64,000 nucleotides of DNA from Haliclystus octoradiatus. Its lineage: Eukaryota > Cnidaria > Staurozoa > Stauromedusae > Haliclystidae. The stretch lies in the NCBI GenBank assembly GCA_916610825.1, contig OU744446.1, positions 11,342,538-11,406,537 on the forward strand. Direction: 5' to 3'. Position 1 is the stretch's first letter. Each line of letters starts with the position of its first letter. The position numbers were made by a program, and so were the translations under genes. Positions 1 to 64,000 of the stretch are shown piece after piece. The notes under the pieces are model-generated. The model did not search any database. It was not told the DNA's origin and worked only from the letters and a program-made list of their open reading frames with translations.

Positions 1-955
1 CGAATCTGAATTAGTTATCTTATTATCACTTGCTTTTAATAGTTCGTTGAACATCAAGTTGTTGTATTTTGCTGTGATAATGTGGTTTTATAATCTGAAA
101 TTTGCACAGAATCTTTGCCGGGTATCATTTTCTTTTTGAATGCTGTTACTTTGAAGCTTCTGGTTGTTGCTGATCGTGTTTTTCCTTCGACGCTGGTAAA
201 TATTCAGGTAGTAGTTTTGAGCGAGCGTCATAGCACATCAACATTAGGGATGTCAGTGATTGACGGCGAATAGTGTCGAAATGTATACCGACTGACTCCA
301 GTTTTTTCCCATAGCTAACTTTGCCGAGAATTTGCTTAACTAATGCTTTCAGGCATTTGTCTAGGTGATTGTGTATGTATATATGAACATTTTGATATCA
401 ATTGTATATAAAAACAGAATGTAATAAAATGTTGCCTATCCACTGGTCTTTTATTGTAGTGTAATAAATTGTGGCAATGGTTGTGGCAATATTCTGAAAT
501 ATTGGATTATTCAACATTTTCTGAGATTTGAATATGAGCTTTTTGTATGCCAAAAACATAATTATCGAAAACTATAAAAGACATGTTTAAAATTATTAGA
601 TGGTATATGTTATCAATGTTAAATTTGTTCTCATACTGTGAACATTGTGAAATTGAAAGATCAGACATCAATACTGTATATCTTAGTATAAAGACAAGGC
701 TCAATCAAACAAGTGCTGCTGGGACCACAAGTCGAACTGGGTACATTTCGAGTACAAGATGAATTACTGAAGGCACAAAGATTTAGTAACTTAGAAAAAA
801 CTGAATAGTAGACACAAATATACTTTGTAGGCCACAACAGCTACATATTCAATAGATACTATACCACACAAAATAATGATTACTACTGTCACGCTCAAAA
901 TACATAATTAGATACAGTATGTTAATAAGTTATTGGCATGTTGAAATAGTCTTAC
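1..955. other. TM9SF4 intron, left edge
   Basis: AT-rich sequence below the last TM9SF4 exon that I can place. The next expected exon would encode the stretch after the first membrane helix, and I could not find it here, so the gene continues beyond the left edge. No repeat or coding signal stands out. Confidence 0.5.
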
Positions 956-3900
956 CAGTAAGAAATAAAACAACCACAACAGAATTGATGATTGCAAACC
1001 AATGAATTTTTACATCACTCATGGATAGATATATGTCCCATCGTGATGCCCAGGCTATCTCTTTTTTCTCCTGATATTGTTTGAAATAAGAAACATGAAT
1101 CTTTGAAAGACAACCATACCAAAAAAATGAAAGTGTGAAATCAAAAATAAATATATTTGTAACTGACCTCCCACGTAATATCGTATGTGAAATGTAAAGC
1201 CATGCTACCTAGAATGAAAGAGAGATTTAATTGGTTTTATTCCATTCCGTCACAAAGCCGTTTTGCATAGATAAAGCGTAACAAAAATTCCCAATTTGCT
1301 GGAATTAGGCAATAACATGATCAATGACAGGAAATAAGCCAAGAAGATTTGACGTGTTACAGTTTAATTTCCTTAAAACCCGCTTTTGCAGAAATGCAGA
1401 TAAGAAGGGGGATAGTAAAAGTGATAGAATTTGAGAAATGTGTGTTGAACAGAAAGTGGAACCTGCTATAAGAGGAAACTGAGTAGGTTTGACTGCATAA
1501 ATCAAACAACAGAAGGTTGATTACCTGGACCTCTGTGAAAAAAGTTTGTGAGTTTAATAACGTGAAATTGCCCAAAAGTTCATGAGCTGTATATGAATTG
1601 TGAAACTTTCAGGCAGTTTCACATTCATGGACCAGTTCATGAACCGGTTCATGAAGTCTTTGTGACTCTTCATGAACTGTTCATAGACCCACAAAAAAAT
1701 GTTCATGAATGGAAAATTACATGTTAGTTTGCAAACCCTATGGTTTAAAAAGAATTTGGAGCTGGTAAGTAAGTTGGCAATTAAATATCTAGCATATAAA
1801 TTGAAAGCTTCAATGTCATCCAGATATAATCTATTATATGTAGAGAAATTGACATTCATATACTGTACACTGTTAAGAGTTGATTCAATAGGAAAGAAGA
1901 TAGTACTTTGAACATAGCTAGACATAAGAATGACCAATGTTATAAACACATAACTACTGAATAGAAGTGGTCCTTATGGCAGTTCTTGGAGACTGTATTG
2001 CACATTCGCATGAAACCATTGAAATTATAAGCACGACAAGTACTGGTGATGGCGAGTGGTTAGAAACAAGTACTGGTTGTATGCTACAAAGCATAAACTG
2101 TATAAATTTAAACCAGACTATCGATTTAAATAAACCAAGATTAAAGAATCTATTATAAATTGTAGCAGTAAGGCAAAATATTACATACATTCTGGTACTG
2201 TTTTTGATTCAAGTCCAGCATCATACAGTGAAACTTTTCGATATCACCATTGTTAATACGGTAATATCACATTTAGTTTAAAATTACTAATTTTTCAGAA
2301 CCAGTTTATATCAAACCTAACTATTTCACTGCAGTTAATATCACAATCCACCTACTATTTCAAATGTTGGCTGCAGCAGAACAGTGATATTAACGAGGCT
2401 ACAACATACTAAAACATACCTGATTCTGGAACCAATTGGTGAGCGCTCGGTTTATTTGGCAAAGTACAATGATTTGAGTCTGCTTGCATGTCAATTAATC
2501 CTTTTTCAATACTGGAAAATTGAAATAAGATTGAACTCTTAAATGTCTACATTTGGGCTAGAGCTAGTACATCATTTGTCTATGCTAGCCATTGCATTGA
2601 TGGCATCAATGGTTTGATTAATGTAATAAAATAATTATGATTGTAAAGAATATGCTGTTGAACAAGTTGTAATTATATCGAATTTTGTTGCAATGTCTAA
2701 AATAGTTGTATTTTCTATTGAATCAAGCCTGTATATAAAGGACATTTGTCTATAGTGGTCAATTTATCCACCTCTCGTAGCTGTTATATACAGGTTTCAC
2801 TGTATTGATTCAAACAGATTGATTATACTGTATGATTGATGCACTACAGTAGAAGTAGTACATTTGGGACTATTTTCCTACCAATTACATCTATAGCAAA
2901 TAATTTTCATAATTCAATTTCCTTCTTGAAAATTATTCAATCAATCATCAATCCTAGATATATGAATCGTTGATGCTTAGATATAGTACCATTTCATATT
3001 GAATTTTCCTGTGAGTCTTCACTCGTCAGCCTATCATGATATTTGGAATAGCCCGAAAACTCAAAAACATTTTATGTACAGTTCATGAACTTTGAGGACT
3101 ATTCATGGACAGCTCATGGGCATTTCATTTATAATTAATTGAAACTTTGTGAATGAGAAAAGGAATGAATTAAAGGAACTGTTCACATAAAAATTTCATG
3201 AAAACTGTACCATTTCATACCCATAATCATGGGTTGAAGGTGTTATGTTTTAATTACGAATGTCATACCCCAAAGAAAATTTGTTAAGCTGTTTATAATC
3301 AGTTCATGAACTTTTTAGGGACTGTCCATGAACTATTTTCACAAGGGTGACCAACTGTTAATTTAATTGATAAGCCAATTTCACAGGTATACCTCATGGC
3401 TTGAACCTCAAATCCAACAACACGATAAAGATCCCTATAAAAAATTGAAAACATCATATTATTTGTTATATAATCATTGGTAGTATATAGAGATGTTCAC
3501 TACATGTTGTTCATACGCAAGATTAACTTTCAAGAGCTTCATTGGCTTTATTGTTGGAATAGTTGTTGAAAATTTAGGCAAACTTGAGGCTAATTTTTTA
3601 TTTGAAAACATGAAATTTCTAACTATAGACACTTTAAAGATGTTACTTAGCAATAACCATTCATCAAAGATACAACAATGTCCAGGATGACATGTCAAAC
3701 TTTCCTAGTACAGAAAGCTCTCTACCATTAAATAAAGCTAACAAACAAATAGGTCATCGACAGATTTAAATTTATGGTAGGGATTGGATAGTTTATTGAA
3801 GCTGGATTACCTTTTTTGTTAATTAATCTATTTACTGGTAATGAACTTTTTATGAATACGGAAAACGTGAAATTCAAATAACATGAACTAAGGTCTAATA

Positions 3901-6900
3901 ACAGAACATTACAAATTAGTCTTTGAATTACATCAAGTCCAAGAGAAAACTCGAGCATAAGTTAATTTAAGTTAATTTAAAACCATGTCTGATCAGATAG
4001 AATGAAGTGCAGGTTTTAGAACTTTCTCTTTTAAATACAATGTTTGTCTGTGAAATAGCCAGGAGAATCAATCACCCAGGTTTTTATGGAATTTAAATGA
4101 AATGAATATTTCCGAAGTTTAGTTTATTTACACTACTCAATTTTTATTGATTGCAAAAATACTTGTTTTGTTCTATTCACTTATTCTATAAGTTGATCAC
4201 AAGAGACTACCAACAATTGGTAATGGAAAGAACAATTAGCCTATGCGCATTTTGTAGTCCATTGGCTATTTTGAAGACATACACTGTAAGATAATACAGT
4301 GTAGCCCGTTACTGCCACTGTAATGGTTTTATATTGCATTCACGTCATCGTATAATTGTCTATTGTTAATCATTTCCTGTAAATCTATATGTGTGTAAAC
4401 TGTATCACGTAAACGTCCTCTTTTACCTCTTGTTGTCTTACTGTACGGTCGTGTCTGTTGTATCAAAGAGCTCTGATTAAAGGCCATAGGAGCCCTTAAC
4501 ATCTCTCCCTGTAATGTCAGCAGACACGGCCTACCATTATCATAATAAAGAGTATCAACATTATATGGATTGTGTTATTATTTAATCCTGCACAACACTA
4601 ACAGTTAATATCATAATCCCTGCGAAAAACAGTTTAGGAGTTAATGAACAGCTCATGAACAGTTCACGAATGATAAATGGCCCCAAGTTTTCATGAGATG
4701 TTCATGAACTGTTCATGAACTGTCCGTGAAGGTTATGAAAATTGGGACCATTTAACGTTCCTTCCTGAACTGTTCTTCGCAGGGAACATGCTCAATATCA
4801 CTAATTTATCAAAACAATTCCTATCAATCTTAATTATTTCACTCTGGTTAATATCACAACCTGCTTAATTGTTTTCACAATTTTAGCTGAACCAGAACAG
4901 TGATAGTAACCAAGGTTACATATACAAAGAAGAATCATGTATTTCTGCGTAGTAGGCTAGTAGAATGTGAAAAGAAAGGTATTGTTCACAATCATATGTA
5001 TTGAAAACCGGTAAATGAAATTCTTTACTGAATAAAAGTTAACATACTTACTTGTATTGTGAATTGTATTTGAGATTGAATCTCAGATGATTATTGATGT
5101 AGACCTAACATAATAAATAATAAAAGAAATATAGAAATGAAGTCCACTGTCAAAGACCAAAACAGCATGGAATTTGTAAATTTAAAATAGGAAAAAAACT
5201 TCAATATTAACCTTTTCTTGATAAACAAATCCTAACTTGTAGCCATGATCATACTGCACCTAGTAGTTAAAGAACAGGTACACAAATAAATAGAAATTTA
5301 AGATTTATGTTATTAGGAGAGGCTTAGCCTACAATTAAATGCACTTTGAGTGATATGAAGATAATTATTCATTATTTGAAAATGTCGAATTTGATTTCAT
5401 CAGTTCCCTTTTAACAAATTTGAATGCATATTATCACGATATAACCTGTTCTATTATATGCATCTGAAACATGGGTTCTATCAACCACAGTATTAACCTG
5501 ACTTGACTCAGCTTATGACGCCATGCTTCGACATGCTTTAGGAATACATTGGCCCAACTTACTGTCTACTGCTAAACTAAGGAAACTTTCCCGTTCTGCC
5601 TCTGCTATTGCTCACCAATGTCAGATGTCGTTTTTAGGTCACATTGAAAGATCAAAGACATTTGCCCCTCAACCGCTGCATGACATCCTTCACTGGCAAC
5701 TGAAGGAGATGTTTCGGCAAGGCTATGGGCAAGTAGTATCTTTTCATAATGTCATAATGTTTTGTATCGTGAATTGCCTTATTTACAAGTTTCTTTGTCA
5801 GCTATGTCTGACAATGAGTTGTGTAGCAAATATATTAGGTGTAAGAGGGACGGCACATTCCTACAATGTGATTGTCTATACTACTACTATACTATCACTT
5901 CTCTGAAACAAATGACAACAATGGCAAAATTAAGTGTTTCTGTGTTCTAGACCTACATTCACTACTGATACCAAAACTATGAAAAAAGTGTGAACTTTTA
6001 TGGCGCTTTCATGGCATTTTCACAATTTAAAACCGTGAATATGGATGTTTTCATGGCTTCGTAAATTTGTAATTTTCACTTTCATGGCATTTTCAATTGT
6101 TCATGGTTTTGGTGTTGGTAGTGATTGCATTTCCTAAATTTATTATATCATCTCAGTGTAGCAGACAAATGATGTGTGATCAAAGACAAGGAATAACCAA
6201 TACAATTGAAATCAACCACTGCGATAAACACTTCAGGAGTTCATGAACAGTTCATGAACTCCTGAACTGATTTTTGCAGGGAAAATATATGTTTATAGTA
6301 AATTTACCTCTTTACTATCTATCATTTGAAATTTTGTTGCCGCTGGAAGACTGTCAGCAGTTCTGGAACAAAGCAAATCAAATAGCTGAATGAGAAGCAC
6401 TGGATAAGTATGCATTCTGAAATATTATTACAATTTCTGATTGATTTGACATACAGATGAACTGAATAATCTTCACGTATACGTTTAGCCACTTTAGCTG
6501 TTTGCTTCTCATCCCATTCAACAAGGCCATGATTATCTGGACAAAGAACATGACAATTGACTCTCACCTTCATAGACACCTGGAATAGTTAGCATTGCAA
6601 TGTTCACATTAATTAGACAACATATGTTGGGAGCCAGTCAATGTTTCCATGTCAGTCAGTGTGCCAGGACCAAACCCTGTGTCTCGCTAATGTCTTGCAC
6701 ATAGGCTCAAAAAAAAGTGAGAGTTTTTTTTGAAATCTTGCATATTGGATAGCTAGAGAAAATTAGCAAGTAATAGAGTTATTTTGAAAAAGCCAAACCT
6801 AAACAAAACCTCCACACAGGGTCAGACAAAGTCTGGAAACTTGGAAACCTGGTTTGCAAAATTCAGAAGTAAAAGGCAAAATGCTGGATATAGAGGCTAA

Positions 6901-9900
6901 AATTATTAGAAAAATATGAAAAATAAATGTTCGATTTTACGTTTTTATGTCAGTAAAATTACTCAAAAGTTTATCTCTTGAGATTGTGGTGCTATATCAG
7001 TTTCATCCTCCGATTGATTGTTCAAAGTAAGGTGGATATGATCAATGTGTCTATCTATTATTCGGCCATCACTTGTCTTCAGTCTGTATGACAGTGGACC
7101 TGAAGCTTCTGTTACTACCGCAGCTAACCATTTATCATGAATGATATCTTTAACTTTGATTGTGTCGTTTGGTTTTAATGTTCTTGGTTCTCCTTGAGGT
7201 TTTGTTGCTGCTGTACCTTTGTGTATATATCTGGTAGTAATAAATGTAATGACGTCCGCACTGGCATACGCATAATTAGCTCACATGGAGGTATGCCTGT
7301 TGTTGCGTGAGGTGTTGTCCTGTAGGCAAATAACACCCTGGAAAGTTCATTATATAAAGACGTCTTCATACGATGGTTCTTTTTCAAGGCTTGTTTGATC
7401 AGTTGAACTGCCCTTTCTACTTGTCCATCGGACCGCGGGTGATATGGTGCTGTCGTGAGTGACGTATTCCATTACACGAACAGAAGTGTTTGAACTCGTC
7501 TGATGTAAACCCACTGGCGTTGTCAGAGACTAATTGTTGTGGTAAGCCAAACGTACAGAATAGATTCATCAAAACACTGATAGTAGCCTCAGATGACGTT
7601 GATGGTACGATACGTGTGTCAATCCATTTAGAATGGGCATCAATTATCACTAGGAATTGTTTTCCCATAAATGGTCCAGCATGGTCGATATGCATACGAG
7701 ACCAAGGAGTAGTAGGATACACCCAAGGATGGATTGGTGATGCTGCTGGCAGTTTTGCATTGTCTTGACATATATTACAATTATGAGCTACATCTTCAAT
7801 GTCTTTGTCTATGTTCGGCCACCAAATAAAACTTCTTGTTAAACCTTTCATACGCACTATACCTTGGTGACAATCATGTAAAATGTTCAAAGCTCGTTTT
7901 CGTAGTGCTGTTGGGATAACTACTCTTGACCCCCACAGCAATGAGCTATTGTGCGTGGACAATTCAAAATTTTTAGAATGAAATGCTTTCTGTTCAAATT
8001 CTTTCCCCTCTTTGAAACATCCACCAATATTGAGTTGTTGTACGATGCTGCTAATAACTACGTCAATACGGGACGCTTTATTGATCTCTTTAAAAGTGAG
8101 TGCACTTTCGTTCAATGTGTCCACCAGATAAACAGTATCAGATGGTGGAGGAGTCGCTTTTACACGTGGTGCCTTCTCGACAGGCAATCTACTTAATGCA
8201 TCTGCATTCTGGTGATCAGATCCAGGTTTATATTTCATTACATAGTTATACCCTGCCAGCTGAATAGACCAACGAATCAATCTTGAAGCAGCTAATTTTG
8301 TGGTGGGCTTTTCCTCAGAGAACAGTGACAATAATGGTTCGTGGTCTGTGATGATTTCAAATTTTCTACCATAGAGATATCTATGAAACTTTTGTAAACC
8401 GAAGATTATTGCCAACCCCTCTTTCTCTGTGTGCGAATAATGTTTTTCTGCTGAATTTAATGTTCTTGAGCAGCATGCTATTGGTCTTTCTGAGCCATCT
8501 TGCATGCAGTGCGAAATTATTGCACTGACTCCAAATGGAGAGGCATCGCAAGATAATAATGATGGCAATGTAGTATCGTAATGTACCAATACTCGGTCAC
8601 TTGCAATGCAATCTTTTGCTTGTTGAAATGCCTGGTCTTTTTCATCTGTCCAATTCCACTTTGTATCTTTTTGTAGAAGTTCATAGAGTAGTGCTAGGAG
8701 TTCCGTTGAGTTTTGAAGAAACTTTGCGTAATAGTTGAATAGCCCTAGCCAAGAACGTAATTCTGTGACATCGGTGGGTGTCTTAGCATCTGTAATTACC
8801 TTTACTTTTGATGGTATGGGTTTCAATCCTTCTGCATTGATGCGATGTCCAAGAAAGTCTATCTCAGGCAGATCGAATTGACATTTTGACTGTTTCAGTC
8901 GAAAACTGGCATTTCGGAATCGTTTAAAAACTTCTGCCAATGTAACATCGTCTAAATAACAGCTTACGTTTTCAATCCCAGCTAACAGTGTATCGAAAAC
9001 CCGTTGAAAGATTGCAGGTGATGATGATACTCCGAAAGGTAATTCTTGTATTGAAACAGGCCTCTGTGAGTATTAATGGTACACAATTGTTTTGATTCTT
9101 CATCTAGTCTTAGTTGTGTATATGCGTGTGCCAGATCTAACCTGCAGAAGACTTTCCCATTTCCCAAGTTTGTGAATAGATCTTTAATATCTGGTATGGG
9201 ATATTTTCCAGTCAGTGATTTTGCATAAACCGTTGCCCTAAAATCGCCACATATACGTACCGTTTTGTCAGGCTTCACAATCGGTACCACAGGGGTAGCC
9301 CAATCACTATACTTTGCTGGAGATATGACGTCATTTGCCAACAAACGATCAATTTCGGCATCAACCATAGGTTTAATGGCGTAAGGCACAGGACGGGCTT
9401 TAAAATATACAGGTTTAATCCCTTCTTTAAGATGAATCGTCACTTCACCCCCAGTGAACTTCCCTAAATCATGACCAGACAATGCTTTGTTTTCGTACAA
9501 TAATCGTTCTAATGTGATATTTTCACATATTTTATTCATCGGAAATATTGCCAACCAATTGAGAGTAATTGATTGCAGCCAATCCCGTCCTAGCAGTGCT
9601 TGATTGTCTTCAGCAGCTATAATTAGCTTCATATTTTTGTATTCGCGATTGTCATAGCTTACGTTGACTGTTATTGTTCCTAGCAATGGAATTATTTGTC
9701 CGGAATACGTTGTCAATCTTAGCTTTGTTGGCTCTAATGTCTCATTACTCAAGTATTGTTCGTAGAATTGTTTACCGATAATCGTTCTACTCGCGCCAGT
9801 ATCAATTTCAATCTCTATTGGCTTTTTATTAATGTTCATCTTAACTCTAATTGGCTTAGCAGTAGATTTCTTTTCACCTAATTTCATCATAGCGTATTGT

Positions 9901-12900
9901 GAAACGTCATCACAGTCTGTTTTGTCATTGTAGTTCATTTCCTCTTCGTGTTGGGCGTGTACCTTTTTGGCTTTTTTCTTTTCAATACATGCCTTTTCGA
10001 TATGTCCCTTTTTCTCACAATAGTTGCAGATTGTGATTTTATGTCTACGTGTACTGGGATCATGAGATCCATCGCAGCGATAGCAACTTGAAGTATAGCT
10101 TGATGGTTTAGGCTTTTCATATTGCCTGTCATTAATTTTCGATTGTTTTGAAATCAGTGCTATTGTGTCTGTGTCTGTCTCTGCATTTGGACCATTCAAC
10201 AATACTGACGTATTATTCACGGCTTGTTCCATTGAACGGCAAAGATTAAGAGATTTATCAAGTGTTAATTCCGTCTAATCCCATCCTCATCGCCAATTTT
10301 ATATATTAGTATAAAATAACAATTGATAATAAGCAGAGGACAAGTGTGTATGCTTTTTTTTTTTTTTGGATTTATGATTTATCCACAAACCGGGTAAGCT
10401 TGCAGCTTTTTTTCGCCGGGGTGGTTGGTTAAATTGGTTAGTATTTTGAAGCTTGTGTGCGTTTAATAGCCGGATGCCCTTCCTGACACCAAACCCATAG
10501 TGCTCCTGCCAGGGATTGAACCCGAGACCCTGCGGGCCGTGGTTCAACGTCCTAGCCACTACACCAAGGCCGCACTTAATCGTGCTTTGTGTCTCATTAT
10601 GATTCAAACTGAACTATGACATAATTATTTATAATCAGCTGTCTAATCACGTGTCATTCATTTCAGACATGTGCATTACCAATACTCATAAACAATACAT
10701 AACAGGAAGGTAAAACATTTTGTCGGACTCTGCCTCCACATCCTGGATTCTGCAAGGTTCAACATCTTGTCAGAAATTGGTTGTATATAATTCCAAGTGT
10801 TTTTACATGCCAGCACTTCATGAATGCATTGATGATAATGGTTTATTGGCATTCAAGCTCAAACACAACAGACATTATAAGTCTAGAATTACTATTAGTC
10901 ATGTTGACAGGTTATTGAACAACTTGAATTACGATTTTAAATAGTCATATCTTTCTTTTGGAAATGTTTATCATACAATACAGTTTTTAGTAATTTCATA
11001 AACTAATTCATTTTTTTTATGTTCTTATAAATCGAACGGAAACACGTTTTTGCCCTCTGGGATCATAACAAAGTCTCATACATTTCAAATAAAAATGTAA
11101 TAGCTCACATTGTATGGGGTGTTTACTAGACGATCACCACGCAACACTTCACCTACAAAAAGCAATGGAATAAGAAAGATGGAATTGATGGCAAATAATT
11201 TGAGTTATAATGATATGTAAATATGCTGCATTGAAATAATCAAAATACTGGGTCTAATTACCTAGATTTTCATGCACATATTCAACTCCCTTTCTTGGTT
11301 TACAAAACGGAAGAGAATAGTACCCAAATGGCATTTGAGTTTTGATACTGGTCATTTTCACAGCCTAAATTTACAAATAAGCAGCAAAGTAAAATACAAA
11401 TACATTCTACAATGACGATGAGAAATCATGTAACCGAATTCCTAGGGAACTACAATAATTTTTTTGTCCCTTCATGGTATCTAGGTCAAGGGTAGACAAG
11501 TGGAGGGCGCGGTGGGGGGCATCTACCCCTAACACAAAATTGAAATTAGTTTTCTTTTTTGAACCCAGTTAGGCCTACATACTGCATGGGAAATTAACAA
11601 AATGTTACTGTTTCTGCATAAAATCAAGTTATATATATTTGAAATTCAATCACATTGCACATACAGTAGGCTATATACAAGTCACAAGTCAGAGAAAAGA
11701 TTATGATTATGAAAGGCAATTTTGAAGCTATAGAGCCTTCAACATTTTCGCTTGAAGTCTAATATGTTTAAGTTTGACTTATAAGTCAATAAAAATATGA
11801 ATTTTTCCCAAACTGCCTCTAGCTTTATGGAATCTAGGACTCCAGGATCCCCACTTTTTCCCTATCCTGATTGCATGTCTTTCTTTTTCAATATCATTGG
11901 TTGTTGAATTCCAAGAACACATCAACTTAGTTGAAACATTTATCATTGTTAATCTATGTTATTTAAATTAACACAGCAACGCGGACGTGACTCATTGCTA
12001 GTATTATATAAATTGATAAGAAAAATGGAAGAAAATTAATTTGTGAAAACTGAAAAGCACAATATCAAAAATTTGCTAAAAAAAACAATCTGTTTTTAGA
12101 CCAATTAAATATGGGATTTGAATAGTTGATAGTAACTTAACGCAATAAAGATAAACAATTGGAAACTTACAACTCCTACAAAACATGTCCTATTTGGATT
12201 ACAAATTTGCTTTTGTTAAAAAATTCAAGTTATCAAGCTTCAAAACAACAAGTCAAATATCCACTATTTGCTTTGTTCCTTGAAGGATAATACGTTTGTT
12301 AGGCCTACACTCTGAACACAACCTTGAACTTTTCAACTTATGAATCATTATTAACAATTTTCACTGTGATGCCATTCCTGATCCCAATCCATAGGGATCC
12401 TGGCAGTTATTGAATTAAAACAATTGGCGAGTGAAGATAAAAATCAAAACACTGGCCAAATTGGGAAAGCCACAATAAATTTGATAACAAAATACTTTAA
12501 ACATAATCAACACGCTTTACTGTTCAGATGGCAACTTTCAACATTTTAAATATTTCTATTTTTTTGCCAGCAGCACTCTTCTATTTCAGAGGAGCGACAC
12601 TCCACGCTAACGGTAACACAGATAATGATTAACACTTTGGGCACAACACTGCAAATCTAGTTGCTACAAGAGATTATTCTTCTGCGTGTTTTCTCTGTCG
12701 ATGTTCCCGCGCAAGGTTGATGGATCCATCCTATCAACGGACAATCTTGCGCTGAGTAAAGAGTGTTAGTAGCATATCAATAACATAAACTCTACTGATC
12801 AAAAAATTATTTTGTTGGCTTACTAGACAATAGTGTAAACTGTGTCATATGTATGAGCTTGAAGATTAGAAAGGCCAAACACTATGTCATCCAGGGGACA

Positions 12901-13498
12901 ACAAAAGGTTCAGCCTTTGACCAATAAGTTTGACCAATAAATCATAAAAGAATCAATTTTCTTCTGAATTCGCTCTAACCTTCCGGAATCTAGGATTTCT
13001 ACTTTTGTCATACCCTGATATCATCTATATGCAAAAATCGACTTTGCAGGATTGCAGGTCTCTCAACTATCAAACTTTTCCTATCGAACACACACTTTCA
13101 AAATCAATCTCACACTCTTTAGCCTTAAACAAAGTAATTTTGTAGATTTCTCGATGAATAGACTAATAATCCAAAATATTTAAATTATAAAATATGCCTT
13201 CCTAAGTTGTTGTCCACAAGCATAGTGGAGCAAAAAATAAATGATTTATGAAACATTTGTTTCTCACTCTTCTGGCGCTCTCTCTCAAGTTGAGAGACCT
13301 GGTCATTGTCAAAGGTGGATCTATTCAAGAAGTACATTGAAACTATCCAATCGGGTTATAATAATAGCCAACCTTCAGATCAACAGTTGCACCCTCTGTA
13401 TACTCCTTTGGCGCAACACCAGGAAGATAGAAAGCATTACATAACGAAAGACAAACTGCAAGTGCCACAATTGAGATGAACATTCCTTGATCAGACAT
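956..13498 (-). CDS. TM9SF4: TM9SF4-like nonaspanin, N-terminal half (11 exons, gene continues off left edge)
   Basis: Transmembrane 9 superfamily protein (nonaspanin). The family is Golgi/endosomal with a large luminal domain and nine membrane spans, and acts in membrane-protein sorting and adhesion. Coding exons, 5' to 3' on minus: 13373-13498, 11262-11364, 11109-11152, 6455-6579, 6308-6362, 5212-5259, 5052-5104, 3393-3434, 2420-2511, 1168-1208, 956-1070. Phases agree at every join, giving 281 codons. Seen: Met start, signal peptide ([20 protein letters not shown]), mature start AFYLPGVAP, then [27 protein letters not shown]-like [31 protein letters not shown], a C-T-L-P block, [19 protein letters not shown] and the start of TM1. 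These follow TM9SF4 more closely than TM9SF1, 2 or 3, as judged from remembered family sequences. The other eight helices lie outside the window. Intron 3 (6580-11108) is swollen by mobile DNA. Confidence 0.93.
1566..1720. repeat. TTCATGAAC-rich foldback repeat
   Basis: Several overlapping copies of TTCATGAAC and its variants in both orientations, within a TM9SF4 intron. The same word clusters recur at 3070-3345, 4618-4785, 6222-6283 and 41190-41310. A small nonautonomous palindromic element is the simplest reading. Confidence 0.5.
2275..2402. repeat. Dispersed intronic repeat, copy 1
   Basis: Shares the order TTATTTCACT/CTATTTCACT, GTTAATATCACAA, CAGAACAGTGATA and a final GGTTAC/GGCTAC with 4790-4917. 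The two copies are diverged but colinear. Class unknown. Confidence 0.45.
3070..3345. repeat. TTCATGAAC-rich foldback repeat
   Basis: Contains GTTCATGAACTTT twice (near 3079 and 3301) with further degenerate TTCATGAA words and inverted segments. Same family as 4618-4785. Confidence 0.4.
4285..4594. mobile_element. Candidate solo LTR
   Basis: A 310 bp block beginning TGTAAGATAATACAG and ending CCTGCACA, so bounded by TG...CA. It is flanked by ACAC on both sides (4281-4284, 4595-4598), as expected of a 4 bp target duplication. It holds an internal AATAAAG about 50 bp before the end. No internal retroelement region is attached. The call rests on termini and flanks only. Confidence 0.45.
4618..4785. 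mobile_element. TTCATGAAC foldback miniature element
   Basis: Terminal inverted repeats CCCTGCGAAAAACAG (left) and its complement CTGTTCTTCGCAGGG (right) enclose repeated TTCATGAAC words. It interrupts another dispersed repeat, whose pieces lie at about 4598-4617 and 4790-4917. A compact relative is the near-perfect palindrome at 6222-6283. Confidence 0.55.
4790..4917. repeat. Dispersed intronic repeat, copy 2
   Basis: Diverged second copy of the unit at 2275-2402, immediately right of the foldback element that split it. Confidence 0.45.
5454..5735 (+). pseudogene. LINE reverse-transcriptase C-terminal tail, degraded
   Basis: Frame contains YASETWVL, then [23 protein letters not shown] and FLGHIER. 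This is the order found at the end of many non-LTR reverse transcriptases (SETW, then LGIHWP, then LGHI). One in-frame TGA separates the first and second blocks. No start, endonuclease or catalytic core is present, so this is a truncated fossil in a TM9SF4 intron. The LINE clade cannot be assigned. Confidence 0.65.
5957..6124. mobile_element. Miniature inverted-repeat element
   Basis: Ends are inverted: CACTACTGATACCAAAACTA on the left, and TTCATGGTTTTGGTG plus GTAGTG on the right. The interior repeats TTTCATGGC in both senses. A nonautonomous DNA element in a TM9SF4 intron; target duplication not resolved. Confidence 0.5.
6222..6283. repeat. Near-perfect palindrome
   Basis: CTTCAGGAGTTCATGAACAG is followed directly by its complement (TTCATGAACTCCTGAACTG), with ACTGCG/TTTGCAGGG-like ends. 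It is a compact copy of the foldback family at 4618-4785. Confidence 0.6.
6975..10275 (-). pseudogene. Ty3/Gypsy gag-pol relic without LTRs
   Basis: Minus-strand retroelement fragment. In order: end of gag with a CCHC-like cysteine cluster ([14 protein letters not shown], ~10.05 kb), protease (IDTGAS, ~9.8 kb), reverse transcriptase with YLDD (~8.95 kb), RNase H (start ~8.55 kb), integrase zinc region (~7.85 kb) and core (~7.7-7.45 kb). The C-terminal tail ends at a stop near 6975. Open frames are 8982-10232, 7417-8940 and 7175-7387; they are out of register near 9040 and 7430, so the copy is dead. The capsid part of gag is missing, and no LTR or primer-binding site is visible at either end. 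Coding runs right up to the surrounding hAT-like sequence. It lies in the same orientation as the host gene. Confidence 0.88.
10354..10578 (-). mobile_element. tRNA-derived SINE
   Basis: Read on minus, it opens with a tRNA-like head: an A-box-like TTGGTGTAGTGGCTAGGACG and a B box GGTTCAATCCC about 30 bases later. A body with GGTGTCAGGAAGGGCATCCG follows, and then a 14 bp A tract (the T run at 10354-10367). These are the parts of a Pol III SINE. A diverged remnant of the same body lies near 12365-12420. Confidence 0.8.
11700..11866. mobile_element. Degraded hAT-like miniature element
   Basis: Internal GGAATCTAGGACT, GGATCCCCACTTTT and the end CCTATCCTG match the right half of the elements at 12892-13017 and 21070-21231. 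The left end is too eroded to place. Confidence 0.4.
12365..12420 (-). repeat. SINE body remnant
   Basis: GATGCCATTCCTGATCCCAA and CATAGGGATCCTGGCAG correspond to GATGCCCTTCCTGACACCAA and CATAGTGCTCCTGCCAG in the SINE at 10354-10578. The tRNA-like head is lost. Confidence 0.5.
12892..13017. mobile_element. hAT-like miniature element
   Basis: 126 bp element starting CAGGGGACAACAAAAGG and ending CTTTTGTCATACCCTG. Flanks are ATGTCATC and ATATCATC, a decayed 8 bp target duplication (7 of 8). It is an old member of the family with copies at 19602, 21070 and 40247. It lies in TM9SF4 intron 1. Confidence 0.65.
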
Positions 13499-15656
13499 CA
13501 CCTGAACAATGAATATAATACACAAATTAGAACTTAAACAAATCATCACCATCATCATCATCATCATCGTTTTTTGAGAACCTTCGAGCTATCTGGCTTT
13601 TTCAAAGGGCTCATACATAATTAAATTAAAATAGTTACAAACTTAATTACAATTATAGACAAGAAATGTAGATTAGTTAATGATTAGTCTTTACATATTG
13701 AATTTGATTTGAACATAATTTTTGGAAAACCCTACTATCAATGGTATCCTACATCGAGTTTGGAAGATCATTCCATTTGCAAACACCAGCTGATTGAAAA
13801 GAGTGACAATGACTTGGTTGAATGTAAATATAATTGTTTTCGGATGATTGTGTTTTCGTGGTGTACGGAGAAGAGAAGAGGGTGGATAGCAAAGGAAGAG
13901 CTTGATAAAATTTAATTTTAAGAGCCCAGGAAAGCTGATTGGAAGTCATCCTATCCTTCATGCTTAGCCATTCAAGCTGACTAAGCATATTGGAGAGAGG
14001 GGTCCTGTGTAATGACACTGGACTGGAGCCTCTGGAGGCGATCAACAAGCAATAGGCCTACATTGAACACATCTGTTTGAGTGGGGTACCTAAATAGACA
14101 TTAAGTAATATATAAGGGGTCCTATAAAATAGTCCTATGCAACGAGAAGTAAACATCATTAAAGCAGTATTTTTTGCATCATTTTTCACCTATACTTTGT
14201 TCAAAAAGACAAGATACATAAAATCTCTTTTTCTTTGTGAAATCGATAAAAAAAATGAAAGAAATAATACCGTTTGCAATAGAAGGTATTATTTGTCTTG
14301 TACCTTGTTAGGTTCAATAAGCACAATCCAAGGAGAATGGAGCCAGTGCTGAACTACGAACGGGAATTGGGTAATTATGACATGCCTGAAACATTAATTT
14401 TTCCCTATGATTTGAGAACTGCACCATCTAGGAACCCCCCATATAATAGGTGTTATATATTAGTAAAGTTCATATAAATAGGATACTGCATTTTGTTTTC
14501 ATTTTTATAGCTTTCAAGTCTATATTATCAGGTCCATGATGAATAAGATACTGTAATTGTGTACATGCATTGAGCCTAATAAGCAATCAATATAAATAAT
14601 AATCAATGCAAGTGAATACGTAGTACATGTAACCATTCACATTATTGGAATGTGCCATCCCTCTTACGCTTTACATTTCTGCTACAAAAAGAACGCCACA
14701 AATCACGGTCAGACATGATGACAAAGAAACTTGTAAATAACACAATTCACGATACAAAACGTTATGAAAAGATACTGCTCTCCCATGGAGAGCCCCGTCG
14801 AAACATCTCCTTCGGTTTACAGACTTTACATGTTCTACAGAAGTGTTTATTGGGATGTGTTCAAATCATTAAAATACAAAAGAATAACTGAGAACGATTT
14901 AAATGGAAAATAAAATAAAGGCATAATTGATTACACACAGATGTAATCAAGGATGAGCAATCCCTTATTTTAGGAGGTAATTGCTTTTAAATTAAGCAGG
15001 TATAATTTGGTATAGCCCTAACTGAAATACCCTTACCATTGTAATTGAACAATAAATCTTTTAAAATACACCTCTATATCAAATGATGGTCTAATCAAAG
15101 TAACATGACCAAATTCTAGCAAATTCTGCTAAATTCAAACTATAAATGTTTCGATACTGCAAAATATAAACAATAAGAAAATGATATGTCACCAGAGCCA
15201 CGTAAACACTTGCAAGCTCGAATACAGTGCAGCGGTGCTGCCTTCAAATAGATGATTGTCTTTACCAGTAAGTAGCATTGAGTTATAGCCAAACAATCTT
15301 CATTTATCCGTGCTAAATATCACCAATGTAAGACTACAAGAATATATTAAATAAAATGTAATTTATTATCAAAATTTCAAACGAAAGACGTGTGAAATCA
15401 AATATCAAAATCATAGCCTCTCACAATTCAGCAATTTAGCGAGGCATAAAATATATTAATTTTCACAGTACTTGTTTACAAATTAATTTCAAAATCGATA
15501 GACGTAAAATAATACATACTGTGATTTTATACTTTTGATAGCTAGTAGATAATCGCTTCCACGATCTTGGAATCTCTCTTTACATAGACGAAGCCTTTTA
15601 GGCTTGCACACGTGAAAAGAGCAACGCATTAGTTTATATTTTCTGTAAAATTCATT
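13499..15656. promoter_or_regulatory. Divergent intergenic region between TM9SF4 and GLUT
   Basis: 2.1 kb between two oppositely directed start codons, so both promoters must lie here unless 5' UTR exons are remote. It holds an ATC microsatellite at 13546-13569 and a LINE tail at 13749-14048. I see no convincing TATA or initiator that fixes either start site. Confidence 0.4.
13749..14048 (-). pseudogene. LINE reverse-transcriptase C-terminal fragment
   Basis: A minus-strand frame of 99 residues with LEWLSMKDR, then NQLSWALKIK, then FQSAGVCKWNDLPNS. The spacing and the terminal F-x5-W-N-D/S-L-P signature are those of the last ~90 residues of Jockey/CR1-like LINE ORF2 proteins. No catalytic core is present. 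Truncated fossil in the TM9SF4-GLUT spacer. Confidence 0.6.
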
Positions 15657-18600
15657 ATGGAGTCCCCAGTGGAAGTTCATGAAACAAGTAGTTCTGAATC
15701 TATTCAGCCATCACCACGAAGGGTAACCTTTTATTTGGTTTTGACATCTCTAGTTTGTGTTGCTGGTTCTTCATTTCAATTCGGCTACAATCTAGTTGTA
15801 ATCAATGCACCTGAAAAGGTAAACACACTCAAGATATATTACGCTGATTATATTGTCGATTCATTATGTTATCAATTTATTAGTACCATGTAGCAAATAA
15901 GCCATTTCATGAACATGATAGGCTAGATCTGTTTATCGATGCGTGATAATGGTGATATATATTATTCAATTATGCTGAGTGACGTGTGTGATATTTTATA
16001 GTCTGCCTAATTATTATGCGTTTTAGTCTATCTAAAATTTTGTGTTTTGCACGTCTCGATGTTTATTATGGAGAAATAAACCCACTCGCGCTCATTAATT
16101 AAGGTTGACTGAGCAGCACGCAAGTCATGAAGGTGGTAACTTGAAGATTGAGCTATCCTAAACTGACTTTACCACCGGTGTTGTCATTAATTACGTACGT
16201 TACGTCACTACGTACGGTGGACTCAAACAAATTTCTGTAGGGGGTAGGGGAAAGTGAGTTTTTAGTCAATCCAGCAGTTCCCTGTTCGGTTCTACGTATA
16301 TTTATCAATATATATATATGCTATTTTTTTGTGCGTACACTGTGCCTGCATTATATGAAGTTGTGACAACATTTAACTTGAAACATATAATTATGCAAGA
16401 TTCAGGGTCTGAATAGAGGAGAAATAAAATAAAATAAGTTACGGTGACGTTAAATAAAAGTTCTCAATTTATTTTCTGCAGGTGATCAGGGCACACTTTG
16501 CCAATGCATCTGGTTTTACTGATTTTATGTGGTCTGTCATTGTTTCCATATTTGCTTTTGCTGGTATGTTTGGAGCCTTATGCGGACCACATCTTGCTGC
16601 AAGAATTGGAAGGTGTGTACATTGTTGATCTATGCTACTCACTATCCCGTCTGTACCATTGATTGCCTTCATCAATTTTCATGGATGGTCTTCGGTCGGA
16701 AGGCTATATAAGTTTGTATCAAATCTGTGATAAATGAGACAGTATTGGCTTACCAAACGGCGCCCATACAGCTTTTCCATTTCTAGAGGAATGACACTGT
16801 TTGCTAAAGGCAATGATAGTAATGCTCATTACTGATCTCAGCCACAACACTGAACATTAATTTCAACATGCCACGCAACATAAATAAATTACTCTCGGCT
16901 TGATTATGATTGTGCAACTGTATAGGTCTGCCGATCAGAATTCAATCTGATCAGATTTTTGTTGTATTAGGAGTGGATTTCTTATTGTCCAATCAGATTT
17001 CTTGCAACTATTTTCGGATCCGATCGAATCAGATTTCCTTGAAAATATTAATAATTTATTTAGCAATTACTCTTTTTTAGTTAAATGATTAAATAAAGGT
17101 ATTTTTCAGCCTTAATTTACTGCTATTTGATCATTTACTATGCAATTATATTTAAAGTGCACATGACACCAACTAATGTTTTTCTGGAATCGAGTAGCCC
17201 ATGCAAAATAAATAGGAATGGTGACAATAATTTTTCGATTTGGACTCTTATAAGCTGAATTATTTAATTAATGTTGAAAGTACCATATTTCAGAAATAGT
17301 GCTCCTTCGAAAGTCGATAGAAAAACTTCATCGAAGTCTAACAAAACCTTTCTAAAACTCTACAATTTACGTTCAATTAACAATCATATATAGCCAACAA
17401 GGTGTTCCAAAGATATCTGTTTTGGGAAGTGGACAATTTCTTTTCCGCGAGAAAAAGTTATGATTTTTAAGTCTAGACTTTGTTATTTTTCCATAGTGAG
17501 CTCTCTTGTCATTTGAACATGAGTTCTGACTTTCGAAGGAGCACTATTTTGAACTATGGTACTTTCAACATTAAATAACTCAGCTTATAAGAGTTCAAAT
17601 CGAAAAATTATTGTCGCCATTCCTATTTACTTTCCATGGGCTACCCGATTTCGGAAAAACATGTTTTGGTGTCATGTGCACTTTAAGAAATTACAATTCT
17701 CAGATTCAAACTTTGTGTGTTTATTCCTGAGATGTTTTTACCATTTTGAATAATCGGTTCGAATCAGATTAATAATCCGAATTGGATTAATAAGCTGAAT
17801 CCGAAATTTTCAGATTATTCTCGGATTATTCTCATTCGGATCGAATCAGATTTGGATGGGTAATATTTTTCAAACATTCGGATTACTACAGTACTACCTA
17901 ATCCGATCCGATGCAGACCTCTACAACAGTACACCGCAGATGTAATTCCTGCTGTAATTCCTCACGAGGAAGAAGATGAGGAAGACAGTAGTTTATTAGC
18001 TATAGGCCTATATAGGCATTCTACATCATTATGAGCACTTTACATTGGATGATTGGATAAAGCTATGAAAACAAAATGTTTGGTTAATTGTACTGCTTCT
18101 TGATGTCAGGAAAAATAGGCTATAATTTAAATGTGATTGAATATAAAAATGTTACTGTAATGCTATTTCACATGTGTTACCATGAATTAAGTCGCGCATT
18201 TGTATTATTTTTTAGAAATCGCACATTGATGGTCAATACAGTATTCGTTATGGTTGGATCCCTTTTACTTGCAATAAGTAAACCCACAGAAACATATTGG
18301 TTACTACTTGTTGGAAGGATTTTGGTTGGTTTCAATGCAGGTAAGACAAGAAATAGGCTCTGAAGGGTTTCTTAATTTCTGGCATAGGAAATAATAACTT
18401 AATAGTAGGAGAGTGGGTCAAATGTAACAAGAGGTCTTGAGAGGATGGTATTCAATTTTTGATATTGATTATTGCAGTGTCTCACAAAAGATTAACGAAG
18501 TCAAATATCCTAATTAAAGTAATTGAGACCATATCGCCCTATCGAAGGTACCCATATACCTCTCCCATTTCTAGAAATTTCTAGAGATTTCTAGATAAAT

Positions 18601-21600
18601 GGCTCTTTTTTCTATATGTAATGATTGTAAATAATCATTAATGATCTCAGCCGCAACACTGCAGATCAATTTCATCATATCTTTTTTGAAATGGGGGGGG
18701 GGGGGCGTCCAAAATCCTAGAACATTTTCACCCATTTTGTTTTTCTGTATTATTTTTGATAAATCTCATTATTATCAATGTTGATAGAAAAATATCACTT
18801 TTCTTCTAAATTTGTTTTACTCTTGTCATACCTTTACTGTTTGTATTCAAATTGTTCCACCCACAGGCCTACTTTTTGTGGCTAATCCAGAGATATATTA
18901 CATTGTACTGCAGTATGTATATTTGAGCAGGTCATTCACAGACTCACTGTATGAATGATGGTTGTTTGACATAGATGGTCATTTCAGACAGTGAAACAGA
19001 AAATAATGCGATCTTGTTGATTTCTACTACTGTACCTGTGTGCTTCTTTGCGTGACTGATTTTGTGATATAGCTTTCCATTTGTTGATTGTTGAATCCTG
19101 TTGACACACCTTGTTTGACCTGGTATTCTATGATTTAAGGTGTCAATACGGTTGTGGCACCAATGTACCTCTCAGAGATTGCACCAATTAGCCTGCGAGG
19201 ATCTTTGGGTACTATGAATCAATTTGGGATTGTTAGTGGAATATTAATTTCACAGATCCTTGGATTGACATATGTAAGTTCTACTAAATCAAAATGTTAG
19301 CTAGCTAATACACAGGTCAATATTAAAATATACTGTAGTAGAACGCTTGGAGGCAAACAGTAGGTTTTCAGATTTTCAAAATTTACCATGATTGTGCATG
19401 TAGGCACCCTTTATGTTTGTAGCACATATTTAAACCTTCAGTTTTATAAGGCTAAATATGAACTAAAAACTTTGAATAAAACACTCTGCTAATAGTAATC
19501 AGCCCAACTTCAGAAATACTGTATGTGTAGCCTATATATATATCACTATCAATTGTAAAGGTAATAACGTATACTCCCTTTGAATCTAATGTAATTGTAA
19601 ACAGGGTTTCACAAAAGTTTTGATCTTCCGGGAACTGTGTTGTTCGATTGTAAACCTTCTGGGATTAAATTTATAATGCTTCATAGTTTTGAAGAATTGA
19701 TCTGAAGATTTCAGAAATTTGACTTACTTTGAAGCAAGTCGCATAGAGTTCAAAAGATAAAAATATGAAATCCAAAAATAATAAATTTTGATTAAGAAAA
19801 TAATCATGATCAGATTGGAAACTTCGGGAACCAGGTTCCCAGGATCCCGCACTTTGTGACAGCCTGATTGTAAATCTCCTGTTTGTTTGTAAATCCTTCT
19901 CTGAGCTATCTGCAAGCACCTAATATGGTTGGTCCAATGGTCCTATCATAGAGGCTGTGGAATCAATGTTTGTCTATAAAGATATGCTACAAATACATTC
20001 TCATGTGAATACTACAATACCACCTTTACTTGTAAAAAACCTTATTAAATAGATTTCAAAAGTCTTAATAATTATACTTTATCTGTTCCTATCCAGGTAC
20101 TTGGAACAGAGGCTGCTTGGCCATTCTTATTTGCAACATCTGGCATTGTGGGTGCTGTACAGTTGTTCCTTTTGCCGCTGTGCCCCGAAAGCCCTCGTTA
20201 TCAACTCATTGTAGAAAACAAAGAAGAGGCTGCAATTGCTGGTAACGAATCAACATTTAATTATTTCAATTCCAATGGTATATTCTTTTTTATGTATCCC
20301 AAGGATGTCGGCAAGTCTGACTTTGGCCATGGAAATTTTAATTTTGTGGGAAAGGAGATACAATTTTTTATAATTCTGATTTCACATTAGTCCTTAGGGG
20401 ATATGAGGATAGGAATATTATCATATAGTTAGCCCTATTGCCATTCCGACTGTCATTCCGAGTTTTGGAAAGTGAATAATAGAAAATAGTTTAATTTCTA
20501 CACTAAGTATCTCTGCTGATATGCGCGTTTAAACGGAAACAATCCTTTTCAACCTTGACTTCCTCATTTAACATCAACTATCCAAGTTTGTGTAAAAAGT
20601 TGTTGGTGTCATGTGCATTTTAAATAATCCAATCTATGTTTAGGTCTGCGAAAGTTCAGAGGTTGTGATGATGTTTCTGCCGATATTGATGAAATGAAGG
20701 TATGACCACGCAATTCACATTATATATCAACGTAGGACGTTCAAATTATATTGAAACCAATTTTGACTGTTAATTTTTATTTTAATAGATTGAAGCTGAA
20801 AAGCAAAACAAAGAAAAACGCATCAGCATCTTGGAATTATTCACAACCCGGGATCTTCGTCGGCCGTTAATCATTAGTGTTGTTATGCAAATGTCACAGC
20901 AGTTATCTGGTATAAATGGGGTGCGTAACAAATCATGCTTGATTCATTTTATCAGTAACATCTTGAAGTGCCAGGCCATTGATAACTGAAGATACCTCTG
21001 GGTCTAAGGTCTGAGAATAGTTTAGTAGAGTGCCAACAAGTCCATTTGTGGTAGACATATTATCATGATCACAGTATCTGACAAAAGGTTTATCCTTCAG
21101 GAATCCTAGAAATTTTTTCCTTCATGGTATTTTTTGGGGGATTGGCCTATAAATCACAAAAATATCAATTTTCCTCTGACTTCGCTTCAGGCTTCCAGGG
21201 GATCCCTTGATCCCCACTTTTGTCGGACCTGATCATGATTGAACTTGAGTTTTAGACATAGTTGAAAACACAATTTTAGTCCTTATTGTGCTCGTATTGG
21301 CCGGGATAGTAATAATTCAAAATTAAAACCAGTCACATTCGTTCTTGCCATGGATATTTTTTGCTCAATTTGCATTGTTTTTAATGTATCCGGGATAAAA
21401 ATAAATGAGCAATCTACCCATCATCAGATTACAATGCAGAGGCAGGTTGTGATTTTCCAAAGAACTAGGTTCATACAATATATAACTCAAAATAAATTAA
21501 GAATAAAACTGGCTGCAAACGTAGCAATATAATATCAACACATCAAACCAAATTCCACACAAATATTTTAATTATTATTATATATAGTACAGCATTCGAA

Positions 21601-23737
21601 CAGCATTTTATTGAAATAGCATAACACACTAATGTATATTTTTGCTATTGAAATGAACTAATTTCGAATTAATAAGTCGGTCGTCAGAGATTAATTTTCT
21701 ATTGTTTCCGCCTATTGTTCTTATTCAGCATCCACTCCTTGTTAGCGACCATAATCGGAAGGTTCCCTTGAGTAGTCGCTTACGAGGAGTTCGACTGTAC
21801 TAGAGATATTAATACCTGCCCTGCTGGGTATAATGTGACTTTATCATTGACTTCTTAGGGGGAGGACACTGACTGTGAAAACCCATGGGTTGCCTTTTCC
21901 TGCTTGACCTTGATAAATGTTTGGGCATTGCAGTGAAACAAATTAAAATTATATTTCACTGCTTCTGTAATTTTGCTTTAGTGTAATTTACAACATACAA
22001 ATACCATTGATTACTTTCAAATCCAAACATATTGCAAAGAATGTCACAACAAAAAGTATTTTTAACACTTACTTTATTAGTTTTGTAATAAAAAACAGAC
22101 TGACAACATACAAAATATTACTAGTGACTTCTAAGAAAAGATTTGGAAGAAAAGTTGATAATTTTTATTTATTGGGCAAACCTCAACAAAAAATTAAGAA
22201 GAATAAATGTAGGATTCCAGAAGGCTAAAACTTTTGTCGGACGCTGACCATTGAACTAATACCAGCAAACTTTATTCTCTAAATTATAATTTTACTTTAT
22301 TGACTTGAAAATATCCCATAGGTACTATTCTATTCAACCGACATGTTTTCCAAATTAAATCTGAGTACTGCCAAAAGCCAAGCAGCCACATGTGGTGTGG
22401 GAGCAGTTAGCGTTGTCATGACAGCAATTGTGGTAAGGTTTCCAACAGATAGTTTATTTATGCACATTTTATATTATGATTGAGATTATTTGATTTGATT
22501 ATTTTGATCATATTCAATCTTAATTATTATAGGGTGATGATATTAATTAATTAGTAAAATACATTTCTGCTATACATTTGCAGATTTTCCTTGTTGAGAG
22601 AAAAGGTCGTCGTTTCCTTATGTTGGTCGGTCTTGCTGGAATGGCTATTTTCTATGCCCTTATCACAATCACTTTTGTATATGTTGATGTAAGTTGGATT
22701 CTATGCAATGCATGTAGTTCAATTACCATGTTAGTCTTTACTACATGATTCTGTTGTCGTGGTGTTATGCTAATATATAAATCTGATTATCTCAATTTAT
22801 AGAAAAATGAAGACTGGGCCAAGTATGGTTCAATTGTTCTAACCCTCCTGTTGGTGGTCTTCTTTCAACTTGGACCAGGTTTGAGTTTTTCAAGGTTATC
22901 TTCAAAAACACACTACTTGAAGTGTTGTTAAATTGTTATCAATTATTGAATTACTTCAATGCATTGATTTATGTTGCAGGTCCAATCCCATGGTTCATTG
23001 TAGCGGAGTTGTTCTCCCAGGGTCCTTTGCCAGCTGCAATATCAGTTTCCGGAATTGTTAATTGGTTTTCTGGCTTTCTCGTTGGTCTCATTTTTCAATC
23101 AATCCAAGTAAGTGAGAGGGTTTTTACTTTATAGTGATCCATACATTAGAGAAGACCATGGTGTTTATGAGCAGACTACGTTTAAATAAGGAAAACCGTT
23201 ATAATCTCAATATGATTATGTGGATATAGTCGAATTTTCTCGCGCTTAATACCTCCTTTTTAATTAATAACCCTGCATGAAACTGATTTCTATTTGCCAT
23301 ACAATGTTTCTACCTTGCTTGGTATCCCACTTTTCATCCATACCAGAGAGGGAAATATGAATCATATTCTGCTGTAATACACTATAACCATCGTTGTTTT
23401 TGAGCCGATACAGAAGAATCCCTTAAATTGTTCATTTTTGGAAGAAATGGATGAGTTATTTCGGATTCATTCGATTCCTTTTGAAGTTGTTTTCTTGTTG
23501 TTTTCTATTTAGAAATTGTTATTTCCGTACACGTTTCTACCTTTCATGGTTCTCGTCATTTTATTCTTCATCTTCACTTATTTTTACGTTCCCGAAACAA
23601 AAGGACGTACAGTAGATAATATTATGGACGATTTCCGTGGACCCAAGAATGATCACGAAGAAATTGGAGATACTTCACCCGTAAAGAAATTTTCGAAGGG
23701 TGCCAGCGAAGAAACACAACTTATTGAACCTAGCTGA
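15657..23737 (+). CDS. SLC2A: Class I facilitative glucose transporter (GLUT/SLC2A), 12 exons
   Basis: Twelve-helix sugar uniporter of the plasma membrane. Exons: 15657-15818, 16482-16612, 18216-18340, 19140-19273, 20097-20241, 20644-20699, 20789-20920, 22322-22432, 22584-22688, 22803-22878, 22980-23107, 23513-23737. All joins keep phase and give 509 residues, the usual family length. Motifs: QFGYN and INAPEK (helix 1), N-A-S glycosylation site in the first outer loop, G-R after helix 2, [18 protein letters not shown] and [20 protein letters not shown] (the helix 7 QLS of class I), [18 protein letters not shown] and PETKGR. The C-terminus is short and acidic (EETQLIEPS). AATAAA follows the stop by ~22 bases. 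Convergent with EYA. Closest to GLUT1-4; the paralogue is not assignable. Confidence 0.95.
16759..16870. repeat. Dispersed ~120 bp repeat
   Basis: GGCGCCCATACAGC, CCATTTCTAGAGGAATGAC, GATCTCAGCCACAACACTG and AATTTCAACA appear in the same order at 18541-18690 and 39598-39725, and partly at 12583-12660. Unknown class; no TIRs seen. Confidence 0.5.
16924..17920. mobile_element. Outer element of a nested pair (ATCCGATTC-rich, AGGTCTGC ends)
   Basis: Begins AGGTCTGCCGATCAG and ends CCGATCCGATGCAGACCT, so the termini are inverted (AGGTCTGC). The interior is packed with AATCAGATT, ATCCGAAT and their complements. It is interrupted by the long-TIR element at 17152-17686. A relative without the insertion lies around 29215-29680. 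Target duplication not identified. In GLUT intron 2. Confidence 0.6.
17152..17686. mobile_element. Long-TIR miniature element with TTAA flanks
   Basis: Arms of about 190 bp are inverted copies: TTAAAGTGCACATGACACCA on the left matches the complement of TGGTGTCATGTGCACTTTAA on the right. Both arms also carry GTAGCCCATG, CTTATAAGCTGA, GAAAGTACCATA and GTGCTCCTTCGAAAGT. TTAA at both outer edges suggests piggyBac-type insertion, although the ends lack a typical piggyBac CCC. No transposase. A right-end fragment lies at 20600-20630. Confidence 0.75.
18541..18690. repeat. Dispersed ~120 bp repeat, second copy
   Basis: TCCCATTTCTAG, GATCTCAGCCGCAACACTG and GATCAATTTCA as at 16759-16870. It is followed by a run of 13 G at about 18692. 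Confidence 0.5.
19602..19866. mobile_element. hAT-like miniature element
   Basis: 265 bp, starting CAGGGTTTCACAAAAGTTTT and ending CACTTTGTGACAGCCTG. It is flanked by a perfect 8 bp duplication ATTGTAAA (19594-19601, 19867-19874). Internal GGAACCAGG and CAGGATCCC agree with the other copies. No transposase. In GLUT intron 4. Confidence 0.8.
21070..21231. mobile_element. hAT-like miniature element
   Basis: 162 bp, with CAGTATCTGACAAAAGG near the left edge and CACTTTTGTCGGACCTG at the right. ATCATGAT flanks both sides (21062-21069, 21232-21239). It shares CAGGAATCCTAG and GATCCCCACTTTTGT with the rest of the family. In GLUT intron 7. Confidence 0.75.
22140..22245. mobile_element. Truncated hAT-like miniature element
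   Basis: Ends AAAACTTTTGTCGGACGCTG, preceded by GGATTCCAGAAGG, in the orientation opposite to 21070-21231. The other terminus is missing. In GLUT intron 7. Confidence 0.5.
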
Positions 23738-23759
23738 TGAAATTAATCAAAGGCATGAT

Positions 23760-23765
23760 AATAAA
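23760..23765 (+). promoter_or_regulatory. GLUT polyadenylation signal
   Basis: Canonical AATAAA 22 bases after the TGA stop of the transporter. This leaves about 320 bp to the stop of the convergent EYA gene. Confidence 0.6.
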
Positions 23766-24084
23766 GTGTTTCAATGATTTGTTGATAGATTCGAAAAACG
23801 ACAAGTGAAATGTGTATAAGAAATGATTTTCAAATATATAAAAATTTTGACCTCGAAGGTTACTTGTATTTTATACATAATATAATTATCTATGCGTTCT
23901 AAAATATAGCATTTGATAAAAAATGAAAAGAATTATCTTAGTAGTTATTTAGTTTCTTTGCTGTTAATGTTGTTGTTGTTGAGTGATTAGTGTCAATTGG
24001 ATTGACATAATTGTTATGTTGTAATCGATGTTATCATAGCAATTTCATAATGTAACTATATTAACCTAATGATGACTGATTATA

Positions 24085-27000
24085 TCAAAGATGACCCAGT
24101 TTTAATGCGTGGCTTAAATTGATTAGATCGTTGTGGGTTGAGATGGGCCAGAATGGGAATTCAAGCTAAAAGAGAAACATTTGGAAACAATATAATTACA
24201 GAATTACAGTATTTATAATTTATGCTAGAAATTGCTAAATCATGCATTGTCATTGTGAGTCATGTAGGTTCTCCTACCAAGAATTTAATTGCTTTATAAA
24301 TCGGTATGTACAGGCCTACTTGCGCGTACAATTTTCCTAATCTTCACTCGCATTCAATATAATCCGATTAATTAGGCAGCAGTTGGAAAAAAATTGACAA
24401 GAGGATGGGGTCCAAAATAGACTTGGAATTGGTAGACTCAATGGTGAATGACCGCTTACTGCCTCCCGCATAATTCTCCGGCCGGGACGCGATTATAAGT
24501 TAATCAATTAATGATAGCGGCAAATATTAAAATATAACAGTTTTCCTGTCATCATAGGATCCATAGATGGAACGCACCTGTTTACTTGCGATTTCTTCGT
24601 CTCTGCCAGGAGCACCAACAACTACATACGTACATTTTCTACCAAAACGACTTTGTATTTTATCAAAGCATGCGAGTGTGCCTGTACAGATAGTAATAAC
24701 GACAATACATTTTTCAGCCATACATACTAATTCTTACAGTTCTCTTCTAAACACAAACTTCATTACATTTGAGGGATATCGGCATATACTAATCACACAT
24801 GACTAAATACGAATAATGTGTGCACAGTCGTAACTACATGCTCCTGTCTGCTCTGGGGGGTATTTCTAACATTGTCCGACAAAATGGGCGTAGCATATGC
24901 GCAAATGGAAGCTGCAGTACTACTTCAATACCTCCAAAATTGCACGATTTTGCAATTTTTTATCTCAAATTGCCTGATTTGTTCTCAAAACCTTTTATTG
25001 GAGGGGGTGCTTCCCAAACCAGATTTACGGCCGTGAACATGTGCACAAAAGGGAAATTAGCCCCAGGAGTTATGCAGTAGAGACACTGACACTGAGATAT
25101 AAGAGATATAATCCTGTCTTGATTAAGTGTCAACACAATTATGTACCCTCCAGAATCATTGCTCTTACCTGTTTTTGAAGTGCTGAATACATTTTGTGGG
25201 GGAATAACCGAAGCAAGACCAAAAAATACCAGTTTTGAATATGCTAGAACGAGTGGTGATGATGTCACAACCACGCTCAGGCAATTTGCTCTACGAGTAA
25301 GGAGTTAAACAAGTATGTTGATGAAAACGCCGTAAACTATTTGATCACGGTAGAGAATAGAGTAAGGTTACTAACTATACCTTCGATTTATCATGGAAAG
25401 ACATCTACGTGATACTTCCAACCATGAATCAGTTATGATATCAATTTCTCTTCTCAGCTGCATCCATGTCTCGTATTTAGCATCAAGGAGTTCTATGAAA
25501 TTAAGAGTCACAGCCAATCAAATGACTCAAATCAATGTTACAATAATAGAAACCAACTGGAAATTTACGTGCATGAGTCTTACGTTCGATGTTGTCATTA
25601 GACGACGAATAAACATCTCGAATTTTTCTGTAACGAAATGCCATTTTTCTCAGCCAATCAGAGCCACCACGCCTTGATGTTATGCCAGCACTCAAAGAGG
25701 CACTACTGTTGGTTTTTGATTGTAAGAAACCATCACTTTCAAATTTATAATCACTAAAATAGAATAATGCATACATATATGAAATAAGTTTCGAAAAGCT
25801 TGTTGATCAAAAAGCTTCCACGAGCTTAGATAAAACAAATGGAAATATTGACGCTAACAGTTCAGTTGAGAGTTTTAGCTGTTAACATTAAGATATCCAA
25901 GCAGTTCCGGAAAAATAAATTTTAATATTCAAAACCAGTCATTCATCATATAAATGGATGAACTTAACCAATAGGAATATGCATACGCTACTTTTGCAGT
26001 TTTGCTGAAATTACCAAAATAGACAAGACTGTTCAATCTATGAAAATTAATGCTTTTGATAAGGGAATTAAAACGGCTTGTACAAATGCCACTGTTGCAT
26101 AATTGCATCATTTAACTTGAAAACGGTTAATGATTTAAGCCGAAACGTCGTGCAAAATAATAAAAACCACCTGCAATAATAATAATAATAATAATAATAA
26201 CACATACTCCACTGCTGCGTGTATAGCTTCTACTTACATTTTTCATTTTCTCATGGGTTGTCCAGGATTTTCGAATTCCATTTCGAAATTGATGATTCAA
26301 GTATTAATTTGTAATTTGCTGTTACTGGATTGCTTTAATTTACATGTATTACGATGTGGTCGCTTTTCAGTCAACCATATCATCATCATCATATATTTAA
26401 AGGGCCTGGTAAGCCACACTATTATAGGCTTATTTTCACAAGGCTGATGGTGTTCTTTAATTAAAATTTGCTTGTAGCCACATGTGCTACTTTAATTAAC
26501 GTTTTTGCAAAGCATTAAAATGCACTTGATGAACATCACTACTCTAGGCCAATCATAATCAATTTCTTATTTAAAATGTGATTTAATCAATAACATAGGG
26601 AATTAAAATGATTAAATCCAATTGCAGTATTTACGCATGGGATGATATTGCAGCAAGAGTAGATTAAATTCTTCGTCAAAAAGAAACTATACGCTTGCTG
26701 GACTTTCTATTGGCCGTGAAGTATGATTCTTGAAGCACTCCAAAAAATATATACAAAAACGGAAATTGTAGCCCAAAATTTTGGGCAGGAGGAAAGAATG
26801 AAAGGCATACCTTAGGTCTTGTCCACTGTCTTCTGGCATTGCATCGTCTAATTGTTCCTGATCGCATCCCTATCGTCACAGCAAGAAATGCAAGTGAAAA
26901 CAAAACGAAATATCGTAAATGAAACACCTAACACTCTCCGATGTGCATGTATTAATCATATACCTCGAGATCGTTGAGAAAGAAATGAGTTTCAGCAAGA

Positions 27001-28746
27001 TAATATATAAGTCGTTCCGCCCGTAAGCCAATTGACATGGTCGATGAAGGATCCTTCAATTGAGAAATGAAGGGCTCGCATCAAATTGTGATCACGTGGG
27101 AAACAAACAATACATTCACAAATCTATTATATCTGAGCTAACCTTTCCAAATTTGCTAGCGTATGTGCTGTTGAGTAAGGAATGGAGTATCACAGCCGTC
27201 TCATCTAGACTCCAGATTAGAACCCTCTGTAAAAAGAAAGCAATAACATTGGTTAATATCACCAAGGAATAATTATGGCATTGTTACAGTAACACAGCGT
27301 GGGATGTTCTCGTACCTCAACGCTCTGTTCTGGTTCTGTTGGGATAGACGAAACAGTTGCTCTTCTACTTTTGGTTGATTTTCGTTTTGATGTTGAACAT
27401 CCTGATGTACTATGACTGCGTCGAGGTTTAATAGAGGTTGTATGATGTTGCTGTTGCACATGATAAGAGGGTGGTTGTTGGTTGCAATTTATTGATTTTC
27501 TATCAAAATTGTAAAGCAAAGGGCTCGCTTCCAAGTTGGCAGCTGCCTGTAAACGAGATTCAAGACCAGGTGGGAAAGAGTTGGATGGAACACTTTGGTA
27601 GCGAGATTGTTGTTGAGCGAAGCCACCGCCCATCATTTGCCCTGGAATATGAATAGAATGAGTGTAGTTATACAGGGTCATTATACCGTCACATTAGTTG
27701 CAGAATGTTGGAGTATTAGATGAGATATGTGCTTACCTGTGAGGTCAGTTGGTGTTGCAGGCACTGGCGTAGTTGGAATCGATTCACTGCCATGTGATGT
27801 AGGTGATGAGATACTGTCTTGTCTCACGCCATGTGTATAACCAATGTTTCCATCTTGATGATCATTTGGATTCATATAAGATGCGGCTGGCTGCATAGCG
27901 TTGCTAGGGAGATAGATTTGTGTTGTGTTACCAATGGATGATGGACCGAGGCTCTGACGAGTAGCATATGGATATGGTGCATACATGTAGCCATTTGCAG
28001 AAGAGTATGATAAAGAAGTAACGTCATTAATTGATGAAGAGACAGGCATTTTCTGAAGAAGAAATGGCGTGGCAGCTAAAGCGGGGATTCCACCTTGGTT
28101 TGGAAAGCCGCCTGTTTGACTGACAAAGGCAAAGTTTTGAAAGGGAAACTGAGTAAATGACGATGGGATGATACCAGAAACGGTTGATTTGTTGGCCATT
28201 AAATTTGATTCAGTTGAAGCACCATTAAGCGTCGTGTTGTTATTATTACTGTCACTGCTAGCATTGTCTCCTGGATTATTATTATTATCATTGTTAGCAT
28301 TACTGGAAGACGCTGAATTGAAACCGAGATTAGAACAAAACGGTGGTAAACAATTGAACATCTGCTGTTGTTGTTGTTGTTGATGTCTACTTTGCAACAG
28401 AGGAATACCAAGAGCAGAGCGTGACTGAGGATCTACATTCGAATAAGATTCCGTTGAAGGTGCGCTAGGGTCAGAAGAAGAGCTTCCTGTAGCCACACCA
28501 TTTGAAACTGAGGAATACGATTGATTGCTTTGCACATTAGGCATCAAATGATTAGAGTAGTTGAATGGAGGTAGGTTGGGATACGTTGAACTAGGGAAAC
28601 CAAATCCTGACATCGATTGACCATAGCTAGGTAGAAAGACTTGGTTATTAGTAGTGGCTGTTGGCAATTTCAAATCAATTTCATGTAATGGTTGTTTTGA
28701 TGGCGTAGACGATGGATACAGTCCGGTAGTTTCCTCTTTAATTGCG

Positions 28747-28777
<31 letters not shown>

Positions 28778-31700
28778 TGTTTTTCTCACTCATGGGTTTT
28801 ACCTTCGTGGGTTTATTACTGTGTAGAATTCGAGGGAGAAAATAGAATTGATTAAACTGGCATATGCCAGCATGAAATGAATGATATGATCATTTGAATG
28901 TTACTTACACTGCGGGCTGAAATACATCGTCCGTATCATCTTCTCCATCGCTTAAGTCATTATCATCAAGACGCAGCCGTTTCACCTATAATCAAACATA
29001 TCATATTATTATACACGTTTTTTTAATTAGAAAGACTAGAGCCTGCCAGTATTGAAACTTTCTTAAGAAATTCGTAATGTTAGTACCCAAACTTTCTTAA
29101 CACTTTAATGAATACCAAATATAGACACAAAAATTCAATTCTTAGCGGTTGGTTTCAATAGAAGCATTTAGAAATTATAAAAATGTCTCCAAAATGTTCC
29201 CTCTTATCAAAAGCATTTCAAAAAGTAAGAATCCGAATGTTAAAAATTCGCGATCCAAATCTGAACCGATACGAATGAGATTAACCCCGAAAGTATCCGA
29301 AAATTTCGGATTCAGATTTGATCCGACTTCGATTATTCAAAAGTTTCGAATCCGTAAATTAATTTTTAAGTGTATGAGTCACGTTGAGCTTCATTAGCAC
29401 TTTGGAAAGTTGAGTACTTATCACTTTCTTATGATAAAAGGTGTTATTTATGTATACTATATAAAGAACACCGTACATCATAATTATACTCGTATGCACT
29501 ATACTATAGCAGAAGTGAAAAGTATCCATACTTCAAAAGGAGTGCATCCGGATTATTAATTTATGTATTCATTTTCGGACTTTTTAAGGACCATTTGTCT
29601 GAAATATTTGTTCAAATACTTCTATTGGACTTTGTTACGTATTCAGAATCTGAACATTCTGACTTATAAACACCTCTGCTATACAGTACTCGATCATCCG
29701 TTTGCCTCTACCCGGGGTGAGCTTCAACTTTAATAATGCCGGGGTTACGTCCCTGATACAGAGCCGGAAAACTACCATATAGTTATATTAATGCTCAGCA
29801 ATATTCGTCCGGAGAAAGGGTTGGACCAACCATTGACTCATACGATTGACTAGCGCTTTACAAGCTGTGCCGTACAATTGTATACAGTGGGATACAGTGT
29901 TTACTCGCAAACTATATATTCAGGCTGATGAGCTTGTATAATATAGCCATCTAAATCTATACAGTACATTAGATCAAATTCTGCCATGTGGGAGGGGACA
30001 ATCAAGGTCTATACAATTAAATTTGAATTTTGTAATTCCTTGTAACTTGATTTGACTGTATATTGGAATAGCTGTGATGATATAAGAACTATCAGTATCA
30101 GTGACTTTAGGAACATATATAATACTTGTGTATGGTTATTGAATCAACTTTAATGTACAAATTTGAATTTTGCGAAGCGCCATTAGATCATAAGTACTAA
30201 AATAGGCAGTTTCTCTCTTTTTCAAAATTAATTTCATGGTAACTTCAAATCTTAATAGTTGTTGACATAAATTTAATGTTTATATTTACAAATAAAAATG
30301 TTCATAACTTAATGATTGAATGGAATGAGAGTGTATTTATTTATGGAATTGATGAACGTGAAAGATGTTTACGTCCCAGGAACAGAAGTTTGGCGTCATG
30401 AAAAAAGTAGATTCTTTTTAAATATTTCACGTCAATTTTATATCACCAAAAACGATTTCTTCGGGCGGGCAAATCAATCGTGTACAACCTGATAACAACG
30501 AAGTTAAGTGAATGCAAACTCAAACATAGATGAAATACCATTCAATTGTATATAGATGTAAATATAACAAAGAACAGAGTAAAACATTTAAACAATAACT
30601 TTTAGATATATGTATGATCTTGATGTGATGAAATGTCCATTGTGAATAATCTTTGCAGATGGATAATAACTACAAGTTAACGGATCAAAACGGGTAGAAT
30701 TTTGTAATCATAGCTTAATTAAAACGACAACGATGATCCATAGAAGGTCGTAAGGTTAGTGGCATTGTAGACGAAGTGAAATTGACAAAGCCAGGTACGC
30801 AAACATGATGGTTAAATAGAATTTGCATGTTGGCTCTTTGAGGCGCCACTGTTGACAGGAAGGCAAACGATTGATCGAGTGGAACGCAAATCACTATGAC
30901 GCGTCAGCACACTTTTAATCGCTGATGATATCAACCTAATGACTTTTATTCTATCTAATGTTATGTATACGTACAATATCAGATGGTCATTATCAACCGA
31001 TACAATAATCAAAATAACTTTTATGAAACATTCAAGAACAGTGTTTCCCACAGGGTTGATTTACATTTCTAAATAAGTCAATAATATAATCATCTCAACT
31101 ACTACGAACTACCAACTATGGAACTACCAAGGAAGTAAAAATATCTATCGAATTTCTCTTGTTACAAATTTGCCGTAAATCCATTTATTAGCTATACAGT
31201 AGTTCACCAGCCTTGGTGTCATACCAGTAATTTGGAAACACCGATAAATCAACTGAAATTCTGAACACCTTACAATTATTTTTACTGGAGGTAGTCCACA
31301 CATTCACATTACTTGCAAAAAATTGATAACAACGGTAGCTCAAAAATGAATTCGAGGATGAAAATTTTTTGTAAAGGCGAATTTGTGAGTAACTTTCTGC
31401 CTTCAAATCTACGCCTTTGCTCAACCGACTATACAAGAGCGTATAAAAAATAATGATGGTTTGAGCTTGCACAATAGTCGGAGAGACTATCGAAGCTGGG
31501 ACCTAACCTATACGAGTCTATATATACAGAGTCACCTCTATAGATCGATGGCTCTGTATATACAGACTCGCTACAGCAGAGGCCTACATAAAGTTCCGTA
31601 TTGGACAGGTGACGGACGGTACATTATATTTGAAGGTCACACCATCGATGAAGCAAATATGTCTGTTTTATTAGCTACGAAATAACTGAGAGATCGACAT

Positions 31701-34400
31701 ATGACCTGAAATTTGCAGACCGAAGGAGACACACCTATATTTATGTAATGATGATATGAATAGAGTTCAAGAGTAAATTAGAAATGAATTAAATACCGAT
31801 GATAAATGAATTGAAGAACGCTCTTGTTTCTCTGGCTGCCGTTGGGAAGTAGCAATTGCTGCCATGTGGAATCACCTAACGATGTAACAACGTACATCAG
31901 AAATTAATTAAAAGTGGCGAATATACATAACACACAACAGATAATGAAGCTTAATTCCTATTTCAAATAAAATAATAAATACACAAGCATCGAAATGCAA
32001 CAATCTTTCTTTGAGATGGGAACCTCCTACCTTAAAATATATCTGTCTATATAAATGCCATATCAATATTATATTATCGTGTAGTGTAAAACATAAAAAA
32101 AGTAAGCTTTAGAGATAGCAAAGCCGTACACAAAGCATAAAATAATTAAATCGTTGATTTATTGTACAATTTTGATTTTGCGTAAAAGTATATTACAGGT
32201 AGATAATGATAGAATTATAAATGAAACAAAGATTAGTCAAGTTTTACCGTGACTCTGAGTTTCGCGCTTGTACGCTCTTCAGACGGAATTTATTCTAATG
32301 TTTTACTGTGACTCTGAGTTTCGCGCTTGTACGCTCTTCAGACGGAATTTATTCTAATGTTTTACTGTGACTCTGAGTTTCGCGCTTGTACGCTCTTCAG
32401 ACGGAATTTATTCTAATGTTTTACTGTGACTCTGAGTTTCGCGCTTGTACGCTCTTCAGACGGAATTTATTCTAATGTTTTACTGTGACTCTTAGTTTCG
32501 CGCTTGTACGTTCTTCAGACGGAATTTATTCTAATGTTTTACTGTGACTCTGAGTTTCGCGCTTGTACGCTCTTCAGACGGAATTTATTCTAATTAGAAT
32601 TAGAATAAATTCCGTCTGAAGAGCGTACAAGCGCGAAACTCAGAGTCACAGTAAAACATTAGAATAAATTCCGTTAATTAGAATAAATTCCGTCTGAAGA
32701 GCGTACAAGCGCGAAACTCAGAGTCACGGTAAAACTTGACTAATCTTTCGTTTCATTTATACATAGCTCTACTTAACTGTATCGAGCACTCTCTTAAATG
32801 GTTGCATATTATTCTTACTCTTATTATAATTAATATAATACAAAAGATAATATATATAATATAATAGAATTAGATCAAATTGACGTAAATAATGCCGTAC
32901 GTAAATAGAGCGCTGCAATTTGCATCAAATAATTATAGGGAGCATACTGTATGCGATTATGCTTGTAAAATATAATAATTAGTACGTGTCAGTGGGAAGT
33001 ATTTAATAACAGAGGTTGCAGGTAGGGAATTAGAAGCTCTCACGGAATAACTCTTTTGCATGCGATTATAGTGAAATGACTCGGAGAAGACGGAGATTAT
33101 TGAAATAATTTACGGTACGGTAGTGATCGCAGGTCAAGATCAAAATGATATAAATTATATCACCGTGATATAATTAAAGATATGCGATAATAAACACATT
33201 GATGATCTGCATGATATTAAACAGTGTTGGATTCTAAGTAGCCGCATTTCAATAAAAACGATTTTATTAACTTTGCTTTGAGGCAGATATACTTGTTATG
33301 ATTATGGCTGCATGTCACATGTAAATAGAAGTAAGTAAACACAGTAAGCTGAAACAATGCTTGCAGTTTGCCTGCAGACGTTTGCAGAAGATGAGAGAAA
33401 CGATCAATTCGCAGCCAAACAAACTGCAAATTTAGTATCCAATAGTTAAGCAACAAAATAGCTGACACACTAATCTCTATATTCTTTATATACATGACGT
33501 CATTTTTATTTGAAGAAATATCAAACAGCGTTTATTATCACCAAAATGTCATCAACGTGCAAGTTTACTGGAACGTTAATCCTTTTCGCTAAATCGTCTG
33601 TCATATCTCAAAATTCGCGTTTAAAAGCCTGTCATCTCCAAGCGTATTTAATTCTGACTGTCTTTTTAATTTAACATGCCTTTCATTAATTTTATATTAT
33701 AGACCGTCCATATACTAGAAATAATATTACATGCACTAATAGTTAGTATAAATGTGAAAAAGTGATCAAATCAGTTTCTAAAAACATTGCCCAGGCAATA
33801 TATACAGTACGTGCCTTGACATAATTAACTAAGGCCACTGAGTGATCATCAACAGAGTTGAAGGACTATTCGCTCAGTTTGAGAGTTCAAAGTTAGTAAT
33901 TAAAATGTAGCGACTTATGAAGTCACAGTTGCAACAATCTAACTTTGCTTGTCTCACGTGAACGTATATGACGACGGCAAATAGCTTCTTGTTAAAAATT
34001 GTTAAACTCCGATAAATGAGTGCGAGAAATGAAAAGCGATTCAACAAACATCACATGCGTTTCTTTCTTTTTAAGTTACAACTGAATGTTACAAATATCG
34101 TGGTTACAAATATTTTGAGACTTTCAGCATCTCTTTTTTCATTCAATTGCGCCAATTATCTACAATCTCCTTAAATAGATGAGTCGCTCGATGGTATCAT
34201 TTCATGCTCAACATATACAGATCATACACTTGCCATACTGATCGATCACGGCAACATGAAAATATCACCTAAAGATCGTTTGATATCCGCGCGCAAACAG
34301 ATGAAATTAGAGAGTGTATGTGCTCACCTTACAGCAGCCTTCGCAGCATCAAGTTGAACATCCGTGGTTGGTTGATTTGTGTAGCGCTGAGTCAAGCCGA
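24085..34400 (-). CDS. EYA: Eyes absent homologue (EYA) with altered HAD active site
   Basis: Transcription cofactor of the Six/Dach network with a C-terminal HAD-type Tyr phosphatase domain. Exons on minus: 5' UTR ending 34328; coding 31797-31865 (ATG 31863-31865), 28909-28985, 27737-28818, 27316-27641, 27143-27226, 26964-27053, 26811-26869, 25584-25753, 25381-25492, 25169-25290, 24578-24681, 24085-24165. Phases agree throughout; 791 residues. N-terminal ~520 residues: acidic start, poly-Asp, Ser/Asn/Gln-rich activation region with a Gln run, then a basic patch. EYA domain in family order: LDET, FGK, ETHFFLNDLE, GQDLS, DWLRKMAFRYRKI, TWMQLR, STSKTG, SRFGRKCTYVVVG, and the C-terminal PFWPIS, HAL. 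WSLDET replaces WDLDET and GAPG replaces GDG, so catalysis by the known mechanism is unlikely. Confidence 0.93.
24578..24681 (-). CDS. EYA: EYA exon with altered HAD motif IV
   Basis: 34 codons with SRFGRKCTYVVVG followed by APGRDEE. Known EYAs read V-I-G-D-G-V-E-E-E at this point, where the Asp binds the catalytic magnesium. The Asp has been lost and one residue inserted. The next exon (24085-24165) restores the conserved tail in frame, so this is not a frameshift. Confidence 0.88.
27143..27226 (-). CDS. EYA: EYA exon with HAD motif I, nucleophile Asp replaced by Ser
   Basis: 28 codons starting RVLIWSLDETAVILHSLL. In EYA proteins this block reads W-D-L-D-E-T; the first Asp attacks the phosphate and the second is the acid/base. 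Here the first Asp codon is AGT (Ser; plus-strand act at 27209-27211), while the second Asp, Glu and Thr remain. Changing an Asp codon to AGT needs two substitutions. The exon is otherwise well conserved and has clean splice sites. Confidence 0.9.
29215..29680. mobile_element. ATCCGAAT-rich element
   Basis: Repeats of AATCCGAA, TCCGAAAATTTCGGATTCAG and GATCCGACTTCG, with a right part rich in CGGATT and ending near ACACCTCTGC. Related in composition to the outer element at 16924-17920. In the EYA intron before the exon at 28909. Confidence 0.45.
31514..31572. repeat. Long hairpin
   Basis: CGAGTCTATATATACAGAGT pairs with GCTCTGTATATACAGACTCG about 17 bases further on, with two mismatches. Intronic in EYA, ~70 bp from the end of no exon I can name. 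No flanking poly-U or tRNA-like feature, so function is unknown. Confidence 0.5.
32212..32764. repeat. Inverted-repeat element with a 59 bp tandem array
   Basis: Six direct copies of a 59 bp unit (starts 32242, 32301, 32360, 32419, 32478, 32537) are followed by one and a half copies in inverted orientation (32596-32735). The outer edges are inverted too: ATAAATGAAACAAAGATTAG on the left, CTAATCTTTCGTTTCATTTA on the right. The unit core contains GTGACTCTGAGTTTCGCGC. The units are nearly identical (one carries CTTAG and a T for C). It sits in the first EYA intron and would form a large foldback. Confidence 0.8.
34328..34400 (-). other. EYA 5' UTR exon (upper limit uncertain)
   Basis: A strong donor AAG|GTGAGC at 34328 lies upstream of the EYA start exon, whose acceptor is at 31875. 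The exon contains a short upstream frame (ATGTTC...TAA) that could damp translation. Transcription start not located. Confidence 0.45.
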
Positions 34401-34643
34401 CGATAGTGTTTCAATTTGCAGTGGGTGAGGTGGCGAGTGGATGACTGCTTAGTGATCACGCAATGATCAACTTACAAACTTCACAACGACTTGAGAGGCA
34501 AGTAGATCAACAACAGTTTCAAACGATGGGTATCTTTTTACTCTGCAGTGGCAGCAACGGTGAGGATACAAACACATAAAATGGTTACAATTGTTTCAAA
34601 CCCATGTGACCTCGACGACAGTATTTCGGCGTGCCACAAATAA

Positions 34644-35448
34644 GGCAGTCTACAAACGTCGTGCTTTTCATGCGCCGTGCTAATCTTCTGGCGAGACCTG
34701 GCAAAAGCGCGACGTATAAATCAGTAAAGCACGACGCAATTTGTCTAGCTCGGCAAAAGCTCGAAGCACGACGATGGTTGCCGCTCGGAGCGGCGTCAGC
34801 ACGACAGTTGTTTTATAAGGCGTGCTTTTTTGAATGCCGAGCTTTTATTCGTCTGTTTTCAGACGAATGTTCGGTCAAATTCATGCGAATTGGGGATAAA
34901 ATAGTAGTTTTTATGATGTTTTCTTATCATTTCATTCACTTCTCGATGATATTGGTGAACATAAAGTCCAATTATAAACTACTTCATTATGCTCAACTGT
35001 TTGGTATTCTGCTGTCTATTAAAATAGTGGATTTTATTACTATGTTATTACTATGTAGGTTGAAAACATTTCAGGATGCCCTTCATTTCAGTTGCATGTT
35101 AACTGGTAACATAGCTTGATAGAACAAATATTTCTTTATGAGATTTAATTGTTTTATTAAATTAAAACATTTATATTCGAAGGAAATTTAACTAATAAAT
35201 ATTAGATCTCTTAAACCGAAATCTTATATCTCAGACAGTGTGACATCATTTTCAGGTACTGCTAAAGTTAGCTAAAGATAGTTTTACTTTCAATAATTGC
35301 GCAATACGCCTTTCAATTTTGATGACGTCAATGGCCAAAGCACGGCAATTTCACGCCGTCTGAAATGAATTGAAACCAGAATTCCAATTCTGCCGTGCCA
35401 GACAAAGCAAAGCACGGCGCATGTAAAGCGCGACGTTTGAAGACTGCC
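34644..35448. mobile_element. PIF/Harbinger-like miniature element, 805 bp
   Basis: Terminal inverted repeats of about 40 bp: GGCAGTCTACAAACGTCGTG on the left against GGCAGTCTTCAAACGTCGCG read inward from the right, both continuing to CATGCGCCGTGCT. TAA stands directly outside each end (34641-34643, 35449-35451), the 3 bp target preferred by PIF/Harbinger elements. The termini are GC-rich against an AT-rich surround. A 162-codon frame inside (34631-35119) crosses the terminus and has no family features. It lies ~250 bp upstream of the EYA 5' exon. Confidence 0.75.
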
Positions 35449-35451
35449 TAA

Positions 35452-38052
35452 GAATCATTGACCGACCTCAACTGGCCTCCAGCTGAGCACAGACGAAATG
35501 AGTGGAAAGGACACTCAGGAACGGAAATGCTCGATTGGTGGTAATCAAACAGCAACAGTAACGATTATTATTAAACGCACTCTCTTCTCAGCATAGATGA
35601 CCTTGTGGCGCACAAAATGCAAAACTACTTTTTGTGACAGATTGCAACAACAACAGCGTTGTCGTCAAAATGCCGATCCAAGCCGCAAAGTCGCAGGCGA
35701 TAACGGCTTAACGATGAATACCAAATGATCGTCAAAAATTTATATTGACATTGCAAAAGTCAACAATCCTTTGTCCTTTGAATGTCTAATTAGAAGAACA
35801 AGATCTAACTAGTCAACAGCAAATACATTTTGCACTTTGCAAACCGTTAGAGAGACATTTATTGCTACGTTACGATTATCAATGGCGTTTTCGCACGAGT
35901 TCAGGTTCAGACAGCTCGGTTACCTCTTTCCGAATTCGTAACCTTTGTTGCAATCGAATGTTGAAAGAGTGACACCAATTGATGGAGTCAGTCGAGACGC
36001 AATTTGAGAAAGATTATATAAGTCCAGTAGCAATATTTCGAAATTCCAAATACTAATTTTCTTGCCTATAGTGAGATTTCGGTATTTGTTATTTGGCTTG
36101 CATCCAAACCGCGGTCTAGACAAATATTACAGTAAGACCACTTTCCTAGGTAAAACAAATCAACGCTGTATTTAAAAAGAAATAGCGATGAAGTTTGAAA
36201 CTGTAACACCAATTCAAAAATTAATTAACATGTCGTTTCTATGTCTGACTTGAATCACGTGTCATATTTCGCTAACTTTGTACATTTAATCCATACAAAT
36301 GCGTAACGACTATAACTATTAAAAATAAGTGCAATGTGATATTTTGAGTCACATATCCCCGTGAAACGGATAATCTTACATTAATATCGTTAGCAGCTAC
36401 TCCATCTACTCTTATAAAAAAATTAATCAAAGACATACATAATGAAATGCCTTGAATAATTCCAAACCGTCTTGGAATATAAAATTATGTACAATTTAAA
36501 AATAGCATACATATCGATTAGATTTGTCCCGTGTTTTGATTTACGATGTGTTTTTGTTCACTAGTGAAGCAGACGTCATTCTGGTAGTTGTCAATAGCAA
36601 CTAGTAACTTTTATCGAGATGTTTTCTTGTCATCTATATTTGGTATTTAATCCGCGTGGGCTAATTTCGCTCGTTTCAAACTAAATCAACGGAAAGAGAA
36701 ACATTCATTGGAAATAAATTTGGATAACACAGAAAATCATACAACTAGCATTCAAAAATTTTGTCGATTAGACTTTTGATAGCAACACAGATGAAATAAA
36801 TAACATCCACGAGAGACGACTTTTAACTGAAAAATAATTTACTGGGAAAACTTCGGGTAGTATTATAAACATTCACTTAATCAATTTCTGTGTGATATAT
36901 ACTCAAAATAATATCTGTAAATCAGAAAGATAGCCTGATATACTGTAACTGATGTGATACAAGGGCATTCCCAGAACAAAGCGACTACTTTTTAAAACTT
37001 TCTGGCTCTCCGCATTTCAAGTCTCAGATTATACTGATTACAATAGAGGTTTCCCAACTTTCCCATGTAGCAAAAATAATCAGTCCTTCAATTTGTTTGC
37101 CAATCTACATCGAAACATCAATTGTACGGTTTGTACCCATCGTACAATTATATGAATAGCAACAATTAGGCTAACAAAAAAATATTGTAATGACAATATT
37201 TGCTTCCCGCCCTAAAAGGTATTTTCCAGTATTCCCGTTTCTTACGAGCAATGCACTGGCACCTAATGCACAATGAATTAATGCTAAGGAGCATATCTAT
37301 CCTTGACATATAGTTTGATAAACACAATCATGCATAGAACGGCAGTTAGTAAGAACATCAAGTGAACATCGGTCTTGGCTAGATCAGGGGTAACTCAAAG
37401 ACATTTTATCACTCTATAGTTTAGTTTTCTGTTTCCAACCGATTTTCAAAGTTCGTTTTGCATCTAGTCCCTTTGTATATGTGTAAAATGGACAGTAAAT
37501 AGTTATTCAACTTTTAAACTGAATTTGGAAGTAATCGCTTGTGTCTGACTAACATTTGTCGCAATAACTTTTTAATTTTAATTTTATGCATGGTAGATTT
37601 GTCGTAAATGTGCAAAGATGAAAAAATAATTTTGAAAATCGGTGAGTTGTGCCCTTGATCTAGCCACGACCAGGAAAATCCCCAAAATGTGAGAGGATGA
37701 TACTCTGAAAAGAGCCTGGGTCAAATCGATATGCCTCTTCCAGCCTGGGGGACTTCCATACACAATTTATACGGGGACATGCCAATTTTCAAGGGTTATC
37801 TTCAAAGATTTGACTGAAATATCAGGGCATAAATTTCGTAATTTCTAAATTGTCCGTGATTTTGAAATGTTGGGCCTCAAACTCTCTCCTACTGTGATAA
37901 TGTTGATGTCCACCGACACGTGTGTAACTTATACAACCACCGACACGTGTGTAACTTATACAACCACCCCCACAAAAAGCAGAAGTTTCCGGGAGACGCC
38001 TCTCGTATGTGGCAGGGCATTGTTTATTCCCTTTGAGATACAACAGACATAC
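35452..38052. other. EYA-ATRAID spacer
   Basis: 2.6 kb between the element upstream of EYA and the ATRAID 3' end. No coding block, RNA gene or transposon terminus stands out. A 27 bp direct duplication occurs at about 37913-37966. Confidence 0.4.
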
Positions 38053-41000
38053 CTTGGTCTTTGTGCAAGTGCAAGAGCCAAAACAATACCAATTGTCACA
38101 CCACCAATTCCAGCACCCCATTGTATCCATGGAAACGTGCCCTTGAATATAAAAAGAAAGATAGGACAATTAACAGCTATATAAAATATCGAGGTTTAAA
38201 ATTATGATCACTATTATAAAATCTAAAACCTATGGAAAAGGGTGAACTAAAAATGACCTTGAAACATTGACCGAACTGGTTCTCTATAAAGGTAAAATCT
38301 ATATATAGAGGTAACATTCAATGAGGTGTAAAAATTTGATTAACTGTGTTAAGCATTAAATAGTAACAATAAATTACCTTGCACCAAATAACAAATATAA
38401 TTATGTACTATTACATGAAAATAAACAAAATGTTGCATTGTATTGGTTAAATAAAATATAAATAATAATACGAAAACATCAAATGAAACAAACCTTTCTC
38501 ATGCATTTGTAACCATGGTAATCAGCATCACATAAGCACTGATGAAGACCTACAGACAAAAATAGAATTATCATCATCAAATGTTGTTTGCCAAGACTTG
38601 AAGAGAATAAACGTTTTAGGATGAGAATACTTGAGAAGATTTGCAAGCTTATACCTGGTCCAAATGGCGAGCAGTGTGAATTCTCTGGGCATGCAACTAT
38701 ATAAATTAAAAATAGCAAACAAATACATTAAAAGATGGTTTTTGTATAAATTGCCGTTGATGAGGATTGTAGCCTCATTTTTTTTGTTGGGAAGTCAAAC
38801 AGGGAGACATGGATGATGGAATGACACGTTTTAGCATCAATGATAAATGGGAAACTAATTTTGAATTTGGTTGAGTTGAGATTCTTTCATTTATGTGTTC
38901 TATATTTGTCTTTTTTACTTTGTGGAGATAAATATCCATTACACATGACAGCTGCGTCAAAAATTAAAGATCTTTATTAATGTTAAAATTCCTTGTTGTT
39001 GGCTCCATTTTGATCAAATAAATTTTCTAAATCAGAGCAACCGGGAGAGCAACAGCTGTAGTATTTGATACTGAGATACTGAAAATTCATTTGTCAGTTA
39101 TATACTGAAATTCTGGAGAAATAGGTATGGCCCATGTTACGCCTCCCCCAGTGTCTCACATTTCCCCACTCAAATGGTTGGTCTTATGCGCTAAATATTT
39201 GAAAACTTGCAATATTTACATAATTAATATTTGTACCCTTTTGAAATGAACATTTTGGCTATTCAATAACATAAGATTTGTTATATCTGTGTAACTACAA
39301 TATGCGCAATATCCCCTACCATCTAATGTGTTGCAGTCGTTTAATTCTGTGTCACATTCTAAAACTTTCTCTGCTTCATTGTGAATTGCTTTTTTCCATG
39401 ATGATGGCCCACCAGGGCACACAAGGGATGACGGAATAATCCTGAACAAAACAATATTAAATATTTTTAGTCTGATTAATTCTTATAATAGAAACCACTC
39501 GGGTACGCTCGGGCGAGTCTAAACAGTCAAAAAATATTCAACATTAACAACTTTTCCTCATTCAGGGGACTCAAAGTTGTAGTAATTAACATAGTATCGC
39601 CTTTCCAAAAGCGCCTGGCCACCCTAGCTTCTATTTCTAGAGGAGTCAATGACTCTTTTCTCTAATAACTGTGAATGCTCTTTATTGATTCAGGTGCCAC
39701 ACTAAAGATCAATTTCAACAGATTAAATGGAGGATAATTCTCGATTACAAAATGCAGCGATAAGCTGCAACTACTGGCAATGCAATTCCCGCTGGACCAT
39801 TCTATCTGCCATCAGAAGATGGTACTCATTTGATGGTTTAGATAAATTCAAGGCTAAGTTGCTATTCAGGGGATTCGAACTACACCTTCTCCAGATGGAT
39901 TTCCAAGTTTCTAAATGAATTACAAAAGTTTTCAAATGCATTTCCAAATTTCCAAATGGATTTCAACAGTTTCCAAACGAAGTTCAAAAGTTTCCAAATG
40001 GACTTCAAACGTCAAAATACAGAACAACGGGTCAATATTGAAATTGAGCAATTCGATTGATGGAACAGCAGTCAATTCTACAGCTGTATTGACGTGTTTT
40101 CTATTTTGGAAAAAGAAGCAACAGATAACTTAGTTCTGTATTTAAATGATTTAATTTCATGTTATACTGTATAGGTTGCAAATTGACCCAGCAATCATTG
40201 ACTAAAACAGCTGCTGATCTCAGCATCGATTAATATTGACCTCTACCAGAGTCCGACAAATGTTTTACCTTCCGCAAACTAAAACTTTTTAGATAAACCT
40301 TTGAGTAATTTTACTGACATAAAAACGTAAAATCGAAATTTTATTTTTCATATTTTTCTAATAATTTTAGCTCTATATCCAGCATTTTGCCTTTTACTTC
40401 TGAATTTTGCTACCCTTCCGCAAACAAGGTTTCCAAGTTTCCAGACTTTGTCGGACCCTGACCTCTACAGACCTCACCATCATAAGCCGATTTTAACCTT
40501 GCATTCAACCAATAACTGTTAAATATTATACTCTTTACACTACTTACATGTATTTAAGTTTTGATATTCCCATGAAATCATCTGAAGAAATATTTGCCAG
40601 TGGATTATCATTTAAAGCACTAATAACAAAAAAAATGCGATAAGCTAATGCATATAATAAGACAGTAGTCTGATGTGTGGAATGCTGATCGTGTTTCTAC
40701 ATTCATAATGCGGTAAACAGGATATTAAGCTTTTGATTGGTGGTTATATCCATTTTCTACATGGGGAAAGCTGATATCCATCACTGATATAAAAAAAACA
40801 GCTATATGAAAAATTTTGCCAAAAATTTGAATGGGAAGTTTGGCTGGGTATTAGATAATTAGCTTGGCAAATTGTAAAATACGATAAAATGAAATGTGAT
40901 GGCTTGAACAAGTGAAAATAGAAATGAAAGTAGAAAGTATATACGGTTTGAAGATGACAAACACTGATAACATAAAAATCATTATGTAAAAGATTTTTAA

Positions 41001-44000
41001 TTTTGTAAAATTCCAACTTTATTGTTTATTGAAGTTAACTCACTTTGTTCTCTCCTTTTTTTTTAACAGAACTAAATTTGCAACTGGTATTAATTAGTGC
41101 TTGTTTGCTTTCTTTTCTGAATGATTCTTCAAGGATTATTAAAACGTGTAGGCTACAGTTTCATAATTTCCAATATCTTGCATGCTTTTGAGGGTTCATG
41201 AACGTAAAATTGCGTAAAATGTTCATGAACTGTTCATGAACTGATTCATAAACTGTTCTGTTGTGAACTTTTCATGAAGTTTTCATGCAGGAGTTTATTC
41301 AGGGAAGAATAGGGTTTGTGTAGATGTGGGACAGTTAATCAGTTAATCGGTTAACTGTTTGCTAGGGCAACTACCGGTTAATATTAATGGAAAACAATTG
41401 TCTGTGATTGTCCATGACAACAGATCGTCTAAGAATAAAAATTGCAAGACAAGACTTAACATTATTTTTAAAGAAATGCAATGTAGTTATTACTATCTAG
41501 TAGAAACTTTTTGTACCAGTTAGTTATCTTTATAAGTTTATTTGAAATTTGGACATTTGAAAGAAAAACATCTGCACATAGCAATGCCATGTTTTGAAAG
41601 ATAGTTTGCAAACCGAACTATTTTTGGCAAATTTCTATAGTTTCATCCTTATGCACCTCTTATTTGATTTCATTAATAAACTTTATGAATTGTTTACACA
41701 TTAAGAATACTTTTAAAGTTACAAATTGGGCTTGGCGGAATTCTAGGCTACTATTCATTGTGTCTGCAACCGCCGTCGTAATTGACAGAGATGTTGTTCA
41801 ATACCTCAAAAGCCTTACTAGTTGTATGATTTATTAATAAAGTACTTCATGAATCCAATGTTTCCTTTTTAGTTCTTGTTATTCAATTATACATTTGTGC
41901 GACTTTCAAAGTACTTGTCAATCACAACAAGACAGCAACTGCCAATTTCAGCTAAGCCAGAGCTTCTTCACTTCATACGGCGAGACGCTCAGAAACGTAA
42001 GCGGAGTTCGTAATCAAATAGGTGAAAAATGATGACTTATTTCCTAAAAAAGAACGCAGCACGGAGCATGCATGCTCGCAAGTTCTAGACACTGACACAA
42101 AGGACCAAAACAGAGGCTTGAAAACCGCAAAATTCCAAGCCACGTTTTTGAACAATTTTTGTTTGTAATTGAAAAAGATTTTTCTTGGATAAAAGAATTA
42201 CTTATGACTATTGACTTCTAATCCCAAGTTGCATCATTCATGAGTTAAAACATCCTTTCTTAATTGTACTTGAAGGTAAATAGTATTGATTTTTCTAATT
42301 TTTATATTTCTTTGTCTCTCAGAGTCATTTTAAATTATTCATAAATGTTTTAAAATAATTGTGATCCTATGACTAAATCTTGCTTCGCTGGCTGGAAAAT
42401 CCTATTTCAACTATCTTTCAATGACTTTCTATTTTGTAGAGTTTAGATGGCAAAAGAGTTAACAGGAAGATAGGAATCATCAAATAATTTTTTAAATGTC
42501 AATAAAAAGAGCGCTAAAGTCAGTCCTTTGCGTCAGCCATCTTTATTCCCCTTGTTGCATAATATCGTCAGCAGTCTATGTAAGTCTATGACCCATTCTA
42601 ACAAAAATTCTGGTATTTCCATGTCCATCCCTGTATGGCCTACAAGATAGGCTACAGTTGCAACTTTCAATAATGACAGACTTACACAAATTGCAGATTG
42701 ACGAATCCATCCATCATTTTTGACAAAATCTTTAAACTGCAATTACTAAGATCAATCCTGTAAGAAGGAAGAACAAAACAAGGCACACTTAACAAACAGA
42801 TAGATAACTTTGAGGCTAGAAAGTAAGTGTATAAGGACTCTTGTGTTTTCTGTATTTGAGACGTGTATGTTTCTGCATCATTCACATTCTCACAACTATT
42901 GTAGGCCTATTGTAGCCGACATTGTTTTTTTAATAAATCATAATAATGGAAAAGCTAAACCAGTTACAAGAGACAAAATATTCAAACTAATAGCCCACAG
43001 ATTACGTAAAGAAGGATTATTTAGAGTTAGGCCTAATATTGATAGGCTATGTTGAGAAGATAAATTGTTTATGTGACATAATATTGTATATCCTTCCTGT
43101 CAATAAGCTCCCTTATAGTTTTTTCTGCGGTATTGTCTGTCTTATAATTCCAAAGGGAAAACCGGGGAATGAAATCTGCCCGAATGTGTTCAAGTAAAAT
43201 GATGTTGTTCATCACGCTGGAGAATAGTAAATTTGAAACAAATTTTGAATTACCGAAAACATGTTGGCAGATTCCCCGTAATTTTTGTCATGGCTTGAAT
43301 TCAAGTGTTTGTCGACGGGTGGCACATCATGATTCAGTAACCCTTCCGTCTTGACAATGTGTTGTAGGCCTATATCATTTTCAGTGTGATTTGTGTAATG
43401 CGAATTATGTCAATTTTACATGCCGACGACAACACCTGAAAACTCATAACAAAAATTACAGGGAATCTGCCCGCATGTTTTCTGTTGTTCAAAAATGTTA
43501 TTCAAAATTTGACTGTCTGGTGCACAAAATGTTGGCAATTAGGACTCTTATGAGCTAAAATCGACTCATTGACATTCACAGCGATTTCAATTAAGTTGCA
43601 AATTTTACATATATCCATCTTGTAATTTCATAAAATACTTTTTTAACCTGAATATGACAATGGCAGCGTCGAAACATTGGAATGAATTTAATTGTGATTT
43701 CTTGTAGCTATCTAATCTTTCATACTAACATATTTAGACTTGATCGCTAAAATAGACTTAACCACATAAGAACTCAAGATTCAAGAAGAGTGCATAGACC
43801 CATAGTGGAATCGATGTATGTTACGCGGGATATATACAGCGTCCGGCGTAGAACTGGGTTGATTTAACGCCAATTTGATTTCTTTGGCGTGGAAATTTGA
43901 TAATTTTCTATAGTTTTCAACTAAATTTGGGCTTTTTGGCGTATTCTTCAATGCTGACTTGGCGTGGCGTAATTTTGGCATAAATATCCGGCGTTCCAAA

Positions 44001-44513
44001 TTTAAAGATTCCACTATATGGGCATACGCCTACACATTTGGTTTCCAGACCTGCATCTCTCTGCGTTATGATCAGTTGATGGTTCAATGCTTCATGATAT
44101 CTAAGGTATCCTATCTTAACTAATACTTTAATCTAATCAGCCTCTGTGGCTGCAGACTTGAAAAACTCAGCCGACCTCGAAAGACAACAGCTTTGAAATG
44201 ACAAAGACAACAGCTTAGGCTACAGCTATCAACTAGGCTATCATCCATCGAAATGCTCGGAATATTAAAAACCTTACCCAAGAATATCGTCATCAGTAGA
44301 TTGACAGCATCTTCTACCAATCAACTTTCCTTTTCCAGCTTCGCAGAAGGTATGAAGCAAATTATTGCTGTATGAAGATGGCTCTGTTTCTTCACAAGTG
44401 CTGCAAATTTGTGGAACGATGACATTGACATTGATAACGTCTTGGTTGGCAGAATAACCATTCAATATAGCGATGAAATATACGGCATAAATTAAAAACA
44501 TGTTATAGTACAT
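38053..44513 (-). CDS. ATRAID: ATRAID-like (all-trans retinoic acid-induced differentiation factor), 7 exons
   Basis: Small type I membrane glycoprotein with a short leucine-rich region and one EGF-like repeat; the human protein works with SLC37A3 at the lysosome. Exons on minus: 44278-44513, 42686-42757, 40548-40619, 39320-39441, 38655-38696, 38494-38549, 38053-38141. Phases agree. Seen: signal peptide (MYYNMFLIYAVYFIAILNGY), CSTC...FC...RCC, GIDLSNCSL, LNDNPL, LVCPGG-SW, CPENSHCSPFGPG, LHQCLCDADYHGYKC, then a helix GAGIGGVTIGIVLALALA and a basic stop-transfer. Total about 229 residues, as in human ATRAID. If the donor at 38053 is not used, reading continues ~30 codons to a stop near 37965; a last tiny exon could instead lie below. 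Confidence 0.9.
39598..39725. repeat. Dispersed ~120 bp repeat, another copy
   Basis: CTATTTCTAGAGGAGTCAATG, GTGCCACACTAAAGATCAAT and TTTCAACAG correspond to 16759-16870 and 18541-18690. In ATRAID intron 3. Confidence 0.45.
39890..40010. repeat. Degenerate ~20 bp tandem repeat
   Basis: Six or so loose copies of a unit near AGTTTCCAAATGGATTTCAA. In ATRAID intron 3. Confidence 0.55.
40247..40460. mobile_element. hAT-like miniature element, intact reference copy
   Basis: 214 bp with termini CAGAGTCCGACAAATG and CTTTGTCGGACCCTG and an exact 8 bp target duplication ACCTCTAC on both sides (40239-40246, 40461-40468). It matches, in reverse orientation, the two halves at 6817-6985 and 10705-10732. 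No transposase. In ATRAID intron 3. Confidence 0.88.
41190..41310. repeat. TTCATGAAC-rich foldback repeat
   Basis: Five TTCATGAA words within 100 bp, including GTTCATGAACTGTTCATGAA. Same family as 4618-4785. In an ATRAID intron. Confidence 0.5.
43799..44022. mobile_element. Small inverted-repeat element
   Basis: CCCATAGTGGAATC at the left edge is inverted at the right (GATTCCACTATATGGG). The interior repeats GGCGT words. Flanks GCATA are similar but not exact. A 77-codon minus frame over it has no family features. In ATRAID intron 1. Confidence 0.5.
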
Positions 44514-46255
44514 TTTAAAATAGTATAATGACCAGTATATGTATGTTATGTAGGAAGAATAAAACGCATTTGGATTTGGAATATATATTTATGAAAATGT
44601 TCTTGAATGAGATGAGCTGCCATATTCATTGCCATGTGACCGGACGAGGCTACAATCTGTGACGTCACATCAAAGATAAAAATAAAAAGAAGAGTGCACT
44701 GGCATTTTTAGATCATGCACTGGCACTAGATCCTTGGAGATAGATAGATAAATAGATAGATGGGTAGAGATAGTGTAAAGATGTTATTTGTTTAGTAGTT
44801 GTTACTTAAAATTCTCGATGTCTGATTTGGTCTGAAGCCAAGCATAATGTTATAAATGTTTAAGATTTTGAGATTGAAAGATTTACAGAACATCGTATTG
44901 ATTTATTTTTGCATTTATGTGATAAATTATCTTGGAGAATTTTACTACATCAAGGATTGTGTCATGGGATGAAATGAGAACAAATCTTTGAATTACGAAT
45001 TCAAAATGTGACCAATTCTGCTCCAGAGGTTATTGACTAACATTTCGCATCTTGGTACAAAGTTAACTTGACTCTTAAGAAGGATTCTAGTTTGTTCTTG
45101 TTGCTCCAGCACTACAATAAATATAAATAATATATACAGTACCCTGACACTTTTGATTAAATCTTCACGATATAAACCAGCGTGTAACCTTGTACTCAAT
45201 TACAGTATAATAAATTCAATCGATGCTGCTGAATTTGAAATTATAATCTCTCTCAGAATTTCTTACCTCCCTGGAAAGTTTTGATTCACAATAAAACGAT
45301 CAAATTCATTAACCGACTGGAAATAGTCCGATGCCTTAATTCCAAGAGTAGGGAAATCTATAATTAAACAGAATCCGATCGATAAATTAATAAACCTTAT
45401 ACTAATAGTGTTGATAATGCTGATTGACTGTGATTCCTCCCCGGATTCCTCAAAAACTTCTTGTGTTGCTATATAGATCGTTACCTATAGAACAATCGGA
45501 TAGCGAGACAGAAAGAGAGCTTCGAATTTCTCATTGCACATAATCAAGAGTACAATTAGAGCTGCGTTAATTAATTGAGCTCAAAGGTCTTCTGATATTG
45601 CTCATTTGGTCCTTATCTGATACAAATGAATTCGAAGATGTGTGAGATCAGCCTTCAAATTAATCTTTCTCCAGACCTCTCATAAGGTCACCTGTTACGA
45701 TCAACCAGAATTTCCCCTTTAGTTTGACCTTGATTTTCTGCATGTAATTGATAAATGTAAACACCAACCTCTAGCGGAACGATTCTTTATTGCATGTTAA
45801 TGGGAAAGATGAGGATCTGAAGGACAAAACATTAAAGCAAATAAAATAATAAAGATGTGAGTAATTTTGCACTTCATTTTATTGTTCTATGTTTATGGAT
45901 TTGATCTATATATTATATATGTTATGCATTCTTCATCAATTATGAGAATTATTCAACTACAAGGATGAAACCAATCAACTTGAATTTAATAATAAAAATT
46001 ATGAAGATTAAATAAGAATATGCAATACGTTTTGATCTAAATTTATCTTCAATGTTCACATGAAATTATTTCTGTTTCTGGAAATACTGATTGTCACGTA
46101 TTGAATTTTTCAGGCTGTGTATGAGTGTGCATTCTCTTCAGCTCTATTGTTCATAACCAGTAATTCAGGCAGATATTGAGACTTCATGGATAGTCATATA
46201 AGGGCTATAATACAGCTAAATTATAATTTTATCTTGATCTTTGTTTCTTCTTCAG
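44514..46255. promoter_or_regulatory. Divergent intergenic region between ATRAID and aminopeptidase
   Basis: 1.7 kb between oppositely transcribed genes, with a GATA microsatellite at 44736-44765. The right boundary looks like a splice acceptor (TTTGTTTCTTCTTCAG, to 46255), so the aminopeptidase probably has an upstream 5' UTR exon in this interval. Not located. Confidence 0.4.
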
Positions 46256-46285
46256 AATCCATTTCTGTATCATTATACAGCAATT

Positions 46286-48798
46286 ATGATGGCAACTAAT
46301 CAGTCCCCACGGCAGAACGAAGACCGTCGCCGATCAACACGATCTCAAACATTACGCTTAGCCGCCAGTTTATCAATTGTATTTGTTTCTATAGCAGCAT
46401 TTCTTACAGCTTATTTAGTTATCGTACAGCCATCATACGCACCTGTAATCAATGTAATGTCTAGATCACTAAAAAATCTATTCAGAAAACAAACCTTGGA
46501 GATGATCAATCCCGTAATAGTTGTAAATATCTCCACAGAATTTCCAATAAAAGAAGGTCGATTACCGGACTTTCTACAACCTTCTGATTATCATATCAAA
46601 TTAGATATTGATTTGACTAAAGATACATACAAAGGTTTAGTATCAATCAATTTGGAATGTCTATCGCCAACAAATTCCATCGTGTATCATGGTGTTGATT
46701 TAATATTCAAACAACTAAACGTCAAACGCATCAACAAGAAAGCAGAAGAGATTAAGATTAGACGTACGCTCTACCATCCTGAAACTGAGATTTATTACAC
46801 AGAATTAGTTGATGAATTACAGCAAGGAGATAAGATTGAGTTAACTATTGATTATAAGGCACCATTCTCAAAACAGTTAGCTGGATTGTACAAAAGCCAT
46901 TACAAAGGAGAAGACGGCAAAAAGAGGTAAAAATTTTAGAGGGATTATTTTCAAACTATAATATACACCCCGTGAAGAAATAGATAGATAGATATTTATT
47001 TCAATTATTTGATACATGTACATAAATTCAACTGTTAGTTAAGTGTTTATCTGCCTTTGGCATACATAACATGCAGTCTTTTATAGTACAGGATGTGGTA
47101 TACTGATCTTGTAGAGTATTTTGTACTACACACCTTTTAAATGATGGAGTAAGATAGAAACCTCCTGCAATCCCACGAAAGACAGCCTTTCAGATAGACA
47201 TTTTAAAATGTTTAGAGATTAGTAATACATTCCGACAACGAGGCTGCGTAAAGCGCATATAGAGCACGGGACGTTATCATATACCGTAGATCATTGGGTG
47301 CGGCACTCCAGGAACTTGTGAGTGTCCAAGTGTATCATACTGGGCAAATCAAATCTGACAGGATAATACAAAGAAGTGCTTATCAAGGCTCAATTACTGT
47401 GCAGTGAGGGATACGGGGAATGAAAAGTATACATCTCCCGATAAGATAAGAGAAACACAAATTGAAAAGTAATAGTAGAGGCTCAGACATGGAATTTTTA
47501 ATTAGATATCTATGTTAGAGTAGACTCTCCAGTAATACTGCCTGAATATATTTGATACAGAATCCGATGGCAATATATGCTGATAGAAAACAAACACTGG
47601 ATGAAACTCATAATTACAAGCTCATTTTTTATCATTACACACATTAGCCAGATTAAAACTAATATTTTAACTTATTTAGATGCATCTTAATCTGATTTAT
47701 CTATTTTAGCATATTTATTACATTATTAGGCTAGTTGCAACAAGCCACATGGAACCAACCGATGCACGCAGAGCATTTCCATGCCTCGATGAACCAGAAT
47801 TTAAATCTCGTTTCCACATCACCATCAATCATGATAAATCATATACAGCATTATCAAACATGCCAAGGAAAGACGAGAGAAGAAATGGCAATCAAATTGA
47901 AGATAGGTTTTTACCAACAGAACCAATGAGTACGTATTTAGTAGCATTTGCTGTGACGGATTTTGTGTTCAAAGAAGCAAAGACTAGTTCTGGAAAACCG
48001 GTAAGACGCTTTACTACACTAATTCAATGCCAATGATTCATAGTGCATGGTCTTGATCCAGATCGAAGCCTTTGTCTCCCCCATTCGATGGATGCATAAA
48101 GAGTGTCCAACGGACCGTCTATAAGCAATATTAAGAGCCAGCCGTTCTCAAACCGTTCAGAATATATAGAAATGAATGTCTTTAGTGTCTAAATTATTTT
48201 AAGTCACTCATTCCTGTATCTATAATAGGTCCGTTGCTATGCACCTCCACATGACTCCGAACGGATTCAATATGCTGCTGATGCGGGGGCAAAAATTATT
48301 TCATTTTATGAAACATTCTTTGGAGTACCGTATCCACTACCAAAACTAGGTAAGCCAAATATTAGTTTATCTATATGAGTGTTTAGTGCTACATAACATA
48401 CCACTGTCTAGTATGCAGTATCTCTAATCATTAGATTTACTTGCCGTACCTGATTTTCTTGCTGGTGCAATGGAAGACTGGGGATTAATTTCATTCCGTA
48501 ATGCATACCTAATTTATGACAAAGAACGTGTCCCACTTGAGGCGAAGAAGCAGATCACCATGGTGATAGCACATGAATTGGCACATCAGGTTAGTAAACC
48601 AATCAGATACAATCAATTAAGAACACAACAGTAGAATATTGTAACCGAATATTAAATAGAACTGTTCCGTCGTTATTGTTGCAGTGGTTCGGAAATCTTG
48701 TTACAATGAAATGGTGGAATGATATTTGGTTGAATGAAGGATTTGCAAATTTTGTAGAAATGCTTGGAACAAACAAAATTGATGATACATTCTGTGCG
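46286..48798 (+). CDS. Type II membrane M1 zinc aminopeptidase, N-terminal half (5 exons)
   Basis: Gluzincin aminopeptidase of the APN/APA/ERAP group, trimming N-terminal residues at a membrane surface. Exons: 46286-46926 (ATG ATG start after an acceptor at 46255), 47730-48000, 48229-48349, 48435-48589, 48685-48798; phases agree. Seen: basic cytosolic tail, one signal-anchor helix ([20 protein letters not shown]), [18 protein letters not shown], the exon-2 block [24 protein letters not shown] (the family consensus is GAMEN), and [13 protein letters not shown]...LNEGFA with both zinc His, the catalytic Glu and the third zinc ligand. The remaining catalytic and C-terminal exons are not found up to 64000. 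They could lie beyond a retroelement and satellite array, or the gene could be broken. Confidence 0.88.
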
Positions 48799-50067
48799 GT
48801 GAGTGCCTGTCAGATGTTTCTATATATGCATAAATCATTTCACTGCATTGCTCCTACAAAGCGTTCAGGCGGGCGGCTCTATACACTAATAACTCTAATC
48901 CAATGACCTTGTAGCGTACGTACGTTATTGTCTATTTTAACTGTAATATTGTAAACTTCCTGTAAACCTGTTGTACATCTCCTGTTTGCTTGTAAATTAT
49001 AAAACTTTCGGCTATTGACCATCAACATCAACTTGCAAGGTTTGTCTTGTCTCCGATCCCGTATGACTGTCACACCATACAACAGGTCATGTCACTGGTG
49101 TGACTGTCACACCATAGTACTACATAGTACACCATATACGGTCATACGGGATAGTCATCATAGTCATCAAACATATAACATAAAAGTAAAGAATTAAATA
49201 AACGATCAATTAATTAATTATTTTTATACGATATACTTTACAATGATCCGTTCGAATAAATTGTTACGATAAGAAATTCATCAAGAAGAGAGCAACAGTT
49301 ATTCAATTTAATTCAACTACCAAGATTCAAGAGAAATATATACAAGCCACAATCCGATACAAAGTACAAAACGGGTAAGTGGCAAATTTCACATCCAAAG
49401 CATTACACAAATCTCTCAATAAACTTACCTATTACCACACCCGAAATCAGACTACTACGTCAAACATTCATATAACAAGAAAATAGTTTTCTGCCGCATT
49501 ATACCCAATCCAACCCCAGCAGGCACAGCAACGTTGCGGCAACGTTTTAATTGAGTTGCTATAGAAGGAGCAAAAACGTTGCATTCAGAGCCCGGATGTC
49601 ATCGCGCCGAACGTTGTTCACTACGAAGTAGCAACGTCGTCATGTGACCAAAATACTCCTGGTATGCAACGTTCTGCAACCTGTATACAACCAGAATGCA
49701 GCCTATGTCGGAGTAAATATGTGGCTACAACATTGCTAAAACGTTGTATTTTGGTTGAGTTGCGGCACCGTCTTCGAGTGCAACCACAATATCAGTTAAT
49801 TTACGTTGCAATAGCGATGCAAACAACGTTGTGACATCTTCAAAAAAGACAACTGTGATTATGATCATCCGTCTTATATTATACTACAATATTCATAAAT
49901 GTTGAGATACTTGAGAATCATTACACGCCGGGTATTTACAAGTCAATATCGAAAAGTACATAAATAATACAGTAAGCAAGCACATATTTGTATAGAGTAT
50001 TGTGAAGTGCGACAAGTATATAAGATCAACGACGAGTTGAACAACGACGACTAATTTCAGTTAATAA
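48799..50067. other. Sequence between aminopeptidase exon and retroelement
   Basis: No further aminopeptidase exon recognised. 48990-49160 has several short inverted TGTGACTGTCACACCAT words. 49516-49840 holds a dense AACGTT cluster, listed separately. Confidence 0.4.
49516..49840. repeat. AACGTT-rich block
   Basis: Seven perfect AACGTT palindromes, mostly inside GCAACGTTGC-like words, plus related AACGTCG and TACGTTGC. It begins CAGCAGGCACAGCAACG. It is much richer in this hexamer than anything nearby and has no reading frame. Probably a miniature element body. Confidence 0.5.
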
Positions 50068-50242
50068 AACAACATATATTTCTCTAGGTCTTGCTCTCAT
50101 CAAGACTACACACACTCTGACAATACGATACGCACGTGGGCGTTTACATTCTATACACACAAATGAGGCTAGCCTCAATTTATCATGAGTGTTTCAATTT
50201 ACAGTTCATACATATAATTATTCGATTACACTTCCCCCAGAT

Positions 50243-53221
50243 TTACAAATCTTCATCCAAGTAATAATCGTTTAGCCACGCTGGAACACGACGAATACGA
50301 GGACCAACTTCAACTGCTTCGTCAATACGATTTTCACTGTCGCTATCATTATCACTATTGGTTTCATTATCCGTATCATTATCATATGATGACTCACTGT
50401 CATCTGTTAATAATAAGTCATCATTGTTTGCTTCATTTGGATTGTCATTCAAGTTATCATTGCTTGGTGAATCACTTATACGATTACGTAAATGGCTTAC
50501 ATGCCTTAATGAAAGATGTCCCTTAATTAGTACCCTAACTTTCTGCACAGACACTTGTTGTAGAACAATACCTGGAAGCCACTTTTCCGTACATCTGACA
50601 TTGTCTTTTGGCTTTACCCACACCTTGTCATTGGGAAAGTAAGATTTGATAAACTCTTCATCTGATGTAACTGGTTCAATAATACGCAACCGAGGTTTGT
50701 AACCAAATTTTTGCCATGCCGGCGGATCCGTCATCCGTTCAGACGGTACGTTGTTATACCAATAAATAGCATCTAATATAGAACACTTGCTTCTAGCGGC
50801 TATAGTTTTGATTGTTCTATGGTTGCGTTCTACTATCCCTGTCCCTTGAGGTCGATACACAGCTCTCGGAATCAATTTGACATTCCACAATTTACATAAC
50901 ATTTTAATCTTTCTTGAGGCAAATGTACTATAGTTATCTAATAATATTTCGCTCGGTGGTCCATGTTCTGAAAATATTGACTTCAATTGTGCGTAAATTT
51001 GATTCTCTCCCTCGTTAGCAATACGACGCCAGATTGTAAAGCGGCTCGGACCACAGTCAATTATACTCAAGTATTTTTCATTTTCATACTTCGTCACATC
51101 TATGCATAATCTTTCCCAATTTTTCTCAACACCGAGTTTACCTTTTTCCCATCTTACTGGCGATGGGTCAATTGACTTGCAATCTTGACAGTTTGTCACA
51201 ACATTCTGAACATCTTCTGGTGATGGATGTAATCCTATCTGATTAGCCAGCCATTTTAATTGGTGCGTTCCACGATGGGACAAATTGTGAAGTTCTGGCA
51301 GAGTCGTGCCATTACTACTACTATTACAATTAATATTAACAACACCACATACTCCATCAATAGTCGTAACACCTTTTAGCCAAGTAACCGGCACTCTCGT
51401 CAATTTATCAGCTATGTTTTCGTCTGATCGTACTAGTAACACAGTGATTTGCAAATTGTACTCTTCAACAATCGATCTAAATAACTCTAATCGTCTTCTG
51501 ATTAGTAATTCACCAGAGGCTTTAGTATTTAATCTTTGCTTGCCAGATAGAGCATCATTTAGCCAATTACACACTGATACAGAATCTGTTAGTAGTTTAA
51601 ACTTTGATAAACCCCATTCCACAGCTAAATTTAATCCACGAAGTGCTGCATCCAATTCTGCTAAATTTATGTGCTTGTTGTCTTGCCGTAGCCATGACCC
51701 GTCTTCAATAGTCTCACCGTCCACTTGAATGACCACACCATACGCAAGATTACTCGCATCACACCAAACAGATGCATTCGTAATTTCGTCCACGTCCCAT
51801 CGACCACGTGCCGGATCGGCAAGTAAAACACGTTTAACTACATCTTTGACGTGACTTTTGATAGTGTCACTCAACTGCTCATCCCAATTTGTCTCCGTAC
51901 ATAAGCGCTTTAAGTAGCTGACGTGTACTCGTAACCAACCACACACCGGGTGTATCCCGATAAGTCGACCACAAAGCGAATAAAGCTCTCTCTTTGTTAA
52001 ATGATCTACATTTTCAACTTCAATATTCAAAGCATTAGCTCGAGACCAATATAATGCGTTGTTCACTCGCTCTACATTTAAACCCAAAACTCGTACCGGT
52101 TCTCCGTTTGATAACCTCTCCGGTTCCTTTGCTTGTAATGCGTAAGTAGCCAAATGCTCTTTAACATAATCCACTCGGACAACGTCTTCGTTCACATGAA
52201 TATCGTCTACGTATGCGTCACAACCTTGCTTGATATCCGGATCCATGTCCAAAACCTTGCGCAGCAAAGTTGACATAATGAGTGGTGCAACATTCAATCC
52301 GAAACCGAGCCGCGTCAAGCAATAACGCGTCCCTTCGAATATAACAGTTTGATATGGCCACAAACTTGGATCTACTTTCAGCTGCAAATAGGCGTCTTTT
52401 AAGTCTAATATTGCACAGTTTCTTCCCTCTTTTCGCCACGTACGTAATTTATGTGAGCAAACATCACTAGCCCCAGAATAAATGTCTACACTTTGGTTCA
52501 ATTCTCTGAAGTCCAAAATTGGCCGCACCTTGCTTTTGCTTTTTTGCTGAACAGCGAAAAGAGGTATCAGCGCTTTTGGCTTTCCATGGACTGTCTCATC
52601 GTATGGCAACAAATAACCTTTTTCGATCCACTCTCTTATTTTGATATTGAATTCTTCCAACATGCTGCCGTCCATATTATAACAGCTCACACAGTTTTTC
52701 ATAAATTCAGGCGGCTTGCCATCCACCCATTTCCATTTAATGACCCATGCCGTTCCATCGAAATTTGCTTCAAAGTTTTTGTCCTCTATTTTTATCTCGC
52801 GTGATATAATATTGCTACATTTATTAGGCTCAATTGCGGTATTTACACTTGTACTTATATTACAACCTAACACAGTGGGATCAGCTTGAGCACCGAGCTG
52901 ATACTTACCAGTCGGCGTCAATTTTAAACCACCGAAAAGCTTAATAGCATCAACACCTAAAATGATGTCAATGCCTGATATTAATGAATTGACAACATAA
53001 CATTGTATTAACCGTTCAGTGTTAAAAATTTTTAAATTCAAATGACTATAACCTATAGTTCTAACCGTTGAATTATTTAAAATGGAAATGTTTCGTTGGA
53101 CAGCAGATATACTATTTATCTTCACATTTTCAGACACCAATGTCATCGTACTTCCAGTGTCCAAAATTCCCCGGTATTGAGAACCGGCTACCGTCACATA
53201 AACTGTTAACAAACCATTCAT
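50243..53221 (-). CDS. pol: Retrotransposon pol (protease, RT, RNase H, integrase)
   Basis: 992 codons, uninterrupted. Order: aspartic protease (LDTGST, residues ~19-24), reverse transcriptase with LDLKDAY and YVDDIHV (~290-345), RNase H region with WCDASN and LAELDAAL (~475-525), HHCC-like integrase zinc region (H...H...NCQDC) and an integrase core with D...D...E (CIDV, LLDNYS, GIVERNH). It has an acidic tail of Asp/Asn/Ser. The PR-RT-RH-IN order fits Ty3/Gypsy or BEL/Pao; I lean to a divergent Gypsy-like lineage without confidence. Its ATG overlaps the gag stop as ATGA, so pol could be made by reinitiation or frameshifting. Confidence 0.9.
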   Translation of the reverse strand: MNGLLTVYVTVAGSQYRGILDTGSTMTLVSENVKINSISAVQRNISILNNSTVRTIGYSHLNLKIFNTERLIQCYVVNSLISGIDIILGVDAIKLFGGLKLTPTGKYQLGAQADPTVLGCNISTSVNTAIEPNKCSNIISREIKIEDKNFEANFDGTAWVIKWKWVDGKPPEFMKNCVSCYNMDGSMLEEFNIKIREWIEKGYLLPYDETVHGKPKALIPLFAVQQKSKSKVRPILDFRELNQSVDIYSGASDVCSHKLRTWRKEGRNCAILDLKDAYLQLKVDPSLWPYQTVIFEGTRYCLTRLGFGLNVAPLIMSTLLRKVLDMDPDIKQGCDAYVDDIHVNEDVVRVDYVKEHLATYALQAKEPERLSNGEPVRVLGLNVERVNNALYWSRANALNIEVENVDHLTKRELYSLCGRLIGIHPVCGWLRVHVSYLKRLCTETNWDEQLSDTIKSHVKDVVKRVLLADPARGRWDVDEITNASVWCDASNLAYGVVIQVDGETIEDGSWLRQDNKHINLAELDAALRGLNLAVEWGLSKFKLLTDSVSVCNWLNDALSGKQRLNTKASGELLIRRRLELFRSIVEEYNLQITVLLVRSDENIADKLTRVPVTWLKGVTTIDGVCGVVNINCNSSSNGTTLPELHNLSHRGTHQLKWLANQIGLHPSPEDVQNVVTNCQDCKSIDPSPVRWEKGKLGVEKNWERLCIDVTKYENEKYLSIIDCGPSRFTIWRRIANEGENQIYAQLKSIFSEHGPPSEILLDNYSTFASRKIKMLCKLWNVKLIPRAVYRPQGTGIVERNHRTIKTIAARSKCSILDAIYWYNNVPSERMTDPPAWQKFGYKPRLRIIEPVTSDEEFIKSYFPNDKVWVKPKDNVRCTEKWLPGIVLQQVSVQKVRVLIKGHLSLRHVSHLRNRISDSPSNDNLNDNPNEANNDDLLLTDDSESSYDNDTDNETNSDNDSDSENRIDEAVEVGPRIRRVPAWLNDYYLDEDL

Positions 53222-54018
53222 TTTCTCGGGGTTACAGCCGGTTCCACATGTGCCGCAACCCCGTGATAGTTTTCCGTCGGTGAGTTAAGACATCCGATGG
53301 CTAAATGGCCATCCTGACCACAATTGTAGCATTTTCCATCACGTGCTATCTCACTTTTGTCAGTACTGTTGCGTCCTTGTGGTTTATCTCGTGACATCAA
53401 CAAATAACAGTCTTTGACGATGTGCCCAGGTTTTCCGCAGTAAAAACATTTTATATGATATTTATTCCTGGTCTCTTTCTTGTTGAGAGTAGGTACAGCG
53501 GCGGCAATAACACCTAAATCTTGTGCATGAGCATTTTCTGCTTCCATCAATACTCTTGCGCGAGCTACCAGTTGCTCATCATCTATCGTCAATAAAGGGC
53601 GCAGCTGCATACCGATATTTTCAGGCAGACCAACGACGAAAGCTACTCCTGCACCTCCCATACCAGAAAGTTCACACAAACGTTTTAAATCGGCATAATA
53701 TGCGTCCACATTTTCGCCGCTTTTGTAAGTTCTTCTTCTTAATTCATCATATGCTGCAAACTTTGATAATGAAAATGCTTCCAGCATTTTTCTCTTTACA
53801 ATTTGTAAGTCTTTCTGATTTTCACTGGACATTTTCTCATATATGAGAAACGGTGGTCCGCGTAAAAGTAAAGGTACTAACATAACCTTTTCGTTCTCCT
53901 CATATCCTTGCAGTTTTGAAACTATCTCAAACCGCGACCACCATTCACTAAGGTCTCCTTCTCCAGTGTACGGTGCTACTATATCAGTGATTTTTAATTT
54001 TGCTTTACTAACCGCCAT
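53218..54018 (-). CDS. gag: Retrotransposon gag
   Basis: 266 codons. The N-terminal part (WWSRFEIVSKLQGY, LLLRGPPFLIYEKM) resembles retrotransposon capsid domains. The C-terminal part has two CCHC zinc knuckles: CFYCGKPGHIVKDC and CYNCGQDGHLAIGC. It packages element RNA in a cytoplasmic particle. It ends TGA in a 4 bp overlap with pol. Confidence 0.9.
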   Translation of the reverse strand: MAVSKAKLKITDIVAPYTGEGDLSEWWSRFEIVSKLQGYEENEKVMLVPLLLRGPPFLIYEKMSSENQKDLQIVKRKMLEAFSLSKFAAYDELRRRTYKSGENVDAYYADLKRLCELSGMGGAGVAFVVGLPENIGMQLRPLLTIDDEQLVARARVLMEAENAHAQDLGVIAAAVPTLNKKETRNKYHIKCFYCGKPGHIVKDCYLLMSRDKPQGRNSTDKSEIARDGKCYNCGQDGHLAIGCLNSPTENYHGVAAHVEPAVTPRK

Positions 54019-54419
54019 GGCCCGTTAACAACATATATTTCTCTAGGTCTTGCTCTCATCAAGACTACACACACTCTGACCATACGATACGCACGTGGGC
54101 GTTTACATTCTATACACACAAATGAGGCTAGCCTCAATTTATCATGAGTGTTTCAATTTACAGTTCATACATATAATTATTCGATTACAAAGTATTTGAA
54201 TACATATACGTTCACAGAAACCAGTGAGCAAAGTTATATACGCCTTTTGATGTCTTCTTCATGTAATTATTTCTTTTCTTATTATGTGTTTGGTAACTGT
54301 ATTGATGATAAGGCACCGCAACAGGGCCTAAAAAGCAATGGGACAATGTGTTAACATGGATCAGACATTTTACCTGCCAAGAGGCAGATGCAATTTGAAT
54401 ATATTAGACACATAAGTTA

Positions 54420-55130
54420 CCTTGATAGGAGGATCCATGCCCAATGTCACACCAGTTGTATGGCATGTTTATAGTCCTTGCGATCAATTCGTCAAACATT
54501 AGTAGCAAATACATATCTACAGAAAGAAAAAAATGTGATATTGTTACCCAAGAATGCTTACTAAATTTTGTTTGAAGATTTTCAATCACTTGAACAAACA
54601 GCAATAAATGTAGTTATTCCTACCTGTCTGCACATGACATTTTTCGTTTCATTTGAAAGACCTACACGTGAAGGAAGATAAATATAAGGCATGTAACATT
54701 ATAGCTAAAAACGTTATCTTTTTCAAGATCAAATTTTACAAATCTTGAGGACAGGAAGACGAAAATTCAAGGCTTACTTTTACCTAGTCTTTTAAACAGC
54801 AAGGTCTAACAGTGAAATTCAATAAAAAGTAAACACACAAGAAAAAGTAAAAGCTGGCTAAGCTTGGAAATAACATTTGATATTTCGAAATATTTATTTT
54901 CCAAGTTAAACTTACCCAATTTTCCTATGGATTTCTGTCCAAACATTTCAATGGGAACAGCAGACATTCAACTGAAAATAAATTAAAAAACAAATGATTA
55001 ATATAATGAGTAGGTAGGCATGAGGGATCAGGAAAACGTTTTGCTAAAAGTATCAGACGAGACAATAATTCAAGTTGACCCGTACATACCTTGTAACCTT
55101 GGCTCATAGGCAAAATATTCAATCGTCAGA
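54420..55130 (-). other. Cluster of splice-bounded blocks, unidentified gene
   Basis: Four minus-strand blocks have good acceptor/donor pairs: ending 55090 (ATGAGCCAAGGTTACAAG|GTATG), 54917-54968, ~54623-54660, and 54420-54515. The last could encode MYLLLMFDELIARTINMPYN followed by a Trp-Cys-Asp-Ile-Gly-His-Gly run. Frames of the first three do not join cleanly to it, so they may be 5' UTR. I do not recognise the family. It lies between the retroelement and the inverted-repeat unit, antisense to the aminopeptidase. Confidence 0.3.
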
Positions 55131-55324
55131 CTAATTGGGAAGAACTAGGTATTGTATGCTGGTTTTCATTGCCTAAATCATTTCTTTCTTGGTTGAATCT
55201 TAAACTTTTAACACTAGCAAATGACATCGAATATGAACCATCCTTTTCGGTGGAGGAATTATCTTCCTGTTGGATTTTTCAGAAGCCGTTTATTTTGCTT
55301 ATTTTGGCGCTTCGACAGAAATAC

Positions 55325-57155
55325 GGTAGAGACGAATGGTCACCCTATACAGTCTCTGACGTCACATTTCCAAAACGAGGTCACTATTAAGATTGAAGTC
55401 TTTCTATATCTGGAGTCAAATCCGAAATAATATTTGAAAGATCTTGTCGAACTGTCATGGCGATAAAACAGTTTTTCTAACAACTGTCACCAACTTTGAC
55501 TTTATTTACAATCAAATTTTTATTACATATTTTGCAATTTTAGTAGTGCTACTTTATTGAACCTTGCATCAACATTGTGGATATTAAGTTTTATATGATG
55601 TACAAGTAATTATTTATTTGGAACAATTTTTCACATCCTGGAAGCCAAACTTCATCCTCCTTCCTGTCAAGGCCGTTTTCATACCAGCTCAAACATCAAA
55701 GCTATGTCTTATATATGGTGCTATACGTTTGATAAGTATTCAAGCAATTGTAACAAAATGAACAGTGTTTACATTTCACTTTTGTTTTGAAATAAATTGA
55801 TTCGTGAATCGTGATCCCCACAAGAAAGATGGCGTGTTTAAGTTTTGACATAAATCAAACAAGTATCAAATTATGAATCAGATATTTTCGAGTAAATATG
55901 TTAGTTCAATTTTTCTCACTATCGATTATCAATCTCAATCAATCAATCGATATCAATCTCACTAAAGATTGAAGTCTTTCTATATCTGGAGTCAAATCCG
56001 AAATAATATTTGAAAGATCTTGTCGAACTGTCATGGCGATAAAACAGTTTTTCTAACAACTGTCACCAACTTTGACTTTATTTACAATCAAATTTTTATT
56101 ACATATTTTGCAATTTTAGTAGTGCTACTTTATTGAACCTTGCATCAACATTGTGGATATTAAGTTTTATATGATGTACAAGTAATTATTTATTTGGAAC
56201 AATTTTTCACATCCTGGAAGCCAAACTTCATCCTCCTTCCTGTCAAGGCCGTTTTCATACCAGCTCAAACATCAAAGCTATGTCTTATATATGGTGCTAT
56301 ACGTTTGATAAGTATTCAAGCAATTGTAACAAAATGAACAGTGTTTACATTTCACTTTTGTTTTGAAATAAATTGATTCGTGAATCGTGATCCCCACAAG
56401 AAAGATGGCGTGTTTAAGTTTTGACATAAATCAAACAAGTATCAAATTATGAATCAGATATTTTCGAGTAAATATGTTAGTTCAATTTTTCTCACTATCG
56501 ATTATTATTGGAGAGAAGTAACACAGTGTTGTCATAGGCATTGCCTGTTATTTGGTCACCTATGACATCCAAATTAAATTTCTTCCGCTTTCTTTTCAAA
56601 ATGTTATGGTAAAATAATGGCGCCAAAAGGCGCGCTTTCTCGAACTGAATGCTCACTCATTATTATAGTTCCTTGCAATCATGGATATGATCCTATAAAT
56701 TACCTGGGTAGTATAGTAATAAAGCCGAAAACATTATTTGTAGAAATTAGAGATAATATCTTGCTATAATAGACTTGAAAATAGTCCAATCTGTAGGCAT
56801 TAATTGTTACGTCGCTTTCTAAATTCTGTCTTCATAATCAGTCTTACAAATAAGTTAAATAATAAATACGTAGCATCAGTACAGCAAAATATCCCATTTT
56901 ACAAAACTTAAATCCATCGAAAACAAAAACAAGTAATCTATTTAATAATTATTCCAAATCAATTGGCGGTATGCTGACAAAATAAAATGAAGGATATTTG
57001 TTAAAATTGTGGACCGCCATGTCAGTCAAATAGTTTGATTGAGTTGTGAGTGAATTCGGATTTGATGAGATTCAAAGGAAATACAATCCAAAGGGTAGTC
57101 TCGTTTTGGAGATGTGACGTCAGAGACTGTATGGGGTGACCATTCGTCTCTACCC
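55325..57155. repeat. Inverted-repeat unit, 1.8 kb
   Basis: 56 bp arms at 55325-55380 and 57100-57155 are inverted copies with two mismatches (sharing GTAGAGACGAATGGTCACCC and CAGTCTCTGACGTCACAT). Between them lie the 541 bp tandem duplication and ~600 bp of unique AT-rich sequence. No transposase. The arms may be termini of a DNA element or a separately inserted pair. Confidence 0.65.
55389..56505. repeat. 541 bp tandem duplication
   Basis: 55389-55929 recurs at 55965-56505, offset 576. I saw no difference between the copies on reading. The 35 bp spacer is made of ATCAATCTCAATCAATCAAT-like words. It has no coding content. Either a very recent duplication or an assembly artefact. Confidence 0.85.
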
Positions 57156-57959
57156 AGAAATACGAATGCAGAAAGGGTCTGGAGAGATTATATGACAGCG
57201 AGGCTCTGTGAAGTACCTAGCCTTTATGAAGACTTAGTGTTGCGAATAGAAATGCTAACTTCAAATTAAGAAGGAAGTGAACTTTTTTCAAAATTTTAAT
57301 CAGAATTTCAATTCTATTTGACTTTTTATCCAATAGAATCAGAACATAAAACAATTTTATTAGCTTTAAAGTACTTTTTGCGTCTTTGCCATTTTTCAAA
57401 CTTTCAAACATCTTCCAATGAAATCTGAAAACGAGGCTCTGCGTGTCCGCAGGCAGGTTCGTTCGATCGATTTGTTATTGCCCACAAAAATTGTTTGCTG
57501 TAGGCCAAATGCCTACTACGCTCCCGGTGAAAATGAGCAAAAAAATATTTGGCGGAAAATTTCTTCAAATTTCAATATTTTTACTAAAGAAAATACTGAC
57601 AAGTGTATTTATATAAAAAAGACAACTCCTGTTAGTTTTATTCAAAACATTGGTCAAATTCTTTTTTAATTCCATCCACATGAGTTTGAAAATTTGAACA
57701 CTTCCAAGTCTTGTAGATCATTGTGTAGATTATGTAGACCACCGTAGTGCCTTATTCAGAAAAATCATAGACATTCTTCTTTCTGCAGATTGAGGTTAAA
57801 TGGTCATATTTTCAATAGTAAACACTCAGGAGTATGCAAGTATGTCTAACAAACAATCCCATAGTTGATATTTTATTTAAAGTGCTGTTAATTGTTGATT
57901 TAATTTAAATAATAAATTTTAAACACATGGATTATGTAGCCAAAATATAAAAATATCTA
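57156..57959. other. Spacer before the satellite
   Basis: AT-rich, no gene recognised. The frame at 57418-57669 has no family features. Confidence 0.4.
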
Positions 57960-60900
57960 CTTCAAAATGAAATTTGGTATCCCTTCAATGCCTTGCATAG
58001 AAAACACTCAAGAAAATATTGTTATATTAACAATTTATCCCAGTCAATTTCAGTTGAAAATCTTATCTAATGCACATTCAATTAATCTCCAAAACGTTTT
58101 TATACGCAACTGGCATATTTACAAAAATGACACACATCTTAATTTGTTTGCGATTTTGTTAAATATCGAGATTGAAGAAAAAAAATACTCAAGGTTACAT
58201 ATACATCTTTCATAAACCATGCAAATCAAGTTCAATTGAAGATAACACTGACAACTTCATTTAATCTTCAAAACGTTTTTGTACACAAAAGGCATATTTA
58301 CAAAAATTGCACATATCTTAATTAATCAGTATGTGATTTTGTCAAATATCAATATTATAATTTCATAAAAAAAATACTCAAGGTCATATAAACATCATTA
58401 ATATACCACACAAATAAAATTTAATTTGAAGATTGGATCAATCATAATATTTAATCTACAAGTTTACAAAAATTTACAAAATTTACAAAATTGAACATAT
58501 CTTAATTAATAAATATGTCAATTTATCAAATGCTGATATTTCAAATAAAAAATACAAAAGGTCATATATACATCTTTAATAAATTTATGCATATCAATTT
58601 CAGTTAAATATTACATTGGAATCATAATTGAATCATCAAAAAGTTTTGTACACAAATGGCATATTTCCAAAAATTGTACACATCTTATGTACCATGCGAT
58701 TTTGTCAAATGTCGATATTTCAGATAAAAATTACTCCACGTGGTATATACATCTTTAATAAACTATGCAGATAAATTTCAGTGAAAGTTTTGATCAAAAA
58801 CTTCATTTAATCTTCAAAAAGTTTTTGTACACAAATGGCATTTTTCCAAAAATTGTACACATCTTACGTACCATGCGATTTTGCCAAATGTCGATATTTC
58901 AGATAAAAATTACTGCATGTGATAAATACATCTTTAATAAACTATGGAATTCAATTTCAGCGAAAGTTTTGATCAAAAACTTCATTTAATCTTCAAAAAG
59001 TTTTTGTACACAAATGGCATATTTCCAAAAATTGTACACATCTTACGTACCATGCGATTTTGTCAAATGTCGATATTTCAGATAAAAATTACTCCATGTG
59101 ATAAATACATCTTTAATAAACTATGGAATTCAATTTCAGCGAAAGTTTTGTTAAAAAACTTCATTTAATCTTCAAAAAGTTTTTGTACACAAATGGCAGA
59201 TTTCCAAAAATTGTACACATCTTATGTACATCTTATGTACCATGCGATTTTGTCAAATGTCGATATTTCAGATAAAAATTACTCCACGTGGTATATACAT
59301 CTTTAATAAACTATGCAGATAAATTTCAGTGAAAGTTTTGATCAAAAACTTCATTTAATCTTTAAAAAGTTTTTGTAAACAAATGGCATATTTCCAAAAA
59401 TTGTACACATCTTATGTACCATGCGATTTTGTCAAATGTCGATATTTCAGATAAAAATTACTCCACGTGGTATATACATCTTTAATAAACTATGCAGATA
59501 AATTTCAGTGAAAGTTTTGAACAAAAACTTCATTTAATCTTCAAAAAGTTTTTGTACACAAATGGCATATTTCCAAAAATTGTACACATCTTATGTACCA
59601 TGCGATTTTGTCAAATGTCGATATTTCAGATAAAAATTACTCCATGTGATATATACATCTTTAATAAACTATGGAATTCAATTTCAGCGAAAGTTTTGAT
59701 CAAAAACTTCATTTAATCTTCAAAAAGTTTTTGTACACAAATGGCATATTTCCAAAAATTGTACACATCTTACGTACCATGCGATTTTGTCAAATGTCGA
59801 TATTTCAGATAAAAATTACTCCATGTAATAAATACATCTTTAATAAACTATGGAATTCAATTTCAGCGAAAGTTTGATCAAAAACTTCCTTTAATCTTCA
59901 AAAAGATTTTGTACACAAATGGCATATTTCCAAAAATTGTACACATCTTACGTACCATGCGATTTTGTCAAATGTCGATATTTCAGATAAAAATTACTGC
60001 ATGTGATAAATACATCTTTAATAAACTATGGAATTCAATTTCAGCGAAAGTTTTGATCAAAAACTTCATTTAATCTTCAAAAAGTTTTTGTACACAAATG
60101 GTATATTTCCAAAAATTGTACACATCTTACGTACCATGCGATTTTGTCAAATGTCGATATTTCCGATAAAAATGACTCCATGTGATAAATACATCTTTAA
60201 TAAACTATGGAATTCAATTTCAGCGAAAGTTTTGTTCAAAAACTTCATTTAATCTTCAAAAAGTTTTTGTACACAAATGGCAGATTTCCAAAAATTGTAC
60301 ACATCTTATGTACATCTTATGTACCATGCAATTTTGTCAAATGTCGATATTTCAGATAAAAATTACTCCACGTGGTATATACATCTTAAATAAACTATGC
60401 AGATAAATTTCAGTGAAAGTTTTGATCAAAAACTTATTTAATCTTCAAAAAGTTTTTGTAAACAAATGGCATATTTCCAAAAATTGTACACATCTTATGT
60501 ACCATGCGATTTTGTCAAATGTCGATATTTCAGATAAAAATTACTCCACGTGGTATATACATCTTTAATAAACTATGCAGATAAATTTCAGTGAAAGTTT
60601 TGAACAAAAACTTCATTTAATCTTCAAAAAGTTTTTGTACACAAATGGCATATTTCCAAAAATTGTACACATCTTATGTACCATGCGATTTTGTCAAATG
60701 TCGATATTTCAGATAAAAATTACTCCATGTGATATATACATCTTTAATAAACTATGGAATTCAATTTCAGCAAAAGTTTTGATCAAAAACTTCATTTAAT
60801 CTTCAAAAAGTTTTTGTACACAAATGGCATATTTCCAAAAATTGTACACATCTTACGTACCATGCGATTTTGTCAAATGTCGATATTTCAGATAAAAATT

Positions 60901-63420
60901 ACTCCATGTAATAAATACATCTTTAATAAACTATGGAATTCAATTTCAGCGGAAGTTTGATCAAAAACTTCATTTAATCTTCAAAAAGTTTTTGTACACA
61001 AATGGCATATTTCCAAAAATTGTACACATCTTACGTACCATGCGATTTTGTCAAATGTCGATATTTCAGATAAAAATTACTGCATGTGATAAATACATCT
61101 TTAATAAACTATGGAATTCAATTTCAGCGAAAGTTTTGATCAAAAACTTCATTTAATCTTCAAAAAGTTTTTGTACACAAATGGCATATTTCCAAAAATT
61201 GTACACATCTTACGTACCATGCGATTTTGTCAAATGTCGCTATTTCAGATAAAAATTACTCCATGTGATAAATACATCTTTAATAAACTATGGAATTCAA
61301 TTTCAGCGAAAGTTTTGATCAAAAACTTCATTTAATCTTCAAAAAGTTTTTGTACACAAATGGCATATTTCGAAACATTGTACACATCTTACGCACATCT
61401 TATGTACCATGCGATTTTGTCAAATGTCGATATTTCAGATAAAAATTTCTGCATGTGATAAATACATCTTTAATAAACTATGGAATTCAATTTCAGCGAA
61501 AGTTTTGATCAAAAACTTCATTTAATCTTCAAAAAGTTTTTGTACACAAATGGCATATTTCCAAAAATTGTACACATCTTACGTACCATGCGATTTTGTC
61601 AAATGTCGATATTTCCGATAAAAATGACTCCATGTGATAAATACATCTTTAATAAACTATGGAATTCAATTTCAGCGAAAGTTTCGATCAAAAACTTCAT
61701 TTAATCTTCAAAAAGTTTTTGTACACAAATGGCATATTCCCAAAAATTGTACACATCTTATGCACATCTTATGTACCATGCGATTTTGTCAAATGTCGAT
61801 ATTTCAGATAAAAATTACTCCATGTGATAAATACATCTTTAATAAACTATGGAATTCAATTTCAGCGAAACTTTTGATCAAAAACTTCATTTAATCTTCA
61901 AAAAGTTTTTGTACACAAATGGCACATTTCCAAAAATTGTACACATCTTACGTACCATGCGATTTTGTCAAATGTCGATATTTCCGATAAAAATGACTCC
62001 ATGTGATAAATACATCTTTAATAAACTATGGAATTCAATTTCAGCGAAAGTTTTGATCAAAAACTTCATTTAATCTTCAAAAAGTTTTTGTACACAAATG
62101 GCATATTCCCAAAAATTGTACACATCTTATGCATATCTTATGTACCATGCGATTTTGTCAAATGTCGATATTTCAGATAAAAATTTCTGCATGTGATAAA
62201 TACATCTTTAATAAACTATGGAATTCAATTTCAGCGAAAGTTTTGATCAAAAACTTCATTTAATCTTCAAAAAGTTTTTGTACACAAATGGCATATTTCC
62301 AAAAATTGTACACATCTTACGTACCATGCGATTTTGTCAAATGTCGATATTTCCGATAAAAATGACTCCATGTGATAAATACATCTTTAATAAACTATGG
62401 AATTCAATTTCAGCGAAAGTTTTGATCAAAAACTTCATTTATTCTTCAAAAAGTTTTTGTACACAAATGGCATATTTCCAAAAATTGTACACATCTTATG
62501 CACATCTTATGTACCATGCGATTTTGTCAAATGTCGATATTTCAGATAAAAATTACTCCATGTGATAAATACATCTTTAATAAACTATGGAATTCAATTT
62601 CAGCGAAAGTTTTGATCAAAAACTTCATTTAATCTTCAAAAAGTTTTTGTACACAAATGGCATTTTTCCAAAAATTGTACACATCTTACGTACCATGCGA
62701 TTTTGTCAAATGTCGATATTTCAAATAAAAAATTACTCCATGTGATAATACATCTTTAATAAACTATGGAATTCAATTTCAGCGAAAGTTTTGATCAAAA
62801 ACTTCATTTAATCTTCAAAAAGTTTTTGTACACAAATGGCATATTTCCAAAAATTGTACACATCTTACGTACCATGCGATTTTGTCAAATGTCGATATTT
62901 CCGATAAAAATGACTCCATGTGATAAATACATCTTTAATAAACTATGGAATTCAATTTCAGCGAAAGTTTTGATCAAAAACTTCATTTAATCTTCAAAAA
63001 GTTTTTGTACACAAATGGCATATTTCCAAAAATTGTACACATCTTACGTACCATGCGATATTGTCAAATGTCAATATTTTATATAAAAATGACTCCATGT
63101 GATAAATACATCTTTAATAAACTATGGAATTCAATTTCAGCGAAAGCTTTGATCTAAAACTTTATTCAATTTTCAAAACCTTTTTGTACACAAATGGCAT
63201 ATTTCCAAAAATTGTACACATCTTATGTAGGCCTACCATGCGATTTTGTCAAATGTCGATATTTCAGATAAAAATTACTCCATGTGATATATAAATCATT
63301 AACAAATAATGGAATTCAATTTCAGTGAAAGTTTTGATCAAAAATTCATTCAATTCTTCAAAAAGTTTTTGTACAAAAAAGGCATGTTTACAAAAACTGC
63401 ATATGTCTGGATTGTTGGAG
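57960..63420. repeat. Satellite array, ~179 bp monomer with higher-order structure
   Basis: About 30 head-to-tail monomers. Each contains TTTAATAAACTATGGAATTC, CAATTTCAGCGAAAG, TTTTTGTACACAAATGGCAT and CATGCGATTTTGTCAAATGT. The core monomer is 179 bp; some carry an 11 bp duplication of an ACATCTTATGT word (190 bp). Copies at 57960-58620 and after 63140 are clearly diverged, while 58750-63100 is homogenised. Higher-order periods are 1083 bp (59313/60397 and 59492/60575) and 369 bp (61111, 61480, 61849, 62218, 62587). Repeated ~74-codon frames in it follow from the monomer and are not genes. Confidence 0.95.
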
Positions 63421-64000
63421 ATTTTGTCAGTGATGCAGTTTCAGTCAAAAAATAATCAGTGTCAGGACCATAATTAGTGTTTTATAGAAACTGCCGAAAC
63501 AAAATTTTAGTTAAACTTTTTGTCAAATGCAGACTCAATCTGCATAAATTGTTTCTAAGTATATGCCTCATTTGGCAATAATCTTCCAATTAAGTCTATA
63601 TGATAATTATAGTGTCTAGGGTCAATGCTAAGGACAATGTAGGTATCTAGTACATCATCTTTTTAGCACAATTGCAGTAATTACGTATTACGTTAATGAT
63701 ATATCCTAATATATTTCAAAAAATTACTCAAACTGATTTTTGTTGAATACCATATTTGCCGTCTATATCAATTTTAATAAATATCCAAATTCATGATCTC
63801 CACCATAAATAAGTTATAAATCTTTGTACTTCCATAATATTAGCTATTGGTTGACAGTTACATGTAAGTGAACTGTAGTAGCAACTATAGTATATTTGTA
63901 AATGAACTGTAGTACACTAGTAGCAACCATGGTATATTTTATAAAATTCCACTCTAGTATTGGTTCATTACTTCAATTTTCTGATCTTGTAAATGCCATT
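63421..64000. other. Right flank of the satellite
   Basis: Unique AT-rich sequence with a short direct repeat (AGTGAACTGTAGTA/AATGAACTGTAGTA, near 63868 and 63901). No exon recognised. Confidence 0.4.

Follow-up and report, generated by a model that had tools for sequence, protein, structure and literature searches.

The only EYA gene found in the genome of the stalked jellyfish Haliclystus octoradiatus very probably encodes a catalytically dead HAD domain that is retained as a SIX cofactor. The HAD tyrosine-phosphatase site would have been dismantled by the replacement of the nucleophile Asp with Ser, of the motif III Lys with Thr, and of the metal-binding motif IV Asp with Ala-Pro. EYA proteins are both transcription cofactors and tyrosine phosphatases, and the developmental weight of the enzyme is disputed. 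Here the one EYA that can be detected is missing the nucleophile, the motif III lysine, and the metal Asp, so that this animal would offer a natural case in which the two functions are separated.

Gene structure and genomic context

A window of 64,000 nucleotides (nt) from H. octoradiatus was analyzed, this being the whole stretch of DNA to which the coordinates below refer. The EYA gene is located on the minus strand, from 28985 to 24085. The spliced model contained 11 exons, comprising 768 codons and a stop, with no internal stop and with consistent phases, and all ten introns were of the GT-AG type (10/10). The region upstream of 28985 was scanned for further coding exons, none of which was convincing, and the model starts at 28985. 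The exons and the codon at the nucleophile position were as follows (taken from the spliced model unless stated otherwise).

28909..28985, minus strand: EYA exon, N-terminal region (VKRLRL...)
27737..28818, minus strand: EYA exon, N-terminal region rich in Ser, Thr, Pro, Tyr, and Asn, with a partial match to the homologues P0105, P0104, and P0029
27316..27641, minus strand: EYA exon, end of the N-terminal region, closing with ...EQSVE
27143..27226, minus strand: EYA domain exon 1, motif I WSLDET (spliced model and codon reading)
27209..27211, minus strand: AGT (Ser) at the nucleophile position, human EYA2 D274 (codon reading and alignment)
26964..27053, minus strand: EYA domain exon 2, cap region
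26811..26869, minus strand: EYA domain exon 3, cap region
25584..25753, minus strand: EYA domain exon 4, cap region with the DWLRKMAFRYR block
25381..25492, minus strand: EYA domain exon 5
25169..25290, minus strand: EYA domain exon 6, with motif II VTSSP at 25268-25254 and Ser at T448 (spliced model and alignment)
24578..24681, minus strand: EYA domain exon 7, with ACA (Thr) in place of K480 at 24679-24677 and motif IV GAPG, which is GDG elsewhere, at 24616-24605 (spliced model and alignment)
24085..24165, minus strand: EYA domain exon 8, C-terminal SHALKLGHL and stop

The exon carrying motif I (27226-27143) was 84 nt long and in phase 0 at both ends, preceded by TTTTTACAG and followed by GTTAGC, and its translation was RVLIWSLDETAVILHSLLNSTYASKFGK. 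Given the base composition, the probability that 769 codons would be free of stops by chance was below 1e-15. Since the WSLDET exon lies inside this open 11-exon model with canonical introns, it is not a chance reading frame.

Other features were also observed in the window. A sugar transporter gene, of the SLC2A type by our reading, was located on the plus strand at 20049-23737 (PF00083 in 22811-23131). Its stop, placed by eye at 23735-23737, was approximately 350 bases from the EYA stop, placing the two genes in a convergent, tail-to-tail arrangement. On the plus strand at 46238-48036, exons of an M1 aminopeptidase (PF17900) were found. Two retroelement stretches were located on the minus strand: one at 6963-10274, with protease, reverse transcriptase, RNase H, and integrase domains, and one at 50243-54024, with a zinc knuckle and weaker matches to reverse transcriptase and integrase.

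Family assignment

The C-terminal 276 residues were aligned with human EYA2 at 292 bits, from query residue 2 through to the end (2-276), and scored 249.3 bits against the EYA domain profile TIGR01658 (cut-off 195.3 bits), covering profile positions 2-272 of 274. The spliced model had the EYA-type layout, in which the C-terminal EYA domain stands behind a long region rich in Ser, Thr, Pro, and Tyr. When this N-terminal region was used as a blastp query, the top three of 166 sequences were P0105 (1.4e-8), P0104 (0.001), and P0029 (0.17), P0105 alone being a strong match. In phmmer, the same region gave no match, with no candidate passing the bias filter. In the tree, the Haliclystus sequence grouped with P0029, P0104, P0105, and Clytia-type sequences, which in turn joined the anthozoans; the support for the group with P0029, P0104, and P0105 was weak (76/56). 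Judged by these comparisons, the Haliclystus protein is an EYA by descent.

Catalytic residues

Residues are numbered according to human EYA2, the length of which we take to be 538 residues, counted from the end of the alignment. By their position, K480 presumably corresponds to the lysine of motif III and D502 to the Asp of motif IV.

The first-pass annotation had read motif I in the exon 27143..27226 as WSLDET, with Ser (AGT) at the nucleophile, leaving the strand unstated. This was confirmed on the minus strand, where the codon 27211-27209 is AGT and the motif is WSLDET, not WDLDET. The codon had further been described as a two-base change from either Asp codon, which is correct for GAT, but GAC differs from AGT at three bases. 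At D502, the motif IV codons were GCT-CCT (Ala-Pro). D274S, K480T, and the change of D502 to Ala-Pro, with a gain of one residue, thus co-occur in the same protein, together with the milder change T448S. The protein retains the second motif I Asp (D276), the Ser of motif II, and the acidic residues that follow motif IV.

For comparison, 196 homologues were fetched, a set that draws on the best 120 of 4702 matches in one search. Of 197 sequences, 25 were outside the alignment: P0001, which is a piece of the window, 15 sequences short of motif I, and nine with WDLDET. Among the matches listed, D274 was Asp in every one of the 173 sequences aligned with the Haliclystus protein (172 homologues plus human EYA2), K480 was Lys in the same 173/173, and D502 was Asp in 169 and Asn in four. 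The alignment against other EYAs suggested in the first-pass annotation gave WDLDET in each of the 181 homologues, among the matches listed, whose alignment reaches motif I. Tunicates had been included in that suggestion; they are not a natural comparison, since the host is a staurozoan cnidarian. The placement of the gene in the tree likewise speaks against a tunicate.

Sequence divergence and SIX genes

The whole gene might be decaying or under relaxed selection, in which case the catalytic changes would belong to a wider loosening of constraint on a protein with little function. We consider this unlikely, although the sequence is clearly divergent: its end branch was 0.86, against a tree median of 0.097. 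The rest of the domain had been described as intact to its last residue. The frame is indeed open throughout, yet the residues K480 and D502 are missing, and Haliclystus EYA deviates at 38 of the 120 columns that are conserved at 95% or more among the matches listed. In a smaller alignment with 79 other sequences, 25/91 columns deviated. Four of the five catalytic columns were among the 38 (hypergeometric P 0.034), an enrichment that is modest and that counts the mild T448S as a loss, though Ser is permitted at motif II.

Against decay, 768 open codons and ten canonical introns would be unexpected for a gene drifting at such divergence. P0101, the EYA of the mite Medioppia subpectinata, also deviated at 38/120 columns, yet it keeps D274, D276, K480, and D502, with Ser at T448, and divergence alone therefore need not break the site. 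Three schistosome sequences, with 19 to 28 deviating columns, kept all five catalytic residues. Segment 480-514 of the Haliclystus protein, though well kept (27/35 residues identical to P0029, 25/35 to P0104, and 22/35 to P0105), contains two of the three catalytic losses. The last exon was identical at 18/24, 19/24, and 20/24 residues to P0029, P0104, and P0105, respectively. Across the C-terminal exon and the one that carries motifs III and IV, identity to these three close relatives was thus 63 to 83%, which also argues against relaxation of the gene as a whole.

The well-conserved SIX1/2 gene of the same genome points in the same direction. A SIX domain profile run over the genome matched five loci, four of them strongly (131 to 157 bits) and one weakly (27.5 bits). 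No SIX frames were picked up by a regular-expression search, and tblastn was used instead. One of the strong loci (L008) was of the SIX1/2 type, being 77.5% identical over 178 residues to a human SIX1 probe, and it retains ACVC in its first helix. On the EYA side, the C-terminal stretch HALxLxxL was kept, and its Ala is what we take to be EYA2 A532, the contact of SIX1 V17. The weak fifth match (L012, G000 C4:17925417-17925593) had a homeodomain-like piece nearby and is perhaps a divergent SIX gene.

Phosphatase mechanism

In a 2021 review (PMC8069645), the two motif I aspartates of EYA are given as the nucleophile and the general acid-base, motif II as Ser or Thr, motif III as Lys, and the motif IV acidic residues as coordinating Mg; both aspartates were completely conserved among the species of animals, plants, and fungi aligned there. 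With the nucleophile, the motif III Lys, and the metal Asp gone, neither the phospho-aspartyl intermediate nor the usual holding of Mg2+ is expected under this mechanism, and we strongly infer that the known phosphatase chemistry has been lost in Haliclystus EYA.

Among the features of HAD phosphatases, the motif I Asp nucleophile, the motif III Lys, and the motif IV metal acidic residue were absent, and the motif II Ser/Thr was present. Because the three defining residues are missing, the protein is, on its sequence, not classed as a HAD protein tyrosine phosphatase. The Pfam HAD profile PF00702 gave 0 families at E <= 0.001, a result that is not strict, since P0054, P0057, P0062, P0101, and P0169 were likewise listed without PF00702.

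The domain might still be an enzyme by another route, for instance with the Ser as a nucleophile, or with D276 and water, and an altered metal site. The remaining D276, motif II Ser, and acidic residues after motif IV would be compatible with such activity. Three residues of the published mechanism (PMC8069645) are, however, missing together, and the Asp is kept in every homologue showing motif I (181/181 among the matches listed), which makes this route very improbable.

Assembly quality and copy number

All evidence was drawn from the assembly, and the K480 position falls at an inferred exon junction, so an assembly error or a wrong exon model could in principle hide a true protein with WDLDET, K480, and D502. 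The probability of this is slight. The junction aligns without a gap, and on inspection by eye no splice donor restoring K480 was seen that would join the next exon in frame. The other two sites are inside exons (2/3), and an error would have to account for several independent base differences in three places. The published assembly is described as having QV 56.6, 68-fold HiFi coverage, and 33 scaffolds (PMC9975415). A WDLDET EYA exon was not found anywhere in the assembly. As candidates for such an alternative exon, the codon pattern matched two genome sites, and both were rejected as non-EYA: the first was without EYA flanks and had stops nearby, and the second reads WDFDET.

The searches covered 261,861,806 bases in 33 contigs; the published total is 261,898,343 bp (PMC9975415), which is 36,537 above the bases searched here. 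A second EYA with WDLDET, for which a search had been suggested in the first-pass annotation, was not found in the genome. Over the genome, TIGR01658 gave three matches, all of them in the gene described here (3/3), as were all seven matches (7/7) to the EYA domain of P0029 at E <= 10 and the single match (1/1) to the WLRKMAFRYR codon pattern; no second EYA was found by any of the three. That a second, catalytically intact EYA exists, with the present gene as a side copy, is scarcely credible: the BUSCO completeness of 81.3% leaves room for genes that are absent or were overlooked, but the k-mer completeness is 99.99% (PMC9975415), an intact copy should outscore the present one, and the three kinds of search match one gene only. 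Judged by these searches, H. octoradiatus has one EYA orthologue, the sole copy found.

Discussion

A natural pseudophosphatase EYA had been proposed from motif I. That proposal is supported, and it is strengthened by the joint D274S, K480T, and Ala-Pro at D502, by the lack of a second EYA in the genome searches, and by the lack of a WDLDET EYA exon. The most likely role of the protein is that of a SIX1/2 cofactor. In such a case, the domain would fold as a HAD-like scaffold without phospho-aspartyl chemistry, and it would dock on the SIX domain of SIX1/2. The N-terminal region rich in Ser, Thr, Pro, and Tyr, brought in by this docking, would then activate transcription.

In flies, eyes and viability were reported to be fully rescued by Eya genomic constructs with D493N, E728Q, or both (PMC3595212), and phosphatase-dead eya is reported to rescue less well in flies heterozygous for so or dac (PMC5673202). 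Despite the weaker rescue in these sensitized flies, the rescue by phosphatase-dead Eya means that, in principle, an EYA can work when its enzyme function is lacking. Co-expression of so/six1/2 and eya in the developing rhopalium is described for the scyphozoan Aurelia (PMC4520661). Dark pigment spots are on record for some Haliclystus species, in a text where octoradiatus is unnamed (PMC6448553). Among the titles and abstract openings listed in searches of the open-licence literature, no prior report of a natural phosphatase-dead EYA was found.

More tentatively, the sole EYA of the stalked jellyfish could be a fixed and old pure SIX cofactor, whose dead pocket may have been given a second use, either as a scaffold site or as a phosphotyrosine site without hydrolysis. 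The catalytic site could have been weakened separately in hydrozoans (D502N), and the phosphatase half could have been repeatedly dispensable in medusozoans, the cofactor half not. We regard this wider scenario as possible rather than probable.

Comparison with known EYA proteins

Human EYA2 (PDB 3geb, 4egc) can be aligned with the Haliclystus domain from start to end, and the two differ at D274S, K480T, D502 (Ala-Pro and one additional residue in Haliclystus), and T448S. The closest EYAs among the matches listed, P0029, P0104, and P0105, which are medusozoan by their position in the tree, have N-terminal stretches similar to those of the Haliclystus protein and, like it, carry an insertion of the SRR/TRR type ahead of the DW[LM]RK block. 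Unlike Haliclystus, they retain D274, D276, T448, K480, and D502. The hydrozoan-type sequences P0057 (Clytia hemisphaerica), P0054, P0062, and P0169 resemble the Haliclystus protein in missing the motif IV Asp (Asn at D502) and in having Ser at T448, whereas D274, D276, and K480 are retained in them; from these residues, the phosphatase of hydrozoan-type EYAs may be weakened, too. The engineered Drosophila Eya proteins D493N and E728Q, for which full rescue is reported (PMC3595212), are also altered in active-site residues. They are laboratory mutants, whereas the loss in Haliclystus is natural and affects the only copy found.
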